Assembly (NCBI RefSeq): GCF_018729255.1
Contig: NZ_CP076063.1
Span: 62,001-126,000, forward strand
DNA from: Cupriavidus sp. EM10
GTDB taxonomy: Bacteria; Pseudomonadota; Gammaproteobacteria; Burkholderiales; Burkholderiaceae
Length of the DNA: 64,000 nt
Direction: 5' to 3'
Of the stretch, positions 1-64,000 are shown in pieces; position 1 is the stretch's first letter; each line of letters begins with the position of its first letter. Below the pieces are notes generated by a model. The model saw only the letters and a program-made list of their open reading frames with translations. It made no database searches and was not told where the DNA came from. A program made the position numbers and the translations under genes.

Positions 1-3
1 CCC

Positions 4-1037
4 ATGCAGCATTTCCTTTCTACACAGGGCCGGGGTTTCCTGGCCGTATTGCTCCTGACGATTGCCGCCACGATATGCGGTGTCGGCGGGAGGGCTTCCG
101 CAGCAGCGCCCGTGGAAGTGACAATCGGCGTGCAGAGCATGTTTGCCCCGTGGCAGCGCGCTATCGCCGATGGCGAGTTCGAGAAGGCAACAGGCTGGAA
201 GATTCATTGGCGCCAGTTCGATAGCGGCGGCGATGTCATGGCCGCGATGGCAGCGGGCGATGTGCAGATCGGCGTGGCCGGCAGCAGTCCCGTTGCGGCG
301 GCCGTGAGCCGGGGCGTGAAGGTGGAAGTGTTCTGGATTCTGGACAGCATCGATGCTGCCGAAGCACTGGTGGTGCGCAACGGTTCCGGCATCGGAAAGC
401 CGGAGGATCTGGCGGGCAAGACGCTCGCGGTGCCGTTCGCCTCGACGACGCACTACCACGCGTTGTTCGCGCTTGAGCAGTACGGCGTGACGGGCAAGGT
501 CAAGATCATCAACCTGCAACCCTCCGAGATGCTCGCGGCATGGTCACGCGGCGATATCGATGCCGCATTCGTCTGGGCGCCCGCGTTGCACAAACTGCAA
601 GCCAGCGGCAAGGTGATTCTCACATCGGGCGAGCTGGCGCGGCGCGGACGCCCTACCTTCGATACGCTCGTGGTAGCCAAGGCATTCTCTGCCAGTCATG
701 CGCCGGCCTTGACCGCATTCACGAAGGTCATGGAGCAGGCGACTGAGGACTATGTGAAGGCGCCGCAGACATGGACTTCGACCTCGCCGCAGGTGACAAA
801 GGTTGCGCGCCAGTCCGGGGCGACGCCCGCCGACGTATTGGCATCATGGCGCTGTATAGCTATCCGCTCGCCAGAGAACAGGCGGGCAGGAACTGGCTCG
901 GCGGAGGCAAGGATGGCGCCGCCGCCCGTGCGCTGGCATCCACCGCACAGTTCCTGAAGGACCAGAAGAAGGTGCCTGTGGTGCTGCCCGACTACAGCGT
1001 GGCGATCAATCCTGCTTTCGTCGAAGCGCTGAGGTAG
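4..1037 (+). CDS. tauA: Taurine/sulfonate ABC transporter substrate-binding protein (TauA-like), frameshifted
   Basis: Periplasmic solute-binding protein that would deliver taurine or a related alkanesulfonate to the TauBC importer. An N-terminal signal peptide (hydrophobic core about residues 13-32, ending ASAAAP) precedes a SsuA/TauA-type fold with the motif AAGDVQIGVAGSSP near residues 80-95. The frame is lost near 844: GATPADVLAS is in frame 1, while the expected continuation ALYSYPLAREQAGRNWLGG is in frame 3. Restoring one base (TC to TCC) repairs it. The gene lies 6 bp before tauB, as in tau operons. No tauD dioxygenase is present, so the exact sulfonate is inferred. Confidence 0.8.
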
Positions 1038-1043
1038 ACAGGG

Positions 1044-1871
1044 ATGTCGCTGCAGATTCGTCTCCGGGATGTCTCGGTGAATTATGACAGCCCGCTCGGC
1101 GGGCCGGAGGTTGCTGCGCTGTCGCAGGTGAACCTGGACATTGCACCGGGAGAGTTCGTGGTTGCGCTGGGTGCATCGGGGTGCGGCAAGACCACGCTGC
1201 TCAACCTGATGGCCGGCTTCGTCGCACCCTCGCAAGGTATCGTGACCATGGCCGCGTCGCGCGCTGCGCAAACGCAGTTCGAGCCGATCACGGGGCCCGG
1301 CGTCGAGCGCGGGGTCGTGTTCCAGAGGCATGCGTTAATGCCGTGGCTCGATGTGATGGACAACGTGGCGCTCGGCCTGCGATTCAAGCGACTCACACGC
1401 GCGGCGCGCGTGCAGCGGGCGATGGACAGTCTGAGGCAAGTCGGCCTCGAAGGATTCGACAAGCATGCCGTCCATCAACTGTCAGGAGGCATGCAGCAGC
1501 GTGTGGGTATCGCGCGTGCGCTTGCCAACGATCCCGCGATGCTGTTGATGGACGAGCCGTTCGGTGCGCTGGATTTCCGCACGCGGCAAGCACTGCAGAC
1601 GCTGATCCTGAACATCTGGGAGGCTACCCGCAAGACCGTATTCTTCATCACCCACGATATCGACGAAGCGCTCCTGCTCGGCACGCGGCTGCTGATTCTT
1701 TCTCCTCGGCCGGGACGCGTCATACGCGATATCCCGCTCGATTTCGGGCGATGCAGCCTGCGGTCCGCCAATCCCCGCGAAGTTCGCGTGAGCGCATCGT
1801 TTCTCGCAATGCGTGAACAGGTGCTCGACTTGATCGAACGAGAGCACGAGGTCAGCCATGAAACTTGCTGA
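1044..1871 (+). CDS. tauB: Taurine ABC transporter ATP-binding protein (TauB-like)
   Basis: Cytoplasmic ATPase that powers sulfonate import. Visible motifs are Walker A GASGCGKTT (about residue 44), the ABC signature LSGGMQQRVGIARAL, Walker B MLLMDEPFGALD and the switch histidine in FFITHDIDEALLL. The length of 275 aa is normal for the SsuB/TauB/NrtD family. The start follows the tauA stop by a few bases, and the 3' end overlaps tauC by 14 bp, which implies co-translation. The family assignment is firm; the taurine specificity rests on the neighbouring TauA-like protein. Confidence 0.88.
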   Translation: MSLQIRLRDVSVNYDSPLGGPEVAALSQVNLDIAPGEFVVALGASGCGKTTLLNLMAGFVAPSQGIVTMAASRAAQTQFEPITGPGVERGVVFQRHALMPWLDVMDNVALGLRFKRLTRAARVQRAMDSLRQVGLEGFDKHAVHQLSGGMQQRVGIARALANDPAMLLMDEPFGALDFRTRQALQTLILNIWEATRKTVFFITHDIDEALLLGTRLLILSPRPGRVIRDIPLDFGRCSLRSANPREVRVSASFLAMREQVLDLIEREHEVSHETC

Positions 1872-2721
1872 TCCGCCATGGGAGGCCGCCACGCGTCCCG
1901 AACCCAGTGCGGCGCACTCTGCCGCGCGAACCCGGCGGCATTTCGCTGCGATGCGAGGGTGGCCACGTTGGCCGCTCGGTGTGGCCGTAGTCATGACCGC
2001 CTTGGTGATGTGGGAGATGACCACGCGTTCCGGATGGGTCGATCCGCTTTTCCTGCCATCGCCGGAGTCCGTCATGTCGCAGCTTTACCTGCTATCGACG
2101 GACGGATTCGAGGATGCCACGCTGCTCTCGCATCTCGGATGGAGCGTCACGCGAGTGCTTGCAGCGTTCGGGCTTGCGGTTGTCACGGCAGTTCCCATCG
2201 GCGCGCTGACAGCGATGAGCCGCACGGCATGCGCCGTGCTGGACCCCTTCATCGAGTTCTATCGACCGTTGCCGCCGCTCGCGTACCTTCCGCTGCTGGT
2301 GTTATGGCTCGGCATTGGCGAGACGTCGAAGATCGTCTTGATCTACCTGGCGATGTTCGCGCCCATCGTGCTGAACACCCGCGCGGGCGTGCAGTCGATC
2401 CCGATCGAGCAGATCCGTGCCGCTTGCTCGCTGGGCGCCACACGGCGGCAGTTGCTGCAACATGTGATGGCGCCCGGCGCACTGCCATCGACCCTGACTG
2501 GCATGCGGATTGCGATGGGATTCGGCTGGACCACGCTGGTGGCCGCCGAGATGGTTGCGGCAACGGCAGGCCTGGGCTTCATGGTGCATGGCGCCGCGAA
2601 GTTCATGGCAACGGACGTGGTCATTGCCGGCATCCTTGCGATTGGATGCGTGGGCCTGCTGTTCGATCTATGCATGCGAGGGATCGAAGGACGCTGGGCG
2701 AGCTGGAAACGCTACACGTAA
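1858..2721 (+). CDS. tauC: Taurine ABC transporter permease (TauC-like)
   Basis: Inner-membrane permease of the importer, 287 aa, with about six hydrophobic segments. The first is at about residues 38-52 (WPLGVAVVMTALVMWEM). The EAA-type loop that contacts the ATPase is visible as EQIRAACSLGATRRQLLQHV (about residues 182-201). Residues such as WVDPLFLPSPESV and YRPLPPLAYLPLLVLW are typical of TauC/SsuC proteins. It is the last gene of the operon; a 45-bp gap follows before the VIT-family gene, which has its own start. Confidence 0.87.
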   Translation: MKLADPPWEAATRPEPSAAHSAARTRRHFAAMRGWPRWPLGVAVVMTALVMWEMTTRSGWVDPLFLPSPESVMSQLYLLSTDGFEDATLLSHLGWSVTRVLAAFGLAVVTAVPIGALTAMSRTACAVLDPFIEFYRPLPPLAYLPLLVLWLGIGETSKIVLIYLAMFAPIVLNTRAGVQSIPIEQIRAACSLGATRRQLLQHVMAPGALPSTLTGMRIAMGFGWTTLVAAEMVAATAGLGFMVHGAAKFMATDVVIAGILAIGCVGLLFDLCMRGIEGRWASWKRYT

Positions 2722-2766
2722 GGAAGTCACGGTGTGTCACTAATTTAGCGCAACGGAGGCATCGAC

Positions 2767-3459
2767 ATGGATCATCGCAGCACTCGGCATCTGGTCAAAC
2801 GCGTCAACTGGTTGCGCGCCGCAGTGCTTGGCGCGAACGATGGCATCATTTCGACGTCGAGCCTGCTGGTCGGGCTGGCGGCAGCCGATGCCACGACCTC
2901 CACAATCATGCTGACGGGCCTGGCGTCCCTATCGGCAGGCGCGTTGTCGATGGCGGCCGGCGAGTATGTCTCGGTGAGCAGCCAGGCCGACGTCGAGGGC
3001 GCGGATCGCGGCCGCGAGGAGCGCGAGCACGCCACCGAACCTGTGGAGGAGCGCCAGGAACTCATCGCGTTGTATCAAGGACGTGGCCTCGATCCGGAAC
3101 TGGCAACACGCGTGGCCGACCAGCTCATGGCGCGCGACCCGATCGGCGCCCATCTGCGCGACGAACTCGGTATCACGCAGGAACTCGCCGCAAAACCAGT
3201 GCAGGCCGCCTTGGCATCCGCGGCAGCGTTCCTGGCGGGTGCGGTCGTGCCCGTGCTTATGGTGGGCATTGTCCCGCGAGATAGCCTTGCGATAACCCTG
3301 ACGGTTGCGACGCTCGTGTTGCTCGCGTTGCTGGGCGCGGTAGGCGCTCGCGCAGGCGGGGCGTCGTTGGCACGCGGCGCTCTACGCGTGGCCTTCTGGG
3401 GTGCGCTGGCGCTCGGCGTGACCGCCTCCATAGGGGCGCTCTTCGGGGCGAAACCATAG
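2767..3459 (+). CDS. VIT/CCC1-family Fe2+/Mn2+ transporter
   Basis: Membrane protein of the vacuolar iron transporter family, which moves ferrous iron or manganese out of the cytosol. The hallmark N-terminus NWLRAAVLGANDGIISTSSL is followed by a hydrophobic helix, the conserved MAAGEYVSVSSQ segment and an acidic cytosolic metal-binding loop (residues about 75-125, rich in Glu, with EEREHATEPVEERQEL). Two or three hydrophobic helices close the protein. The length of 230 aa is usual. It sits alone between the tau operon and the convergent chrA, so its regulation cannot be read from context. Confidence 0.85.
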   Translation: MDHRSTRHLVKRVNWLRAAVLGANDGIISTSSLLVGLAAADATTSTIMLTGLASLSAGALSMAAGEYVSVSSQADVEGADRGREEREHATEPVEERQELIALYQGRGLDPELATRVADQLMARDPIGAHLRDELGITQELAAKPVQAALASAAAFLAGAVVPVLMVGIVPRDSLAITLTVATLVLLALLGAVGARAGGASLARGALRVAFWGALALGVTASIGALFGAKP

Positions 3460-3640
3460 AAGCGCCCGCATCTCGTGCGCAGGTGGCCGCTCAGTGCGTC
3501 AACAGTATCGACGGCCGCAGAGGAATGTCGCGACACGAATCGCCGTAGTTCGGTCGATATAATCCGACGGCAATCTATGTTGCACGGCGTCCCAGATAGC
3601 CTGCACCTGCAGACGCGGTCCGGCGTGAACATCATGGTGT

Positions 3641-4840
3641 TCAATGGTGCAGCAATGGATAGACCACAAGGCCAATCAATGCGGCACCAGCAACAATCAT
3701 CGGTTCGGACAGCTTCTTGAATTTCAGCAGCAGCGCAACAGTGACGAGTGCCAGGAGCCCAGTTGGGATATCGACGATCGAGCGCTTCGCCAGCACGATC
3801 ACCGCTCCGGTGATGGCGCCGATCGCCGCTGCCGTTACGCCATCGACGAACGCCAGGATCGCGGGCAGCTTGCCGTATTTCTTGAAATACGGCGCGGGGA
3901 GAACGGTGAACAGGTAGCAGGGGAGAAACGTTGCGGCAGCCGCGACGCAGGCGCCGGGGAAGCCCGCCACGAGGTAGCCGATGAAGCCCACCGTGATGAC
4001 AACCGGGCCGGGCGTAATCATCGCGACGGCTACGGCATCGACAAACTGTTTGTCGTTCAGCCAGTGGTGCTCGGTCACCACGCCACCGTACAGGAATGGC
4101 ACGATGGCGAGTCCGGAACCGAACACGAACGCACCGGCCTTGGCGAAGAACACGGCGATTTGCGTTAGCAGCGGCCAGTCGATGGCGCTCATCATGCCGC
4201 TTGCCGTCGTCAGCGGAGCGGCCGCGAAAGCGTTCAGCCTGCCTTGCCGCAGCCATTTTGGCGGCGCGCGGCAGAGCCACACCAGCACGCCGGCCGCGAG
4301 GAACAGCCACGCGACCTCCGATTCGGTGATCACCGTCACGGCGACGAGCACTAGATAGATCAACCAGAGCAGCTTGTCCTTGCCTACGCTCTTTTTGGTC
4401 AGCTTGTAGGCGCTGATGGCGATGATACCGATCACCGCAGCACCTACGCCGTAGAACACCGACTGCATCCACGTCAGGCCGCCGAATCGCACATACGCCC
4501 AGCCAAGCGCCAGCACCATCAGGAACGAAGGCAGCACGAAGGCGATACCGACCAAAGTCGCGCCAACGATGCGGTAATGCACATAGCCGAGGTAGATCGC
4601 GAGTTGTGCCGCGAGCGGTCCCGGTGCGAGTTGCGCGAGCGACAATCCTTCCTTGTAGTCGCCATCGGTGATCCACTGCCGTGCATCGACCAGATCGCGG
4701 TGCATGTAGCCAGCAAGCGCCACCGGACCACCGAAACCCAGCGTGCCGAGTTTCAGGAAGTACAACACCAGTTGGCGCAGCGTGTAGCTGGGGAGCTCGT
4801 GTGTCGGCTCGACCGAGGTGGTTGGCGGGGGCGCGTTCAT
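3641..4840 (-). CDS. chrA: Chromate transporter ChrA
   Basis: Inner-membrane chromate efflux protein of the CHR superfamily. At 399 aa it is a long, two-domain ChrA: the first half begins YFLKLGTLGFGGPVALAGYM and the second half repeats the theme with FFAKAGAFVFGSGLAIVPFL. Other family marks are LAQLAPGPLAAQLAIYLGY and MITPGPVVITVGFIGYLVAG. About ten hydrophobic segments are visible. It lies 58 bp downstream of chrB on the same strand, the usual chrBA order of plasmid chromate-resistance operons in Cupriavidus. The reading frame is intact. Confidence 0.92.
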   Translation of the reverse strand: MNAPPPTTSVEPTHELPSYTLRQLVLYFLKLGTLGFGGPVALAGYMHRDLVDARQWITDGDYKEGLSLAQLAPGPLAAQLAIYLGYVHYRIVGATLVGIAFVLPSFLMVLALGWAYVRFGGLTWMQSVFYGVGAAVIGIIAISAYKLTKKSVGKDKLLWLIYLVLVAVTVITESEVAWLFLAAGVLVWLCRAPPKWLRQGRLNAFAAAPLTTASGMMSAIDWPLLTQIAVFFAKAGAFVFGSGLAIVPFLYGGVVTEHHWLNDKQFVDAVAVAMITPGPVVITVGFIGYLVAGFPGACVAAAATFLPCYLFTVLPAPYFKKYGKLPAILAFVDGVTAAAIGAITGAVIVLAKRSIVDIPTGLLALVTVALLLKFKKLSEPMIVAGAALIGLVVYPLLHH

Positions 4841-4898
4841 CTTGTCGTATGGGGAGCGTGTTGCGATGATTTTTAGGAAGTCGACGAACTAGCATGTC

Positions 4899-5866
4899 CT
4901 AGCGTTTGCGTGCGCTGGAGAAATGCGTATAGAGCGAGTCAAGGACATATCCGACCTCAGCCAGCAATGCGTCGTCATCGGAAAGGCGCTCGCGCGCGCC
5001 GGCCAATATCGCTTCGAATCCACTGGCCTCCGCTACGGGCGTGCCGCCGATGTCGAGCACATGAACCATCTGGCCCAGTCGCGCCAGACCCTTGTTCTCG
5101 TCGAGCCGAAGCTGGCGAGCAATACCTCGAAGGAAACCCGGTCGCCCACATGCGTGAAGGTGGCGCGATCGAAGTCGAAACCGAGCGCATCGTCCGGACA
5201 GTCGCGTATGTCTTCGAGCCACAGGAAAGTGGCGTGGGGATCGATGAAACGTCGGATCAGCCAGGCGCTGGCGACGCGATCTACCCATAGGTGCTGACGC
5301 GTAGCCCAGCGACGTCCCTGGTATTGCGTCGGGTCGCGACGCGGGATGTTGCCAGCGACCCTTTGCGGTTCTCCCGGCGACAGCATGATGTCGATGGCCG
5401 CGTTGAAATCACGGCACTGTGCTTCAGCGCGGGACGTGGCCTCGTTCGGAAAGAAATCGATCTTGCGGATGGCGTCGTAACCACGACCGTACCGGCGCGT
5501 CATGCGCAGGAGTCCGGCTTCGTCGGCATCGGCCAACGTGGCGCGCGCGCCGGAGATTTCCGTCATCCAGTCTGCATACTCGGCAGTGCGATCGAACAAC
5601 GCGCGATACTCGGCATCTTGCTGGGCCGTGTTGGCCTGCACGGAAAGCGTCCAGACCTTGCCATCCTCATGGATCGCGTCTGTTGAGAGCGCCTGCAGTG
5701 GCTCGCGCAATCCAGCGACATCGGGGAGCAGATAGACCCCGTCGCGCAAGGCTGCCGCACCCAGCGCCTTGATGCCACGCCAGAACCGCATGCGTGCGGT
5801 GGCGGCCGATGTGGGCAGGCTGACAACCAGCAAAACCCATAGGGAGGAAGATGGAACAGGAGACAT
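4899..5866 (-). CDS. chrB: Chromate resistance regulator ChrB, frameshifted
   Basis: ChrB is the chromate-responsive regulator of chrA. The N-terminal half (SLPTSAATARMRFWRGIKAL...DGVYLLP) and the C-terminal half (RRWATRQHLWVDRVASAWLI, then FIDPHATFLW) match the family. The frame breaks near 5105: FEVLLASFG continues as LDENKGLARLGQMVHVLDIG in the next frame, and GGC-CTC to GGCTC (loss of one C) explains it. The merged length is about 322 aa, as expected. The gene precedes chrA in one operon. I read the shift as a likely sequencing error, though true inactivation cannot be excluded. Confidence 0.82.
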
Positions 5867-6006
5867 GCGCCTAGCTTAGTGGGCTGTAGTTCCTGTTTCA
5901 ATGTTGTAGAGGTCTCTACAAGAAAGGGTTGTGCGCGGCAGATAAGTGTCGATTGCAGCGCAAATGACCGGCAACCCTCCTGTGAGGGGCGCCGATCGTC
6001 ATCGTC

Positions 6007-6384
6007 TTACTTCACCGTAAACCGCACCGTTACCGTCTGTCCATCGGCGAACGTGACCGTCGCCACGGCCTTGGCGCCTGACGGCAGCGCGATGGCGTCC
6101 TTGGCGACCAGCGCATTGTCGTTGCCCGGTGCCAGCGTGGTTTCCTTCTTGTCCGTGCCGGCCAGCACGGTCAGCTTGCCCTTGGCGCCGGTGACGGATT
6201 TCTTCTCGTCGTGGTCGTCGACATACAGGCTGACCTTGCCATCCTTGTTGACGAGTTCGAACTGCATGTCGCTGGCGTTCTGCACCACACCGCCGTACTG
6301 TGCGGGCTTCGCGCCGTGAGCATGGACGAGGCCGGCAGAGCCGAGGGCGGCAGCAGCCATGGCGATGGCGATCAACTTCTTCAT
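6007..6384 (-). CDS. Small exported protein at the end of the RND efflux operon
   Basis: A 125-aa periplasmic protein of unknown function. The start at 6384 is preferred over upstream codons because GGAG precedes it and MKKLIAIAMAAAALGSAGL then gives a clean signal peptide cleaved near AHA. The mature part is a short beta-rich domain (MQFELVNKDGKVSLYVDDHD and a C-terminal VATVTFADGQTVTVRFTVK). It is the last gene of the efflux operon, 73 bp after the RND pump. The context suggests a metal-binding or accessory periplasmic role, but the sequence gives no catalytic motif. Confidence 0.7.
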   Translation of the reverse strand: MKKLIAIAMAAAALGSAGLVHAHGAKPAQYGGVVQNASDMQFELVNKDGKVSLYVDDHDEKKSVTGAKGKLTVLAGTDKKETTLAPGNDNALVAKDAIALPSGAKAVATVTFADGQTVTVRFTVK

Positions 6385-6457
6385 GGGAGTACTCCAAAAA
6401 ACGGGCGACTTCCGGGGCGTCGCCACAAAGCCCGTGGATCCAGTGCGATCCGTGCAA

Positions 6458-9400
6458 TCAATACGCTTCGCGTCCGCCTTCCTTCACCATCCGCTCGATG
6501 GGCTCGCGTCCGAAGCACCAGACGATCACTGGTGTCAGCACGGCATCGAGCAGTGTGGAACTGAGCAGTCCGCCAAAGATGACGACCGCCACGGGGTGCA
6601 GGATTTCCTTGCCGGGCGCATCCGCTGAAATCAGCAGTGGCACCAGTGCGAAGGCCGCCACCAGCGCGGTCATCAACACCGGTGTGAGCCGTTCGAGCGA
6701 GCCGCGCACCAGCATGGGAATGCCGAACTGCTCGCCTTCGAAGCGGCAAAGATTGATGTAGTGGCTGACCTTGAGAATGCCGTTGCGCGTGGCAATGCCC
6801 GTCAGCGTGATGAAGCCCACCATCGACGCCACGGAGAGCGTCAGTCCGCCGATCCACATCGCAGCAACACTGCCGATCAATGCGAACGGAATGTTGCCCA
6901 TGATCGCGAGCGTCAGACGGTGTGAACGGTAGCGCGAGAACAGCACGAGATAGATCATCGCGAGCGAGCCCAGCGCCAGTAGCGCGATCAGACGGCTGGC
7001 TTGCTCCTGTGCCTGGAACTGGCCTTCGACGCTGACGAAATAGCCACCGGGCAACCCCGACTGCGCGATGGCGTCGCGTACGCCGCCGATGACGCGCGAC
7101 ATGTCGGAGCCATCGGTGTTCGCGTAGACCACGATGCGACGGCGGCCATTCTCGCGACCCACCTGATTCGGGCCATCCGCTTCGTCTACCGTGGCAATGG
7201 CCGAGAGCGGTATGGCGCCGCGCGGAGACTGGATCATGACGCGCGCCAGGTCCTGGGGTGTGCGACCCGCATCGGGCAGGCGTACAACGAGATCGAAGCG
7301 TTTCACGCCTTCGATGACTTGCGAGACGCGCGCGCCTTCGGCGAGCGTTTGCAGGCTCGCCAGCGCATCACCGGGCGCAATGCCGTACTGCGCAGCCTTG
7401 CGATAGTCGAGCCGGATATTGACCTGTGGAATCAGCACCTGCTTCTCCACGGAGATATCGACCAGACCCGGAATGCCATTGAGCCGTCCACGCAGGTTTT
7501 CTGCGAGTCCGCGCAGCGTGTCAAGATCGTCGCCATAGATCTTGAGCGCTATCTGCGCACGCACGCCGGACAGCAGGTGATCGAGCCGGTGCGAGATCGG
7601 CTGGCCGATGGCTACCGATGCCGGCAGCGTGGAGAGCTGCGCGCGAATGGCTGCCATCACAACTTCGCGGCTGCGGCCCGAGCGTTTCAGATCCACATCG
7701 ATTTCCGAGGAGTGAACGCCTTCGGCATGCTCGTCGAGTTCCGCGCGACCCGTGCGTCGGCCTACCTGAATCACCTCTGGCACCTGCCGGATCAGCGTTT
7801 CGGCCAGCGCACCCATGCGGTTGGCCTCGGCCAGCGAGGTGCCGGGATTGAACATCAGCGACATCACGAGCGAGCCTTCGTTGAACGCCGGCAGGAACGC
7901 GCGCGGGAGGAAGGGTACGGTGGCCGCAGCGAGCAGTACCGTTGCCACGGCAGCGGACAGTACGAGCCGGGCGCGCGGGAAGGCCCAGCCCAGCACGCGT
8001 GTTTCCACGCGCTTGAGCCATCGCACCAGCGGGCTGTCGGGATGATCGAGACGCCTCATCTCCGGCAGCAGGTAGTACGACAGCACCGGCGTGACCGTCA
8101 TCGACACGAGCATAGACGCGAGTATCGACACGATATAGGCAATGCCCAGCGGCGCGAACAATCGACCTTCGATACCCGGCAGCGCGAACAGCGGCACGAA
8201 CACCAGTACGACGATCAGCGTCGCGTAGACGATGCCCGAACGCACTTCGACTGATGCGCGCCAGATGACTTCGAGCACGGACGGTGGATTGTCCATCGTT
8301 CGTCGCTGCTTGAGTCGCCGCAGGATGTTCTCGACATCCACCACCGCATCATCGACCAGTTCGCCGATAGCGATGGCAAGACCACCCAGCGTCATCACGT
8401 TGATCGACTGGCCCAGCAGCTTGAACGCGAGCGCCGTCACGGCCAGTGACAACGGAATCGCGATCAGCGATATCGCCGTGGTGCGCGCGCTGAGCAGGAA
8501 CGCAAACAGCACGATGGCTACCATGATGGCGCCATCGCGCAGTGCCTCGACCACGTTGCCGATCGATGCCTCGATGAAGTCGGCTTGCCGGAACAGGATC
8601 TGCGGCGCAGCCATGCCCGCAGGAAGGCCCTGCTTCAGTTCGCCAAGCGCCTGCTCAAGCTCGCGCGTGAGCTTGACGGTATCGGCTGCCGGTTGCTTCT
8701 GCACGCTGACGATGACAGCCGGCAGGCCATTGAAGCCCGCGTCGCCACGCTTGACCGCCGCGGCGTGCCGCACCGTCGCGATCTGCTCCAGCAGCACGGG
8801 TGCGTTGTCCCGATAGCTGACAGCGAGTCCGCGCAGGTCTTCCAGCCGCGTGGTACGTGCGAGGTTGCGGATCAGGTACTCGCGGCCGTTCAGGTCGATA
8901 AAGCCGCCGCTTGAATTGGCAGCGAAGTCGCGCAGTGCACGGCTCACATCGGCAAGCGTCACGCCAAACTGTGCCATCCGCGCAGTGTCGGGTTCGACGC
9001 GCAACTGCCGGACCTCGCCGCCGATGGGGATGACTTGGGACACACCAGGCACGGACAGTAGCCGTGGGCGCAGCACGAAGTCCGCATACTCGCGCGCCAC
9101 CATCGGGCTGACCTTCGCGGCATCAATGGGCAGTGCAACGAGCATGATCTCGCCCATGATCGACGACACGGGGCCGAGAATCGGCGTAAGACCGCCGGGC
9201 AACTGCTCCTTGACCAGTGCCAGCCGTTCGGACACCAGTTGACGGTTGCGATAGATGTCGCTGCCCCAGTCGAACTCCGCATAGACGATAGACAGGCCCA
9301 CGCCGGACACGGAACGCACGCGCGTAACGCCGGGCATGCCATTGAGCGCAGTCTCGATCGGGAACGACACCAGCAGTTCCACTTCCTGCGGTGCCATGCC

Positions 9401-9562
9401 ACCAGCCTCGGTGATCACGGTGACCAGCGGCTTGTTGAGGTCCGGAAAGACATCGACAGGTGTGCGCCACGCCGTGAGCGCGCCGTACACCATCAGGACG
9501 AGCGCGACGGCCAGCACCATCAGGCGATTGCCAAGGCTGGCACGGACGATCCAGTTGAACAT
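6458..9562 (-). CDS. HME-type RND heavy-metal efflux pump (CzcA/CusA family)
   Basis: Inner-membrane RND proton antiporter of 1,034 aa that exports metal cations through a tripartite complex with the adjacent membrane-fusion protein and outer-membrane channel. The start [20 protein letters not shown] and segments such as [16 protein letters not shown] are typical of the heavy-metal (HME) subfamily. The TM4 motif reads [17 protein letters not shown]. It therefore lacks the DFG found in Zn/Co/Ni pumps and the Met-rich signature of Cu/Ag pumps, so the substrate stays open. It begins 10 bp after the fusion-protein gene. Confidence 0.88.
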
Positions 9563-9571
9563 GGCGCGTCC

Positions 9572-10684
9572 TTATCGAATCTGGTTGATCAGCGGGGCAC
9601 CGGTCACGACGACGCGGTTCTCCGGCGACAACCCGCGCGTGACAACAATGGTCCGCGCATCGAGCGTGCGCATTTCCACGGGCTGCGCGATGAAGCGCTG
9701 CGCGCCCGACTTGATCCAGACAACCGGTTCATTGTTCTGGTTGCGCACGACGGCCTCGCTCGGCAGCGCAATGCCTTTTACCGTGTCCGACAGATGCGCG
9801 ATGACGGTAACGGGCTGGCCGACGGCAAGCGTCGTCGAGCCATCGGTCAACCGGAAGGTCAGCGGCACGGCGCCATTTCTGAGGCTGCGACCCGCGCCGA
9901 CGAATGTCAGCTTGCCGCTATCGGCGAGCACGCCATTGCGGATACGGCCGAGCAGCGAGGCATCCGCACTCTGCGCCTCGATCATGAGCCGCTGCGGATC
10001 GACGATCTCGAACAGAATGTCCTGCGCGGTCACCACCTGGCCTGCGATGACATTGGCCGATGCAATGACACCCGCAGCAGGCGCACGCAACGTATCGGTG
10101 GGATGCAGACTTGTCGACACGGCTTCGCGCTGGCCGGTCAGGCTCTGTACTTCCGCACGCGCTGCATCGATATCCTTGCGGGGAATACTGTCCTGCAACG
10201 ACTCCAGCCGTTCGAGCCGTTGCCGCGCCAGTTTGAGGTTGGCCGTGAGCGTGGCGAGTTGCGCCTGCTGGTTGCCGATATCGAATGGCTCGTTCTTGTG
10301 CCGCAGCACCGCAAGTATCTGGCCCTTGGTGACGCGCTGCCCCAGCACCGGGAAGCCATCGTGTGGCGCTTCGAGCCAGCCCGGATGACCGGCCTGCACT
10401 CGGCCGCCCGCATTGGGGTCCATCATGACAGTCGCATTGAGCGGCACCGTTTGCGGATGCTCGCCAGCTTGCGGCATGACAGTGCGAATCCCCATACGTC
10501 GCTGCGCGAGCTTGGGTATCTGCACGCTACCGTCCGGCAGTCGCGCCAGTCCACTGGTGGTGATGGCTGCGCCTGGTGCATCGAGATGTTCGCCGCCGGG
10601 ACCGTGCGCACCGGGGGCGGCGTTGGCGAACAAGGCTTGGCTTGCCAGCAGGGCGATCAGGGTTTGGATCAGGATTGTCTTCAT
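9572..10684 (-). CDS. RND efflux membrane-fusion protein (CzcB-like)
   Basis: Periplasmic adaptor of about 370 aa that links the RND pump to the outer-membrane channel. The start at 10684 gives a signal peptide (MKTILIQTLIALLASQALFA). Next come a lipoyl-type segment (about residues 110-130), a coiled-coil hairpin (AQLATLTANLKLARQRLERL) and the second lipoyl half (DTLRAPAAGVIASANVIAG). Just after the signal peptide is a His/Gly motif, GAHGPGGEHLDAPGA, shared with the next upstream gene product. It lies 10 bp before the pump gene in one operon. Confidence 0.85.
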   Translation of the reverse strand: MKTILIQTLIALLASQALFANAAPGAHGPGGEHLDAPGAAITTSGLARLPDGSVQIPKLAQRRMGIRTVMPQAGEHPQTVPLNATVMMDPNAGGRVQAGHPGWLEAPHDGFPVLGQRVTKGQILAVLRHKNEPFDIGNQQAQLATLTANLKLARQRLERLESLQDSIPRKDIDAARAEVQSLTGQREAVSTSLHPTDTLRAPAAGVIASANVIAGQVVTAQDILFEIVDPQRLMIEAQSADASLLGRIRNGVLADSGKLTFVGAGRSLRNGAVPLTFRLTDGSTTLAVGQPVTVIAHLSDTVKGIALPSEAVVRNQNNEPVVWIKSGAQRFIAQPVEMRTLDARTIVVTRGLSPENRVVVTGAPLINQIR

Positions 10685-10697
10685 GATGGCTTTGCCC

Positions 10698-11258
10698 TTA
10701 GCGAACGGTGCGGCGACGACGCAGGCGCCATGCCATCGCAATCACGAACAGCACCACCAGAACAGCCGCGCCGACCTTTACAACGGGGCTCGCGTGCCAG
10801 TGGCCATGCGTATCACCGCGCTGTGCAACGCGCAGCTTGCCTTCGATCAGGTCCGTGTCGTTGCCGGTGACCAGTGTGAACACCAGCGCGTGGTCTCCCG
10901 GCTGTCGTAGCGCGGCCAGTAGCGTTGGGCCGGTAAAGGAGAAGCTGCCGACATCGGCGTTCAGCTTCCCCTGCGCCTTCAGCGGGCCGAATTCGACCTC
11001 CAATGTTCCTGTGGTGACCGGTTCGTTGGTCTCATAGCGATCGACGAGAACGGAGAATTCGCCGTCCTGCAGCGTGCCGACGAGTTCGAAACTCTCGGTG
11101 TTGGCTTCGATGACCGGGCGCGAGGCAGCCCCGGCTGCCGTAGCCCCGGGTGCGTCGAGGTGTTCGCCGTTGGGCCCGTGGGCGCCTGGCGCAGCGTGTG
11201 CGGCCGGCAAGGTCAGGGCCACGCAGAGCCAGAGGGATGACATCAGCAGTCGGATCAT
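10698..11258 (-). CDS. Periplasmic membrane-anchored protein of the RND operon
   Basis: A 186-aa protein with an N-terminal signal peptide (MIRLLMSSLWLCVALTLPAA) and one C-terminal transmembrane helix (VVKVGAAVLVVLFVIAMAW) followed by a basic tail. The body is beta-rich (ESFELVGTLQDGEFSVLVDR). It is thus a periplasmic domain tethered to the inner membrane. After the signal peptide it carries GAHGPNGEHLDAPGA, almost identical to the N-terminus of the fusion protein. It starts within 4 bp of the CzcC-like stop (ATGA overlap). The function is unknown; metal binding or adaptor help is inferred. Confidence 0.75.
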   Translation of the reverse strand: MIRLLMSSLWLCVALTLPAAHAAPGAHGPNGEHLDAPGATAAGAASRPVIEANTESFELVGTLQDGEFSVLVDRYETNEPVTTGTLEVEFGPLKAQGKLNADVGSFSFTGPTLLAALRQPGDHALVFTLVTGNDTDLIEGKLRVAQRGDTHGHWHASPVVKVGAAVLVVLFVIAMAWRLRRRRTVR

Positions 11259-12460
11259 GGCAGCACTCCCAGTGCCTGGTTCATGTTGGCAATGGCGAAG
11301 CCGCGCCGCGCGCGGACGCGGGCCAGTTCGACTTCGGCATCCAGTGCCTGGTTTTGCGCGCGCAGGACTTCGGGCAGGCCGATCTCGCCGGCATTGAAGG
11401 TCTTGCGCAGAAGGGTGGCGCGTTCGGTCAGCGTGGCGCTGCGCTGCGTGACGAGCGCAAGCTGCTGCTCGGCCAGCGCAAGCGTCTGCTGCGCGGTATC
11501 GATTTCGGATTGCACGACACGCTCGGCACGGTCCCGCTCCGCGCGTGCGGTCATCAGTTCGGTTTGCGCGGCCGTTTCACGGGGCAGGTTGCGCGCATCG
11601 GTGGCGAACGGAAAACGCACGTAGACACCGACAGTCTGGTCGCTGGGCAGGCCGCCGCCGGCCGAATCGCGACGATAGGTCACGCCAACCTCGGGCGCGT
11701 CGCGCCGGGATTTCTGGAGATAGCCGATCTGACGTTCTCCGCGCTCGACGGCCCGCAGCGCGGCGTCGAGACGGGGATGCGGGGCACCGGCGATGACCGG
11801 CGCCGGCAGTTCGTCATAGCGCAGCGGCAGTGCTTGCACACCGGACGTCTGCATCAGCCGCGCGCGCATCTCGATGACGCGCGCCTCGCTTTCCGTCATC
11901 AGGGCACGGTTCGCCAGCAGATCCTGTTCGGCGAACAACAGGTCGGTGCGGGCCAGATCGCCAGCGGTGACGCGTCGCTGCACGTCGTCGCGCAACGATA
12001 ATGCGACGGCCGTGCGGCGGCGCAGCACCTCGTTCTCTGATTCGGCTGCCGCGAGTTGCCAGACCCGTTCGCGCAATTCGGCAGCGACGGCGAGTTGGCC
12101 GAGCATCGTCGAGGATTCCGCCTCGGCAGCCTGCGCGTCGGCCAGTGCGCCCCGCGCGCTGCGCTGACCCGGCATCCAGATCGGCACGCCGAGCGCGACT
12201 TCACTCTCGCGAATGCCGCGCCGATCCGTCCACTGGTCGCCGCGGTGGCGCAGATCGATAGAGGGCGAACCCGCGATCAGCGAGTTGGCCTGGACACGGC
12301 TGGCAGCGGCTTCCTGCCGACGACCTGCCGTGGTCTGCATGGCGACGGAACGCTCCCATGCGACCTCGAACAATGCGTGCAGATCCGTGGCCGGTGTCTG
12401 CGCGCATGCGTCGGCCAGCATCGCGAACGATGCGGCCATCCATACGAAAAACTTCTGCAT
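11255..12460 (-). CDS. RND efflux outer-membrane channel (CzcC/TolC family)
   Basis: Outer-membrane efflux protein of 401 aa with a signal peptide (MQKFFVWMAASFAMLADACA) and long coiled-coil helices rich in Ala, Glu, Arg and Leu. Examples are EAESSTMLGQLAVAAELRER and RVVQSEIDTAQQTLALAEQQ. The C-terminal segment FNAGEIGLPEVLRAQNQALD is a classic outer-membrane-factor motif. It completes the tripartite pump with the fusion protein and RND genes downstream, and it overlaps the following gene by 4 bp. Confidence 0.86.
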   Translation of the reverse strand: MQKFFVWMAASFAMLADACAQTPATDLHALFEVAWERSVAMQTTAGRRQEAAASRVQANSLIAGSPSIDLRHRGDQWTDRRGIRESEVALGVPIWMPGQRSARGALADAQAAEAESSTMLGQLAVAAELRERVWQLAAAESENEVLRRRTAVALSLRDDVQRRVTAGDLARTDLLFAEQDLLANRALMTESEARVIEMRARLMQTSGVQALPLRYDELPAPVIAGAPHPRLDAALRAVERGERQIGYLQKSRRDAPEVGVTYRRDSAGGGLPSDQTVGVYVRFPFATDARNLPRETAAQTELMTARAERDRAERVVQSEIDTAQQTLALAEQQLALVTQRSATLTERATLLRKTFNAGEIGLPEVLRAQNQALDAEVELARVRARRGFAIANMNQALGVLP

Positions 12461-12553
12461 GACTTCCCCAAACGCTTATGGCTCGACAAGCGTCACGGCG
12501 GGGCACCGTGTCACGTCAGGACACGGCGAGCAGGAAAGGACAGGGCCCCGCCG

Positions 12554-12916
12554 TCAGGCGGGCGCGTGAGGGGGACGTAAAGGGGGGCCGGAGGCGACGG
12601 CGGGCACGGTGCGTGGTGCAAAGGCCGGCACAACGTGCGTCATGTCGAGCAGGAGCGGCGAGGCCGTCGATGGCAGGGCGCCGAGCAGGTTCGATAGCAG
12701 CTCGTATTCGAGCTGATGGCTGGCCGACAGAAACTCGTCGTCCACGTCCATGCCGTCTTCGTCGTGGTGGTGATGCGGGATGTGTTCGGCGTGCGCGGCC
12801 AGATGCTCGATCGTATCTTCCGCCTCGGACGTCGCATGCGCGAAATGTCGCTCCGCTGCAGCCATTGCGTGCAGCGGGAGAATCAGCATCATGAGAATGG
12901 CAATGATTCGCGACAT
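12554..12916 (-). CDS. CzcI-like small exported His-rich protein
   Basis: A 120-aa protein, first gene of the efflux operon, 93 bp before the CzcC-like gene. The chosen start gives a signal peptide (MSRIIAILMMLILPLHAMAA). The mature N-terminus is rich in potential metal ligands (HFAHATSE, then HLAAHAEHIPHHHHDEDGMD). Size, position and the MLILPL leader recall CzcI, the small periplasmic protein found in front of czcC in Cupriavidus; that match is by pattern and position only. It may sense or buffer periplasmic metal. Confidence 0.65.
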   Translation of the reverse strand: MSRIIAILMMLILPLHAMAAAERHFAHATSEAEDTIEHLAAHAEHIPHHHHDEDGMDVDDEFLSASHQLEYELLSNLLGALPSTASPLLLDMTHVVPAFAPRTVPAVASGPPLRPPHAPA

Positions 12917-12984
12917 GGCGCGGCATTCTACAGGACTGGTGGCCCGGGTGGCGGATGTCCCCGGCCGACGCAATGGAATGAAAA

Positions 12985-13010
12985 AGAGCCTCGATGGGGA
13001 TCGAGGCTCG
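12985..13010 (-). terminator. Rho-independent terminator after the porin gene
   Basis: Perfect 10-bp stem (GAGCCTCGAT / ATCGAGGCTC) with a four-base loop, followed on the minus strand by a run of T (AAAAA on the plus strand). It lies between the porin stop and the RND operon and insulates the two. Confidence 0.8.
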
Positions 13011-13064
13011 AAAACTCTCTTGGGTTGAGCAAGGGAGTGTCGATGCTTTACGCAGATGTGGCGG

Positions 13065-14147
13065 TCAGAACTTGTGGCGAATGCCCATCACCACGCCGGT
13101 CTGGTCCTTGCCTGGCACCACGTTGGTCGGGCTGCCGGTCGTCGAGTTGAATCCGTTCATGCCCAGTTGGGAATTGCCACGGTTCAGTGCGTAGCCAACG
13201 TTCATGTACACGTCAGTTCGTTTCGAGAACGCGTAGTCAGCGGAGGCAACGAACATGATCGGATCGGCGCTGGAATTGCGCGTGTCAGTGTAGTACGCCG
13301 CACCAGTCAGCGTGAGCGCCGGGCTCATCGAGTAACGCAGTCCGGCCCAGTAGAGGTTCGAGCCATTGTTCGGCAACGTGCCGACGTTGCCGTTGTACCA
13401 GCGGTAGCCCACGAATGCGCGGGCCGGACCGAAGGCGTAGCTCGCGCCGATCAGCGCACGGCGGTCCGTGCGGTCTGCGGTGGCAACGGTGGTGCCCTGG
13501 AACTCGTCATAGGCGGCGCCGACCATCAGCGCACCCGCTTCATACAGCAGCGAGGCGCCGAGATTGCGGTCGACCTTGTAGTTGCCCGGCACTTCGCCGG
13601 CGCCGGTGCGGCCCGTGCTGTACAGCGCAGTGGCCGTCAGGCCGCCGAACTTGCCACGATACTTGACGGCGTTGTCGGCACGGCCGGCCAATACGTCATC
13701 GCTCTTGTACAGCGAGTAACGCGGTGCAAAGCCCATCGGGTCCAGTTGCAGGCCGGTGTCATAGGTCGGCGTGGTCTGGCGGCCCAATGTCAGGGTGCCG
13801 TACTTGCTGCCGAGTCCGACAAACGCGCCGCGATCGAACAGGCGGCTGCTGTTGTTCTGCGCGCCAGTATCGAAAGCAATGCCGCTTTCCAGTTCGAAGA
13901 TGGCCTTCAATCCGCCGCCGAGGTCTTCCACGCCGCGAATGCCCCAGCGGGACGTCGACATGTTGCCAGAGGTCATGCGCACCTGGCTGGAGCCACCCGA
14001 AGCGGACGGCACGTTGCTGAGGTACTCGATACCCGCATCGGCCACGCCATAGAGCGTGACGCTGGATTGTGCGTGGACGGTACCGGCCAGCAAGCCTGCA
14101 GCCGCTGCAGCGATGGCATAACGAACGGGGGCGTGACGAAATGTCAT
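13065..14147 (-). CDS. Gram-negative porin, Burkholderia/Neisseria type
   Basis: Outer-membrane trimeric general porin of 360 aa. After a signal peptide ending VHAQ it begins SSVTLYGVADAGIEYLSN, the typical start of this family, and it contains WGIRGVEDLGGGLKAIFELE and FDRGAFVGLGSKYGTLTLGR (constriction-loop region). It ends TGVVMGIRHKF with the terminal Phe needed for outer-membrane insertion. The start at 14147 follows a leader typical of porins (MTFRHAPVRYAIAAAAAGLL). It is transcribed alone, with its own terminator. Confidence 0.92.
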   Translation of the reverse strand: MTFRHAPVRYAIAAAAAGLLAGTVHAQSSVTLYGVADAGIEYLSNVPSASGGSSQVRMTSGNMSTSRWGIRGVEDLGGGLKAIFELESGIAFDTGAQNNSSRLFDRGAFVGLGSKYGTLTLGRQTTPTYDTGLQLDPMGFAPRYSLYKSDDVLAGRADNAVKYRGKFGGLTATALYSTGRTGAGEVPGNYKVDRNLGASLLYEAGALMVGAAYDEFQGTTVATADRTDRRALIGASYAFGPARAFVGYRWYNGNVGTLPNNGSNLYWAGLRYSMSPALTLTGAAYYTDTRNSSADPIMFVASADYAFSKRTDVYMNVGYALNRGNSQLGMNGFNSTTGSPTNVVPGKDQTGVVMGIRHKF

Positions 14148-14280
14148 TGTCTCTCCTCAATGAAAGCGTTCTTTTCGCTTGTGAATCGAGGCGCGAGTAT
14201 AGAAATCGTCAAATTGCGATCTGATGGCGAATGCATTACAGGAATGACGCTGTCGTCACGTTGCGACATTCGCTTCAAGC

Positions 14281-14310
14281 AAACGGGCCGCACAGAGGCG
14301 GCCCGTTTGT
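14281..14310 (-). terminator. Rho-independent terminator after the small DPYTDG protein
   Basis: Stem AAACGGGCCG / CGGCCCGTTT with an 8-10 base loop, just 20 bp after the stop at 14330 on the minus strand. Confidence 0.7.
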
Positions 14311-14329
14311 AATGAAAGAGGATGAACGA

Positions 14330-14545
14330 CTAGCGAGCCGCGCCGTCTGCCGAGCGTGCGCCATCGGTATAGACATCGCGTTCGGCAATGCGGCCGCCGT
14401 CGGTGTAGGGATCGCGCGGTCGGTGGATTTGTCCCTGCATTTCGTACGATGCGTCGATCACGATGGGCGTCTGCGCGGCATTGGCAGTGGCGGTGATCGC
14501 GAGAAGGAAAGTACCGGCGGCGAGCTTGGCGAGAGAGGGCTTCAT
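14330..14545 (-). CDS. Small exported protein with DPYTDG/DVYTDGA repeats
   Basis: A 71-aa protein whose start at 14545 gives a clear signal peptide (MKPSLAKLAAGTFLLAITAT, cleaved near ANA). The mature part is about 48 residues and carries two related motifs, RDPYTDGGR and RDVYTDGAR. Similar short repeats occur in small exported proteins of unknown role in Cupriavidus, from memory and not checked. A terminator follows directly. The upstream stretch 14546-15200 holds only weak, conflicting ORFs with no ribosome site or recognisable product. Confidence 0.65.
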   Translation of the reverse strand: MKPSLAKLAAGTFLLAITATANAAQTPIVIDASYEMQGQIHRPRDPYTDGGRIAERDVYTDGARSADGAAR

Positions 14546-15200
14546 GGCAGTTCTCAGGAGTTGAATGTTGTTGTGATAAAGCCCGGTCGAGTCTACGGAT
14601 GCCACATGTAGGGCGAATTGCGTACCCATTACACGTTGGTCATGGATGCGGCCGACGCAGCCATTACCAATCTCCACGCGTAGGGTGACGAGTCCTGTCG
14701 ATCGATACAGATGTAATCCACCGGCAATCTTTCTTGGGCGCGGTCTGGATAGACTTCCGCATCCCGGCGTGATCTGCCGTGTTGATCGGAGATGGTATGG
14801 ACTGGAGCGCCCCCCGGCTTGAACATGACATCGCCCGACACCGATGACGCGAATCGGGCGGCCAGCGCGCATGCCATTGCGGCAGCGCGACTTGGCCTGT
14901 CTTTGGCGGACTATCTCCGGCTTGGAGAAAATCTCCGTGTTCGTTCGATATTGACACCTCACAACCGCGCCGCCCGACCGTTGCCTGCGCGACGATCAAG
15001 TAATGATCTAGTAGTACTGGAGGCGTGCCTGCGCGTCGAGGCGGGTGGTGTCTTCGGGTGCTTCCCGATCTCACTTCGGGCGGATGAGTGAGTTATCGTG
15101 TATCAGAACTCCTGGGCAGCCTAATGGCTGCTTAAGGCAAATGGGGACATTGGCGATCCAGGTACTGAGAGACCGCTTCTGGCCGGACTCGGCCGCCGGG

Positions 15201-15290
15201 CTAGCTGGGACGGGGCTCGCCTTGGCGCCAGCGCTCCCACATGAGTGCCTTCTGAGTCTCGGTGTAGTAGATTCGCCGTCTTTGTTTCAT
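15201..15290 (-). pseudogene. IS30-family transposase N-terminal remnant
   Basis: Twenty-nine codons, starting MKQRRRIYYTETQKALMWER and ending at a TAG, match the N-terminal helix-turn-helix start of IS30-family transposases common in Cupriavidus and Ralstonia. The rest of the about 330-aa enzyme is missing, so this is a relic. An IS30-type end-like sequence lies just upstream at 15325-15354. Confidence 0.6.
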
Positions 15291-15324
15291 TTGCAGCACC
15301 CCTCAGGCTTGCAAAGCCCTTAGT

Positions 15325-15354
15325 GTGTTGCATCGACCGGTTGAATCCGCAACC
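15325..15354. repeat. IS30-end-like repeat, copy 1
   Basis: Sequence starting GTGTTGCATCGACCGGTTGA. It resembles the terminal repeats of IS30-family elements and matches about two thirds of positions in 16141-16170 in the same orientation. The two copies flank the unknown gene 15498-16115. Confidence 0.4.
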
Positions 15355-15497
15355 CTTAGCGGTCGGTCAGATCGCTCGGAAGAGGACATTCCCATGATGT
15401 CTGCGAGGGCAACTCCGAATGCGACAAATAGCGAAGAGAATGCGCTTCTTGTAGCATAGGAACACTTTCCGACCCCGCAGTGTGCTGAGAAATGTAA

Positions 15498-16115
15498 ATG
15501 GGATACTTGATAAGCGCACATCTCACTAAAAAGCGCCCGGATGAGGCAACGCTCCGATCGTTGCTGCCGCCCTCTATGGGCTTCACTATTTTTTACAATG
15601 AGTCCGCTTGCGTCTATGGTATTGATCTATTTGATTTAACAAAGCCGCCAGCCTTCCCCTTTACCCACCTTGTACCTTCAAGAGACCTTCCCTTAGATCT
15701 TGGAGCCCACCTAAGCTCTGTAGCCGTAGCTTATGAAGTGGCGCGGTTAGAAGGATTCGCTAATGGAATTAAACGCGCCTACATCAACCTCGCCGAGCGG
15801 CTATCGGCCGGGCTGGAGCAGGACGTCTTGTCCATTTGTGCAGATGATGATGGACTTGATTTCGCGTGCATCGCAGAAGCCGGGAAAGCCGTTTCGCTTA
15901 TCGCTGCCTGCGGCGATCGGGTATTGGTCTATACGAAAGGGGTGGAGCCGGAATTTAAGCTGGCGGATGACACGCATTTCCATGCAAACGCGTCGAGCCT
16001 TTTCGAGCGCTATGCGGAAGCCCCGTCGGAATCTGTTGGGTTGGGATCATGGGATTCACCAGTCGACTATGGTTTTCGTTTGACCCTTAAGACTCCCGGG
16101 GTACTGGACTACTAA
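15498..16115 (+). CDS. Hypothetical protein, 205 aa
   Basis: I do not recognise this protein. It is an acidic, soluble protein of 205 aa with no signal peptide, no membrane segment and no obvious catalytic motif. Segments such as VSLIAACGDRVLVYTKGVEP look like beta-strands of a compact domain. Codon use is less GC-biased than its neighbours and the gene is flanked by IS30-like debris, which suggests acquisition by transfer. An immunity or small accessory protein is possible but not supported by any motif. Confidence 0.5.
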   Translation: MGYLISAHLTKKRPDEATLRSLLPPSMGFTIFYNESACVYGIDLFDLTKPPAFPFTHLVPSRDLPLDLGAHLSSVAVAYEVARLEGFANGIKRAYINLAERLSAGLEQDVLSICADDDGLDFACIAEAGKAVSLIAACGDRVLVYTKGVEPEFKLADDTHFHANASSLFERYAEAPSESVGLGSWDSPVDYGFRLTLKTPGVLDY

Positions 16116-16140
16116 ATACCAGCTCGACGAATCCATCAAT

Positions 16141-16170
16141 GTGCTGCGACGTCCGATTGAGCCCACAGCC
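16141..16170. repeat. IS30-end-like repeat, copy 2
   Basis: Sequence starting GTGCTGCGACGTCCGATTGA, a diverged direct copy of 15325-15354. A second shared string, CCGCTTCTGGCCGG, occurs at 15173-15186 and 16235-16248, so the gene between them lies in a loose direct repeat. Confidence 0.35.
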
Positions 16171-16258
16171 GTAGGAGCATAGGAAGTGTAGCTCTAAGTG
16201 AAATTGCACACAATCCGAGCCGAATTCTCAACGGCCGCTTCTGGCCGGCTAGCGCCCC

Positions 16259-17239
16259 TCAACCGCCTACGCCACACGATACGCTGCACCGCACAATCGG
16301 CTGGGTGCCAAAGTCTGCCATAGAACAATAGGTCTTACCGGGCAATATTCTCCGTTTTCTGAAGTGACCCCTGGCAGCGGCCAGGGTCGCGCGCAGCATT
16401 TCGTCGAGCTGGGCGCGCTGGCTGGCGGTGACGGCCTTGAGCGCGCTCGCCTCGCCGACGGCGGTCTGGCGCGCGGCGCGCTCGCTGACCAGTTCTGCGT
16501 CCAGTCGTCCGCGCTCCTCCTCTAGCGCAGCGATGCGCCGCTCCGCGAACTTGAGTTGTGAGGCCAGTTGTGCGCGCTCGGCGCGCACCGCATCGCGCTG
16601 ATGGGCGGTTTCCTGCAGGAGTTGTTTCGACAGTGCCTCGTAGCGCGTCTGGATCGTGGCGATCGCCTCGGTGTGGGCGCGCTCGTCCGCCACGGCACGT
16701 TCCTGCACGGTCGCGAGTGCCGTCTCGAGTTCGCCACGACGTGCCGCCTGCTCGTCGGCCCGCGCGCTAGCCGTTGCCAGGGCCGCTCTGGCTTCGGCCA
16801 GTACGGTGTCGCGCGCGGCAAGCTGCCCGCGGACCTCACTGAGTTCCTGGCGCAGCAGTTCGACCCGCAGGTCGGCCTCGGCGCGGGCGGACTGCGCGGC
16901 CTCTGCGGTCTGTTGCGCCTCGCGCCGCAGACGCACCACATCGTCAAGCTGCACCGCGACCGCGGCTTGCCACAACGCGCGCATCGCTTCGGCGATCTCG
17001 GCGGGCAGCTCGGGCAGGGCCAGGTCGGCCAGGCCCGCGCGCACCACTTCGGCCTCGATGGCATTGAGCGTGCGCGACAGCGTCGCCGGGTCGCCGCCGC
17101 CGAGGCGGTCGCGCAGCTTGCGCACCGATACCACGCGTCGAAAGCGTGCGGCCGTAGGCGGCGCCGCGTCGCCGGCTTCGGTCAGCATGGCCAGCACGGT
17201 GGCGCGGATCTGGTCGGGCGTGGCGGCGAGGCGGGGCAT
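16259..17239 (-). CDS. KfrA-like DNA-binding coiled-coil protein
   Basis: An N-terminal KfrA-type DNA-binding domain (TPDQIRATVLAMLTEAG, then RKLRDRLGGGDPATLSRTLN) is followed by about 200 residues of alanine/arginine/glutamate-rich coiled coil. KfrA proteins are plasmid-encoded, autoregulated proteins linked to stable plasmid maintenance. A start at 17263 (GTG) is possible, but 17239 (ATG) begins closer to the domain. The last 30 residues (FRKRRILPGKTYCS...) do not look like coiled coil, so the C-terminus may be altered. An AT-rich palindromic stretch upstream could be its operator. Confidence 0.7.
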   Translation of the reverse strand: MPRLAATPDQIRATVLAMLTEAGDAAPPTAARFRRVVSVRKLRDRLGGGDPATLSRTLNAIEAEVVRAGLADLALPELPAEIAEAMRALWQAAVAVQLDDVVRLRREAQQTAEAAQSARAEADLRVELLRQELSEVRGQLAARDTVLAEARAALATASARADEQAARRGELETALATVQERAVADERAHTEAIATIQTRYEALSKQLLQETAHQRDAVRAERAQLASQLKFAERRIAALEEERGRLDAELVSERAARQTAVGEASALKAVTASQRAQLDEMLRATLAAARGHFRKRRILPGKTYCSMADFGTQPIVRCSVSCGVGG

Positions 17240-17270
17240 GGTGGCATCCAGGTGTAAAGTCACCCTATCT

Positions 17271-17290
17271 TACGTACATATATAACGTTA
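17271..17290. promoter_or_regulatory. AT-rich imperfect palindrome upstream of the KfrA-like gene
   Basis: TACGTACATATATAACGTTA lies about 30 bp before the start codon in otherwise GC-rich DNA. KfrA proteins repress their own promoters, so this is a candidate operator. The rest of 17291-17554 holds nothing recognisable. Confidence 0.35.
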
Positions 17291-17554
17291 GGAAAGCAAT
17301 TTAATAGTAATTTGAAATTACCGAAGACGGATAAATCTAATTATCTTGCCGAAACAGCGCGCCGCACGGGCTTGCCGGCACGCTACCGGGGGCTGAGAGG
17401 CCAATCTAGGTTCAGGGGACGGAGCAAAGGACCAGTCAGCAATGACTGATTTGACTGGGGTATCAGGCGAGCGCTGGCCGGAACCCCGCGTGGAGACTAG
17501 GGGCGGCTACCCCGGTAATGTGCAGGGAAATCAAAGGGACCCCTGCTCCAAATG

Positions 17555-17584
17555 AAAAGGCCTGGCAATGTGCCAGGCCTTTTT
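17555..17584 (-). terminator. Terminator after the HU gene
   Basis: Stem AAAAGGCCTGGCA / TGCCAGGCCTTTT with a short loop and flanking T-run, 19 bp past the HU stop codon. The flanking A and T runs make it usable in both directions. Confidence 0.85.
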
Positions 17585-17602
17585 GCTTGATAGGCAGCGG
17601 TA

Positions 17603-18025
17603 TTACAGAGCCGCGTCTTTCAGCTTCTTCAACGGACGGACCTTCACCTTCACCGAGGCCGGCTTCGCGGCGAACCATTGATCAGCGCCAGTGAAGGGGT
17701 TCCGGCCGAAGCGCTTCTTGGTCGCAGGCACCTGGATGGCCGACACCTTGAACAGTCCCGGGAACGTGAACTCACCGGCCCCCTTTTTGTGAATGGCGCT
17801 GGCGATGGTGTTCTCCAGATGGGCAAGCACCGTCTGAACGGTTTTCTTGTCCAACTCAGTCTGCGTCACCAGGTGGGCGAGCAGGCTCGACTTGTTGAAC
17901 GTATCCTTGATCGGCTTGGCCACGGGCGCGGCAGCTGCCTTCTTTGCTGCTGGTGCAGCCTTCTTCGCCGGCGCTGCCGGTTTCTTGGCCGCTGTCTTCG
18001 GGGCGGCCGTCTTCTTTGTTGCCAT
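17603..18025 (-). CDS. HU/IHF-family DNA-binding protein with histone H1-like N-terminal tail
   Basis: A 140-aa nucleoid protein. Residues 1-45 are a Lys/Ala/Pro-rich tail of the histone H1/eukaryotic type (MATKKTAAPKTAAKKPAAPA...). Residues about 48-140 are an HU fold (DTFNKSSLLAHLVTQTELDK; GAGEFTFPGLFKVSAIQVPA; KKRFGRNPFTG, the DNA-contacting arm). Such chimeras are known in beta-proteobacteria. The start at 18025 is preceded by AGGAGCTCC and begins the tail exactly. The gene has its own terminator. Confidence 0.88.
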   Translation of the reverse strand: MATKKTAAPKTAAKKPAAPAKKAAPAAKKAAAAPVAKPIKDTFNKSSLLAHLVTQTELDKKTVQTVLAHLENTIASAIHKKGAGEFTFPGLFKVSAIQVPATKKRFGRNPFTGADQWFAAKPASVKVKVRPLKKLKDAAL

Positions 18026-18107
18026 GGAGCTCCTGTTTCGAAATGTCGGCATCTGGCCGGACCGAAATAGCTTAGCGAGAAGGCCGCGTTTCGTGCAATA
18101 GGAATTG

Positions 18108-19165
18108 CTAGTCTGCGGCCTTTGCTGCGGCCTCGTAGCGCCGGCGTTTGTGCTGATTCTTTGGCGCGATGGTGTTGAGAATCGCGCATGACGGGCACCA
18201 GTGGCCAGCCTTTACCCCGGACGGGGTTGCGTCCCATACGTGGCCACGATGGCATTCCCACTTGAGCTTCGCTTTGCCGGTGCGGTAGGTTTCGGAGAGA
18301 CATTTGCCGCCGCGCTCCCGTGCCACGGCGTGCATGGCTTCGATGCCCAGCTTTTGTCCCTCGTTGCGGCAACGCCGGCACCAGCCTCCCTGGAGGACGT
18401 TGTTGCCGAGTGCATCCCATTCGTGGCCAGCCTTGCAGAGGAACCGGTAGGTCGCGGCCGTTCCATGATAGGCGGTGCTCAAACATCGGCCGCCTTGCTC
18501 GTGAGCGGCCTTCTGTATGCGCGCTAAGCCCTCGGCATCGGTACGCCTTTCCCCAAGTCTGGCATCCGTGCATGCTCGGCACCAGTTCCCCTGTTTGAGA
18601 ACCTTGTAGCCCATCGCTTCCCACCGGTGGCCGGCCGCGCATTCGAACGGGTAATGATCGCGACCAGTCTTCCACACGGCTGCAAAGCACTTTCCACCGT
18701 GCTCGGCGGCCTTTCTGTGGAGGTCGATCAGACCGTACTTTGACGCTTTCGGTTGCGGGGTGGAAATCGTGGGCTTTCCAGCGCAACGAGGACACCAATA
18801 GCCCGCCAATACGCTTCGGCCCTCTGGCGTCCATTCATGGCCTTTTTCGCAGCGTATCCGGTGTATCGCTGCTCCACCCAAAATCCGCCGTCGTTCAGGC
18901 ACTGGCCGCCGCGTGCGGCCACGAGCTTGTGGAACTTCGCTGCGACGTTGGCGCGATTGCATTCAGGGCAACCGGAGGCCTTGTATAGGACGCCGTATGC
19001 GGCGCGCTCGAAGCGATGCCCACTGGCGCATTCAAGGAGAATCTTGGCACTGACGCTGTGCCATGTCGTCGCGTGACAGACGAAGCCTTGCAGTGTGGCG
19101 GCGGCGCGAAGCCTGGTAAGGGCGGCCGCCGCGCGCTGCGACGTTTTGGGACTGGCTTGTTTCAC
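18108..19165 (-). CDS. Zinc-ribbon repeat protein (five CxxGH...WCxxC units), frameshifted
   Basis: A protein of about 350 aa built from five similar units, each of the form C-x2-GH-x-W/F-x8-10-G-x-W/G-C-x2-C. Clear examples are CAAGHRW...GNWCRAC, CKAGHEW...GGWCRRC, CHRGHVW...GHWCPSC, CEKGHEW...GYWCPRC and CASGHRF...SGCPEC. Each can bind one zinc as a treble-clef or zinc-ribbon knuckle. The spacers start with AxxxGGKCLS-like text. The frame breaks near 18857 (RYT continues as RIRCEKGHEW after adding one C). No nuclease domain is visible. Similar repeats occur next to restriction-type or mobile genes, but the function is unknown. Confidence 0.65.
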
Positions 19166-19204
19166 TGTGCGACGCGATCAATCGATACTCAGACCTTCGG
19201 AATC

Positions 19205-19639
19205 CTAGCATCCCATCCGGTACTGTTGGTCGCGGATCACGCGGTGCTGCTGGCGCAGGTTGTCTTGCCACGACGATGGGTTGGGGCGTCGCATCGAAGC
19301 TTCAACGGCCCTGGCCTGCTCGGCGAGCGCATCGCATGCAACGGCCTGTGGCTGGGCCTGTACGGACGTGGTAGCAGTGGCGTTCTGCGCCCCCGCGCGA
19401 GACGTGCTCGCGCGCGCCTCGAGATACTCCTGCTCTTGCCGGCGCACGCCTTCACTTTTGCCGATAGTAGAGACCGTCCCGACGGCAGTGCTGGCAACCG
19501 GAGAATAACCTGTTGGGCAGTACAGATCCTGCGTGTACAACACTCGGCTGGCGCGCTGGCATTTCGTAAAGGCATGGGCTGTGCCCAGCGAAGCGCCGAT
19601 CATGGCCAAGGCCGCCAAGCAGATCGTTACTCGACCCAT
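19205..19639 (-). CDS. Small exported protein with two-cysteine motif
   Basis: A 144-aa protein. The start at 19639 gives a signal peptide (MGRVTICLAALAMIGASLGT, cleaved after AHA). The mature N-terminus FTKCQRASRVLYTQDLYCPT places two cysteines 16 residues apart, which recalls DUF4124-like periplasmic domains. The remainder is polar with a Gln/Arg-rich C-terminus. It overlaps the end of the preceding 36-aa gene by 13 bp. No function can be assigned. Confidence 0.6.
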   Translation of the reverse strand: MGRVTICLAALAMIGASLGTAHAFTKCQRASRVLYTQDLYCPTGYSPVASTAVGTVSTIGKSEGVRRQEQEYLEARASTSRAGAQNATATTSVQAQPQAVACDALAEQARAVEASMRRPNPSSWQDNLRQQHRVIRDQQYRMGC

Positions 19640-19737
19640 GCGTAGCTCGGGTCGTTCGTGATAATCCAGCGCAGGCCCGCAAAAAGCGCGGCCAAGAGGG
19701 TGAGGGCGTACAGAGCCCAGGCGAGGGTGGTGACCAT
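19627..19737 (-). CDS. 36-aa single-pass membrane microprotein
   Basis: A very short gene with a good ribosome site (GGGAGAAGC seven bases before ATG). It encodes one hydrophobic helix (LAWALYALTLLAALFAGLRW) and a short polar tail. It overlaps the next gene by 13 bp, consistent with translational coupling. Its role is unknown; it may be a small membrane partner of the exported protein that follows. Confidence 0.5.
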   Translation of the reverse strand: MVTTLAWALYALTLLAALFAGLRWIITNDPSYAWVE

Positions 19738-19757
19738 GTTGCTTCTCCCGGTGTTGT

Positions 19758-20751
19758 TCAGTTCGTTTGTCCGGAAATTCGAGCTGCGAGTATGGCGTAG
19801 CAGGCTTGCGACGGCCTCCCCGGCTAAAGAGGGGGCGATCCTGGCTCTCAGGCGGGTCGAGTGTGGCGGCGATTCGTGTAACCGTCCGGTTGCTGGCCAG
19901 GCCCAGCCGCTCCGTAACTGCGTCGGGCGCGACGCCACGAATCAACAGCCGCCGGCAGTAGGTGTTGCGCAGTATTCGCGGGCCCATGTCTTCGGCCTCG
20001 TGGTCAACCGCGGCGAATGCCTCACGAACGATCTTGCCAAGGCTCATGTCCGTGATCGGCGTGCCTGTGCGCTTGAGGGAGAACAGGAGATCGCCCTCGG
20101 CTGGCCAAGCTCGGCGCTCACCGAGCCATGCGCTCAGTGTCGCGACCGCAAAGGGCTCCAGATGAATGGTTCGGGATAGCTTGGGTGGGCGCGCCGGTAC
20201 GTGGAGATATGGCGGTGATGCGTGGGGTTCAGGTCTTGGATGCGCGCCGCGCGGCCTTCGCTGGCCGTGACACCGGTGCTGAGGAACATCGCGATGATCG
20301 CCCGTTTCTGCAGGGTGACCGGATCGTCGGAGGGCTGTGGTCGTACGAACTCCTGCATGTCACGGTCGACGTCTTCGGGCAGGAACAGAACATCGGGATC
20401 GTCGACGGGCCAGTGCTGACCGACGACGAGTTCGCTGGCAGGGTTGGCATCCCGGACGCCGATGGCCACAAGATGCCTGCAGAGGCGATCGACCAGCTTG
20501 AGATAGCGCATGCGCGTCGCTGGCGAGTAGTTTGCGGCATCGCCGTCGCGCCAGAAACCATCGAGAACATCGGCGCCGAAGCTGGCCAGCGTGGCACCGC
20601 ACCCGACCAGGTATCGGTGGAACCTGTCGAACATCGCCCGATGCTGAACGATGGATTGCTGGGAGAACGGCCGCCGGTCAGCGCCAGCGGCTTCGCGGGC
20701 CTGCCAGTCGGCATACGCCCGTTGGGGATCGGAAAGCCACAGTTTATCCAT
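19758..20751 (-). CDS. Tyrosine-recombinase-like integrase, catalytically degenerate, frameshifted
   Basis: A phage-integrase-type protein. The N-terminal SAM-like core-binding domain covers about residues 1-110 (SQQSIVQHRAMFDRFHRYLV). The catalytic fold follows. The frame breaks near 20165, where EPF continues as AVATLSAWLGERRAW. The Arg of box I is absent (GVTASEGRAA in place of G-x-R-x-S-E). Box II reads PRILRNTYCRRLLIRGV rather than HxLRH. The usual terminal Tyr position reads RTVTRIAATL. The 3' end is uncertain; the first stop in a plausible frame is at 19758. It may be an inactive recombinase or a DNA-binding derivative. Confidence 0.55.
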
Positions 20752-20788
20752 AAGAATTTATATACTGAAAGTTGCCTGCCTCGCAAAC

Positions 20789-21148
20789 CTATCGTCGCTT
20801 CGCGACGCGATCTGCTTGCAAGTGGAGGGGTAGCCTGCCCGAGCGCGGCGCCCGCCGAAGGCGCGCGTAACGAGGGTAGTAAGCGTCCATCGCCTGTTCC
20901 ACCGCTTCCACGCGGCTCATCTCAAGCGGCGGGCATTCGAGTAGATGCTCGTCTGCGCAGTAACGGAGGATTTCAAGCAAAAAGGCGTGCCGGCGACTCT
21001 CGGGAAATTGGAGTCGACGATTCCTTGTCCAAGCGTGGTAGCCGGCAAAGGCGAGGGCGAGCAACTGCTCGGCCGTACCGTCCAGATGTTCCGCGAGGCG
21101 CTGGGCCTCCCCACTCAAAATGCGCTGGTTTTCGGCCTCGATGCTCAT
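20789..21148 (-). CDS. Hypothetical protein, 119 aa
   Basis: The start at 21148 overlaps the stop of the YaaA-like gene by 4 bp (ATGA), so the two are co-translated. The protein is helical and soluble (MSIEAENQRILSGEAQRLAE; EQLLALAFAGYHAWTRNRRL). No known motif is recognised. Its fixed coupling to the preceding gene suggests a joint role. Confidence 0.5.
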   Translation of the reverse strand: MSIEAENQRILSGEAQRLAEHLDGTAEQLLALAFAGYHAWTRNRRLQFPESRRHAFLLEILRYCADEHLLECPPLEMSRVEAVEQAMDAYYPRYARLRRAPRSGRLPLHLQADRVAKRR

Positions 21149-21897
21149 GACGTTAGCCCCAAGTCCGTTACGCTGACCCAGCGAGTACTCCCTCTCATGC
21201 GACCTTTCACATCGCAAGCGATTTCTACCTCTGCGGTCGGCCCGATAGGTCCCGGAAAGAGCGCAAGAACGTGCGCAGGCGTGGTCGTCGAACCTGGAAT
21301 CACCCGGTATTGGAGTTCTACCTCGGCGCCCACTTCGAATGGACCATATCGCCGAAACACCGGGTTGCCGTTCGGATGCGAGCCAATCTGCTCGACAAAC
21401 TGCGGGGCCATTCCAGCGAGGAAACGAGCAAGTTGAGAGCGCTGGTTGCCGATACCGCCGCTGACCTCCTCGATGGGCAGGCGCTCCGCGCCTACCAGCC
21501 GGATCGCAGCGCGCATCACGCGCCGGTAAGTTTGTCCTCCGGCGAGGAGCACTCTACTGGCCCTGAATGGCCAGGCCACCTGCATCACGGACTGATTCAG
21601 CCTTTTCAAGATTTCGTCTGCGCGGGCAGTTGTCATCTGCAGATCGTACGGGTCGAGCGTGTCGTCGGGCGCTACGAAACCGTGCTTGGCGGAGAGGATG
21701 ACCATCGCAGGCGCGGCGGTGCCGCATGGAGTGTGGGCACGGTAGGTCTGGTACATCACGCCTTGGTAGAGATGCAGGGCAGGGGAGCGGACGGCGGCTT
21801 TCTTTCCGGAACAAGCCAGAACAATCAGGGCCGCCGCCGCGGGATCAAATTCGACTTTTGTGTTGTGCGGGAAGAAGGCAAGCTGCATTGCGGGCAC
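21145..21897 (-). CDS. YaaA-like / DUF6884-type protein
   Basis: A 250-aa protein whose N-terminal half has the pattern of DUF6884 and peroxide-stress YaaA-like proteins: ALIVLACSGKKAAVRSPALH, then a conserved MVILSAKHGFVAPDDTLDPY. The C-terminal part (VEVSGGIG..., FRRYGPFEVGAEVELQYRVI) is a separate domain I do not recognise. Family members occur in phage and plasmid regions; some may act on nucleic-acid bases, which is an inference. A GTG start at 21897 or an ATG at 21888 are both possible. The gene is divergent from the KfrA gene at 22027. Confidence 0.55.
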   Translation of the reverse strand: MPAMQLAFFPHNTKVEFDPAAAALIVLACSGKKAAVRSPALHLYQGVMYQTYRAHTPCGTAAPAMVILSAKHGFVAPDDTLDPYDLQMTTARADEILKRLNQSVMQVAWPFRASRVLLAGGQTYRRVMRAAIRLVGAERLPIEEVSGGIGNQRSQLARFLAGMAPQFVEQIGSHPNGNPVFRRYGPFEVGAEVELQYRVIPGSTTTPAHVLALFPGPIGPTAEVEIACDVKGRMRGSTRWVSVTDLGLTS

Positions 21898-21979
21898 TCA
21901 AGCGATGTGGCGAAATTGCCCCTTGAGCGTACGCCACTAAGCGGCATGTCAAGCATCCAGCTTGCGTTCGCTATGCACA

Positions 21980-22020
21980 AAACATAACATTCATAACATA
22001 ACAATACGTAACACATTGGA
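21980..22020. promoter_or_regulatory. ATAAC-repeat operator/promoter region before kfrA
   Basis: AT-rich stretch with repeated ACATAAC (21982-21988), CATAACATAAC (21992-22002) and ACGTAAC (22006-22012), immediately before the ribosome site TTGGAG and the start at 22027. It lies in the divergent gap to the YaaA-like gene. Iterated sites fit KfrA-type autoregulation. Confidence 0.5.
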
Positions 22021-22026
22021 GTTGTT

Positions 22027-22914
22027 ATGATCCGTGAAGCGTCCATTACGCAAGAACAGGTCAACGCCGCGGCCAACGCCCTCCGCGCCGCCGGCGCCAA
22101 GGTCACCGTTCGGGCAGTGCGCAAAGAACTTGGTGACGTCGGCTCTCAGTCGACCGTGATGCGTATGCTGGCCGACTGGAAATCCGAGCAGGTGCAAGTC
22201 CCCGAAGCGCCGATGGCACTGCCGGCGCCGCTGCAGCGCGTCCTGGCTGACTATCTCGCCAAGCTCATTACGGAAGGGAAGGTAGAACTGTCCGCAGAGG
22301 TGGCTGAACTTCAGCAGGTCAACGGTGACCTTGGCATCGAAAACGAGCGGCTGATCAGCCAGCTTGAAGCCGTGCAGGCCGAGAATGCGGCTTTGCAATC
22401 GGAGCGCGATGCATATGCGGGGCGCGTACAGCAGCTCGAGGCAGATCTGGGCGTTTCTCGTGCCGAAACGGAACACGAGCGCAACGCGGCCGCATCCGTC
22501 CGGACGGACCTGGCCAAGTCGCAACTTCGCCTGGAAGCCGTGCCGGGGCTGGAGGAGGAACTGAAGGCGGCGCGTGCCGAGGCAGCGAAAGAGCGCGGGG
22601 ATCGAGTTATCGCGGAGCAAAAGGCGGCCGTAGCCGCCGCCCGACTTGAAGGCGCGGAAAGGGAGCGCGAGCGCATAGAAAGCGCGCTTCGCGAAGCATC
22701 GGCACGCGAGGAACAGGCAAACGTCCAGGTGAACGAGCTCACGGCGCAATTGGTAGACGGCCGGCTAGTGCGAGCGCGCGGCGAACGGGAAGGGCGAAAG
22801 CTGGTGGATCTCCGGCGCGCTGTTGGGCCGGTATCGCCTGAGCGAAAGGCCGGCTCCGAGAAGCGCAGTGTTGCGCGCGGCAAGCCGACGCCCGACGCAT
22901 CGGGCACGCCATAA
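22027..22914 (+). CDS. KfrA-family plasmid regulator
   Basis: A 295-aa protein with an N-terminal KfrA DNA-binding domain (ITQEQVNAAANALRAAGAKV; TVRAVRKELGDVGSQSTVMR) and a long coiled coil (residues about 90-245, heptad-like Ala/Glu/Arg). The C-terminal tail is basic and disordered. KfrA proteins bind iterated operators in their own promoter and assist plasmid maintenance; the ATAAC repeats just upstream fit this. It is a second, distinct KfrA-like gene besides the one at 16259-17239. Confidence 0.8.
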   Translation: MIREASITQEQVNAAANALRAAGAKVTVRAVRKELGDVGSQSTVMRMLADWKSEQVQVPEAPMALPAPLQRVLADYLAKLITEGKVELSAEVAELQQVNGDLGIENERLISQLEAVQAENAALQSERDAYAGRVQQLEADLGVSRAETEHERNAAASVRTDLAKSQLRLEAVPGLEEELKAARAEAAKERGDRVIAEQKAAVAAARLEGAERERERIESALREASAREEQANVQVNELTAQLVDGRLVRARGEREGRKLVDLRRAVGPVSPERKAGSEKRSVARGKPTPDASGTP

Positions 22915-22954
22915 GCTCTGAATCGACGGGCGAGTCCCCGAAGGAGATGCGCTG

Positions 22955-23233
22955 ATGCCTCTCGCGCTCCATGCTGACCTGGTGAAAACCATCTACCGGC
23001 AAGCCATCGACCCGCACGCCAGCGATGGCGAGGGGCACCACAGCCGGCAGCCGGCTTGGGGTGAATTGGGTGCTCCGTTGCGCAACGCGGCGCGAAGAAC
23101 CCACAAGAGGAAAAGTCTCCGGCGGTGCCAGAAGATTGGCCCAGCCAGTCGACGCCACGAAGTCGTGACAGAACACTGGCCATTCGATTCACACGGAGAG
23201 AGGGTGCCATGGAGCACAGCCAAGATCTGCTAA
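22955..23233 (+). CDS. Hypothetical protein, 92 aa
   Basis: A strong ribosome site (AAGGAGAT, seven bases upstream) supports the ATG at 22955. The first 25 residues (MPLALHADLVKTIYRQAIDP) look like real protein; the later half is Arg-rich and may be out of frame. No family is recognised. Confidence 0.4.
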   Translation: MPLALHADLVKTIYRQAIDPHASDGEGHHSRQPAWGELGAPLRNAARRTHKRKSLRRCQKIGPASRRHEVVTEHWPFDSHGERVPWSTAKIC

Positions 23234-23304
23234 CAGCGGCCTACCAGCTGGCCACGATTGGGATGTTTCTGCTGGAACTCAGGAAGCTACGGCGCAAGTC
23301 ATAG
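23209..23304 (+). CDS. 31-aa hypothetical microprotein
   Basis: Short reading frame MEHSQDLLTAAYQLATIGMF followed by a leucine- and lysine/arginine-rich tail, with GGAGAGAGGG upstream as a ribosome site. It forms one amphipathic or membrane helix. A hairpin (GGGCCGCC...GGCGGCC, about 23328-23349) follows and may terminate transcription. Confidence 0.35.
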   Translation: MEHSQDLLTAAYQLATIGMFLLELRKLRRKS

Positions 23305-23445
23305 ATCGGCCTGAGGCGCTTGATTGGGCCGCCTTTCGGGGCGGCCTTTCGTCCCTTATGACAAAGAAAACGCCCCCAGGGTCACAAAACCGGCGCCCTA
23401 GGCGCCCCGCACCGGCGGAAGCCGCAACCTGAGATAGAGAAGAAC

Positions 23446-23685
23446 ATGAGTCAAGGTCCAAGTCCTGAACGAATCGCGGAACTGAAGAACGAGGGCTACC
23501 GCGTCCACATGGTGAACGATCAAGACGGGCTGTACGCCTGGTACCACCCCACTTCGGGGGCAAGCCAAAGCCATCACAAGGATGTTCAGCCGCCGCGCAC
23601 GTCCGAGCTTCAGGCATGGGACGACTGTGATGCCTACGTGTCCTTGGACATGCCGACCAAGCTTGTGCCCGACTGGGGCAAATAA
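23446..23685 (+). CDS. Hypothetical protein, 79 aa
   Basis: A small acidic, soluble protein (MSQGPSPERIAELKNEGYRV; GLYAWYHPTSGASQ). No signal peptide or membrane segment. It is followed by the GC-rich stem GGCTGGCCAGCCGCCTCCGG (from about 23690) and a T-run, a likely terminator. Function unknown. Confidence 0.5.
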   Translation: MSQGPSPERIAELKNEGYRVHMVNDQDGLYAWYHPTSGASQSHHKDVQPPRTSELQAWDDCDAYVSLDMPTKLVPDWGK

Positions 23686-23884
23686 GTCGGCTGGCCAGCC
23701 GCCTCCGGGCGGCTTTTTCGTGTGTTACGCCCATGCCGATAATTGGAATTATCGGCATGGCGTTTGCTGCTGGAACAGCAACGTCAGGTGCCAGCTCCGG
23801 CCACTTCAACGATCCCGGCGACCTTCTTGCGATCCCTGTCCTTGTCCAGAGTCGTCTCTGAATTGGGTCGGACCTGCCCGCGGT

Positions 23885-24678
23885 TGCCACCACTGAGTCC
23901 CGAAAGATGTGGAAGGCTCCCAAGCTGCAACAGCAGAATATTGGAAGCCGCTGGCCCCGACGCTTCAGTATCTGCGCGCGCACGAAGCCTCCTGACGCTG
24001 GCTCGAGCGCGATCCGCAGCGGTGACGCGGAGGCGTCATGGGCAGCCCCGATAGAACGTATCGCAAACGCCAATGCGTCCGTTGCCGCTACGAGGCCCTG
24101 CAGGCGCCGGATCCCTTCTGGTCGCGCGCGAGGCAACCATGCCACAAGCGCGCCCAACGCATTCGACCGCAGGATGGTCTCGCACGCCCACTGTGCGTCG
24201 GCAGGCGACTCTGTTTTACCCATCGAACGTGCCTGGCCAATCCAATGCGGGCTAGCTCGGGCCCGTTTGGAGCATACGGACAGCCTACCAACCATATCGG
24301 GCGATTGCGTTGTACCGCTGCGTCCAGCGCTCCTCGGAGCATTGATAGTTCACCGATGCCCGGGTGTTTAACGATCAGTTCCGAGACAGATCCCTCAGCC
24401 CAACCGCCGCCCGGCAGTTCCGCGTCCAGTTCTAGAATCCCGCTGGAAACGACACGGCCAACGGGCCGCGCAAGTTGACTCGCGCGCCAGAGGGACGGGT
24501 GGATAGTTGTCGGATCGATTACTCGGGCCGCGCTAGCCGTCGGCACTTGAGCATCCTCGCCCGCCCGGACTGCGGGCGCAATGGTCTCCGCCCGCAGCGC
24601 TGCAGGCGCCGTGCATGGCGAGTGATCAACCAGCAGCGGCAATTGCTGGCCAGCATCAGAATGGATTGTCTGCCTCAT
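23885..24678 (-). CDS. imuA: ImuA-like SOS mutagenesis protein, frameshifted
   Basis: ImuA is a RecA-related partner of the ImuB/DnaE2 translesion mutagenesis system. Matches are LWRASQLARPVGRVVSSGIL, ELDAELPGGGWAEGSVSELI and, after a frameshift near 24228 (one A lost from an A run), ESPADAQWACETILRSNALG and AWLPRARPEGIRRLQ. A LexA box sits directly before the start codon. imuB and dnaE2 are not in the window, so this copy is an orphan. The 3' end is uncertain because the frame runs on past the expected end. Confidence 0.7.
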
Positions 24679-24679
24679 A

Positions 24680-24695
24680 CTGTGAATATATACAG
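24680..24695 (-). promoter_or_regulatory. LexA box (SOS operator) for imuA
   Basis: CTGTGAATATATACAG, a perfect match to the CTGT-N8-ACAG SOS consensus. It ends one base from the imuA start codon, so LexA would block the promoter, and the transcript may have almost no leader. Confidence 0.8.
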
Positions 24696-24923
24696 TATGA
24701 GGAAAACGACATCAAGCCATGCGTAGCTATCTGGTAGCTACCAGATACCAATAATAAGGTTTATGTTAAATCACATTGACACGTGATTCGGAACGGAAAG
24801 TGGCGGTTGCAGCTTACACGCAGCATCTGCTGACGCCCCGCAGAATGGCCCGTAGGACAGTATCTGATACCGAAACGCCGATTCGAATAGAACACTGAAG
24901 TCAGGCCAACAAAGGAGACGATC

Positions 24924-25142
24924 ATGGCCAACGACATCCACGTGGTTCCGGCTGGCGACGGCTGGGCGGTTGAGGCGGCTGGAGGAGGCAGGCGGACGAT
25001 GTTCGCTACTCAGGAAGAAGCCATTGCGGCTGGTACCGAACGCGCCAAACAAGACGAGGTCGAGTTGCTCATCCACGGCCGCGACGGTCAGATCCGTGAG
25101 CGCAACACCTTCGGCCATGACCCGCGAGACGTTAAGGGCTAA
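24924..25142 (+). CDS. DUF2188-type small protein
   Basis: A 72-aa soluble protein with the DUF2188 pattern: DIHVVPAGDGWAVEAAGGGR followed by ATQEEAIAAGTERAKQDEVE and LLIHGRDGQIRERNTFG. A good ribosome site (AAAGGAGACGATC) precedes the ATG. The function of the family is unknown. It ends 5 bp before the DNA ligase gene, so the two form an operon; small DUF2188 proteins often accompany ligase or Ku genes, from memory. Confidence 0.75.
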   Translation: MANDIHVVPAGDGWAVEAAGGGRRTMFATQEEAIAAGTERAKQDEVELLIHGRDGQIRERNTFGHDPRDVKG

Positions 25143-25147
25143 GGCCC

Positions 25148-25777
25148 ATGCCGCGAGGTACGGAACCGTTGGATCTGGCGGCATTCGCGCCGATGCTTCC
25201 CGGCCTGCGCAAGTCGCTGCCGCGCGGCGACGGCTGGTGGGCCGAGGTCAAGTACGACGGCTACCGAGCTTTGGCATTGACCGGCTCGATCCCGTCTGTG
25301 CGAACAAAGAACGGTGCCAACTGTACTACCTGGTTCCCCGAACTACACCACAGCCTCAAGGCCCTCCCCGCCAACACGGTCCTCGATGGCGAGGTCTGCG
25401 TGCTGGATGCCGTCGGCCGCGCCGACTTTGAGCGGCTGCATGGGCGGGCCAGGCGCAAGTCCTGGTACGAAGGCGCCGACCCGATTGTCTACTGCGTCTT
25501 CGACATTCTCGCGATCAGGGGTCGGGACGTGCGGGTGCAGCCGATCGAGGAGCGCAAGACTATGCTGCGCCCGCTACTCGCTGCCCTGCCCGGCCTTCTC
25601 TATGTCCAGGCTGTCCTTGATCAGGCGGATTGGCTCTTCGCGAGCGCTCTAGCGCTCAATCTTGAAGGCATCGTATGCAAGCGTGCCGGCAGCCCCTATC
25701 AAGGTGGGCCAACCACTGACTGGATCAAGGTAAAGCGGCCCGATGCGCATAAGCACGGCGCATTTCGGCGTAGTTAG
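25148..25777 (+). CDS. Minimal ATP-dependent DNA ligase (LigD ligase-domain type)
   Basis: A 209-aa nucleotidyltransferase domain. The adenylated lysine is K35 in motif I (EVKYDGYR). Motif III is VLDGEV, motif IIIa lies in IVYCVFDILAIRGRDV, motif IV is LEGIVCKR and motif V is DWIKVK. The protein stops soon after motif V, so the OB-fold of normal ligases is missing or very short. LigD ligase domains seal breaks with Ku in non-homologous end joining; no Ku or polymerase domain is present. It may act with chromosomal partners. Confidence 0.8.
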   Translation: MPRGTEPLDLAAFAPMLPGLRKSLPRGDGWWAEVKYDGYRALALTGSIPSVRTKNGANCTTWFPELHHSLKALPANTVLDGEVCVLDAVGRADFERLHGRARRKSWYEGADPIVYCVFDILAIRGRDVRVQPIEERKTMLRPLLAALPGLLYVQAVLDQADWLFASALALNLEGIVCKRAGSPYQGGPTTDWIKVKRPDAHKHGAFRRS

Positions 25778-25964
25778 CGTGCGTGCCTGCCAAAGGCAAA
25801 AAAAGCCCGCGGATGGATACGCGGGCCGGGATCGTCACCGTGGGGTCAATCACGATGGCGCATTTTCGGTTCTTAAGTGCCGTATTGTCACCCCGACGTC
25901 CGAGGGATACAGCCAACCTAGACGAAGTGGTTCCCGTCAGATCTTGCGGGCCGTTTAGTGAGCA

Positions 25965-25980
25965 CTGTATATTTATACAG
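25965..25980 (+). promoter_or_regulatory. LexA box (SOS operator) for the gene at 25983
   Basis: CTGTATATTTATACAG, a perfect CTGT-N8-ACAG palindrome that ends two bases before the ATG at 25983. It mirrors the imuA box at 24680. Confidence 0.8.
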
Positions 25981-25982
25981 GT

Positions 25983-26363
25983 ATGCTTTTCGAAGTCATG
26001 AAACTCTGCCTGGAAGGACGCCGGCTACACCGCGGATGGTGGGGCGGGCAGCTGCTATGGCGCGGCCAGGTCGTGATCGAGGACCGCATGGATACGCGCG
26101 CCCACCGCGTCATACCGCATGCCATCATGCTCTACAGCCAGCACCAAGACGTTGCGGAACTTGGCGTGCTGTACGACGCGAAGATCGTCAGAATGACTTC
26201 CGACGATTTGGTTGTCACGGGATTCGAGCGCGCCGACTTCGAACTGAAGGAATACCGGCAAGCCTGGCTGATGCGGCCGATCACGCGCGAGGAATTGGAA
26301 ACGCCAATTCCTGCTGACGTGGTGCGCGGCCGGGGGAAGTCCAGCAAATTGAATGGAGGGTGA
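25983..26363 (+). CDS. SOS-controlled hypothetical protein, 126 aa
   Basis: An unrecognised soluble protein (CLEGRRLHRGWWGGQLLWRG; LVVTGFERADFELKEYRQAW). It begins at, or just after, a LexA box, and its stop TGA overlaps the ATG of the SRAP gene, so both should be made in the SOS response. A downstream Met (MKLCLEGRRL, residue 6) is another possible start. Its place beside a SRAP gene suggests a DNA-damage role, which is an inference from context only. Confidence 0.6.
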   Translation: MLFEVMKLCLEGRRLHRGWWGGQLLWRGQVVIEDRMDTRAHRVIPHAIMLYSQHQDVAELGVLYDAKIVRMTSDDLVVTGFERADFELKEYRQAWLMRPITREELETPIPADVVRGRGKSSKLNGG

Positions 26364-26365
26364 TG

Positions 26366-26587
26366 ATGTGCGTCAACTACGCGCCGGTCCAATGGCAAGT
26401 GCTCCGAGACGTTTTTGGCGTCGAACCGCCTGCCGGAGAATGGCGATCGGAAGCTTGGCCTGACTACCCTGCCCCGATCATCCGCGCAACGGAGAGTGGC
26501 GAGCGTGAAGCCGTGCTTGCATCCTTCAGTATGGTGCCTAATGTGCGTGAGCACGAGATTCGATGGATGCGCGAGCACGGTAATTGA
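26366..26587 (+). pseudogene. SRAP (YedK/HMCES-type) N-terminal fragment
   Basis: SRAP proteins form a thiazolidine link to abasic sites through Cys2. This frame begins MCVNYAPVQWQVLRDVFGVE with that Cys2 and continues to AVLASFSMVP, then diverges and stops after 73 aa; normal members exceed 200 aa. The active-site Asn, Glu and His region is lost. The start at 26366 (after GGAGGGTG) is chosen because it puts Cys at position 2. It abuts the left edge of the transposon, so loss by insertion or deletion is likely. Confidence 0.65.
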
Positions 26588-26693
26588 TGGTCGGCTGCGG
26601 CACCGTCCATCACCAATGTTGCGTGCCGTCGGGCAACGCTGATGGACGTGGCGATCTATCGCGGTGGACCGGATGCGGAGCAGCGGCACTGAT

Positions 26694-26723
26694 GTAACAA
26701 GGGGCCCGGCGGGCCCTTGTTAC
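26694..26723 (-). terminator. Palindrome/terminator inside the transposon edge
   Basis: GTAACAAGGG / CCCTTGTTAC around a GC-rich centre, a near-perfect inverted repeat a few bases beyond the stop at 26728. It probably ends minus-strand transcription of the transposon genes. Confidence 0.6.
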
Positions 26724-26727
26724 TGGA

Positions 26728-26999
26728 TCAGAAGTCGTTATCTGCGAGATCGCCAAGGCCATCAGGATGCTCCTGCCGATCTTCGGCCAGCCACTGGGCC
26801 AAGGCCAATTGATAGTGAGCATGCAGACGGTCGCGCAGATCGTCGAGCAATTCGATCACAGCCCAGGCCTGCGCGGGCGTCCAGTTGGCATCAATGAGCA
26901 GGGGCAGCCCTGGGCGATGCCGGATGGCTGGTGGAAGGTCATGGTGATGTCGTCGTTGTGTTGATGGACGTGGCGGCGATGGCCAACGGCGCCACTCAC
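26728..26999 (-). CDS. Small fourth protein of the TniA/TniB-like transposon, frameshifted
   Basis: A GTG start at 26999 overlaps the ATPase stop by 4 bp (GTGA). The frame then shifts once (near 26910, loss of one base in a CC/GG run) to give LPLLIDANWTPAQAWAVIEL, DDLRDRLHAHYQLALAQWLA and a final LADNDF. The helical segment with WTPAQAWAV..LLDDLR is typical of small hypothetical proteins that follow transposon ATPases, from memory. The function is unknown. Confidence 0.5.
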
Positions 27000-27135
27000 C
27001 GCCTGGCGCGGCGGTTCAGGGTTGCGCTGTAGGTTTCCAGATAGAGCTTCTCGTCGATCTGCGGTAGCTCCCGCTGCGCGGCCTGGGCCAGAAGCTCGCC
27101 CGCCAGGTTCATCAGGATGCGGTAATTGCCGGCGG
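26996..27135 (-). pseudogene. 3' part of the split transposon ATPase gene
   Basis: The frame reads NYRILMNLAGELLAQAAQRE then LPQIDEKLYLETYSATLNRR and stops. It is the C-terminal end of the AAA ATPase whose 5' part lies at 29824-30525. An IS21 element separates the pieces. Joining 30525-29824 to 27127-26996 (one copy of the 8-bp duplication) gives 834 bp, an exact open frame of 277 aa. Confidence 0.85.
27128..27135. repeat. IS21 target-site duplication, left copy
   Basis: GCCGGCGG, identical to 29824-29831 on the other side of the element. Confidence 0.9.
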
Positions 27136-27413
27136 TGCGTATTTCGGGGCGCGTGATCAGCGATTTCGGGGGAACGTGATCACCTGTTTCGGGCGGATGC
27201 TGATCGCTGGTTTCGGCGGAACGTGATCACTTCGGCGATGCCGCCGAAATCGGTGATCAGCTTCCCGAAACGAGTGATCACGTTGCCGAAATAGGTGATC
27301 AAGCAGCCGAAATGGGTGATCACGCACCGCAATGGGGCCGGGGTTAGGGGTGGGACTGCGCATGGACTAGAACGCCGGCGATACGCTGCTTCCTTTTTCA
27401 AGGAAGCAAGCTG

Positions 27414-28967
27414 ATGCCGGCCAACCGGATGACCATGCGCAAAATCAAGGAAGTGCTTCGCCTGAAGTGGGCGTGTGGCCTTTCGCACCGGCAGATCGCT
27501 AGGGCGACGGGTGTGAGTGTTGGCGCCGTTTCGCAGTACGCGGCAATGGCGAAGGCAGCGGGGCTGGATTGGCCGCAGGCGGACAGCCTGAACGAAGATA
27601 CGCTGGAGCAGCGGCTGTTCGGCGCGCAGAAGCCGGCCAACAGCCCGGGCGGGCGGGTGATGCCGGACTTCCCCTATCTGCATCGCGAGTTGCGCCGCAA
27701 GGGCGTGACACTGCAGTTGCTGTGGGAGGAATACCTGGAGGCGAATCCAAACGTCCCCATTTACCAATACACGCAGTTCTGCTGCCGTTACCGGGACTGG
27801 GCAGCGACGCTCAAGCGGTCCATGCGCCAGCAGCACCGCGCCGGCGAGAAGCTGTTTGCTGACTTCGCCGGTCAGATGGTGCCGATTCTGGATGCGGAGG
27901 GCGGCATTGCCTTCGAAGCCAGCATCTTCGTCGCTGTGCTCGGCGCTTCAAATTACACGTACGCGTGCGCCACCCGGGGGCAGACCACTGCCGACTGGAT
28001 CGGGGGAATGGTCTGCGCGATGGAATTCGCCGGCGGCGTGCCCGAGCTGCTTGTTCCGGACAACCCGCGCGCGCTGGTGGCTCGCCCTGACCGATACGAG
28101 CCAGTGCTGTCCCGAACTGCAGAAGACTTCGTTCATCACTACGGCACGGCCATGCTGCCAGCACGGCCACGCAAGCCGCAAGACAAGGCCAAGGTCGAGA
28201 CTGGCGTACTGATCGTCGAGCGGTGGATCCTAGCGCGGCTGCGCAATCACCGCTTCTACAGCTTGGGCGAGCTCAACAAGGCTATCAAGAAGCTCGTCGC
28301 CGACCTGAACGACCGACCGTTCAAGAAGCTGCCTGGCACGCGCCGGGAGTGGTTCGAGCGGTTGGACCGGCCAGTGCTGCGACCGCTGCCGCCGCGGCGC
28401 TACGAAGTTGCAACGTTCAAACAGTGCCGCGTCAACGTCGACTACCACGTCGAGATCGACGGCCACTACTACAGCGTGCCGCATGCCCTGGTGCGCAAGG
28501 CGGTGGAGGCTCGCGTAACTCGCCACACCATCGAGATCCTGTACGGCGGCAAACGGGTGGCGCTGCACGCGCGCAATACCCGCAAGGGCAGCCACAGCAC
28601 GGTCAAGGAACACATGCCGGTGGCCCACCGCGCGCACCTCGAATGGACGCCCGGCCGGCTGCTCAACTGGGCAGCCTCGATTGGGCCCAACGTCGCCGTC
28701 ATCGTCGAATACCAGCTCACCCACAAGAGCCATCCCGAGATGGGCTATCGCGCCTGCCTGGGTCTGCTGAGTCTGGCCAAGAAGTACAGCAAGGAGCGGC
28801 TCGAAGCCGCTTGCGCCCGCGCCGTCGCCATTGGCTCGCTCACGCGTAAGTCTGTGGTCTCCATCCTTGAAAACCATCTGGACCGGCAAGCCACTCTGCC
28901 GGTATCGCAAACCGAGTGGCATTCCCCCATGCACGACAACGTGCGCGGACCCGACTACTACCATTAG
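27414..28967 (+). CDS. istA: IS21-family transposase IstA
   Basis: DDE transposase of 517 aa. An N-terminal helix-turn-helix ([20 protein letters not shown]) is followed by the rve/DDE core: catalytic Asp in [13 protein letters not shown], second Asp in [11 protein letters not shown], and Glu near [19 protein letters not shown]. The C-terminal Mu-transposase-like beta-barrel follows ([20 protein letters not shown]). The start has a ribosome site (AAGGAAGC). istB follows after 7 bp. Confidence 0.93.
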
Positions 28968-28974
28968 GAAAACT

Positions 28975-29730
28975 ATGCTGATGCAACACACCGTCGGCCA
29001 GCTCAAGGCCCTGAAGCTCGACGGGATGGCGCGGGCCTTCGAGGAACAGTCTGCCCTGACCGCCAGCTCCAGCCTGCCGTTCGAAGAACGCTTCTCCATG
29101 CTGGTCGACCGGGAGATTGCTTGGCGTGACACCAGGCGCCTGGAGCGGCTGCTGCGCTCGGCCAAGCTCAAGCACGCCCAGGCATGCCTCGAGGATGTGG
29201 TCTATGACGGCAGCCGCGGTCTTGACCAGCGGCTGGTCGCCAGCCTGGCCAGTTGCGACTGGATCCGCAATGCTCAGAGTCTCATCCTTACCGGGGCGAC
29301 CGGTGCCGGCAAGTCCTGGCTGGCCTGTGCGTTTGCTCAGCAGGCCTGTCGGCAGGGATTCTCTGCGCTCTACCTGCGGGTGCCGCGACTGTTCGAGGAA
29401 CTGCAGATCGCCCACGGCGACGGGAGCTTCACCCGCCGCCTGGCACAGCTCGCGCGCATCGATGTCCTGGTGCTGGACGACTGGGGCCTACAGGAGCCTT
29501 CTAAAAGCGCACGCGGCGATCTGCTGGAAGTTCTGGACGATCGCGTCGGCACCCGCTCGACCATCGTGACCAGCCAGCTCCCGATCGAGCATTGGCACCA
29601 GTGGTTGGATGATCCGACGCTGGCTGACGCCATTCTGGACCGGCTGGTCCACCAGGCGCACAAGGTATCGCTCAAAGGCGAATCCATGCGCAAGCGCTCG
29701 GCTACCGACGTCAAGAAACGGGCATCGTGA
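28975..29730 (+). CDS. istB: IS21-family helper ATPase IstB
   Basis: AAA+ ATPase of 251 aa that assists IstA in target capture and transposition. Walker A is [16 protein letters not shown] (about residue 103), Walker B is [12 protein letters not shown], and sensor-like text [14 protein letters not shown] follows. The N-terminus [20 protein letters not shown] is typical of IstB. The start at 28975 lies 7 bp after istA. Confidence 0.93.
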
Positions 29731-29823
29731 TCACCTACGCTACAATCTCCTGACCGCGCAGTACCACCTTCCTTCCCTGATCACGTTCGCCGAAACCGCT
29801 GATCACCTTCACCGAAATCCGCA

Positions 29824-29831
29824 GCCGGCGG
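29824..29831. repeat. IS21 target-site duplication, right copy
   Basis: GCCGGCGG, pairs with 27128-27135. Confidence 0.9.
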
Positions 29832-30525
29832 CGTGCTCACACAGGGTCTGGCGCAATGGCATGGTCATCAGGGTGGCGTTGCCGGCGGCGGCCAGCAAGT
29901 GGTCCAGGCAGGCCTGCAGCTCGTCGATGCTCGCACTCTCCAGCGCCAGACGGCAGCGGATGCGGCTGCCCAGCGGGATCAGGTCCTCGCGGCTGAACTT
30001 CTCCGGCAGGCGAGCGTCGCCGGCAAGCACCACGCACAGCAGCAATTGCGAGTCGAAGCGTGCCTGTGCGAGCAGGCGCAGTTCCGAGAGGGCTGGCACC
30101 GCCATCTCCTGGGCTTCATCGATGAGCAGCACGCAGCGGCGGCGGCTGGCCTCCATGTGGGTGAGCCAGCGCTCGCGCAGCGCCTTGAAGCCGCCCCAGC
30201 GATTGTGGGGCTTGAGCGGTACGGTAAAGATGTCGCTGAGCTCGCGATAGAAGTCCGCCAGATTGCTCTGTGGGTGAGCGATCGAGCCGACCATCAGATC
30301 GGGGACGCGCATGAGGCGCTGATGGAGCAGGCGCAGCGTGACGCTCTTGCCGCAACCGGGGTCGCCATGCACCATGGCGAAGCCGCCTTCGCGGGCCATA
30401 CCGTTCTCAATGCGCCAGCAGAAGTGATCGAGCTTGGGTGGCACGAACACGGCCTCGACGGGGATGTCCTGGGCGAAGGGGTTGAACTTCAGACCGTACA
30501 AGGCCAGCAGGTTGGGTTGATTCAT
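29824..30525 (-). pseudogene. 5' part of transposon AAA ATPase (ExeA/TniB-like), split by IS21
   Basis: Encodes MNQPNLLALYGLKFNPFAQD, Walker A GDPGCGKSVTLRLLH, Walker B CVLLIDEAQEMAVPALSELR and an AAA lid, ending in CEHAAG at the IS21 junction. The family pairs with DDE transposases to choose and hold target DNA. The start overlaps the transposase stop by 4 bp. The missing 3' end is present at 26996-27127, in frame once the IS is removed. As it stands the ATPase loses about its last 45 residues. Confidence 0.88.
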
Positions 30526-31961
30526 AGCTTGGTGGGTGCGGGTGGGAGATAGGCCGGCGGCAGGCCGGTGGCGGCGTGTTCGGCGAGCAACTGACGCAGC
30601 AGCGGCGCAGTGCCAGCCTGCGCGGGTTCCTCGTTAGCAGGCGAGGCACCCTTGGCCGTGAGATGCGCGCGCCGTGCGTCGGCATTGGCAGACTTGTCCA
30701 GCGGGAACACGGCGGCCAGGATCGCGCCGATGCGCGCATCGATCAGGTCGACTTGGGAGAGATCCCAGCGCGCGTAGCTCAGGCAGACTTGCTCGAGGTG
30801 GCGGTAAGCGCCGGGGATCTCGAAGCGCACGCCGTCCAACGTGAAGGTGCCGTCGGTTCTGCGCTGGCGGCGATGCTGGCGGATACGGAAGGCCCGGCGC
30901 AAGGCCAGCGCCTCGGGACTGGGGCGCGAGACGTCGGCACAGGACAGGTAGCGCTGCAGAGGCGTCGCCTCGAGTTCGGCGTGTTCCTTGTGGTGGTATT
31001 CCTGCTCGACCCAGGCCTGCGTGGCGAGGTTCAATTGCTCCAGGGTGAGGTGCGACTCACCTTCGAGCATGGCCATCAGCCGGGACTCGAGCTGTCCCCA
31101 GAAGCGTTCCTGCTTGGCATTCTGGTATGGGCTGTAGGGCAAGGTAGTCTGGTGCAGGATGCCCAGACTGGCCAGCCCCTCGACGAACTCGTCGGCCATC
31201 ATGGCTGCGCCGTTATCGGTCATGATGGCCCGCGGCAGCCCTCGCTTCATGATCGCCTGCGAGACGCCGTGCACCAGCGAGGCAGTGGTCTCGTCGAGGA
31301 ACCACTGCAGGTGGCAGACCAGCCGCGAATGGTCGTCCATAATGCAGAGCAGCAGCGGCTTGTGCCACTGCCCATCGGGGGTGAGCACCTTGCGCGAACC
31401 ATGGTGGAAGTCCAGGTGCCAGAGCGCGGCCACGTGGTCGACCTCGTAGCTACGCACCTCGCGTGCCTCGCGGCGAGCCGCAGCAGCGATGGCCCCATCC
31501 GTGCTCGAGCGCGGGGTTGGCTTGCGCACCAGACCCTGCGCCTTCAGATACCGGCACACCGTGGTGTAGGACGGCAGCGTGTCCGGGCCATCCTTGGTCG
31601 CGACGCGCAGGTTGTCGTAATGCAACTGCATGGTCCAGCCGGGGTGCTGACGGTACTGCTCGACCAGCGCTTCGATGATGGCTGGGCTCAGACTGACGAA
31701 GTGGCCGCAATCGTCGCGCAGTCGGTTCTTGAGTTGATCGACCGGATCCTGGACGTGACGGGCCCGGTAATACCAGCGTTCGATGGAAGACGCGCCGAAC
31801 TGAACGTCGGCGCCGGTGATGGGGTGCCGCCAGACCTTGGCGGCCAGTGCCTGGAACGCTTGCTGCAATTCTCCTTTGGCAGGCGGCGAAGCCAGCAAAG
31901 GGCCAATGACCGAGAAGCGCAAGCGCGCCCATCGGTTGCGATGATCAATCGATAGTGACAT
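30522..31961 (-). CDS. DDE transposase of the TniA/TniB-like transposon
   Basis: A 479-aa integrase-core transposase. The catalytic residues are visible as Asp in ALWHLDFHHGSRKV, Asp in AIMTDNGAAMMAD and Glu in YQNAKQERFWGQLES. An N-terminal DNA-binding region precedes the core, and a C-terminal basic tail (FRIRQHRRQRRTDG) follows. It overlaps the ATPase gene by 4 bp. The arrangement is analogous to TniA-TniB or IstA-IstB, but it belongs to neither exactly. The frame is intact. Confidence 0.85.
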   Translation of the reverse strand: MSLSIDHRNRWARLRFSVIGPLLASPPAKGELQQAFQALAAKVWRHPITGADVQFGASSIERWYYRARHVQDPVDQLKNRLRDDCGHFVSLSPAIIEALVEQYRQHPGWTMQLHYDNLRVATKDGPDTLPSYTTVCRYLKAQGLVRKPTPRSSTDGAIAAAARREAREVRSYEVDHVAALWHLDFHHGSRKVLTPDGQWHKPLLLCIMDDHSRLVCHLQWFLDETTASLVHGVSQAIMKRGLPRAIMTDNGAAMMADEFVEGLASLGILHQTTLPYSPYQNAKQERFWGQLESRLMAMLEGESHLTLEQLNLATQAWVEQEYHHKEHAELEATPLQRYLSCADVSRPSPEALALRRAFRIRQHRRQRRTDGTFTLDGVRFEIPGAYRHLEQVCLSYARWDLSQVDLIDARIGAILAAVFPLDKSANADARRAHLTAKGASPANEEPAQAGTAPLLRQLLAEHAATGLPPAYLPPAPTKL

Positions 31962-32071
31962 GACTCTCCGTTGGGGGATAACGGGAGCAGGCTACGGGCA
32001 GTGCGGGTGACCCGCCATCGACATGTTCTGCGGGAGATTCCCCTATCTGGCGCATCCCTCAGCCAGCGTGG

Positions 32072-32710
32072 TCAGGCCGGGCCCAGCAGCAGAAGCAACA
32101 CCGCGGCCAGACGCTCGTCTTCGCTGTCGTGCTCGACCGATTGCAGCAGGCAGTCGGGATAGATGAACGGCTCGGGCGTTGGCGGGATGAGGCCACGCAG
32201 CCACCGACCGACGGGGGTCTTGGGGAAGGTCTCGGTCCACCACTGACGCCAGCGCTTGAGCGTGGCCCAACTGATCGCCGGCAGGCCGTCCAGGCAGGCG
32301 CCAGTGGCACGGCTCGATCGCAGTACCAGGACAATGGCCAGCCAGACACGCCGGCCGAGAAAGCGCACCGAATCGGGCGTCATGCGTTTGCGGCATCCGG
32401 CACAGCACAGGCTCAGGCGCGTATTGCAGTCCGGGTGTGCTGCCGGTGGGCATCCGCGCGGCTTACGCGGATAGTTGGCACTGTGCAGCACAGAGCCGCA
32501 ATGGCAGCAGCCCCTGTCTCGCGCCACCTTCATCAAGTCTTCGTCGATCCGGCGCAACAGGGCAAAAACGCTGGCGTTTGTAGCAAGGCATGGCACACTG
32601 CTGAGGTCTCCTTCATTGCTCGACACAATAAAGGCGACATCTTCCCTCAGGCGCGTGCATGCACGCTCCCTGAGGGAACCCCTCCAGCGTCCATCACCGT
32701 TCTTGCTCAA
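32072..32710 (-). CDS. Zinc-finger accessory protein of the transposon
   Basis: About 212 aa. The core DRGCCHCGSVLHSANYPRKP and LSLCCAGCRKRMTPDSVRFL shows two Cys pairs of a zinc-binding domain, followed by a helical part (ATLKRWRQWWTETFPKTPVG). It lies upstream of the DDE transposase on the same strand. The likely start may be further downstream (a Met at KVARDRG, residue 60), since the first 55 residues overlap the element's end. It probably helps DNA binding or target choice, which is an inference from position. Confidence 0.7.
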   Translation of the reverse strand: MSKNGDGRWRGSLRERACTRLREDVAFIVSSNEGDLSSVPCLATNASVFALLRRIDEDLMKVARDRGCCHCGSVLHSANYPRKPRGCPPAAHPDCNTRLSLCCAGCRKRMTPDSVRFLGRRVWLAIVLVLRSSRATGACLDGLPAISWATLKRWRQWWTETFPKTPVGRWLRGLIPPTPEPFIYPDCLLQSVEHDSEDERLAAVLLLLLGPA

Positions 32711-32728
32711 ATCCCCACGCTTTCGGCA

Positions 32729-32911
32729 TCACGAAAGCTGCTTATGCACAGGCAATTCCCCGAACGGATTAAGTTCGAGATAGTCCGCCGACTCATGTTG
32801 TTGGCCAACATAGTCCACACTGACTTTCTCATAGGGAACGCTCAGCATGTTCAAGAGAAGTCGAATCTTGTAGCAACTTCCCGACAGCTCAAAATCATGT
32901 AAGCGAATCAT
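32729..32911 (-). pseudogene. Glutathione S-transferase-like (NdmE-like) N-terminal fragment
   Basis: MIRLHDFELSGSCYKIRLLL and LELNPFGELPV are the N-terminal thioredoxin fold of a GST-like protein, very similar to the NdmE-like protein at 35082-35755 (MITLYDYELSGNCYKVRLLL). After ELPV the frame enters transposon DNA and stops (HKQLS). The remaining about 150 residues are gone. The gene was cut by the transposon. It lies beyond the terminator that ends the frmB operon. Confidence 0.8.
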
Positions 32912-32924
32912 GAAATCTCCAACA

Positions 32925-32962
32925 AAAAAGCGTTCCGGAGCCACGGAGCCCACCGGAACGCC
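32925..32962 (-). terminator. Terminator after frmB
   Basis: Perfect 9-bp stem GCGTTCCGG / CCGGAACGC with a 14-base loop and a T-run on the minus strand (AAAAAA at 32925-32930). It ends the ndmC-D-E-frmA-frmB transcript. Confidence 0.82.
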
Positions 32963-33001
32963 GGAAGGAGCAGCGAGACACACGCTGCAAGGATCAGACG
33001 G

Positions 33002-33858
33002 TCAAGAACCTAACTCAGAGGCGTGATGCCTGAGGTGGTCCTCCATGAAGGAAGAAATAAAGTAGTAGCCGTGGTCATACCCAGGATGTTTGCGCAGCCT
33101 CAGCGGTTGGCCTGCTATCTCGCATGCTGCGCGGAGAGTCTCCGGATACAACTGTTCTTCCAGGAATTTGTCATCAAGTCCTTGGTCGATCAGTATTCCG
33201 CCTGGGAAGACGGCGCGCCCGGCTCGCCGAATCAGCAGCGTCGCGTCGTAGTCCGTCCACTTACTTTGCTCAACGCCGAGATATCGAGTGAAGGCTTTGA
33301 TACCCCATGGGCATGCCACCGGGTTGGCAATTGGCGCAAACGCCGAGACGGATCGAAACTGGTCCGGATTCCGCAAAGCGATCACCAGAGCGCCGTGACC
33401 ACCCATCGAGTGCCCGAAGATTCCGACCCGTCGTTGATCGACAGGGAAGTTCTCCATTACCTCGCTGAAGAGCTCGCGGACAACGTAGCTATACATGCGG
33501 TAGTTTGTGGCCCATGGCGCGTCTGTGGCATCGACGTAGAAGCCCGCTGCCACACCAAAGTCCCAACTCTCCCGATCTCCTGCAATCTCGACCCCTCTCG
33601 GGCTCGTGTCGGGGGCCACCAACACCAAACCAAGCTCAGAGGCGACCCGTTGAGCGCCAGACTTCGTCGCAAACGTCTCCTCCGTGCAGGTAAGCCCAGC
33701 CAGATAGAAGAGCGCCGGGCAGCGCTCCCTCTCAAGGCTTGCGGCGGCAAGTACACCGAGAAGCGCATGCTGGTCCCGGTCTCCTTGGATGCGTGCTCGT
33801 AGAACCGTTGCAGGCCGCCGAAGCAGGCGTGCTCAGATACTGGCTTCAAGTTGCTCAT
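33002..33858 (-). CDS. frmB: S-formylglutathione hydrolase FrmB, frameshifted
   Basis: Esterase-D-family enzyme that hydrolyses S-formylglutathione to formate and glutathione, the second step of formaldehyde detoxification. Marks are the nucleophile Ser in [16 protein letters not shown], Asp in [16 protein letters not shown] and His in [15 protein letters not shown]. The start [20 protein letters not shown] is typical. The frame breaks near 33730 (one T lost) between LPPQAL and [16 protein letters not shown]. The merged length of about 285 aa is normal. It follows frmA by 8 bp. Confidence 0.88.
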
Positions 33859-33866
33859 GATGGTAC

Positions 33867-34979
33867 CTAGTAGAGCACCACCGAACGGATCGACTCGCCG
33901 CTCTTCATCAGATCGAAGGCGTCGTTGATCGATTCCAGCGGAAGCCTGTGGGTAATCAGATCGTCAATGTTCAGTTTCCCTTCCATGTACCAGTCGACGA
34001 TCTTCGGCACATCCGTCCGACCACGAGCGCCACCGAATGCAGAGCCCTTCCACTCACGACCTGTCACCAACTGGAACGGACGAGTCGAGATTTCGGCGCC
34101 GGCCTCGGCGACACCGATGACAATGGATTTGCCCCAACCCTTGTGGCAGCACTCCAGTGCCTGGCGCATGACCTTCGTATTGCCGATGCACTCGAAGGAA
34201 TAGTCTGCGCCTCCGTCTGTCAATTGGATGATGTGATCGACGACGTTTTCAACGTCCCTCGGGTTCACAAAGTGGGTCATGCCGAATTTCCGAGCCATTG
34301 CTTCCCGACCAGGGTTCAAGTCGACCCCAATGATCTTGTTGGCGCCGACCATCTTGGCTGCCTGAATAACGTTCAGCCCGATCCCGCCCAAACCAAATAC
34401 CACCACGTTCGCACCGGCCTCCACCTTTGCCGTGAACAGCACTGCGCCTACACCGGTCGTCACGCCGCAGCCGATATAGCAGACCTTGTCGAAAGGGGCG
34501 TCCGGGCGAATCTTTGCGAGGGCGATTTCGGGAACCACGATATGGTTCGCGAAGGTCGACGTCCCCATGTAGTGGAAGATCGGCGTGCCGTCGATCGAGA
34601 AGCGCGCCGTGCCATCGGGCATGAGACCCTTGCCCTGTGTTGCACGAATCGACTGACAGAGATTCGTCTTCTGCGACAGGCAGAACTTGCACTGCCGGCA
34701 TTCCGGCGTGTACAGAGGGATCACGTGATCGCCTGGCTTGAGCGAGGTCACGCCATGCCCAACTTCCGTCACGATACCGGCACCTTCGTGGCCCAGGATG
34801 GCGGGGAAGATACCCTCGGGATCTGCGCCCGAGAGTGTGTAGTAGTCGGTGTGGCATACACCCGTTGCTTTGATCTCGACGAGCACCTCGCCAGCTCGCG
34901 GACCCGCCAGGTCCACTTCTTCAACGCTAAGGGGGGCGCCAGCTTTCCAGGCAATAGCAGCTTTCGTTTTCATCTTCAA
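33867..34979 (-). CDS. frmA: S-(hydroxymethyl)glutathione dehydrogenase (class III ADH) FrmA
   Basis: Zinc- and NAD-dependent enzyme that oxidises the glutathione adduct of formaldehyde, 370 aa. Catalytic zinc ligands lie in [13 protein letters not shown] and [12 protein letters not shown]; the structural zinc has four Cys in [18 protein letters not shown]. The NAD site is [16 protein letters not shown]. In methylxanthine degraders frmA and frmB remove the formaldehyde released by N-demethylation, and that is the setting here. A start at 34973 is also possible. Confidence 0.93.
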
Positions 34980-35081
34980 ATAACCTTCCGATTGAGATAT
35001 CTAAGAATTGAGCGGTATCCCGCGCAGGGCAGGCGTGCCATCAAGTCGCTTCGATGGCACGCCTGCGGACAGACAATTCAT

Positions 35082-35755
35082 TCAACGCATCGCAACTACA
35101 GCCGCTGCTGGCTCGTCGAGCTGACGTGAAGTGGGAAAAACGCCGGACATCACGATGAAGCCGGGTAGCCGCTTGATCTGATCGGTCCACCGACGGACTG
35201 CGGGGTAATCGCCGAGCGATACGCCACCCTCATCGGACAAAGCGATATATGGGAAGCACGCAATATCCGCAATCGTGGGGTGCGAAGCGTCGCAAAGAAA
35301 CTTCCCGCCCATTTGCTCGCGCCGCCAAAGGTGTTCATCCAGTATGCGCAGCAACTCGTGGGACCTCTTCCTGCAAGCTTCAGCATCAAAGTCGAAGAAA
35401 AACAGATCATGAAGACGCGCCGCAGAAATGGAGCCGGTCAGGCTATCTGCGAAAGACAGCCACATTTGCACTTCACCCGCAAGGCGGGCATCGCTGACCG
35501 GGTACCAAAGGTTCGACGTGTCGTAACGCTTGGCCAAATAGACAAGAATCGCCTGCGCGTCCCGAATCGAAAATCGCCGTCCGTCAGTGCCGGTAGCTGC
35601 CCCAAGGGATTGACCCGCAAGAATGCGTCGGACTTGTGCTGTCTGCTTGGGTAGAACTCGACCGGTTCGTTCTGGTAGTCAATTCCCAGAATGTTGAGCA
35701 ACAGACGAACCTTGTAGCAGTTGCCGGATAGCTCGTAGTCGTAAAGCGTAATCAT
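35082..35755 (-). CDS. ndmE: GST-like protein NdmE, frameshifted
   Basis: GST-fold protein of about 224 aa. N-terminal thioredoxin domain: MITLYDYELSGNCYKVRLLL and RVNPLGQLPALTDGDF. C-terminal helical domain: RYDTSNLWYPVSDARLAGEV then HPTIADIACFPYIALSDEGG. The frame breaks near 35575, where one T lost from a T run explains the shift to AQAILVYLAKRYD. In Pseudomonas putida CBB5 NdmE is a GST-like structural partner needed for the soluble NdmC-NdmD-NdmE complex. The order ndmC-ndmD-ndmE on one strand supports that identity. Confidence 0.8.
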
Positions 35756-35766
35756 GGGGGTTCTCT

Positions 35767-37517
35767 TTAAATGTCCAGGACGATCTTGCCGTTCTTGCAA
35801 CGCGACACGCACGGCATGATCCACTTCCCGCTTTCGCGCTCCGCCTTGGAGAGATACGTGTCATGGTGCTCCAGGTCGCCACTGAGGACGCCGGTCATGC
35901 AGGTTCCGCAGACGCCCTGCTCGCAGGATGCCTCGATGGTTACCCCGTTCTCCCAGCACGCCTTCAGCAGGCTCTTGTCTGACGGCACACTGAAAGACTT
36001 TCCGGACTTGGCGAGTTCCACCTCGAACGAATCGCCGCCCGTCGGGATGTCGTCATTCTTGAAAAGTTCGAAGCGAATGGACTCTTCGGGGATGCCCCGC
36101 GCCGCGGCAACTTCGCTTACGCAGTTGATCATCACCCCCGGCCCGCATGTGTAAACCTCTGTTTGGGCAGGGTCTACGGCGGCGAGCATGGCCATCAGCT
36201 TCTCGCGAGTCGCAACGCCATCCAGGCCTGCGTAAAGATGGACGCTCGGACCCAAGTCGCGCAAGCGCTCGCCGAATGGCGAATGCTCTGCTCCCCTGAC
36301 AAAGTAGTGCAACTCAAAGTCATCGCCTCCAGCCTGCAGCGCCTGGGCCATGGCGAGAATCGGTGTTATGCCAATGCCGCCGGCGATAAGTACCGGGCGC
36401 TTTCCGTTTCGAATAAGAGGGAACGCATTGCGTGGTACCGTAATGGAGAGTTCGGTTCCCTCCTTCACCTGCGCATGCATGGATTCGGAACCGCCCCGGG
36501 ACATCGCCTCGCGCTTTACGCCGATGATGAATGAGTCACGCTCACTTGGACTGTTGACCACGGAGTATTGCCGTACACATCCAGCCGGGGTAGTCACGCT
36601 GATATGCATGCCAGGCGAGAGCTGCGGCATCGTCCGGCCCTTAGGCTTCAGCCACAGCGAGATAATGTCTTCGGTTTCCTGCAGGCGGGCGGTGACTTCG
36701 CATTTGAATTCGGTTGACGCAGGCCGAGGGAACGGCACCACCACCGCAGGCACTTCCGCTGCAACCGGCGCCGTCGCATGGATTTCTCGATCTTCGGCGC
36801 ACTGGCATGCGTCGCCTCCATTGCGCGGCGGAACTCCGTAAGAATCGTTGAGAAGTGAGTCCTGAAACCCACGGTCGCGGTATTCGCCGCGAAGACCATT
36901 GTGTGCACGATGCACTTCTGCCCAGAGGTCGGCTGCAGAAGGAACACCAATACCTTCGACTCCTGGTGTCGTTCGATTCGAATCAATCCGTCTGCAATCA
37001 CTTCGGCGCGCGACTCGCCATCCAGTACTTCCGAGAATCGGTTGGCCTGTGCAAGCAACGCTTCGCTGACTTCTTCTTGCGATGCATTGATCGGAAGGCT
37101 GCGAAGGCCTGTCCGGACCTGCCCGGGATAGCCCAGTTGCAGGGCTTCAGGTTCGACCAGCGGCGTTCCGAGAGACGCCCATACCAACCCGTCCTTTTCG
37201 GACACGGCGAAGGTGGCAACGCAAGCAGAGCTCGGCTCAGTTGCTTCGCGGTGGGCGGGAACGAAAGTGCAACCACCGCTGCCGGTCTCATACGTCCACC
37301 CGTGATACTGGCACCTCAGTTCGTTACCGAGGTTCACGCCCAGCGACAGGCGTAGCCCGCGATGAGGGCAACGGTTCTCCCAGGCATTGACCATGCCATT
37401 GTCATCGCGCCAAAGGGCGAGTTCTTGACCTGCGAGGCTTGTCTGATAAACGTGGCGCGACGGAAGATCCGTGGCACTGGCGATCGGATACCAGCGATTC
37501 GTATCTAATGATTTCAT
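35767..37517 (-). CDS. ndmD: NdmD-like Rieske-reductase fusion, frameshifted
   Basis: NADH-dependent reductase that feeds electrons to the Ndm oxygenases. It has an extra N-terminal Rieske domain (C50-P-H52 ... C69-x2-H72 in ENRCPHRG and LRCQYHGW), then a middle domain, a flavin/NAD part (RQYSVVNSPSERDSFIIGVK; VLIAGGIGITPILAMAQALQ) and a C-terminal plant-type ferredoxin (CEQGVCGTC ... C). The frame breaks near 36790: KIEKS becomes HATAPVAAEVPAVVVPFPRP when an A is restored. The merged length, about 583 aa, fits NdmD. The internal Rieske domain is the family's unusual hallmark. Confidence 0.87.
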
Positions 37518-37542
37518 TTTGGAGGACTCTCTATTCGTTCGC

Positions 37543-38396
37543 TCAACCGCGAATCGCGCCGTAGTGCAAGTCGCTTTCGCGAAGCCACCTGCGGTAAGCG
37601 GTTGCAAGTACGTCTGCTCGGACAGGGTTCTCACGACTGGCCGCTAACGGCAGCCGTTTGGGAACCTGGTTGATCAAGATCATCAGATCCTGCCCAAAAA
37701 TCGTCTGCTGAAAGCGACGAAGCTGTTCGTCGGAGTTGATATCGTCGACGTAGCACATGATCGTGTGCGCGATACACCAGTCCTCATCGACAGGCTGTAC
37801 GAACAAGCAGAGGACATCCCAACGCTGCGGATCCGGAGGACAGGTCTTGTAAAGGATGGCAACGTTGGGGCGCGTCACGCGGTAGACGTACTGGGTCTCG
37901 ATGGGCTCGACCGCTGTGGCCGACGCACGGGGCTGAGCGAATCGACACTCCGTGGCGATGACTTCATCCAGTTCTTCGTCGATCCGTACGTTGTAAGGCA
38001 GCACCTCGGTGAGCGGTTCAGCACCAAGGATGTCCGTATGCACGAACGGAAAATGTGCCATGTCCAAGAATTTTCGATGGCGCGAAGCCCCGACACATTT
38101 ACGCGCGTCGATCCAGCGCTGACAACCCGACGATCTGCTTCCGCAAACTCTGGCACCGGAAACAAGTCGCGTGGCGATGACGAGAACGAAAACCACAGCG
38201 TTCCGTAGGCACGCTTGCATGACACCGGCCGAACAATGCCCTCGTCGGTCCAGTTTGCCTGGATCTCGCCATCGGGCGACACGTCGTATGTCACCGAGCG
38301 GCCGAGCAGCCGCGTTAGATATTGCCGGCTGGGAAGAACATCCTCCAGCGCCGCAACGGGATGCCAATCTTCGAACAGCACCTGATCTGCTTTCAC
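37543..38396 (-). CDS. ndmC: NdmC-like methylxanthine N7-demethylase catalytic subunit, frameshifted
   Basis: A Rieske-oxygenase alpha-type protein of about 284 aa that keeps the mononuclear-iron site (IENFLDMAHFPFVHTD: D-x2-H-x4-H) but lacks any CxH...CxxH Rieske motif. In P. putida CBB5 NdmC is such a Rieske-less enzyme and uses the Rieske centre of NdmD. A GTG start with AGGAGGGCA is chosen at 38396. The frame breaks near 38065 (one T lost). The order ndmC-D-E-frmAB on one strand suggests one operon, with a CTGGTATACCAG operator 34 bp upstream of the start. Confidence 0.82.
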
Positions 38397-38429
38397 TGCC
38401 CTCCTGCCGTGGCTTGTTAGTTTGCTAAA

Positions 38430-38441
38430 CTGGTATACCAG
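38430..38441 (-). promoter_or_regulatory. GntR/FCD-type operator before ndmC
   Basis: Perfect 12-bp palindrome CTGGTATACCAG, 34 bp upstream of the ndmC start. It fits the TNGTNNNACNA pattern of FadR/FCD-class GntR regulators. The same word occurs at 39553-39564, with variants at 39280-39291 and 44893-44904. Confidence 0.75.
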
Positions 38442-38573
38442 AATGTATATCAGAAGAACCCAAAGCGCAAAGCAGTTTGCACTTGGGGAAAATACTTAGC
38501 GGGAGAATTGCCGAGATACGGCGTGAAGTAGACCAGGGCCGCTCAAGGCGGCCGGGTCTATTGCGAGGACAGC

Positions 38574-39234
38574 TTAGATGGCGAGGACAGCTTTGAGGTC
38601 GATCTCAGGAGGTGCGGAGGCGTCGAATCGGTAACCTCTGATCACCAGGTTGTAGTGCGATGCCAGCAACTCTTTGGCCGCAGTGGCGTCTTTCTTCTCG
38701 AGGCACTCCACGAGCTTCCCGTGCTCGTCGCGCAGTTGGCAGTAGTCAAAGCCAACACGGAACATCGCGTTGATCAGCGCTTCGCGGCGTCGCAGTTGCG
38801 AGTGAATTTGGTTCAGTGTCTCGTTGTTCAAAAAGGACAGCAGGAGAGAGTGAAATTCCCGCCCAAGCTTGTCCCCTGGTCGTGCTTCCCCTTCTCGAAT
38901 GCAACCCGTTCCTTCCCCGTATGCGCCCGCAGCGCTTTGAGTTGTTCGGGAGTGATGATCTTGATCACTTGGTCGATCACGCCACTCTCGAGCACCAGGA
39001 GCATTTGGTAGAGTTCAAACGCGTCGTCGAAAGTCGGCCGCCAGACAGATGAAGAGCGCTTGGGGAGATTTCTACCAGCCCGTCTTGCGACAAGCGGATA
39101 AGCGCCTGCCGGACGACTGTGCGACTGACGCCAAACAAATCCGCAATGTCTCGCTCGTTCAGCTTTGTCCCCGGCGGAAGACGACGGTGGTAGATCGCAT
39201 CGGAGATGGTGCCTACAATTTTCTGGGTTAGCAT
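38574..39234 (-). CDS. GntR family (FadR/FCD) regulator, frameshifted twice
   Basis: DNA-binding regulator of about 220 aa, divergent from ndmB. The winged HTH reads KLNERDIADLFGVSRTVVRQ then RLSQDGLVEIS. The C-terminal FCD effector domain includes DDAFELYQMLLVLESGVIDQ and FHSLLLSFLNNETLNQIHSQ, continuing to HYNLVIRGYRFDA. Frameshifts near 39068 and 38867 (one C, one G lost from runs) break the frame. The window's operator palindromes are the expected target type. It most likely controls the demethylation genes, with a methylxanthine or product as ligand. Confidence 0.8.
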
Positions 39235-39279
39235 GATGTTGTCGCGTGACTGCTACCGTCGGCTCGGCGCAGCAATTGT

Positions 39280-39291
39280 CTGGTCGACCAG
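39280..39291. promoter_or_regulatory. GntR operator variant upstream of the GntR gene
   Basis: CTGGTCGACCAG, a perfect palindrome with the same arms as the 38430 and 39553 sites but a CG centre. It lies 46 bp before the GntR start, so autoregulation is likely. The 39235-39634 gap holds this, the next operator and no gene. Confidence 0.6.
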
Positions 39292-39552
39292 AATTTCTAG
39301 ATGGTACATCAAGCGCGTCATTTGGCACTAAAGCTGTGACGCGCCGCACCAAGATGGGCTAGCTCCCGCGGCTGCATACCCGTTCTCGTGCATGGTTAGC
39401 CGAGAACCAAGGCTACCAACGCTCCTCACGGCCACGTCCCAACGGAACGTCCGTCCCCCTGACCATGGCACAGTTCGTGCCATATCCCGAAGCAAGTGAG
39501 CATCCCCAAGACGGGTAATCCCTGATTGCCGGTCCAAATTACGCTCTATAGT

Positions 39553-39564
39553 CTGGTATACCAG
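39553..39564 (+). promoter_or_regulatory. GntR operator before ndmB
   Basis: CTGGTATACCAG, identical to 38430-38441. It overlaps the downstream side of a possible -10 (TATAGT at 39547-39552), placing it at the transcription start of ndmB, 71 bp before the start codon. Confidence 0.75.
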
Positions 39565-39634
39565 ATAAGACATTTGGCTTCCCAGAGTAGTAGTTTTGGC
39601 TTCACAAAACAGATCCCCCACTGGAGCTTCGATC

Positions 39635-40707
39635 ATGAACGAGCAGTACAGGCCTCTTCTCGAGGACAAGACTTATCTCCGCCACTTCTGGCATCCGGTT
39701 TGCACCGTGGCTGAATTCGAACGCGCCAATGCGTCCGGCCATGGTCCGATGGCCATCACGCTGTTGGGCGAGTCCATCGTACTGGCTCGCTTGAATGGAA
39801 AGCTCGTGGCCGCGAGCGACCGTTGCGCGCACCGATCAGCCAAGCTCTCTCTTGGCAGGGTGAGCAAGCGAGACGGGAAAGACTTCCTGGCTTGTCCCTA
39901 TCACGGATGGCAATACGACAACGAAGGGATTTGCAAGCTTGTCCCCGCTTGCCCGGAAAAGGCCATTCCTCCCGCGCCAAGCTGAATGCCTACGAGTGCG
40001 AGGTGAAATACTCGATCGTATGGGTACGTCTCGACAATAGCTTCGACTGTACTGAGATCCCGTACTTCAGTGATTGGGACAAGCCCGGCATGCAGACGAT
40101 CGTCGCCGACTCCTATCTGTGGAACACGGTCGCCGAGCGACGCTGGGAAAACTTCACCGACTTTTCGCACTTCGCGTTCGTTCATCCGGGCACTCTGTAC
40201 GACCCGTTCTTTGCCAGCCACCCTGCCGTGCAGGTCAACCGAATCGACGGAGAGTTGCAGTTCAAGCTGGCTCCGCCTCGTGAAATGGAAGGCATCCCTG
40301 AAGAGGCGCCGATGGGAGACTTCGACTACCGATGCACGATGCCGTACGGGATCAACCTCGAGATCAAGCTCTGGAAGGACAACTCACGGTTCGTGTTGTG
40401 GACAACAGCGTCCCCAGTGGACGACAAGACCTGCCGCAACTTCATGATCATCGCTCGCGAGACCGATGGTCAGCCGGACCACATGCACCTTGCGTTCCAG
40501 AAACGCGTCCTGGAAGAGGATCAGCCGGTAATTCAATCGCAATGGCCTGCCGAGATCTCGGCAGGCGAGATATCCGTCGCCACTGACAAGGTCTCTATCC
40601 AGTATCGCAAATGGCACCGCGAACTCTGTCAAGCCGCTCTCCGTGGCAAGGAGGAGTTCCAGGCAGTACTGCGATCCAACGTCATCGACGAGTCGACGAC
40701 TCTGTAG
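39635..40707 (+). CDS. ndmB: NdmB-like methylxanthine N3-demethylase, frameshifted
   Basis: Rieske oxygenase that removes the N3-methyl group of theobromine and 3-methylxanthine, releasing formaldehyde. MNEQYRPLLEDKTYLRHFWH, the Rieske motif (C64-A-H66 ... C87-P-Y-H90), DNSFDCTEIPYFSDWD and the iron motif NFTDFSHFAFVHPGTLYD match NdmB of Pseudomonas putida CBB5 from memory, strongly. The frame breaks near 39978 (one base lost in a C run: IPPAP becomes AKLNAYECEVKYSIVWVRLD). The merged length of about 357 aa is as expected. No ndmA is seen, so caffeine's N1-demethylation may be absent. Confidence 0.88.
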
Positions 40708-40735
40708 TCAAAAGCATCCGAAAAGAGGAGTTCCA

Positions 40736-41828
40736 ATGAAGCCAATGTTCCTGCTCGGCTGTGCCGGTCGAGGCGTACAACCATCTTCCATCGAGGCGCC
40801 GGTATCTGAAATCGAGCTGCCGGTAATGGAGCAATTTCGCCTGCAGAAGGAAAGCGGGCTGTGGGACTTCGTCGACCGTATCCCTGCGAGTGACAAAGAG
40901 CTGGACGAATATATCAAGGCGAGCCAGCACTACAATCTGCCAGTGCTGACGGGAAGCTGGACCTATACCCTGGGTGTCGACGAAGACAAGATCAAGGCAA
41001 CATCGAGCGCACGCGCGAAGTCGATGCCAAATTCCATAACCTCATGGTTTGGGCCAAACATGCGGACGGCCATTATGTGACCGACGAAGAGGTTGCTGTT
41101 TCGTACTTGAATACGTACGAGTACGCTGAAGCCCGCGGCATCACGGTCACGTACGAAAGCCACGTTGACATGTGGTCCGAGGACTTCCGCCGTGTCTTGA
41201 AGGTTGCCGGCCTGGTGGAGAAGCAAGGCGTTCCCTTCAACTTCTGCATGGACTACAGCCATTGCATCTTCAAGATCGAAAACGAAGTTGAGCACGCGGT
41301 ATCACAGATGCGAGGCGATGCCGAAGCCATCAGGAAGCTGGACCCGTTCAACGATGACAGCTTCGCCGATGAATGGCTGCAGCGCAACATGGTTCATTGG
41401 ACGCAAGTCCGTCCGGCCGCCCTAATGGCCCCGTGAACTGGCTGGCCTTCGAGTCAGGTCCTTGGGATGGCCTGGGCTACGACCGTCCAGGTCGGTCGAT
41501 CCAGTATCCGTTCAGCTTGCCGAAGCCTGGCGAATGGCATACCGACGTATGGCATGCGCACAAGCTGGCATGCACCAAAGAGCTGGTTCGCAAGGTCATC
41601 GATCAGTATCTCTCGACCGATGACTCGAACATGCGCGTCATGACCATCGACAACATCAACCTTGGAGCGTACGGCCTGGGTTGGGGATATGACATGTTTG
41701 CCGATAGCTGTCTGGTCGCTACATTCGTTCGTGAGCTCTATGCGGAGCGCTCGGCAATCTTCGAAGCGAAGAAGGGCAAGACGGCGTCAGAGTTTGTTGA
41801 TCAGTATCGCGGCAATATCGCCCGCTGA
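40736..41828 (+). CDS. Xylose-isomerase-like TIM-barrel protein of the ndm cluster, frameshifted twice
   Basis: A protein of about 363 aa in the same orientation as ndmB and 28 bp downstream. Sugar-phosphate isomerase/epimerase (AP-endonuclease-2-type TIM barrel) features: EARGITVTYESHVDMWSEDF (Glu and His ligands) and CMDYSHCIF (Asp and His). Frameshifts near 41000 and 41420 are repairable by adding one base in a G and a C run. A terminator follows at 41881. No demethylation role is known for this fold; it may act on a downstream purine or ring-opened product, which is a guess. Confidence 0.6.
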
Positions 41829-41880
41829 ATGTATTCGGCTGGCGATAGCCAGCATGCACCGATCCGTGTAGTAGGGGTTA

Positions 41881-41912
41881 GCGAGGGCTCCATGCCCTCG
41901 CCCTTTTTTAGG
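41881..41912 (+). terminator. Terminator after the TIM-barrel gene
   Basis: GCGAGGGC / GCCCTCGC stem with a short loop and TTTTTTA run, about 55 bp past the stop. Confidence 0.8.
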
Positions 41913-42028
41913 AAAAGGCGCTCAACCCTAAGGCGACGATCTTTCCTCCGCCTCACGACTTTCAGCCTCCCCATGCTTCGCAAATGCAAGCGGCCAGTCC
42001 AAAGACTGGCCGACCTTGTCGTGTGCTG

Positions 42029-43112
42029 TCAGAACTTGTGACGGATGCCAACTCCGGCTGTGTCACCATGAGCCTGCCCGGTCAACTTGTCGTAGTAGTA
42101 GGCAGCGTATAGATCCGTCCGTTTCGACAGGTTGTAGTCGTACGCGATCGATCCCGTGTTTCGCCGGAAGGAAGCAATGTCGTTTTCCGACTTACCGTAG
42201 GCGTAAGTGAGGAGCAGGCTACCAGCGCCTATCGGAATCGCGACGCCGGCTAAGGCATCAATGTGCTTCAGATTCCCGGAAGGGCCGTTCACGTCCGACT
42301 TGATGTACTGCCCTTGAGCGTAAACTTTGACAACGCTGAAGTCGTAGCTGATGCCCGCCTGCGCCGCGTTCTGTTTGCGGAAGCCAACAAGCGAACCTGG
42401 AGAGGTGACATCACCTGGCGTTGTGTTGAATTTGACCTGCTGAAACGCAACGGTGGCAGCGAGGGGGCCCTTGAAGTAGGTGACATTTCCGCCCCACTTA
42501 TTCTGGCCGATGGAACCTGGTTGCTCACCGAACGCGTAAATTGCGTTGAAGGTCAACCCGTTGAAATTGGGAGTGGAGTAGACGACAGAATTGACCCAGC
42601 CGGTGTCACCCAAGATGCCTGGATCGAATAACGTGCCGTTGTTTGCAGAGAGGTAGGTGTGGCTAATTGCCGGCCCGAAGACATATGAGTCGATCATCGG
42701 GTTGAAAAGGATGGTAGAGACAAAGTAGGGTGTTGTGTTACGACCCAGTCGGACGGTGCCGTAGCTTGAGTTTCCATGCCCACATAAGCGTTGCGGGCAA
42801 AGAATGGTTCTCCATCGTAGCTCCCGCCTTTCCCGGTATCCACCCGCAGAAACGCATTGAGGTCGAAAATCGCCTTTGTACCGCCACCAAGGTCTTCGGT
42901 GCCTTTGATCCCCAGTAGGACGTCTGCATGCCCCCGCCGCCAACGATGTATGACCGAGCACTCCCTGGTGTTCGCGTTGTGCCGATGTAGCTATCGACCT
43001 GTCCATACAACGTTACGCTGGACTGCGCCATCGCGCTGCTCGCCAACATCGCTCCCGAGAAGAATGTGAGCGTGGCGACCCGAGTGTTCCTGAATCGAAA
43101 TTGAGTTTTCAT
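42029..43112 (-). CDS. Porin of the ndm cluster, frameshifted
   Basis: Gram-negative porin of about 360 aa. Signal peptide and first strand: MKTQFRFRNTRVATLTFFSG, then SSVTLYGQVDSYIGT. C-terminal strands end TAGVGIRHKF with terminal Phe. Between them the frame changes at about 42918 and 42760: YWG, then GIKGTEDLGGGTKAIFDLNA in a second frame, then TVRLGRNTTPYF in a third. In methylxanthine degraders a porin is often part of the cluster and may admit the substrate; that is inferred here from position beside ndmB and the permease. Confidence 0.75.
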
Positions 43113-43250
43113 GGCTCTAAGGTGAGGATTGATACTTCCGGAAATCGTCCCTCGATCCTCTCAAGCGTCGCCTTTACCGTTCAAAAATGACATCAAATAG
43201 GCAAAGGACTCCCCTTGCGACCTCCGGATAAAGGTCTCAGCACGAGAGGT

Positions 43251-43273
43251 CCATCGCACAAAGAGTGCGATGG
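43251..43273 (-). terminator. Hairpin after the permease gene
   Basis: CCATCGCA / TGCGATGG stem with a seven-base loop, about 20 bp past the permease stop on the minus strand. No long T-run is visible, so termination is only likely. Confidence 0.45.
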
Positions 43274-43290
43274 CGATTCGAGGGGAATTG

Positions 43291-44633
43291 TTAGAGGTCT
43301 GCTTCTTTGGCGGTCGCCATCAGTGAAGCTCGTGCTTCCTTTGCGTCACCGAGTCCGTTGAAGAAGATGTTCAGGAGAATTGCCGAGATAGCCGTTAGAA
43401 GGATCGGACTCTCCAGGATTGGAGCAAGCTCGTGTGGAAGCCGCGAGAAGAATTTCGGCGACACGACAGGAAGCATGCCTAGCGCGATGCTGATGGCAAC
43501 GATGTACAGGTTCTTTACGTTGTGAAAATCCACACGAGCCAGCACTTTGATGCCGCTCGCAGTGACCATGCCGAACATCACGATACCGGCACCACCAAGA
43601 ACGAACGGTGGAATCGACGCAACGAGGACAGCGACTTTTGGAAACAGGCCCAGGACCATCAAGATGACGCCGGCGGTAGCACATACCCAACGGCTCCTGA
43701 CCCCGGTAACGCTGACCAAGCCAACGTTCTGCGCATAGGATGTGTAGGGGAACGTATTGAAGATGCCCCCAATCATCGTGCCAACGCCATCGGCGCGGAA
43801 TCCCCGAACTAAGTCCTTCTCCGAGACCGGCTTCTCGACGATCTCACCAAGTGCGAGAAACATGCCCGTCGACTCAATAAACGTCACCAGCATCACGATG
43901 CACATCGCTGCAATGGGCCAGAAGCTGAACTTTGGCGCGCCAAAGTGGAACGGCAGAATGAAACCGAACCAAGGTGCCTCGTTCAGTTCTCCGAGGGATA
44001 CTTGTCCAGCAGCTCCGGAAATGAGAAAGCCGATGGCCAGACCAAGCAAGATGGCAATGTTGTTGAGAAATCCGCGGGTGTACCGCACCAACAGAAGAAT
44101 CGATACCAGGACGGTAGCTGCAATACCAAGGTAGAGCGGATTGCCGAAGTCGGGGTTGCCGAATCCTCCTGCTGACCAGGCGGCAGCTACAACCATGAGC
44201 GACAACCCAACAGCGAGAATCTCCGTACCGGTTACGACCGGCGGGAAAAACCTCAAGAGTTTCCCAACAAGTGGGGCAACGACTATCCCAAACAGACCAG
44301 CACCAATCGTGGCACCAAAGATGCCAAGCAGACCAGCGTTGGGATCGCTGCCGATAGCGATCATCGGTCCAATTGCCGTGAACGTCACGCCCATCATTAC
44401 GGGAAGACGGATACCGAATAGACCAACACCCAGTGACTGGATGATGGTAGCCAAGCCGCATGCAAAAAGGTCCGCATTGATCAGGAAGGCGACCTGCTCC
44501 TTCGGCAGCTTCAGGGCTGCGCCAAGCACCAGTGGGATCGCCACCGCACCTGCATACATCACCATCACGTGCTGACAGCCGAGAATCAGGAGAGGCAGGC
44601 CTCCCAATTTTTATCAACGCCACTCGGTTGCAT
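43291..44633 (-). CDS. NCS2-family xanthine/purine permease, N-terminus frameshifted
   Basis: A 12-13-TM proton symporter of about 447 aa for xanthine, uric acid or methylxanthines. Family marks are LGCQHVMVMYAGAVAIPLVL and the conserved QN-x-G motif YTSYAQNVGLVSVTGVRSR. The true start is ATG at 44633, after GGAGATTC (MQPSGVDK...). One A is lost from an A run near 44615, shifting the frame to GGLPLLILG. It probably brings methylxanthine or xanthine into the cell, or recycles it; no purine is proven by sequence. Confidence 0.83.
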
Positions 44634-44892
44634 TTCGAATCTCCAAAGTAAATGAAACAGTTCGACGACCTCCTGGAAATAGGAAGGCGTCCCAGTTCCG
44701 TGCACTGGAGAGGGGTGGGAATCTAGGCCTGATGTTTTGGGGGCTCTATTTTTTACTGCACGTGTCACGTGGACACGTTCGATCCAGCCAACCGACCGGA
44801 CACCTCTCGAGGGGTGCCTCGTTCCGACAGGTTCGGATCGGGGCTCTGGTCAGGCGTGCATGATCACTCCTCTGGTTCACCAATCATATGTT

Positions 44893-44904
44893 TAGGTATA
44901 CCAG
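44893..44904 (-). promoter_or_regulatory. GntR operator variant upstream of the permease
   Basis: TAGGTATACCAG, with GGTATACC as the same core as the two perfect sites. It lies 260 bp before the permease start. The 44634-45330 stretch holds no other recognised feature. Confidence 0.5.
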
Positions 44905-45329
44905 ATTAGCAGATCTAATGTGCCGAAGATAACTACCGTGATAGGTGTTTTCCCGACGAGCGGGCGCGGTGCAAATGGAGGGCTACTTTTGCTGTATTGG
45001 TGCGCTAGGCACTGTTACAGGGCGCCTGGCGTGGCAATCGATGAGCGGTTGAAAGCGTCCAGGAGAGACTTTGCAAGTCTCGACTTTTCGTACAGATCGA
45101 TGTCCGCTCTGCGACTAGATCCTGCCGACTAAGGGAGGAGCTACAAGCGACCGTGTTGGGTCGTTCTGAGACCGTCACCCACCGCGCAGATCGGTGAAGC
45201 CGAACGGATGGACGCACGGTCGTCGTTAGTGCAGAGATAAGCTTGATTATCCCTGTACTATCATTTCGGTACGAAACTCGCTTTCGTCGAAATACCCGAC
45301 ACCCGCCCACGCCAGAAAGTTTCTCAAGG

Positions 45330-45810
45330 CGGCTGTGATCGCCAAGGATGCTGGCGATCGCGCCAGACGAGTGCAACCACGGGACATCGCCGTTCTACGC
45401 GACGAAAATCACGTTGTCCCCTGCGTGACCCAACCCGGCCCGAGTCCGCTCGCAGCCGCGGGCGTACTGGGCTCAACCAAGGCGATGTGCGCTCCCGCGG
45501 GTCGCGGCAGGCCAAACGGTTCGCGGAGTGCTCGGTGCCAGTCCCTGGTCGACCTCCTGGATGCCGATGCCCACCTGCCCACGCGTCACCTTGCCGTGGG
45601 TCAGCAACTCGACTTCGACTTTCGTGGCTAGGTTGATGGGAATGGCGAGGGACTGCCCCTGATACCCCGGTCTCGGTGTAAATCTGTGCATTGATGCCGA
45701 TGACCTGCCCATTGCAGTTGAATACCCGCTGGACGTGATGCTGCCTTCGTACGCTGGGACGTCGCCTATTCGTTGAGTCTGCGACATCTCGACGCCATCG
45801 ACACTTGCCA
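45330..45810 (-). pseudogene. DegP/HtrA protease remnant
   Basis: Fragments of an HtrA serine protease on the minus strand: ASVDGVEMSQTQRIGDVPAY, the segment NLATKVEVELLTHGKVTRGQ and the PDZ start VGIGIQEVDQGLA. The catalytic Ser segment (GNSGG region) is missing, and the end is scrambled by further shifts. degP and Hsp20 genes travel together in transmissible stress-tolerance loci, and this relic lies directly downstream of an hsp20 gene. Confidence 0.7.
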
Positions 45811-46377
45811 CTAGCCTATTATTTCGATCGTTTGGCCTGCAGATCGCGACGATTCCCCTTTCGGTACGGTCAATGTGAGCACACCGTTGTCGAGCTTCGC
45901 TAGGGTGTGAGCAGGGTCGGCGCTTTCCGGCATCGGAATCATGCGTATGAAGCTTCCATACGCGCGCTCAAGCCGATAGCAGCCGTCCTCCTCGCTGCGC
46001 ACGTCCTGTTTTTTCTCGCCACGTAACACGAGCCCCCCATCCTCCACAGTAACGTTCAAATCTTCCCGATCCATTCCGGGCAGCTCGGCCGTTACTCGCA
46101 GCACCTGCCCTTCATCGACCACGTCGATGCGCGGCTGGAAGTGCGATGAACTGAAGTCGCCAAACCATCGCTCCAGGACCCCGCGCCCGGCGAACGGCTT
46201 GTGAAAGAACTCTTCAGCTTCACGCCACGGTTCGCGCGAGAAGAAACTGGGAATTTCAGGCCAAATGGCGTGCCATTGCTCGCTGGTCGGTGGGTCTTCC
46301 GGGCTGTCCGCATCGGACTTGCGCCCCGCGCCACGAAGGAACTTGAAGGGACTCCACTTCTTCGGGTCAGTGTTCAT
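45811..46377 (-). CDS. Small heat-shock protein Hsp20 (a)
   Basis: Alpha-crystallin-domain chaperone of 188 aa that binds unfolding proteins under heat stress. The N-terminus is MNTDPKKWSPFKFLRGAGRK; the crystallin domain has ELPGMDREDLNVTVEDGGLV and RGEKKQDVRSEEDGCYRLER and ends NGVLTLTVPKG. A ribosome site AGAGGAGGATAC precedes the start. It closely resembles hsp20 (b) at 49657, a probable duplication. It is the last intact gene of the chaperone island. Confidence 0.9.
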   Translation of the reverse strand: MNTDPKKWSPFKFLRGAGRKSDADSPEDPPTSEQWHAIWPEIPSFFSREPWREAEEFFHKPFAGRGVLERWFGDFSSSHFQPRIDVVDEGQVLRVTAELPGMDREDLNVTVEDGGLVLRGEKKQDVRSEEDGCYRLERAYGSFIRMIPMPESADPAHTLAKLDNGVLTLTVPKGESSRSAGQTIEIIG

Positions 46378-46667
46378 CGTATCCTCCTCTACGGTCTGGC
46401 AGGAGAGTCGGATAGGGGCCATTTCACTGAAGCCGCGACTCCGCAGCCATTACAATCAACGTGCCACATCCGAGCCGCCTCAGTCGGGCGGTGGTCCCTG
46501 GCTTTATTCCTCGCTAGTTCGGGCGCCGACACGCATGTCAGCCTCATAACTGTCCTCAGTTGCCCGAAGCATTGGCGCCGAGGCTAGCCGGACCAGTTCG
46601 TCTATTGACTATCCCATCAACTCTGACTGGCAAGACAGATTTCGTCGCCTGCATTGGACAGTCAGTA

Positions 46668-46976
46668 TCATTGATACAGATAATCACACGAACACCCTGG
46701 GCGTCTACCTTGGATTCTGGGATGGCCAGACGAATCGAAATCCGGAAGCTCATCGTCAAGAATTTCGAGCACCCGCTCCGTCTTTCCTCCCAGATCGAAC
46801 TTAGAGTCGCGGGATCGGTCATTGTCGGTGCACAACCAACAGCAGGCCCGTTGCACGTCCTCAATGGATGGTTCTATTTCCAGAATTCGTGCCATCACTT
46901 CGCCATCAATTGGACCGACAATCTCGCGGATCTCGTTGGCGCTCGCGCATCGCGAGTCAGTCTTGGAAGTGCGCAT
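46668..46976 (-). CDS. Hypothetical protein of the chaperone island, 102 aa
   Basis: An acidic small protein (NEIREIVGPIDGEVMARILE; EDVQRACCWLCTDNDRSRDS; VLEILDDELPDFDSSGHP). The start at 46976 is an inner Met chosen from context. No motif is recognised; the helical start suggests a small regulator. It lies between dnaK and hsp20 (a) on the same strand. Confidence 0.55.
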   Translation of the reverse strand: MRTSKTDSRCASANEIREIVGPIDGEVMARILEIEPSIEDVQRACCWLCTDNDRSRDSKFDLGGKTERVLEILDDELPDFDSSGHPRIQGRRPGCSCDYLYQ

Positions 46977-47067
46977 GGTTCGCCTCCAATCAAGTGTCCG
47001 GTGCCTGGCCAAATCCCTCCGCGTCTAGGACACTCCCCAAGCCCGGACGCGTATGGCGTCGGCTGGC

Positions 47068-49147
<2,080 letters not shown>

Positions 49148-49537
49148 TCACTGAATGGGCAACACGATGCCAAGCTTTTCTGCCAGGCATCGTTCATACA
49201 CGCCAAAATGTGTATCCACTTCAGCCTGGCTGATGACTTCCACCTCCATATTGAGGTGGTCGGCCGGAATGCCTAACATCGTGGCCAGCGCCAACTCAAG
49301 ATGGGTAGCCGCTTCCCTGTCTTTCGGGAAGGTCGTGCCAACGGTGATCGTGTAAGCGTTTTCCCCTGGTCCAGTCGCGGACACTTCAACTAGGCGAGCG
49401 GCTGCACTCAAGTTGTTTTCGATGGCGATCCTCGCCAGTTCCGCCACTGTCCGTGTTTTCTCCGTAGGAAATCCGCGTGCACACCTGAGCCTCAGCCGAT
49501 GTCTACCCAGCGTAAGCCAATCAGAATCAAATTCCAT
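49148..49537 (-). CDS. Hypothetical protein of the chaperone island, 129 aa
   Basis: A soluble protein with an excellent ribosome site (AGGAGGTAACG). MEFDSDWLTLGRHRLRLRCA starts it; segments ELARIAIENNLSAAARLVEV and HLELALATMLGIPADHLNME follow. No known domain is recognised. It is co-oriented between dnaK and hsp20 (b). Confidence 0.6.
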   Translation of the reverse strand: MEFDSDWLTLGRHRLRLRCARGFPTEKTRTVAELARIAIENNLSAAARLVEVSATGPGENAYTITVGTTFPKDREAATHLELALATMLGIPADHLNMEVEVISQAEVDTHFGVYERCLAEKLGIVLPIQ

Positions 49538-49656
49538 CGTTACCTCCTAAGCTCCATTCACCGATTTGCCGGAACGCCTAGCCGTTGACAAACCGACTAT
49601 ACGTCGCAGTCTGTTACGCAAGACATTCCCTTCAGGCTCCTCAATTTTCGAGTCGC

Positions 49657-50226
49657 TTACTTGATCTCAATTTTCCTGACGGCAGCAGGTGGCTGCGCGC
49701 CTGACTTGGATAGGCGCAGTGTTAGCAGCCCTCGTTCGAATCGGGCATCGACGTGGTCCAGATCGAGGCCATCCGGCAGCGGAATGCTGCGCATGAACGC
49801 GCCATACGCCCGCTCCAGGCGGTAGCAGCCATCTTCCTCGCTCCGAATGTCCTGCTTTTTCTCGCCGCGCAGCACCAGCGCGCCATCTTCGATGCTCGTC
49901 TGCACCTCCTCGCGCTCCATGCCGGGCAGCTCGGCGGTGATCCTCAGCGCGGTACCATCATCGACCACGTCGATCCGCGGCTGGAAGCGAGAGGAACTGA
50001 AGTCGCCGAACCAACGATCCAAACCGCCGAAGCTCGCGAGCGGCTCGTGCAGGAACTCACCCATCGCTCGCCAGGGATCGCCGGAAAAGAACCGCGACAC
50101 ATCCGGCCAGTCTGGCTGCCAGTGCCGGGGCGCCGGAGCGTTGGAGGTCTCTGCCCCCAGTGGCTTGTCGGTCGACGTCCTGCGCAAGAATTTGAAGGGG
50201 TTCCATTTCCCCAGTTCCGTTTTCAT
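49657..50226 (-). CDS. Small heat-shock protein Hsp20 (b)
   Basis: A 189-aa Hsp20 with the alpha-crystallin domain (ELPGMEREEVQTSIEDGALV; RGEKKQDIRSEEDGCYRLER). The first residues MKTELGKWNPFKFLRRTSTD and FFSGDPWRAMGEFLHEPLAS are near copies of hsp20 (a). GGAGGACAAC precedes the ATG at 50226. Confidence 0.9.
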   Translation of the reverse strand: MKTELGKWNPFKFLRRTSTDKPLGAETSNAPAPRHWQPDWPDVSRFFSGDPWRAMGEFLHEPLASFGGLDRWFGDFSSSRFQPRIDVVDDGTALRITAELPGMEREEVQTSIEDGALVLRGEKKQDIRSEEDGCYRLERAYGAFMRSIPLPDGLDLDHVDARFERGLLTLRLSKSGAQPPAAVRKIEIK

Positions 50227-50429
50227 GTTGTCCTCCATTCGACGCCTCTGTGTTTCGGTGCCCCCGCCAAGAGAAGCCGGGGCGGACGCTTTCTCGGATC
50301 CGGCGCGGCGGGTTGTGGCACCGGAGCTGACAATGCTGTCCGCCGGCTCCACGCCGCTCGGCGGTGGCATCCGCGCGGACGCCACCGTCGCCAGCTCCGC
50401 AACGTAGCTAGGCCCTCAGCTGAGGCACA

Positions 50430-50837
50430 TCACGCCACGGTGACTTCAATGCGGCGCGGGCGGGCCTCGTCGCGACGCGGAATCGTCAGCTTCAATACCC
50501 CGTCCTGCAGGTTCGCCTCGATCTTCGCCGCATCAAGGTCGGGACTCAGCGAGAACGCCCGCGCGAAGTGCGGCTGGCGAATCTCCGCGTGTTGTACACG
50601 CAGCCCAGGCGGCATCGGCACGACCGCCTCTGCCTCGATTTTGAGGTTGCCGTCGTGGACATTCACCTCGAGCTTGTCCTTGGTCACGCCTGGCAGATCG
50701 GCCCAGAGGGTGACGCCGCTGCGGTCCTCGATGATGTCGACTGCGGGGAGCAGTGTCATGGTCGGCGTCGACCGGTCTTCCTCGTGTTGTGCCAGCGCGT
50801 TCGGGTCGCGCTTGGCGACTTCGGTACTATCGTTCAT
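50430..50837 (-). CDS. Small heat-shock protein Hsp20 (c)
   Basis: A 135-aa Hsp20: TMTLLPAVDIIEDRSGVTLW, LPGVTKDKLEVNVHDGNLKI and the C-terminal strand LQDGVLKLTIPRRDEARPRR. The short N-terminus sets it apart from (a) and (b). It lies 15 bp downstream of (d), so both share a transcript. Confidence 0.9.
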   Translation of the reverse strand: MNDSTEVAKRDPNALAQHEEDRSTPTMTLLPAVDIIEDRSGVTLWADLPGVTKDKLEVNVHDGNLKIEAEAVVPMPPGLRVQHAEIRQPHFARAFSLSPDLDAAKIEANLQDGVLKLTIPRRDEARPRRIEVTVA

Positions 50838-50852
50838 GGCAGTCTCCTGGCA

Positions 50853-51293
50853 TTACTGGATCGCGATTGCCCGCGGCTTTGACGACTCGCGCTTGCCCAC
50901 ACTAATGGACAAGCAGCCATTGGCGTAGCGCGCCTGCACCTTGTCGGGATCGGCACCCTGTGGCAACTCGACCACGCGCCGGAACGTGCCGGCAAACCGC
51001 TCTTGCGCGTATAGCCTTGCCTCCGGATCGTCCTCGGGATACGCCGCCTCGCGCTCGCCGCTGATGGTCAGCAAGCCCTTGTCGATCGACACCTCGAGCT
51101 TGTCTTGCTTGATGCCCGGTGCGAATGCGACGATTTCGATGGAGTCGTCCGTGGAGCCGATATTGACGGGTGGAAAGGCCCCGAAGCGTCCGGTACGAAG
51201 GCTGGACGGGAAGCCGCCGAACAAACTCGCCATCTGCCTTTGCATGCGGTCAAGTTCGCTGAAGAGGTCAGTTCCCAAGAAAAGGTCACTCAT
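50853..51293 (-). CDS. Small heat-shock protein Hsp20 (d)
   Basis: A 146-aa Hsp20 (MSDLFLGTDLFSELDRMQRQ; FAPGIKQDKLEVSIDKGLLT; GTFRRVVELPQGADPDKVQA). A ribosome site AAGGAGGAAATG precedes the start. First gene of the island; a sigma-32-like promoter is possible about 120-150 bp upstream. Confidence 0.9.
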   Translation of the reverse strand: MSDLFLGTDLFSELDRMQRQMASLFGGFPSSLRTGRFGAFPPVNIGSTDDSIEIVAFAPGIKQDKLEVSIDKGLLTISGEREAAYPEDDPEARLYAQERFAGTFRRVVELPQGADPDKVQARYANGCLSISVGKRESSKPRAIAIQ

Positions 51294-51416
51294 GGTCATT
51301 TCCTCCTTCGATGCAGCAAGGAGGCGAAGGGGCCTACGCGCTCCCATCCACCCGCCAAGCTGCTGGCAAACAAACAGAAACACGCAGCGCGCAACGACGC
51401 GACTGCCTGAGCGAAA

Positions 51417-51448
51417 CTAAAATAGCAACTGGGCAGGACGATTTCAAG
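51417..51448 (-). promoter_or_regulatory. Candidate sigma-32-like promoter for the hsp20 genes
   Basis: On the minus strand, CTTGAAA (51448-51442) is followed 16 bp later by CTATTTTAG (51425-51417). CTTGAA fits the -35 of heat-shock promoters; the -10 is only a weak match. It is the sole such pair in this gap before hsp20 (d). Confidence 0.35.
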
Positions 51449-51591
51449 GGGGCTGCGGTGCGGCCGCAAAAGCGAGCCATACCGATAACCCCTGTTATCG
51501 ATATAGCGCCCTTTCTTGGCCAAACTGCTATCCGTGAGGTTGAGCCGGGTCCGGTCGGCGAGCCAACTTCTCATCACTTCCGGTGCGTCCC

Positions 51592-53262
51592 ATGCGGAAC
51601 TTCTTGATCACGGTCGACTTTCCCGATGCCGCCCCGCTGGCAGCCCTGCGCGCCTGGTACGCCGGGGCGTCGTCGCGGCAGGCTGTTGAGCGCTATTGCC
51701 CCGACACGCTGGGGCAGGCAGGTCAGCGCGTGGCGTGTTGGGAGCGATTCGCCGTCAGCTCGCCGAGTTTGCTCGGCAGCGCCGGCGCGAGGACCTGGCC
51801 ACGCTGTTCCGTTGCGGCGAAGCGGAGCGACAGAAGTACAGCAAGGCGGTGACTCGTGCGCTGGAGTCGTTGCGGTCGCTGCCCATTCCCGAGCCGCAGA
51901 TCAGCGATCCGATCACCTGGTGGCTGCCCACTCGCGTGGCCGTCGCACTGCACGCCCATGGGATCGGCACGCTGGCCGACCTGACAGTGCGCGTGCCGCG
52001 CCGGCGGCGCTGGTGGGCCGCCATTGCCGGACTGGGCGCTGGCAGCGCGCGCCGGGTCGAAGCCTTCTTTGCCGCGCACCCCGGGCTCACCGAACGGGCG
52101 CGCGCCCTGATCGCGGCGGCGCCGCCAGCCCAAATCGTGCCGTGGGAGCAGATCCGCTTGCCACATGAACTCGACGGAGCACGCGGCAGCTACCGGCACC
52201 GCGCCAGATGTGCACGCTCGATGCCGGCAACGACTACGAGGCCATCAGCGCCTGGCTGACCTTGCACGAATCGGCCGAAACCACGCGCGCATACCGCCGG
52301 GAAGCCGAGCGCCTCCTCTTGTGGGCGATCGTCGAGCGCGGCAAGGCGCTGTCGTCGCTAGCGACTGAGGACGCCATTGCCTACCGCGCATTCCTGCGCC
52401 GGCCCACGCCACACCAGCACTGGGTCGCGCCGGCACGGCCGCGCGCTTCGTCGGAATGGCGCCCCTTCACCGGCGGTTTGTCCCCGCGCTCAATCGCCTA
52501 TGCGCTGTCGGTGATGGCACGATGTTCCGCTGGCTGATCGCGCAGCGCTACGTGCTGGCGAACCCGTTCGCCGGGGTGAAGGTGCGCGGCGCCCGGCGGG
52601 CGGCTGGGCTGGATGCCTCCCGGGCATTCACTGCGGGCGAGTGGGAGCTGATCCGTGCGATTGCCGACGGACTCGAGTGGTCGTACGGGTGGTCCGTGCC
52701 GGCGGCGCAGCGGCTGCGTTTTCTGCTCGATTTCGGCTACGCGACGGGCTTGCGCGCCGGCGAGCTGGTGGGCGTGACGCTCGGTGGCATCGAGATTGGC
52801 GCACGTGGTGAACGTTGGCTGCACCTGGTCGGCAAAGGCGCCAAGCCCGGCAAGGTCGCGCTGCCGCCGCTGGCCCGTCACGCGCTCGATCAGTACCTGG
52901 CGCAGCGCGGCCTACCGGTGACGCCCGCACACTGGAAGCCGGACATGCCGCTGCTGGCCAATCTGCAGGGCACGGTAGCGATCACGACGCCGCGCCTACG
53001 CGACGTGCTGCGCCGCTTCTTCCGGTTGGCAGCCGACGCCATCGAGACCGATCATCCGGCGCTGGCCGAAAAGCTAGACCGAGCGACGCCCCATTGGATG
53101 CGGCATACCCATGCGACCCAAGCCCTGGCGCAGGGTGCAACGCTGACAACGGTTCGCGACAACCTGCGGCACGCGTCCATCACGACCACCTCGACCTACC
53201 TACACGACGACGAGATGCAGCGGAGCCAGCAGTTGGAGCAGGCCTTCGGGCGCCGGCGCTAG
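51592..53262 (+). CDS. Phage-type tyrosine integrase with DUF3701-like N-terminus, frameshifted
   Basis: A recombinase of about 560 aa. N-terminal DUF3701-like region (RAWYAGASSRQAVERY; ALESLRSLPIPEPQISDPIT), SAM-like domain (YEAISAWLTLHESAETTRAY) and catalytic domain. The catalytic Arg is in YATGLRAGELVGVTLG, box II is HWMRHTHATQALAQGA and Tyr is in SITTTSTYLHDDEMQR, so it looks active. Frameshifts (near 51715, 52170 and 52520) break the frame; each is repairable by one base. It may have mobilised the neighbouring island. Confidence 0.82.
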
Positions 53263-53689
53263 GATGCCGCCGAGCCACGACACCACTAACTTTGTATGCC
53301 GGCCGCTATTCCCTTTGCACAGCCAGACGCGCCCAGGCCTCGACGCATCGCCGGGGACTGGCGCGGCTTGGCTATAGCGCGTGCACCGGCTAGGCGCTCT
53401 CGTCGCCGGGACGCAGGTGCCAGCGCTATGACAAGTGGCCTGGCTACCCACTTCACAGCATCCTCATCAGGGCATCAGAAAGGCGTAGGTTGAGACGCTT
53501 ATCGGCATTCCCGAAATGATCGGCACTGTCAGCCCCATTTTTGGAGCGAATAGAGCATCTAGAGCTGGCCAATGTATTGAAGGCGAGACTTGGCACTTCG
53601 CGATCCACGAAAGTAGGAAATCGTCCTACACAAGTTCGGGCTGGAACAACCTAAAAGAAAGACGTGACCAACGAAACAGGAGTGTTCGG

Positions 53690-53911
53690 ATGCCTGTTAC
53701 GACAGTTCGGGTGATGCTTACGGACGAAGCACATTGGGCAGTGGAGACGGATGACGGACGTGAGCGCTTCACCTACCCATCAAAAGGCGCCGCCATAGCT
53801 GCAGGCGTTCATATTGCAATGGCCGAGGACGCTCTCCTGATGATAGACGGCGTCAACGAGGAGCCAAGTGCCCTCGATTTCAGAGACTGCGACGCTCAGT
53901 TGGGCATCTGA
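53690..53911 (+). CDS. DUF2188-like small protein
   Basis: A 73-aa protein with the same plan as the gene at 24924: HWAVETDDGRERFTYPSKGA then AIAAGVHIAMAEDALLMIDG. GGAGTGTTCGG precedes the ATG. Function unknown. The surrounding 53263-53689 and 53912-54284 gaps hold no other gene I can support. Confidence 0.55.
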   Translation: MPVTTVRVMLTDEAHWAVETDDGRERFTYPSKGAAIAAGVHIAMAEDALLMIDGVNEEPSALDFRDCDAQLGI

Positions 53912-54284
53912 CCGCGCTCGCGTTCGTGCAGCGCGCCAAGCCGGCGGTCAACTGACGGGCCAACGACTGCGGTACGGCAGTGCAGTAGCGCACGCAATTC
54001 ACATGCTGCTCTCCCTGCCGATGCCGCAGCCACAAGTCACCGACGACATTGAAGCGTGACTAACGCCGCAGGCACTTGCGTGCGCGGCACATTCCGGCAC
54101 TGCCGCATTTGACTGTGTGCGGGCACCGAGCATGTGCCAAAGGCTTGGCGCCCGTTGACACGTCAGCGTGCGAGGTCGACAGGCGCAGCGCACTGTGGCA
54201 AGTTGACGCCAGCCCGCCCCCACGCAGAGCGCGACGGATCTGATGCTGCAGCTGAGCACAGTAGCGATACTCGTGCGCCCCCGT

Positions 54285-54536
54285 TCATTTCTGCACCGGC
54301 CGTCGGCAGTTGGTCGCGGTTCTCCGTTCCCGTGTGTAGGGGCCGGCAATCTGCCCATCCACCAGAAGGCAATAACTCCAAGGCTGACCGGCCTCGTGCC
54401 TGGCATTCTTGTCGAGCAGGGTCGCGGTGTGTGCACCAGTTCTTGCCAATCGCGGCTGATGAAGATGTCGTGCTCGCTCTTTGTTGGTGGGGCCATCAGG
54501 CCGGTAGATGACCAGAGTGTAGGTAAGGGTATTCAT
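54285..54536 (-). CDS. Hypothetical protein, 83 aa
   Basis: Starts MNTLTYTLVIYRPDGPTNKE after GTGGAGGCGGG and includes PWSYCLLVDGQIAGPYTRER. A small soluble protein of unknown role, beside the TniQ gene. It may belong to the Tn7-like element. Confidence 0.45.
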   Translation of the reverse strand: MNTLTYTLVIYRPDGPTNKERARHLHQPRLARTGAHTATLLDKNARHEAGQPWSYCLLVDGQIAGPYTRERRTATNCRRPVQK

Positions 54537-54725
54537 ATTCCCGCCTCCACAGAAGTTGGACGTCCCGCACCACGATGAGGTTCGCATCTGACGACCATCT
54601 ACCTGCACACCGATGACGCCAAACGGGCACGGCAGTTCGGTCAGGCGTTCAGCGCTTGATACTGCATCACTATCCGAAATGCAGGTCAAAATATCGCCGC
54701 GTGATCGACTTCCTACCCTCAGCCT

Positions 54726-55286
54726 TCATCGGGCGCGCATGGTCCGGCGACCATCCCTGTCCTCCATAGTTCGCCCGACAATGAGCGCAGCGATAGGGGA
54801 CTCCAGAAGCCGAATGTTGAGCACATACGGTGCCTCGTGGCCGCAGCGCCGACATGCGTTCTCCAGCGGCCGAAGATGCGCGGGACAGGTCGTGATGTTC
54901 TCAATTTGATGGAGGACGCTGTGATAGCCGTCCAGCATGCAGCTATGACAGTACCGGAAGACGCTGCTATAGCGCCGCCGCTGGCTCGGCTGGACGAGCG
55001 CAAGACGCAGTGTCTGGATCGGTACGGCAAGGGTATCGTGCAGTCGACGCAAGTCAATCAGCCCAAGCTGCGGCACGACACCCTCGTACGGATCGATATC
55101 GGCGCCCAACAGCCGTGCCACGACATGCCCGGGCAAAGCGTTTGCCTTTTCGAACTTCCACAGGATGGAGACGAGCGACTCGTAGGGCTCAATCCATCTC
55201 CTGTTAAAGAGGTACCCAACGAGGGCGTCAACCGCCCCTCGTCGAGCGTGAGGATCGGAAAGCTCGAGGGCGTGAGGCGCAGGCCC
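54726..55286 (-). CDS. tniQ: Short TniQ-like target-selection protein
   Basis: TniQ/TnsD-family protein of up to 187 codons. It reads YESLVSILWKFEKANALPGH at its N-terminus, then two Cys/His zinc sites (FRYCHSCMLDGYHSVLHQIE; TTCPAHLRPLENACRRCGHE). It is short, as in the TniQ of type V-K systems. It lies in the same frame as TnsC with only the TAG at 55287-55289 between, and no ATG start is obvious before 55136. TniQ would connect a target-site signal to the TnsC ATPase. Confidence 0.72.
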   Translation of the reverse strand, partial: GPAPHALELSDPHARRGAVDALVGYLFNRRWIEPYESLVSILWKFEKANALPGHVVARLLGADIDPYEGVVPQLGLIDLRRLHDTLAVPIQTLRLALVQPSQRRRYSSVFRYCHSCMLDGYHSVLHQIENITTCPAHLRPLENACRRCGHEAPYVLNIRLLESPIAALIVGRTMEDRDGRRTMRAR

Positions 55287-56264
55287 CTAGGCGGCGACGA
55301 GCACATGGCCGGTAGCATGACGGGACTGCACGTAGCCGCAGTGCTGCACCGCGTAGCCCCACAGGGACGGCTCGGGGCAGTATCCGGGCGCATCCCGGAT
55401 CTCGCTCTCCTTGAGCAGGATCTCGACGGCACGCGAAAACGATTCCATCGGAATGGCCAGCCGCCCCGGCAGGCTCGCCTTGTTGTGCGCCGCTTCAAAG
55501 GCCTGCCACAACGTGTCGGCATCGCTCACTAGTCGATACCCTGCGTCGAAGGCCTGCGGGAGATAGAAGCGCGTGAAACTCCAGGCGCTACCCTCCGGGT
55601 ACGCGGTCTGGTCGTAACCGTTCAGGCATGTCGCCACATCTTCGGCATTGCGGATGCCGTAGAACGACAGCTCCTCCACCATGAGCCGGGCCACGATCTG
55701 CGTTTTCCCTGCGATCTGGAGCGCGGTCTTCTGTGCGAGGAGTTCCTGCTGGCCCACCAGAAAGGTGAAAAGCTTGATCTGCTGACGATCGAGCGCGTCA
55801 TGCACGTCGCGCAGCCATTCGTACTCGTTCTCGTTGTAGCGCTGCGCTTCGTCACAGAACAGCAGGACGGTACCACTCCCGGCACGTGCGGCTGCTTCCC
55901 GAATTCTCAGAGACAGGCGCATCCGCTTGGACGGATTGCCACCGGCATTCGGCTCCGGGTCCCCCACGGCGGCAAGCAGGTTCGCAAAGAACGGCCCCTC
56001 GGCATGGCGCGGCTTGTGCTCGCACTGTGCGTGGTAGGTGGTCATCTTCGGATGGTTGCGCGCCAGCAACAGGCGTACATACTCGATCGCCCGGGTCTTG
56101 CCGATGCGCGACGGCCCGTAGATCAGTGCGCCCATGATCCGATAGCGGAGGCATCGCTCGACGAGCTCATAGAAACTCTCGATCGCCGGCGTGGCAATCC
56201 TGTAGTTGCCGGTGGCGAGCGGGTGCAATGACGGGTCAATCGGACGCGGAACCTGAAGCGACAT
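55287..56264 (-). CDS. tnsC: TnsC/TniB-family AAA ATPase
   Basis: AAA+ regulator of 325 aa that couples target choice to the transposase. Walker A is YGPSRIGKTRAIEYVRLLLA, Walker B is TVLLFCDEAQRYNENEYEWL and the sensor region is FTFLVGQQELLAQKTALQIA. The N-terminus SLQVPRPIDPSLHPLATGNY is a basic leader. It follows tnsB by 29 bp. The family match (TniB/TnsC) is by sequence and position. Confidence 0.82.
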   Translation of the reverse strand: MSLQVPRPIDPSLHPLATGNYRIATPAIESFYELVERCLRYRIMGALIYGPSRIGKTRAIEYVRLLLARNHPKMTTYHAQCEHKPRHAEGPFFANLLAAVGDPEPNAGGNPSKRMRLSLRIREAAARAGSGTVLLFCDEAQRYNENEYEWLRDVHDALDRQQIKLFTFLVGQQELLAQKTALQIAGKTQIVARLMVEELSFYGIRNAEDVATCLNGYDQTAYPEGSAWSFTRFYLPQAFDAGYRLVSDADTLWQAFEAAHNKASLPGRLAIPMESFSRAVEILLKESEIRDAPGYCPEPSLWGYAVQHCGYVQSRHATGHVLVAA

Positions 56265-56293
56265 GATGCACCTCCTGACAAGAACGACGGGGA

Positions 56294-58297
56294 TTAGAAA
56301 ACCTGGCCGGTACCGATCGAAAGCTTTCGCGGCCGTGCCGGCGCGCGCGGCGAAGGCTCAGCAAGCGTCGCCCCTGACGTGACGTCCACCGAGGGCGTGG
56401 CAGGTTGCGCCGCAATTGGCATCTCGGTCGGTCGAGGTGGGCCCGGCGGCGTGCGTGTGGTCGGCGCCGCCGCGAGCAGGCGCATCGCATGTGCCAGCTC
56501 CGTTGCGGCTTTGCGGGTCTTCTTCGCCTGCGCGACCTTTTCCTTCACGTAGGTCTCAATCGGATTGGCTGCGCCAGCGGGGTGGTGGCGTCGCTTGCCC
56601 GCTTGCCGGCGGATTTCCTGCCGCAACTTGAGGTTGTGCGGTACCACCCGCCATGCTCCTTGTGCGTCAAGCACACCCAATTCCGTGCCGTCGGCAAGGA
56701 ACGCGCGCACGCTACGCAGATCGTTCGCGTTCATATAGATCAGCAGCTGGTGGCCAATCAGATGCGTGCTGGTCGCAAGCCCACCATTGGTATAGCGCAC
56801 GCCATGCAGGTTGATGTGCGGACGTACCCCCTGGTCGAGATAGGCCCGCACCCGGCATCGCCGAGCCGACTGCATCAAGCAGAGGGTTCGGCGACGCTGA
56901 TCCGCAAGCCACGTCACCAGCGTCCCCCTACCGCGAACGAAGTACTCGATCGCTTCGAGCGGCGTCGCATTGTTCAAACCACTGTGTGGCATGCCGTTGT
57001 AGCCGGCAATGGCGTACTCGACCAGCTCCTCCAGCTCCCCGATCGACACGTACAGGCGCAGGTCTCCCTTGGGATCGGCCAGGGCCCGGCGCAGATCGCG
57101 TGGGTGGGAACCTGTATAGCCAGGTAGGCGCGAGGACAGGCGACTGGCGATCGTGCCAAAGAAGCGCTCGATGTACGGACGCTCATCGGGACTGTACCTA
57201 GGTCCGGCATCAACCAGGCAGCCGATAAACTCGCACAACACTGTCAGCGTCTCGTTGGCCAGATTCGCCTTCGCGTTGTCGAGCTTCATGGATTCCCAGG
57301 TGGCATAGGCGAGTTCCGGCAGCCTTTGCGATGGGAACCCATCCCGCGGTCCGTAAGTCAGGCCTGGAATGGTGAAACTTCGTGGACGATGGGGCTCCAA
57401 CGCGTTCTCGAGAGTCTTGATCACATCGTAGCGGCTGTACTCCCTAGCGAGTGCAATGTGGTAGCCGAGGACTGCTCGCGTACACACGTCGATCATAACG
57501 AGCAGCCATACCCGTTCCATCTCGAATTCGTGCTCAAATCCAAGCGGATCGCGAACGACCACCTTGAGGCGAATGTCGAGCCGGTGACCATCAAATTCGA
57601 CAACCTGATACGGGCGCGTTGCAATCGGCGCCGCCGAGGTGCCAGTGCGTGGTAGCCCCTTGAGGTGCGACGCGCCGGCCGCGCGAGCCGCCGTGCCGAA
57701 ACTGTTCAACAGCTCGGCCTTCAATCGCCGTGACAACGAACGGATCGCATGACCCGCCGTGTTGAACGGATAGTTGGCGGCCGTCAAGCCCACAGCCCGA
57801 CACTGACGCAGAAAATCGTCATGAAGCGCCTGCAAGCCGCGCAGCCGGGTGCGCAAACGCCCATCCGTATGAATCTGCTCAAGCACGATTTTGCGCTGTT
57901 TGACCTGGAGCAGCAGCCAGCCGGCCAGTGCTGGGTAGCGCTCAAAGAGCTGAGACAAGGCACCAGCCGCCCCACAACTGCCGCGCTCGCCGCGTACGTG
58001 CACGTCACGCACCCGCGCGTATTGAGTAATGCGCGTGTAGTGCACCAGTGCACGAAAGCCAAATGGCCTGCCGTCCGGATGCGCCTGCATGGCCCGCTCG
58101 AGCCATCGGTACAGTTGTCGCCGATTGACGCCCGTCGTTTGCTCGATGGTCTTGATTGACGCCCCGGCCACGTACTGCTCCAACGCTTGCCGACGCCTTT
58201 CGAATGCGCGTCGAGCTGCTTCGTCAAACTCCGTGTAGGCTACCGTGGGCCAGGCACCTATATCGACGGACTGCAGCGCCGGTTTGCGACGGTTCAT
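56294..58297 (-). CDS. tnsB: TnsB/TniA-family DDE transposase
   Basis: A 667-aa transposase that cuts and joins the 3' ends. N-terminal HTH (TIEQTTGVNRRQLYRWLERA) recognises end repeats. The DDE triad is in VVEFDGHRLDIRLKV, MKLDNAKANLANE and YSPDERPYIERFFGT. The C-terminal tail is Ala/Pro-rich and could contact TnsC. It overlaps tnsA by 4 bp (ATGA), the same layout as in Tn7-like elements. Confidence 0.85.
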   Translation of the reverse strand: MNRRKPALQSVDIGAWPTVAYTEFDEAARRAFERRRQALEQYVAGASIKTIEQTTGVNRRQLYRWLERAMQAHPDGRPFGFRALVHYTRITQYARVRDVHVRGERGSCGAAGALSQLFERYPALAGWLLLQVKQRKIVLEQIHTDGRLRTRLRGLQALHDDFLRQCRAVGLTAANYPFNTAGHAIRSLSRRLKAELLNSFGTAARAAGASHLKGLPRTGTSAAPIATRPYQVVEFDGHRLDIRLKVVVRDPLGFEHEFEMERVWLLVMIDVCTRAVLGYHIALAREYSRYDVIKTLENALEPHRPRSFTIPGLTYGPRDGFPSQRLPELAYATWESMKLDNAKANLANETLTVLCEFIGCLVDAGPRYSPDERPYIERFFGTIASRLSSRLPGYTGSHPRDLRRALADPKGDLRLYVSIGELEELVEYAIAGYNGMPHSGLNNATPLEAIEYFVRGRGTLVTWLADQRRRTLCLMQSARRCRVRAYLDQGVRPHINLHGVRYTNGGLATSTHLIGHQLLIYMNANDLRSVRAFLADGTELGVLDAQGAWRVVPHNLKLRQEIRRQAGKRRHHPAGAANPIETYVKEKVAQAKKTRKAATELAHAMRLLAAAPTTRTPPGPPRPTEMPIAAQPATPSVDVTSGATLAEPSPRAPARPRKLSIGTGQVF

Positions 58298-58929
58298 GAC
58301 TTCGCCTCCCGGGCCACGAACATCGTGAGCAGCGACAGCGGTTGGGTCCGCAGTTCCTGTGCGGTGACCTTACCAGCATGCAGCAAGCCGAACAGCGCCG
58401 CGCGAACCAGGACCGGATCACCCGTCGAGAATTCGCGCTCGATGGCTAGAAGGCGTTGAGGTTCCTTGAGGAAGCGCTCGATTGCCCCAGGCACTGTTGG
58501 CGCAACAAGGTCGCGGTTTGCGACCAGGTACGGCAGCATGCGTTGCCAGTTATCGATCCAAATACGCGCGGCAGCCAGTTCAGCGATGGCGACGTACCGA
58601 ATCGAAAGGGCTTTGTCGTCAAGATCGCTATTTGCAGCCGGTGCCTCGTCCTCGGATCTTGCATCATCAAGAAGGATCAATTCCTCGCGATCACCATAGC
58701 GTACCCAGAAGTCGGCGAGACGGCGGCAACCATCGATCTGTGCATAGCCAGGCCGTTCGCAAAACGAAACGACTGCCGGATCCGCTTCCAGCAACAGCCA
58801 CTGTTCCACGGCGGGGCGCTGATAGAACATGACGCGCCGCGCAAGCTTCGGGCTGAATGCGTCGAACCGATGTGCACCTCGCGGCCGAGCAATGCTGATC
58901 GGCCCCGCAATTGATCGGGAATCTTCCAT
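58294..58929 (-). CDS. tnsA: TnsA-like endonuclease subunit, atypical active site
   Basis: About 211 aa, with a TnsA-type N-terminal domain: RRVMFYQRPAVEQWLLLEAD, VVSFCERPGYAQIDGCRRLA and DFWVRYGDREELILLDDARS. In TnsA the 5'-strand cut needs Glu, Asp and a Lys in an E-x-K motif; here the Glu and Asp are present but EELILLDDA has no clear Lys. A DNA-binding C-terminal half follows. It lies first in the operon, right before tnsB. Sequence alone leaves open whether it cuts. Confidence 0.65.
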   Translation of the reverse strand: MEDSRSIAGPISIARPRGAHRFDAFSPKLARRVMFYQRPAVEQWLLLEADPAVVSFCERPGYAQIDGCRRLADFWVRYGDREELILLDDARSEDEAPAANSDLDDKALSIRYVAIAELAAARIWIDNWQRMLPYLVANRDLVAPTVPGAIERFLKEPQRLLAIEREFSTGDPVLVRAALFGLLHAGKVTAQELRTQPLSLLTMFVAREAKS

Positions 58930-58973
58930 AAGATCAAGGGCTTACGGATGGGATTCGAAGTCTAGGAGGCGAA

Positions 58974-59100
58974 TTGACAGATTTAATACGGACTTATGCG
59001 AATTGACACTTTTATTGCGTTTCGAGTGGAGGCAAATGTGTCAACGCTGCGGCGCTAAGCCGCGTCAGGTAACGGTAAGGGTAGTGACAGATTTAATACG
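58974..59100. repeat. TnsB-binding-like repeats at the right end
   Basis: Directly upstream of tnsA: TTGACAGATTTAATACG (58974-58990), TTGACACTTTTATTGCG (59003-59019) and GTGACAGATTTAATACG (59084-59100) repeat the same motif. Reading inward it is CGTATTAAATCTGTCA. This fits the repeated transposase sites of Tn7-like ends. The exact terminus lies near 59100, where the truncated gene begins. Confidence 0.65.
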
Positions 59101-59848
59101 CTCTACGTTCGCGAAGGATAGTCAATGGACCACAGAGACGTTGCTACCGCTATCTTCATCTCAAGGCAACGATTCGGCAGCATTTTGGCAGGGCTACCTT
59201 TACCGCACTACTACCCTTTCTCCCAAGGCATTCGCCTTGTTCAAGGATGTCTTAATCAGTCACGTGCGAGATAGAACTTTATTGAAAGGTGGCAGTGCGC
59301 TAATTGCAGCAACACTTCTTGATCGTTGGATGCAAAGAACCGAGGCTGCTTGCGCCGAGGAAGCAATGTCTGACTCAGAGCTACGCGAGATCTTGGTGCT
59401 CTCGGATGAAGAGTTCCGCGACGAGCTAGTTCGGACACTTGCAAGATGGACGAAGGAGTCTCCCGCCAAGTATGACGACCAAGTCCTCTACTTTCTGGAG
59501 AAAGTATGGCCGCTGCAGAAGGTCGTGAAAAATGCTCGTATGACTGCCCGGCTTGTGGATCTTGCTTTCGCGGTTTCCGACAGGTTCAGTGAGGCGGTCA
59601 AACTCATCGTTCCAAAAGTGGTAATCGCACCGCGGGAACTATCGATGCGATATTACAAGGTCGACGAACGGGTCGTTCAGAGCCACGGCCCGGCATTAGT
59701 CGACCTCCTTTGGCAAACACTACCGACAGCGGCGTCGATGTGGCCGGACGATGTCGACAACCTACTGACAGAACTCCAGAGACTACCGACATTAAATGGA
59801 TCGGCTAAGCTCTCGACACTACTTCGTCGGTCAAAGTATCGCAGGTGA
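59101..59848 (+). pseudogene. C-terminal remnant of a large protein cut by the Tn7-like element (SIR2/DUF4020-type?)
   Basis: The open frame runs from the transposon end into QWTTETLLPLSSSQGNDSAA, FWQGYLYRTTTLSPKAFALF and a helical tail about 250 aa in all. The W..GYL..T-LSP pattern resembles the DUF4020 domain found after SIR2 in anti-phage proteins, which is a weak match. The N-terminal part is not in the window. Loss by transposon insertion into a defence island is the simplest reading. Confidence 0.5.
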
Positions 59849-59912
59849 ACTAATCTAGCAACCACACTGTACAGCGTCGTGCCCAGAGGCCTTTTTCTTC
59901 GTGCGGGTAGGA

Positions 59913-61352
59913 TTAAAACGGCACGGTGTCTTCGGTTGTTCCGCTTGACGGAGTTAGATGTTGAAGCAAGAGCCGCAGTTTGCCGAGTAGCTCATCGAAC
60001 GTCACGACCTCAACGTCTTTACAGGCGTTCCGAAAGAGTTCGAAGCTTCGCCTTTGCGTCTCGTCGCTTGGCATCGTCCCTGCGAGCACTATGCATTTGA
60101 TGGCATCCGGCTGCGAATCTCTCAGGGCGGCTTCTGCCCGATGCAACAGCCAGTTGCTTTGAATGGCACTTCGCTGGTAGAGCACCTGGGTTATTGCGCC
60201 GCTTAGTTCCGCATGTGGACCGAATACCTCGCGATTGCGATATGGGGTAGCCTGCACAAGTGACGACGATGGTTTCTTGATCTCGACGATCGCCAAGGCT
60301 TGCCCCTGCTCCGCGAAAAGGAAGTCACCTATTTGGGCCCCGGTACCGTCCAACCGAGATGCTTGCGCGTGAAATTGCGTGTGCAACAGCCGAACGGGCC
60401 GCGAAAACACGAGCGACAGAACAAAAAGGTTGTTCTCGAAGAACTGTTGCCATCGTGGTTCTGGCAGGGACTGCTCCAGCATGGTTGCGTACCGGTCGAT
60501 CATCCTTGCAAGGGTGACCCGCTCGATTTCGGCGTGCAACTGCAGGACCTCTGCCGGTGCTTCCGTCGCAATGGTTGCAAGTTCCTGCCGAACAGCTCGT
60601 ACCGCGGCTTGCCTCTGCGCGCGTTCACTGACATCGGCGCGCCTCCCTCGAGTACGCACGTACTCGACAAGCGGTGCAGCCGCAGCCGCAGGAGCCATGT
60701 GAGGGAATCGGTCGGGATCGAGCGTTGCGAGTAGATTATTTCTGACATCCCAGCGCCTAGCAACATGCACGTGCTCGCGGGCTAGCCGCTTGAAACGCTG
60801 GAAGTTGCGCCGGAAACGATGGAGATCACTCACCGTGATCCACGCGATGCTTTCCGTAACCGTCGAAGTTCCGGACCTGGTGACGCCGATGGCGGTAATC
60901 GCTGGAATCCCAGATAGGCTGCGCCACACCTCGTCAAGCTCCGGAACGAGGCCAAGGCCATAGGTACTTTCGGAGAAGCATTTCCATGGAAGAGACAGAT
61001 CGATTTCCGTAACTGCCGCGTCGGCCGTTTCAGGCAATGGCTCGTCTACTTTGCGGTGAAAGATGACGGAAGTGAGCGGGCCATGCTTCGGGCTCAGATA
61101 TCGCTGGGCGTGGGGGTTGGTAAAAACCGGATAAGTAAGAAGCCGGTCTGGATACACCCGTGCGAGGCAGTGCCACTGCTCCCTCGGTTGGGCCACCCAT
61201 ACGTTCGGATCATTGGCTCCTCGCTGATAGGTCTGCAGATACAGATCCCGATACTGCACGCCTTGATCGACCCCGTGCGACAACTCAAAGGATGGATTCA
61301 AGACCTCATTGTTGTTGAACGTTGCAGTAACTTCCAGCCTACCTTGCTCCAT
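59913..61352 (-). CDS. Shedu-family anti-phage nuclease (SduA-like, DUF4263)
   Basis: A 479-aa protein with a C-terminal Shedu nuclease domain: FFENNLFVLSLVFSRPVRLL, GAQIGDFLFAEQGQALAIVE and the catalytic EIKKPSSSLVQA, then YRNREVFGPHAELSGAITQV. The Asp and Glu-x-Lys triad of the PD-(D/E)XK type is intact. The N-terminal half (residues 1-270) is a large domain of unknown kind that would sense the invader. Shedu systems stop phage by DNA cleavage. It lies 48 bp downstream of the TIGR02391 gene on the same strand. Confidence 0.85.
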   Translation of the reverse strand: MEQGRLEVTATFNNNEVLNPSFELSHGVDQGVQYRDLYLQTYQRGANDPNVWVAQPREQWHCLARVYPDRLLTYPVFTNPHAQRYLSPKHGPLTSVIFHRKVDEPLPETADAAVTEIDLSLPWKCFSESTYGLGLVPELDEVWRSLSGIPAITAIGVTRSGTSTVTESIAWITVSDLHRFRRNFQRFKRLAREHVHVARRWDVRNNLLATLDPDRFPHMAPAAAAAPLVEYVRTRGRRADVSERAQRQAAVRAVRQELATIATEAPAEVLQLHAEIERVTLARMIDRYATMLEQSLPEPRWQQFFENNLFVLSLVFSRPVRLLHTQFHAQASRLDGTGAQIGDFLFAEQGQALAIVEIKKPSSSLVQATPYRNREVFGPHAELSGAITQVLYQRSAIQSNWLLHRAEAALRDSQPDAIKCIVLAGTMPSDETQRRSFELFRNACKDVEVVTFDELLGKLRLLLQHLTPSSGTTEDTVPF

Positions 61353-61400
61353 ATCCCCTCACTCAAAAACACCTCCCTACACGGGCGAATACCGCCCGGA

Positions 61401-62210
61401 TCAGATCCTTGGCGGCATGGTTGCATCATCTAGGCGACGATGAATTAGCGATACCAGAGTCAGCAGGTCCTCAGCGTCTCGTTGCGTCATGTTCCAGAGG
61501 ATCTTGGGTGTGTGCGCGGTTGGGTTGCGGAACATCCCAAATACACCCTTTACCAGGGTCGCGAAGCCGCGCTGCTCGCTCCATTGGCTTTCGTCGGCCA
61601 ACTCATTGATGGCTAGCATCGGAGGATTCCCCGCGAGCCCACGGTCGACAAGTAACGCACCGTCGTCCACCAGTCCCGTTTTATCGCGAATTTTGGCCGC
61701 GATACTCTTCGTTGCCTCCAACACGGCGTGAAAATAGTTGTCCGCGACGAGCTCTGCTCGACAATAGGACAGGACGTCCTCGTGAAGGCCGCGCGCAGCA
61801 AGATCTGTTCTAAGCGTTTCCGCCCTGCGTTTTGCTTCGACTAGTGTAGAGACACCGTCGCTCTCGGCGAGCGCACCCGTGGGCTCCACCTGGAGAGCGG
61901 CAAATGCCAAGGCGCGATTTAGATTCGCCCGCAAAGGTTCAAACCGATGAGCTTCATGTGCAAAGCGCTCAGGTTTCATAGCGAACCGTATGAAAGCAAG
62001 TACGTTGCGCCGATGGCCGAGCTGGTTTTGACAATGCGCGAACGCATTGAACAAGCGCTTCCACTTCGTCATCAACGGATCGCTGTCCGTGATGTGGGCC
62101 TTGGCCAATAGATACGCAATCTCGGAGCCCGTAAGACCCTCTCCAGTGTCGCCCAAGGCGCGCGCGATCGCTTCCAGTTGGCTAGCTGTGAATGTGATGT
62201 TGCCAGTCAT
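61401..62210 (-). CDS. TIGR02391-family protein
   Basis: A 269-aa protein. The C-terminal domain has the TIGR02391/Ymh pattern: ELVADNYFHAVLEATKSIAA, GLAGNPPMLAINELADESQW and GFATLVKGVFGMFRNPTAHT, with the RNP-x-AH motif, often HEPN-like. The N-terminal part is helical (TASQLEAIARALGDTGEGLT). The family is common in defence islands; its direct tie to Shedu here suggests a partner or guard role, which is an inference. Confidence 0.8.
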   Translation of the reverse strand: MTGNITFTASQLEAIARALGDTGEGLTGSEIAYLLAKAHITDSDPLMTKWKRLFNAFAHCQNQLGHRRNVLAFIRFAMKPERFAHEAHRFEPLRANLNRALAFAALQVEPTGALAESDGVSTLVEAKRRAETLRTDLAARGLHEDVLSYCRAELVADNYFHAVLEATKSIAAKIRDKTGLVDDGALLVDRGLAGNPPMLAINELADESQWSEQRGFATLVKGVFGMFRNPTAHTPKILWNMTQRDAEDLLTLVSLIHRRLDDATMPPRI

Positions 62211-62260
62211 GCCGACGATTCACTCCCCTTTTCCAGCACGACTGCTCGCGCTTACCAACA

Positions 62261-62284
62261 AAAAAGCCTCCCGAAGGAGGCTTG
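62261..62284 (-). terminator. Terminator between the 74-aa gene and the TIGR02391 gene
   Basis: AAGCCTCC / GGAGGCTT stem with a four-base loop and a run of T on the minus strand, about 18 bp past the 62302 stop. It separates the upstream unit from the Shedu unit. Confidence 0.85.
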
Positions 62285-62301
62285 TCCGCTAGAGCGCTGC
62301 A

Positions 62302-62526
62302 CTACTTAGTAACCGAATAAAGATCGGATAGTGCAACGCGAAGCTTGCCGCTATATGCACTGCGAGCGGGCGCGCGTGCCTTCACGCTGCCGGATTCTTC
62401 AACGCGTGATAGCAGTACTTGAACACCACGCTTTTGCATGGTCACGACATCCGTCCGCAGCCGTTTGCTCGGCTTGCGCGCGGTCGTCAGACCGACCATC
62501 GTCGACTTACCTGCGTTCAAAGCCAT
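62302..62526 (-). CDS. Small basic protein, 74 aa
   Basis: MALNAGKSTMVGLTTARKPS then SRVEESGSVKARAPARSAYS: a small, Arg/Lys/Ser/Thr-rich protein of unknown family. GGAGG lies before the start at 62526, which overlaps the previous stop by 20 bp. A nucleic-acid-binding role is possible by charge only. Confidence 0.55.
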   Translation of the reverse strand: MALNAGKSTMVGLTTARKPSKRLRTDVVTMQKRGVQVLLSRVEESGSVKARAPARSAYSGKLRVALSDLYSVTK

Positions 62527-63097
62527 AGAAACCTCCTGTGTCTGCATTCGGGCGCGTAACACATTCGAACCGGGGACCGTAAGCACCAGCCTCGAAGCGC
62601 CTTCCGAGTCTATTGTAAAGCAGATCGAGTTGGCTCGACTGCGTCATATAGAAATACTGGGGGATGCCCGGGAAAAACTGAGCATGGATCGATAGTGCTC
62701 TAGCAAGCACTTCACAGAACTGCCAGATCAGCCGCGGGTGGGGCAGCGGCCAGGCCTCCGGATCGAACATCGTATCCGCGTCGGCATCTGCACGCATGAA
62801 CTTCACCAAGCGAGCTGCCGGAGCAGGCTGAAATCCGTTCGCCCACTCGTCTGCCGTCTCCTCGATCCACTCTGGGTCACCCAGTGCATAGACGAGTACA
62901 TCGGCAAAGAACACGACGAAACGTAGGCCTGCGAACAAGATTCCAATCACCTCAATGCCCTCGTCCAGCGACAGCGGCTCGGTAATGTCGATCACATCGG
63001 GCTGAAGACCTGCCGGTGGCTGGCCCGCAAACAGATCCTCAAGGACCTCCGGGTAATGTAGTGATACATAGTTAAACGGCGGTAGGCATGTGCCCAT
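62507..63097 (-). CDS. Hypothetical protein, 196 aa
   Basis: MGTCLPPFNYVSLHYPEVLE, IEVIGILFAGLRFVVFFADV and FEVLARALSIHAQFFPGIPQ-like text: an acidic, mostly soluble protein with a hydrophobic stretch at about residues 48-70. No family recognised. The gene is first in the unit that ends at 62302 and has no clear promoter repeat. Confidence 0.5.
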   Translation of the reverse strand: MGTCLPPFNYVSLHYPEVLEDLFAGQPPAGLQPDVIDITEPLSLDEGIEVIGILFAGLRFVVFFADVLVYALGDPEWIEETADEWANGFQPAPAARLVKFMRADADADTMFDPEAWPLPHPRLIWQFCEVLARALSIHAQFFPGIPQYFYMTQSSQLDLLYNRLGRRFEAGAYGPRFECVTRPNADTGGFYGFERR

Positions 63098-63212
63098 TGT
63101 ATCTCCCGGCTTTGAATGTCAAGCCACCAATTCATCGACTAGGAAAACGCTCCATGTCGGCGCCGAAATCGCCCCCGACAATTGCCGCTTGTCTAACTAG
63201 TAGGAGCAATCA

Positions 63213-63416
63213 ATGCCCCTTTCCCGCACCGCCCAGATGTTCGTCAACCTGGCACGCGAACGAGACCGCGCTGATCTGCAGCACCCCTACGTCGAATGCG
63301 CCGGCCACGGCGGGCAGACCGAACGTCATCCCCACACCGGCGCAGCACGGGCCGCCAAGATGGAAATCCTCACTGACGAGGAATATGCCGTGCGCCTCGG
63401 GGTGAGTCACCTGTAG
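63213..63416 (+). CDS. Hypothetical protein, 67 aa
   Basis: MPLSRTAQMFVNLARERDRA, then a His- and Gly-rich stretch, then AAKMEILTDEEYAVRLGVSH. The start follows AGGAGCAATCA. Small soluble protein of unknown role. Confidence 0.45.
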   Translation: MPLSRTAQMFVNLARERDRADLQHPYVECAGHGGQTERHPHTGAARAAKMEILTDEEYAVRLGVSHL

Positions 63417-63663
63417 GGTAGGAGCGCCGGCTCGGTGCCGTCGGCATTCAGGCATAAGGGCGGCGCGGGCTGACCACTGGGGCAAGAGGTGTTGCAAATG
63501 ATGCGGCCGGTGCCGCTCCCGCCCAGGGCGAAACTATGGATTTCATCTATATATATATTGCGCCGCCCTGCCCCGCCGGCGATCCGCGCCCGCGCATCGC
63601 CTCCGAGCACGGCCGAGGACCGATTCGGCGCAGTAAATCTTGGCGCGCGGTTGAGGACCGCCT

Positions 63664-64000
63664 ATGCAGGAGGGAGAACGCAAAACGCCGCCAGCCGCTT
63701 TCTCGCCTGCTTCGCGGGGGTCACCGAGGCGCAACGCCCCATTCCTGGTCGAGCGCAAGCCTAAAAGTACCGAAAAAATCACTTTAAGGCATACTCTGCT
63801 CCCTACCATACCGTTTTTCGCATTCTTGATAATCTTTCTTATCAAGAAGCGAATCCTGGCGGCTGCCGCCCAGGAACCAGCAGACTGCCCAGAGTTGGTC
63901 GTCTCTGCGGAAGCCTCGATTACGCCTTCACCTCCACGGCAGATCGAGAAGTTAGCTTGGACGACCGCGCAGCGCCTGTCGATATGCGTCCACGCCAGCA
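63664..64000 (+). CDS. Membrane-anchored hypothetical protein, truncated by the window end
   Basis: An open frame from ATG 63664 to the last base. After a basic start (MQEGERKTPPAAFSPASRGS) a single hydrophobic helix (LLPTIPFFAFLIIFLI, about residues 47-62) precedes a C-terminal, probably extracytoplasmic, part. No family recognised. Completion beyond the window is needed to judge it. The 63417-63663 gap holds nothing I can support. Confidence 0.4.
   Translation, partial: MQEGERKTPPAAFSPASRGSPRRNAPFLVERKPKSTEKITLRHTLLPTIPFFAFLIIFLIKKRILAAAAQEPADCPELVVSAEASITPSPPRQIEKLAWTTAQRLSICVHAS

Follow-up and report, generated by a model that had tools for sequence, protein, structure and literature searches.

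A probable ndmA-less methylxanthine N-demethylation cluster on a plasmid-like contig of Cupriavidus sp. EM10

Does the soil bacterium Cupriavidus sp. EM10 carry a working set of genes for removing methyl groups from methylxanthines, and which methylxanthines would it serve? The question is raised by a cluster at 33002-44904 of the analysed window, a stretch of 64,000 nucleotides (contig NZ_CP076063.1, positions 62,001-126,000; all coordinates below are window positions), which lies on a plasmid-like contig of 213,624 bases. The genes ndmB, ndmC, ndmD, ndmE, frmA, frmB and those for a permease, a porin and a GntR regulator, which the original prediction had placed here, were all found, together with a TIM-barrel gene at 3' of ndmB that it had overlooked, as it had a conserved palindrome, TCTGGTNNACCAGA, and the existence of ndmA-less clusters in other genomes. 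We consider it very probable that this is a plasmid-borne methylxanthine N-demethylation cluster without ndmA, whose genes are intact and which moved recently between two Cupriavidus species. The pathway is already known, and the ndmA-less cluster is a variant of it.

Reading frames of the cluster genes

In the assembly, 9 of the 10 cluster genes are frameshifted (interrupted, or shifted near the start), leaving frmA alone intact. The same DNA is found over about 18 kb, without substitutions and likewise ndmA-less, in Cupriavidus sp. 2SB (contig NZ_SCMX01000077, locus L027), where the reading frames of the cluster are intact. The alignment of the window to 2SB holds no substitutions and 23 one-base gaps in 17,964 columns, all gaps being in the window; this count omits one alignment piece of 320 columns with 74% identity, which pairs two paralogous Hsp20 genes. 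A pMOL28 segment likewise aligns without substitutions over 4,897 columns, with 4 one-base gaps, again all in the window. Because both comparisons combine zero substitutions with one-base gaps on the window side only, we read the frameshifts as sequencing errors, namely, consensus errors of the assembly. This is inferred from the assembled sequence rather than from reads, and real homopolymer slippage is possible at single bases. The genes would thus be intact in the cell.

The interrupted genes, and a second GST gene beside the cluster that is truncated by a transposon-like element, could also indicate a decaying pseudogene island in a strain that has lost methylxanthine use, the frameshifts then being real. 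We regard this as improbable, since decaying genes should also collect substitutions and lose larger stretches, whereas the comparison to 2SB shows one-base gaps only. The same gap-only signature is seen in the pMOL28 segment, the three 16S copies of the genome vary among themselves by one-base gaps within runs of 5, and the dnaK copy next to the cluster is frameshifted as well. The preferred reading, intact genes behind consensus errors, carries a caution for genome scanning, as homopolymer deletions can give a working cluster the appearance of a dead one.

Two further approaches were set aside. A frame-usage HMM for a genome-wide frameshift count made zero calls, even where homology shows shifts, owing to its penalty settings, and was replaced by the comparison of near-identical DNA. 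A 6-kb chromosomal control with 2SB proteins indicated one seemingly shifted gene, where the end of a 596-residue protein falls in two frames; with DNA identity at about 84%, this control is weaker than the others, and the gene was left uncounted.

Demethylases and the predicted route to xanthine

The ndmB gene (39635..40707, plus strand, in two pieces, with an in-frame upstream TTG at 39596) encodes a protein with both the Rieske motif CxH/CxxH and the D..H....H iron site. The top PDB match of its two pieces is NdmB (PDB ID 6icl, 468 and 202 bits), with the NdmA chains 6icp and 6ick scoring lower (288/284 and 135 bits), and the first non-Ndm match after NdmA is SxtDIOX, with 54 bits versus 468 for 6icl. 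Two positions in the aligned part separate 6ick (NdmA, Asn/Phe) from 6icp (Gln/Leu), and the window NdmB has Gln/Leu. The available text of PMC8055839, citing Kim et al. 2019, describes NdmA being shifted towards N3 by two changes, and from its residues at the pair positions we infer that chain 6icp is such an N3-turned NdmA mutant. Among 49 relatives, 33 have Gln/Leu and 16 have Asn/Phe, and a single 100/100 tree branch splits the two. The prediction of an N3-demethylase agrees with both the NdmB-like pair and the best match to 6icl.

Best hits to other Rieske families would speak for another substrate, but NdmB and NdmC match Ndm enzymes best. Among the other NCBIfam Rieske models listed, which include neither vanillate demethylase nor a family for NdmC, full-length NdmB scores highest with 4beta-methylsterol monooxygenase (47 bits; cut-off 600); the benzoate and anthranilate oxygenase models lie far under their cut-offs, as does the glycine betaine model on the pieces. 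The C-terminal Pfam domain VanA_C is common to the wider Rieske oxygenase family.

On the minus strand, ndmC (37543..38396, two pieces) encodes a protein with VanA_C and D..H....H, in which CxH..CxxH and any Rieske Pfam match are absent; its 2SB copy is 71% identical over the full length to a Pseudomonas putida "Methylxanthine N7-demethylase" (M1EY73). The ndmD gene (35767..37634, minus strand, two pieces) has a Rieske Pfam domain in the N-terminal piece and a NAD-binding reductase with Fer2 in the C-terminal piece, and its motifs agree. Its last 86 residues resemble the ferredoxin domain 6icm_D (135 bits), the only NdmD chain among the PDB matches listed, and four longer reductase chains outscore 6icm_D over the whole C-terminal piece. 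Beside ndmD lies ndmE (35082..35824, minus strand, two pieces), with GST_N and GST_C in two ORFs; its PDB matches are general GSTs, while a Pseudomonas protein named NdmE in UniRef shares 69% identity with the 2SB copy, across 90% of the length of that copy.

The S-(hydroxymethyl)glutathione dehydrogenase gene frmA (33867..34979, minus strand) matches TIGR02818 with 630 bits (cut-off 544). The frameshifted S-formylglutathione hydrolase gene frmB (33002..33858, minus strand) shows Pfam Esterase, and its intact 2SB copy matches TIGR02821 with 427 bits (cut-off 282). The NCS2 permease gene (43291..44705, minus strand) is shifted near the start only, being open from 44607, and matches TIGR03173 pbuX with 532 bits (cut-off 414), while the porin gene (42029..43112, minus strand, in pieces) was recognised by Porin_4 on the 2SB copy. 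The original prediction had described a Rieske-less NdmC with an iron site, an NdmD with an extra N-terminal Rieske domain, a GST-like NdmE, both Frm enzymes, a xanthine-type permease and a porin, and these results bear out each assignment, NdmD having a plant-type ferredoxin domain as well.

It is very unlikely that the two enzymes use different substrates with N-methyl or O-methyl groups and match Ndm at family level only. The idea draws on the NdmC-like proteins, of which there are 3,332 at E 0.001, most of the best 120 carrying no substrate name. It sits poorly with the distance in score between 6icl and SxtDIOX, with the conserved specificity pair, and with a cluster that is shared by a xanthine-type permease and both formaldehyde genes.

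These homologies lend good support to a predicted route from theobromine or 7-methylxanthine to xanthine. The porin and permease would admit theobromine, 3-methylxanthine or 7-methylxanthine, judging from their families. By homology, NdmB would take off the N3 methyl group, turning theobromine into 7-methylxanthine and 3-methylxanthine into xanthine, and NdmC, with its Rieske domain on NdmD and NdmE as structural partner, would take off the N7 methyl group to give xanthine. NdmD would pass electrons from NADH to NdmB and NdmC. The pathway and its kinetics, including the electron supply by NdmD, were shown for the CBB5 enzymes, according to the available text of PMC4408171 and PMC10380055. FrmA and FrmB would convert formaldehyde to formate, and xanthine would probably be processed further by a chromosomal xanthine dehydrogenase, a subunit of which scores 1362 bits (cut-off 849.5).

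No NdmA was found in the EM10 genome: the C-terminal NdmB piece (E 0.001) retrieves only NdmB and, weakly, NdmC, and full-length NdmB (E 1e-60) retrieves NdmB alone, with NdmA of Cupriavidus sp. D384 recovered at E 9e-135 as a positive control. The window holds no ndmA relic. The predicted lack of NdmA is thus upheld over the whole genome assembly, and the description of the cluster as complete stands for theobromine and 7-methylxanthine but fails for caffeine, on which no growth is expected through the cluster. As CBB5 NdmB has slight activity on caffeine in the available text of PMC10380055, some paraxanthine could form. This activity, and five additional Rieske-domain matches found on the chromosomes, might suggest a complete caffeine pathway, with N1-demethylation by another host enzyme or by NdmB itself. 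Such a pathway is most improbable, as none of the five proteins matches the C-terminal part of NdmB (E 0.001) or the full length (E 1e-60), and NdmB acts at N3, so that N1 would remain methylated. The cluster would represent an ndmA-less branch of the textbook bacterial caffeine pathway, suited to the production of 7-methylxanthine or xanthine from theobromine.

The GntR regulator and the orf5-like gene

The gntR gene (38574..39234, minus strand, in pieces) encodes an FCD-family regulator, with GntR and FCD domains detected on the 2SB copy. It shares 75-96% identity with the regulators encoded at other Ndm loci, where present, except for 36% in L046, and is likely the counterpart of orf8/CafR of the Pseudomonas clusters. 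The palindrome TCTGGTNNACCAGA precedes the transcription units of the cluster and is predicted to be the GntR operator. It occurs with no mismatch before gntR (39279..39292) and ndmB (39552..39565), with 1 mismatch before ndmC (38429..38442), and as two weaker predicted sites before the permease gene (44871-44884 and 44892-44905, 2 mismatches each). The 12-mer TCTGGTATACCA is found in 10 of the 10 gntR-ndmB gaps taken, the pattern having been derived from the same gaps in which sites were scored. With at most 1 mismatch, the pattern occurs at 20 other places in the genome; of 16 sequences scanned, 2 lack it (L031, L044), and the ndmA-bearing loci L035, L036 and L044 show no operator-like site before ndmA. 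A consensus scan of 38380-39700 found no sigma-70-like promoter. The GntR/FCD protein may govern four transcription units through this operator, for which we found no relevant report in the open-access literature and which could be useful for methylxanthine biosensors.

Directly after ndmB, in the position of the published orf5, lies an orf5-like gene (40736..41828, plus strand, three pieces). The orf5 of the Alx cluster is given as function unknown in the available text of PMC4408171 and PMC10380055. The 2SB copy of the protein reaches 24.5 bits with Pfam AP_endonuc_2, under the cut-off of 31.1, and PF01261 is assigned to some homologues in the precomputed Pfam field; no PDB sequence match at E 1 and no NCBIfam match were found. 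The structure model (pLDDT 93) has a xylose-isomerase-like TIM-barrel fold, supported by matches to isomerases, epimerases, IolE and C-glycoside-cleaving complexes, which are so broad that a substrate cannot be picked from them. E138, D170 and H173 are among the invariant residues in an alignment of 44 sequences, and residues of this type are presumably metal ligands, by likeness to ketose epimerases. The gene co-occurs with ndmB in Cupriavidus. Its fold and co-occurrence, and the predicted operator, offer testable handles on two loose ends in the published clusters.

Transfer and related clusters

A chromosome segment of EM10 is 84% identical to 2SB over 5.6 kb, and 2SB is taken to be another species of the genus. 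A second segment gives scattered matches of 65-91% (best, 69% over 1.2 kb) and, lacking a clear 2SB counterpart, says little about species distance. Identical cluster DNA beside a chromosome segment of only 84% identity suggests a recent move of the cluster between two species of Cupriavidus. This sharing of DNA across species supports the predicted ability to spread more directly than the neighbouring genes do.

The claim that the cluster sits between mobile elements applies to its left side, where IS21-family istA/istB (27414..29730, plus strand; Mu-transpos_C_2, IstB_IS21) and a DDE integrase and AAA ATPase element (29809..32749, minus strand; rve, AAA_22) are found, the latter adjoining the cluster at the 32749/32750 junction. 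It does not hold on the right, where a heat-shock gene block shared with 2SB follows and the nearest transposase-like match noticed, by match annotation, is about 10 kb off at 54.7-58.4 kb. Homology to 2SB begins at 32750, cutting the second GST gene (32750..32911, minus strand, GST_N match) at the DDE/AAA element; in 2SB this gene is intact and the element is not present there. Next to the cluster, two stretches of the window (45638-46124, 487 bases, and 46496-46673, 178 bases) are missing from the 2SB contig, so the window and 2SB are not identical throughout.

Five other genomes also have clusters without ndmA, and in one of them an ndmA relic persists. Cupriavidus necator UYPR2.512 carries ndmB, orf5, ndmC, ndmD and ndmE without ndmA on pSym and pplas2 (L028, L037), with NdmB at 95% and about 75-80% DNA identity to the window cluster, and pSym retains a 44-residue ndmA relic. 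In the open-access literature we found no earlier report of ndmBCDE clusters without ndmA, nor of caffeine genes in Cupriavidus. Tentatively, and with more doubt than confidence, ndmA may have been lost repeatedly to leave a dedicated mobile theobromine/7-methylxanthine module under one GntR switch via TCTGGTNNACCAGA, with orf5 as a hitherto overlooked working part that acts, for example, on the product of demethylation, on a hydroxymethyl intermediate, or on a methylxanthine that is linked to a sugar or modified in its ring.

The available text of PMC4408171 and PMC10380055 describes ndmB, ndmC, ndmD with the extra Rieske, ndmE, frmA, frmB, a purine permease, a GntR regulator and, by position, orf5 likewise in the Alx/ndmABCDE cluster of P. 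putida CBB5 (also of Pseudomonas sp. NCIM 5235). In contrast to the Alx cluster, the window lacks ndmA, has a porin gene and lies on a plasmid-like contig. Its gene order also differs from the Pseudomonas S31 and S37 clusters, which share the Alx arrangement in the available text of PMC8055839; among the strains described there with only a subset of ndm genes, none has ndmB. Paraburkholderia caffeinilytica CF1 is described as carrying complete demethylation genes in a cluster on a 174-kb plasmid (Sun et al. 2020, cited in the available text of PMC10380055); it resembles the window in having plasmid-borne ndm genes in Burkholderiaceae, but the window lacks ndmA. An "N7-demethylase (plasmid) [Paraburkholderia caffeinilytica]" is 71% identical to NdmC of the window cluster.

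Gene content and identity of the enzymes

The pathway itself is already known, and what this locus adds is a plasmid form lacking ndmA, an apparently recent transfer, the predicted fold and co-occurrence of orf5, and a predicted operator. The genome of Cupriavidus sp. EM10 comprises four contigs (6,658,510 bases), and the window, which encodes a KfrA-like plasmid protein, lies on the 213,624-base contig C4 (C4:62001-126000). On the minus strand, ndmC-ndmD-ndmE-frmA-frmB run from 38396 down to 33002, gntR occupies 39234-38574, and permease-porin run from 44705 down to 42029, with ndmB-orf5 at 39635 to 41828 on the plus strand. On the left, the cluster is bordered at 32750 by a DDE/AAA element that cuts a second GST gene short; this gene is intact in Cupriavidus sp. 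2SB (contig NZ_SCMX01000077), where the same cluster DNA has intact frames.

The original prediction of a methylxanthine N-demethylation cluster was right in both observation and interpretation, the activity being predicted from homology; its gene list named the genes correctly but omitted orf5, the TIM-barrel gene after ndmB. The uncorrected ndmB pieces match the PDB structure of NdmB (6icl) best, with 468 and 202 bits, ahead of NdmA (288 and 135 bits) and the next solved Rieske oxygenase (54 and 46 bits). NdmD has the proposed extra N-terminal Rieske motif together with the reductase and C-terminal ferredoxin parts, the sole NdmD chain among the PDB matches listed being a ferredoxin domain that four longer reductases outscore. 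NdmC contains the iron motif and lacks the Rieske motif, again as anticipated, with 71% identity between its 2SB copy and the P. putida N7-demethylase. The NdmE, FrmA, FrmB, and permease assignments likewise stand, with 69% identity of the 2SB NdmE to a Pseudomonas protein named NdmE, and with FrmA, FrmB (as the 2SB copy), and the permease exceeding curated NCBI family cut-offs.

In the aligned part, PDB chain 6icp differs from NdmA (6ick) by Asn to Gln and Phe to Leu, and both NdmB and the window protein carry Gln and Leu at these two positions. Among 49 NdmA/B-like proteins drawn from 37 loci, 33 have the Gln/Leu pair, 16 have Asn/Phe, and none has another combination. In a maximum-likelihood tree, the two sets fall on either side of one branch with a support of 100/100, and the window ndmB, represented by its 2SB copy, is placed in the Gln/Leu set, which supports the N3 assignment. 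According to a table in PMC10380055, the preferred substrates of P. putida CBB5 NdmB are theobromine and 3-methylxanthine, and caffeine is hardly turned over.

Frameshifts and transfer between species

Only frmA of the ten cluster genes is untouched by frameshifts, and the permease is shifted just near its start. The window aligns to 2SB in three collinear blocks (17,964 columns) without any substitution; the 23 one-base gaps are all on the window side, and the 22 listed singly all fall in homopolymers of 3 to 7 bases. The entire cluster is contained in the first block (12,907 columns, 19 gaps); next to it, between the blocks, the window has 487 and 178 bases absent from the 2SB contig. One-base gaps in runs of 5, plus one substitution, also distinguish the 16S copies of the same genome (1531, 1530, and 1529 bases). 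Gene decay is ruled against by the lack of substitutions, the one-sidedness of the homopolymer gaps, and their presence in ribosomal RNA, a pattern indicating a long-read consensus artefact, so that intact cluster genes are to be expected in the organism itself. Given the 16S gaps, false frameshifts in gene calls are likely across this genome, for example at L024-L026.

Over 5.6 kb, one host chromosome segment shares 84% identity with 2SB, and another 322 bases match at 89%; a second segment has no clear counterpart in 2SB. A one-genome-per-species collection includes the host and apparently 2SB as separate entries. The contrast between 84% chromosome identity and a cluster without substitutions, in separate species, indicates that the cluster DNA moved between species recently.

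The block adjoining the cluster (45638-51355), with Hsp20 genes and a dnaK copy, is likewise common to 2SB without substitutions apart from the stretches missing there, and other Cupriavidus plasmids carry similar heat-shock genes. Window 59108-64000 equals a segment of pMOL28 of C. metallidurans CH34 (4,897 columns, 0 substitutions) save for 4 one-base gaps, all on the window side in runs of 4 or 5, which repeats the gap-only signature of the 2SB comparison. Annotations of the pMOL28 counterpart include Shedu nuclease, SIR2, and TIGR02391 proteins, suggesting a defence-type block common to the two plasmids.

The orf5 gene and a predicted operator

The reading frames 3' of ndmB correspond to a 2SB protein of 361-364 residues. 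Of the 37 loci, 19 contain a homologue (with an identity of at least 67% in 16), and among 60 Cupriavidus genomes homologues at 87% or more are found in exactly the 4 with ndmB, adjoining it, with two further genomes having homologues at 45-46%. Pseudomonas sp. S31 and S37 carry a 75% homologue between the permease and ndmC, matching by position the orf5 of the NCIM 5235 cluster in the literature, where the function of orf5 is given as 'unknown'. The structure model is confident and folds into a xylose-isomerase-like TIM barrel, the nearest folds being the isomerase Art22, IolE, and ketose 3-epimerases at 9-14% identity. The tight link to ndmB and the modelled sugar-isomerase fold do not yet suffice to assign a reaction.

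FadR-type operators have the general form TGGT..ACCA. We read the palindrome TCTGGTNNACCAGA, found about 33 bp before ndmC, 45 bp before gntR, and 70 bp before the ndmB ATG, as the predicted operator of the GntR protein; a weaker pair of similar sites precedes the permease by 166-200 bp. If two mismatches are allowed, 9 sites occur in the window versus 1.55 expected (9 being reached in 0 of 100 shuffles), five of them before these four genes, a count that is partly circular since the pattern itself was derived from gntR-ndmB gaps. Better evidence comes from comparing loci: all 10 gntR-ndmB gaps taken contain a 12-mer of the palindrome, the sources being Cupriavidus (4), Pandoraea, Caballeronia (2), Paraburkholderia, Burkholderia, and Pseudomonas. 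Allowing one mismatch, the whole genome has 23 sites versus 7 for the reversed pattern, three of them within 1.2 kb of one another in this cluster, and 160 kb of chromosome has none, a zero weakened by the roughly half a site expected there. No sigma-70-like promoter was found by a consensus scan of 38380-39700. With up to one mismatch, six of the nine ndmA-bearing loci scanned have a site before ndmA (L029, L030, L032, L034, L038, and L039) and three do not (L035, L036, and L044), and L031 and L044 have none anywhere in the scanned sequence.

Absence of ndmA and distribution of related loci

The predicted absence of NdmA is upheld in the own genome, where the C-terminal NdmB piece finds NdmB and, weakly, NdmC only, and full-length NdmB at E 1e-60 finds NdmB only; as a control, the full-length query detects the NdmA of D384 at E 9e-135. 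Among eight other genomes, hand-chosen and thus giving no frequency estimate, an NdmA query found NdmA in three (D384, B. ambifaria RZ2MS16, and P. caffeinitolerans LMG 28688; 77-100%), and NdmB-type best matches only (53-55%) in 2SB, C. necator UYPR2.512, Comamonadaceae ALPHA2B, Stutzerimonas xanthomarina PX_067, and S. azotifigens 115A1. Of the 60 Cupriavidus genomes, own genome counted, 4 yield an ndmB match at E 1e-60 or better and one of these 4 has ndmA, which makes the trait patchy.

On pSym of C. necator UYPR2.512, a degraded NdmA C-terminus of 44 residues (66% identical) persists about 7 kb past the permease, which argues for descent of the pSym lineage from an ndmA-bearing ancestor by loss. 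Homology of the window to the region upstream of the pSym permease ends near 44972, and no ndmA relic was seen in the window in this comparison. The same strain has a second ndm cluster copy on pplas2, where frmB, frmA, and ndmB each match as two pieces and may be frameshifted.

On one contig labelled as a Phycisphaerae MAG (L041), the encoded NdmB is identical to the Stutzerimonas xanthomarina protein, which probably reflects binning contamination. In L044, L045, L047, L049, L050, L052-L055, L057-L059, and L063, the NdmD Rieske and reductase parts match as separate stretches, often with intervening genes, and a number of these loci carry a second NdmC-like gene; this is perhaps a state predating the NdmD fusion.
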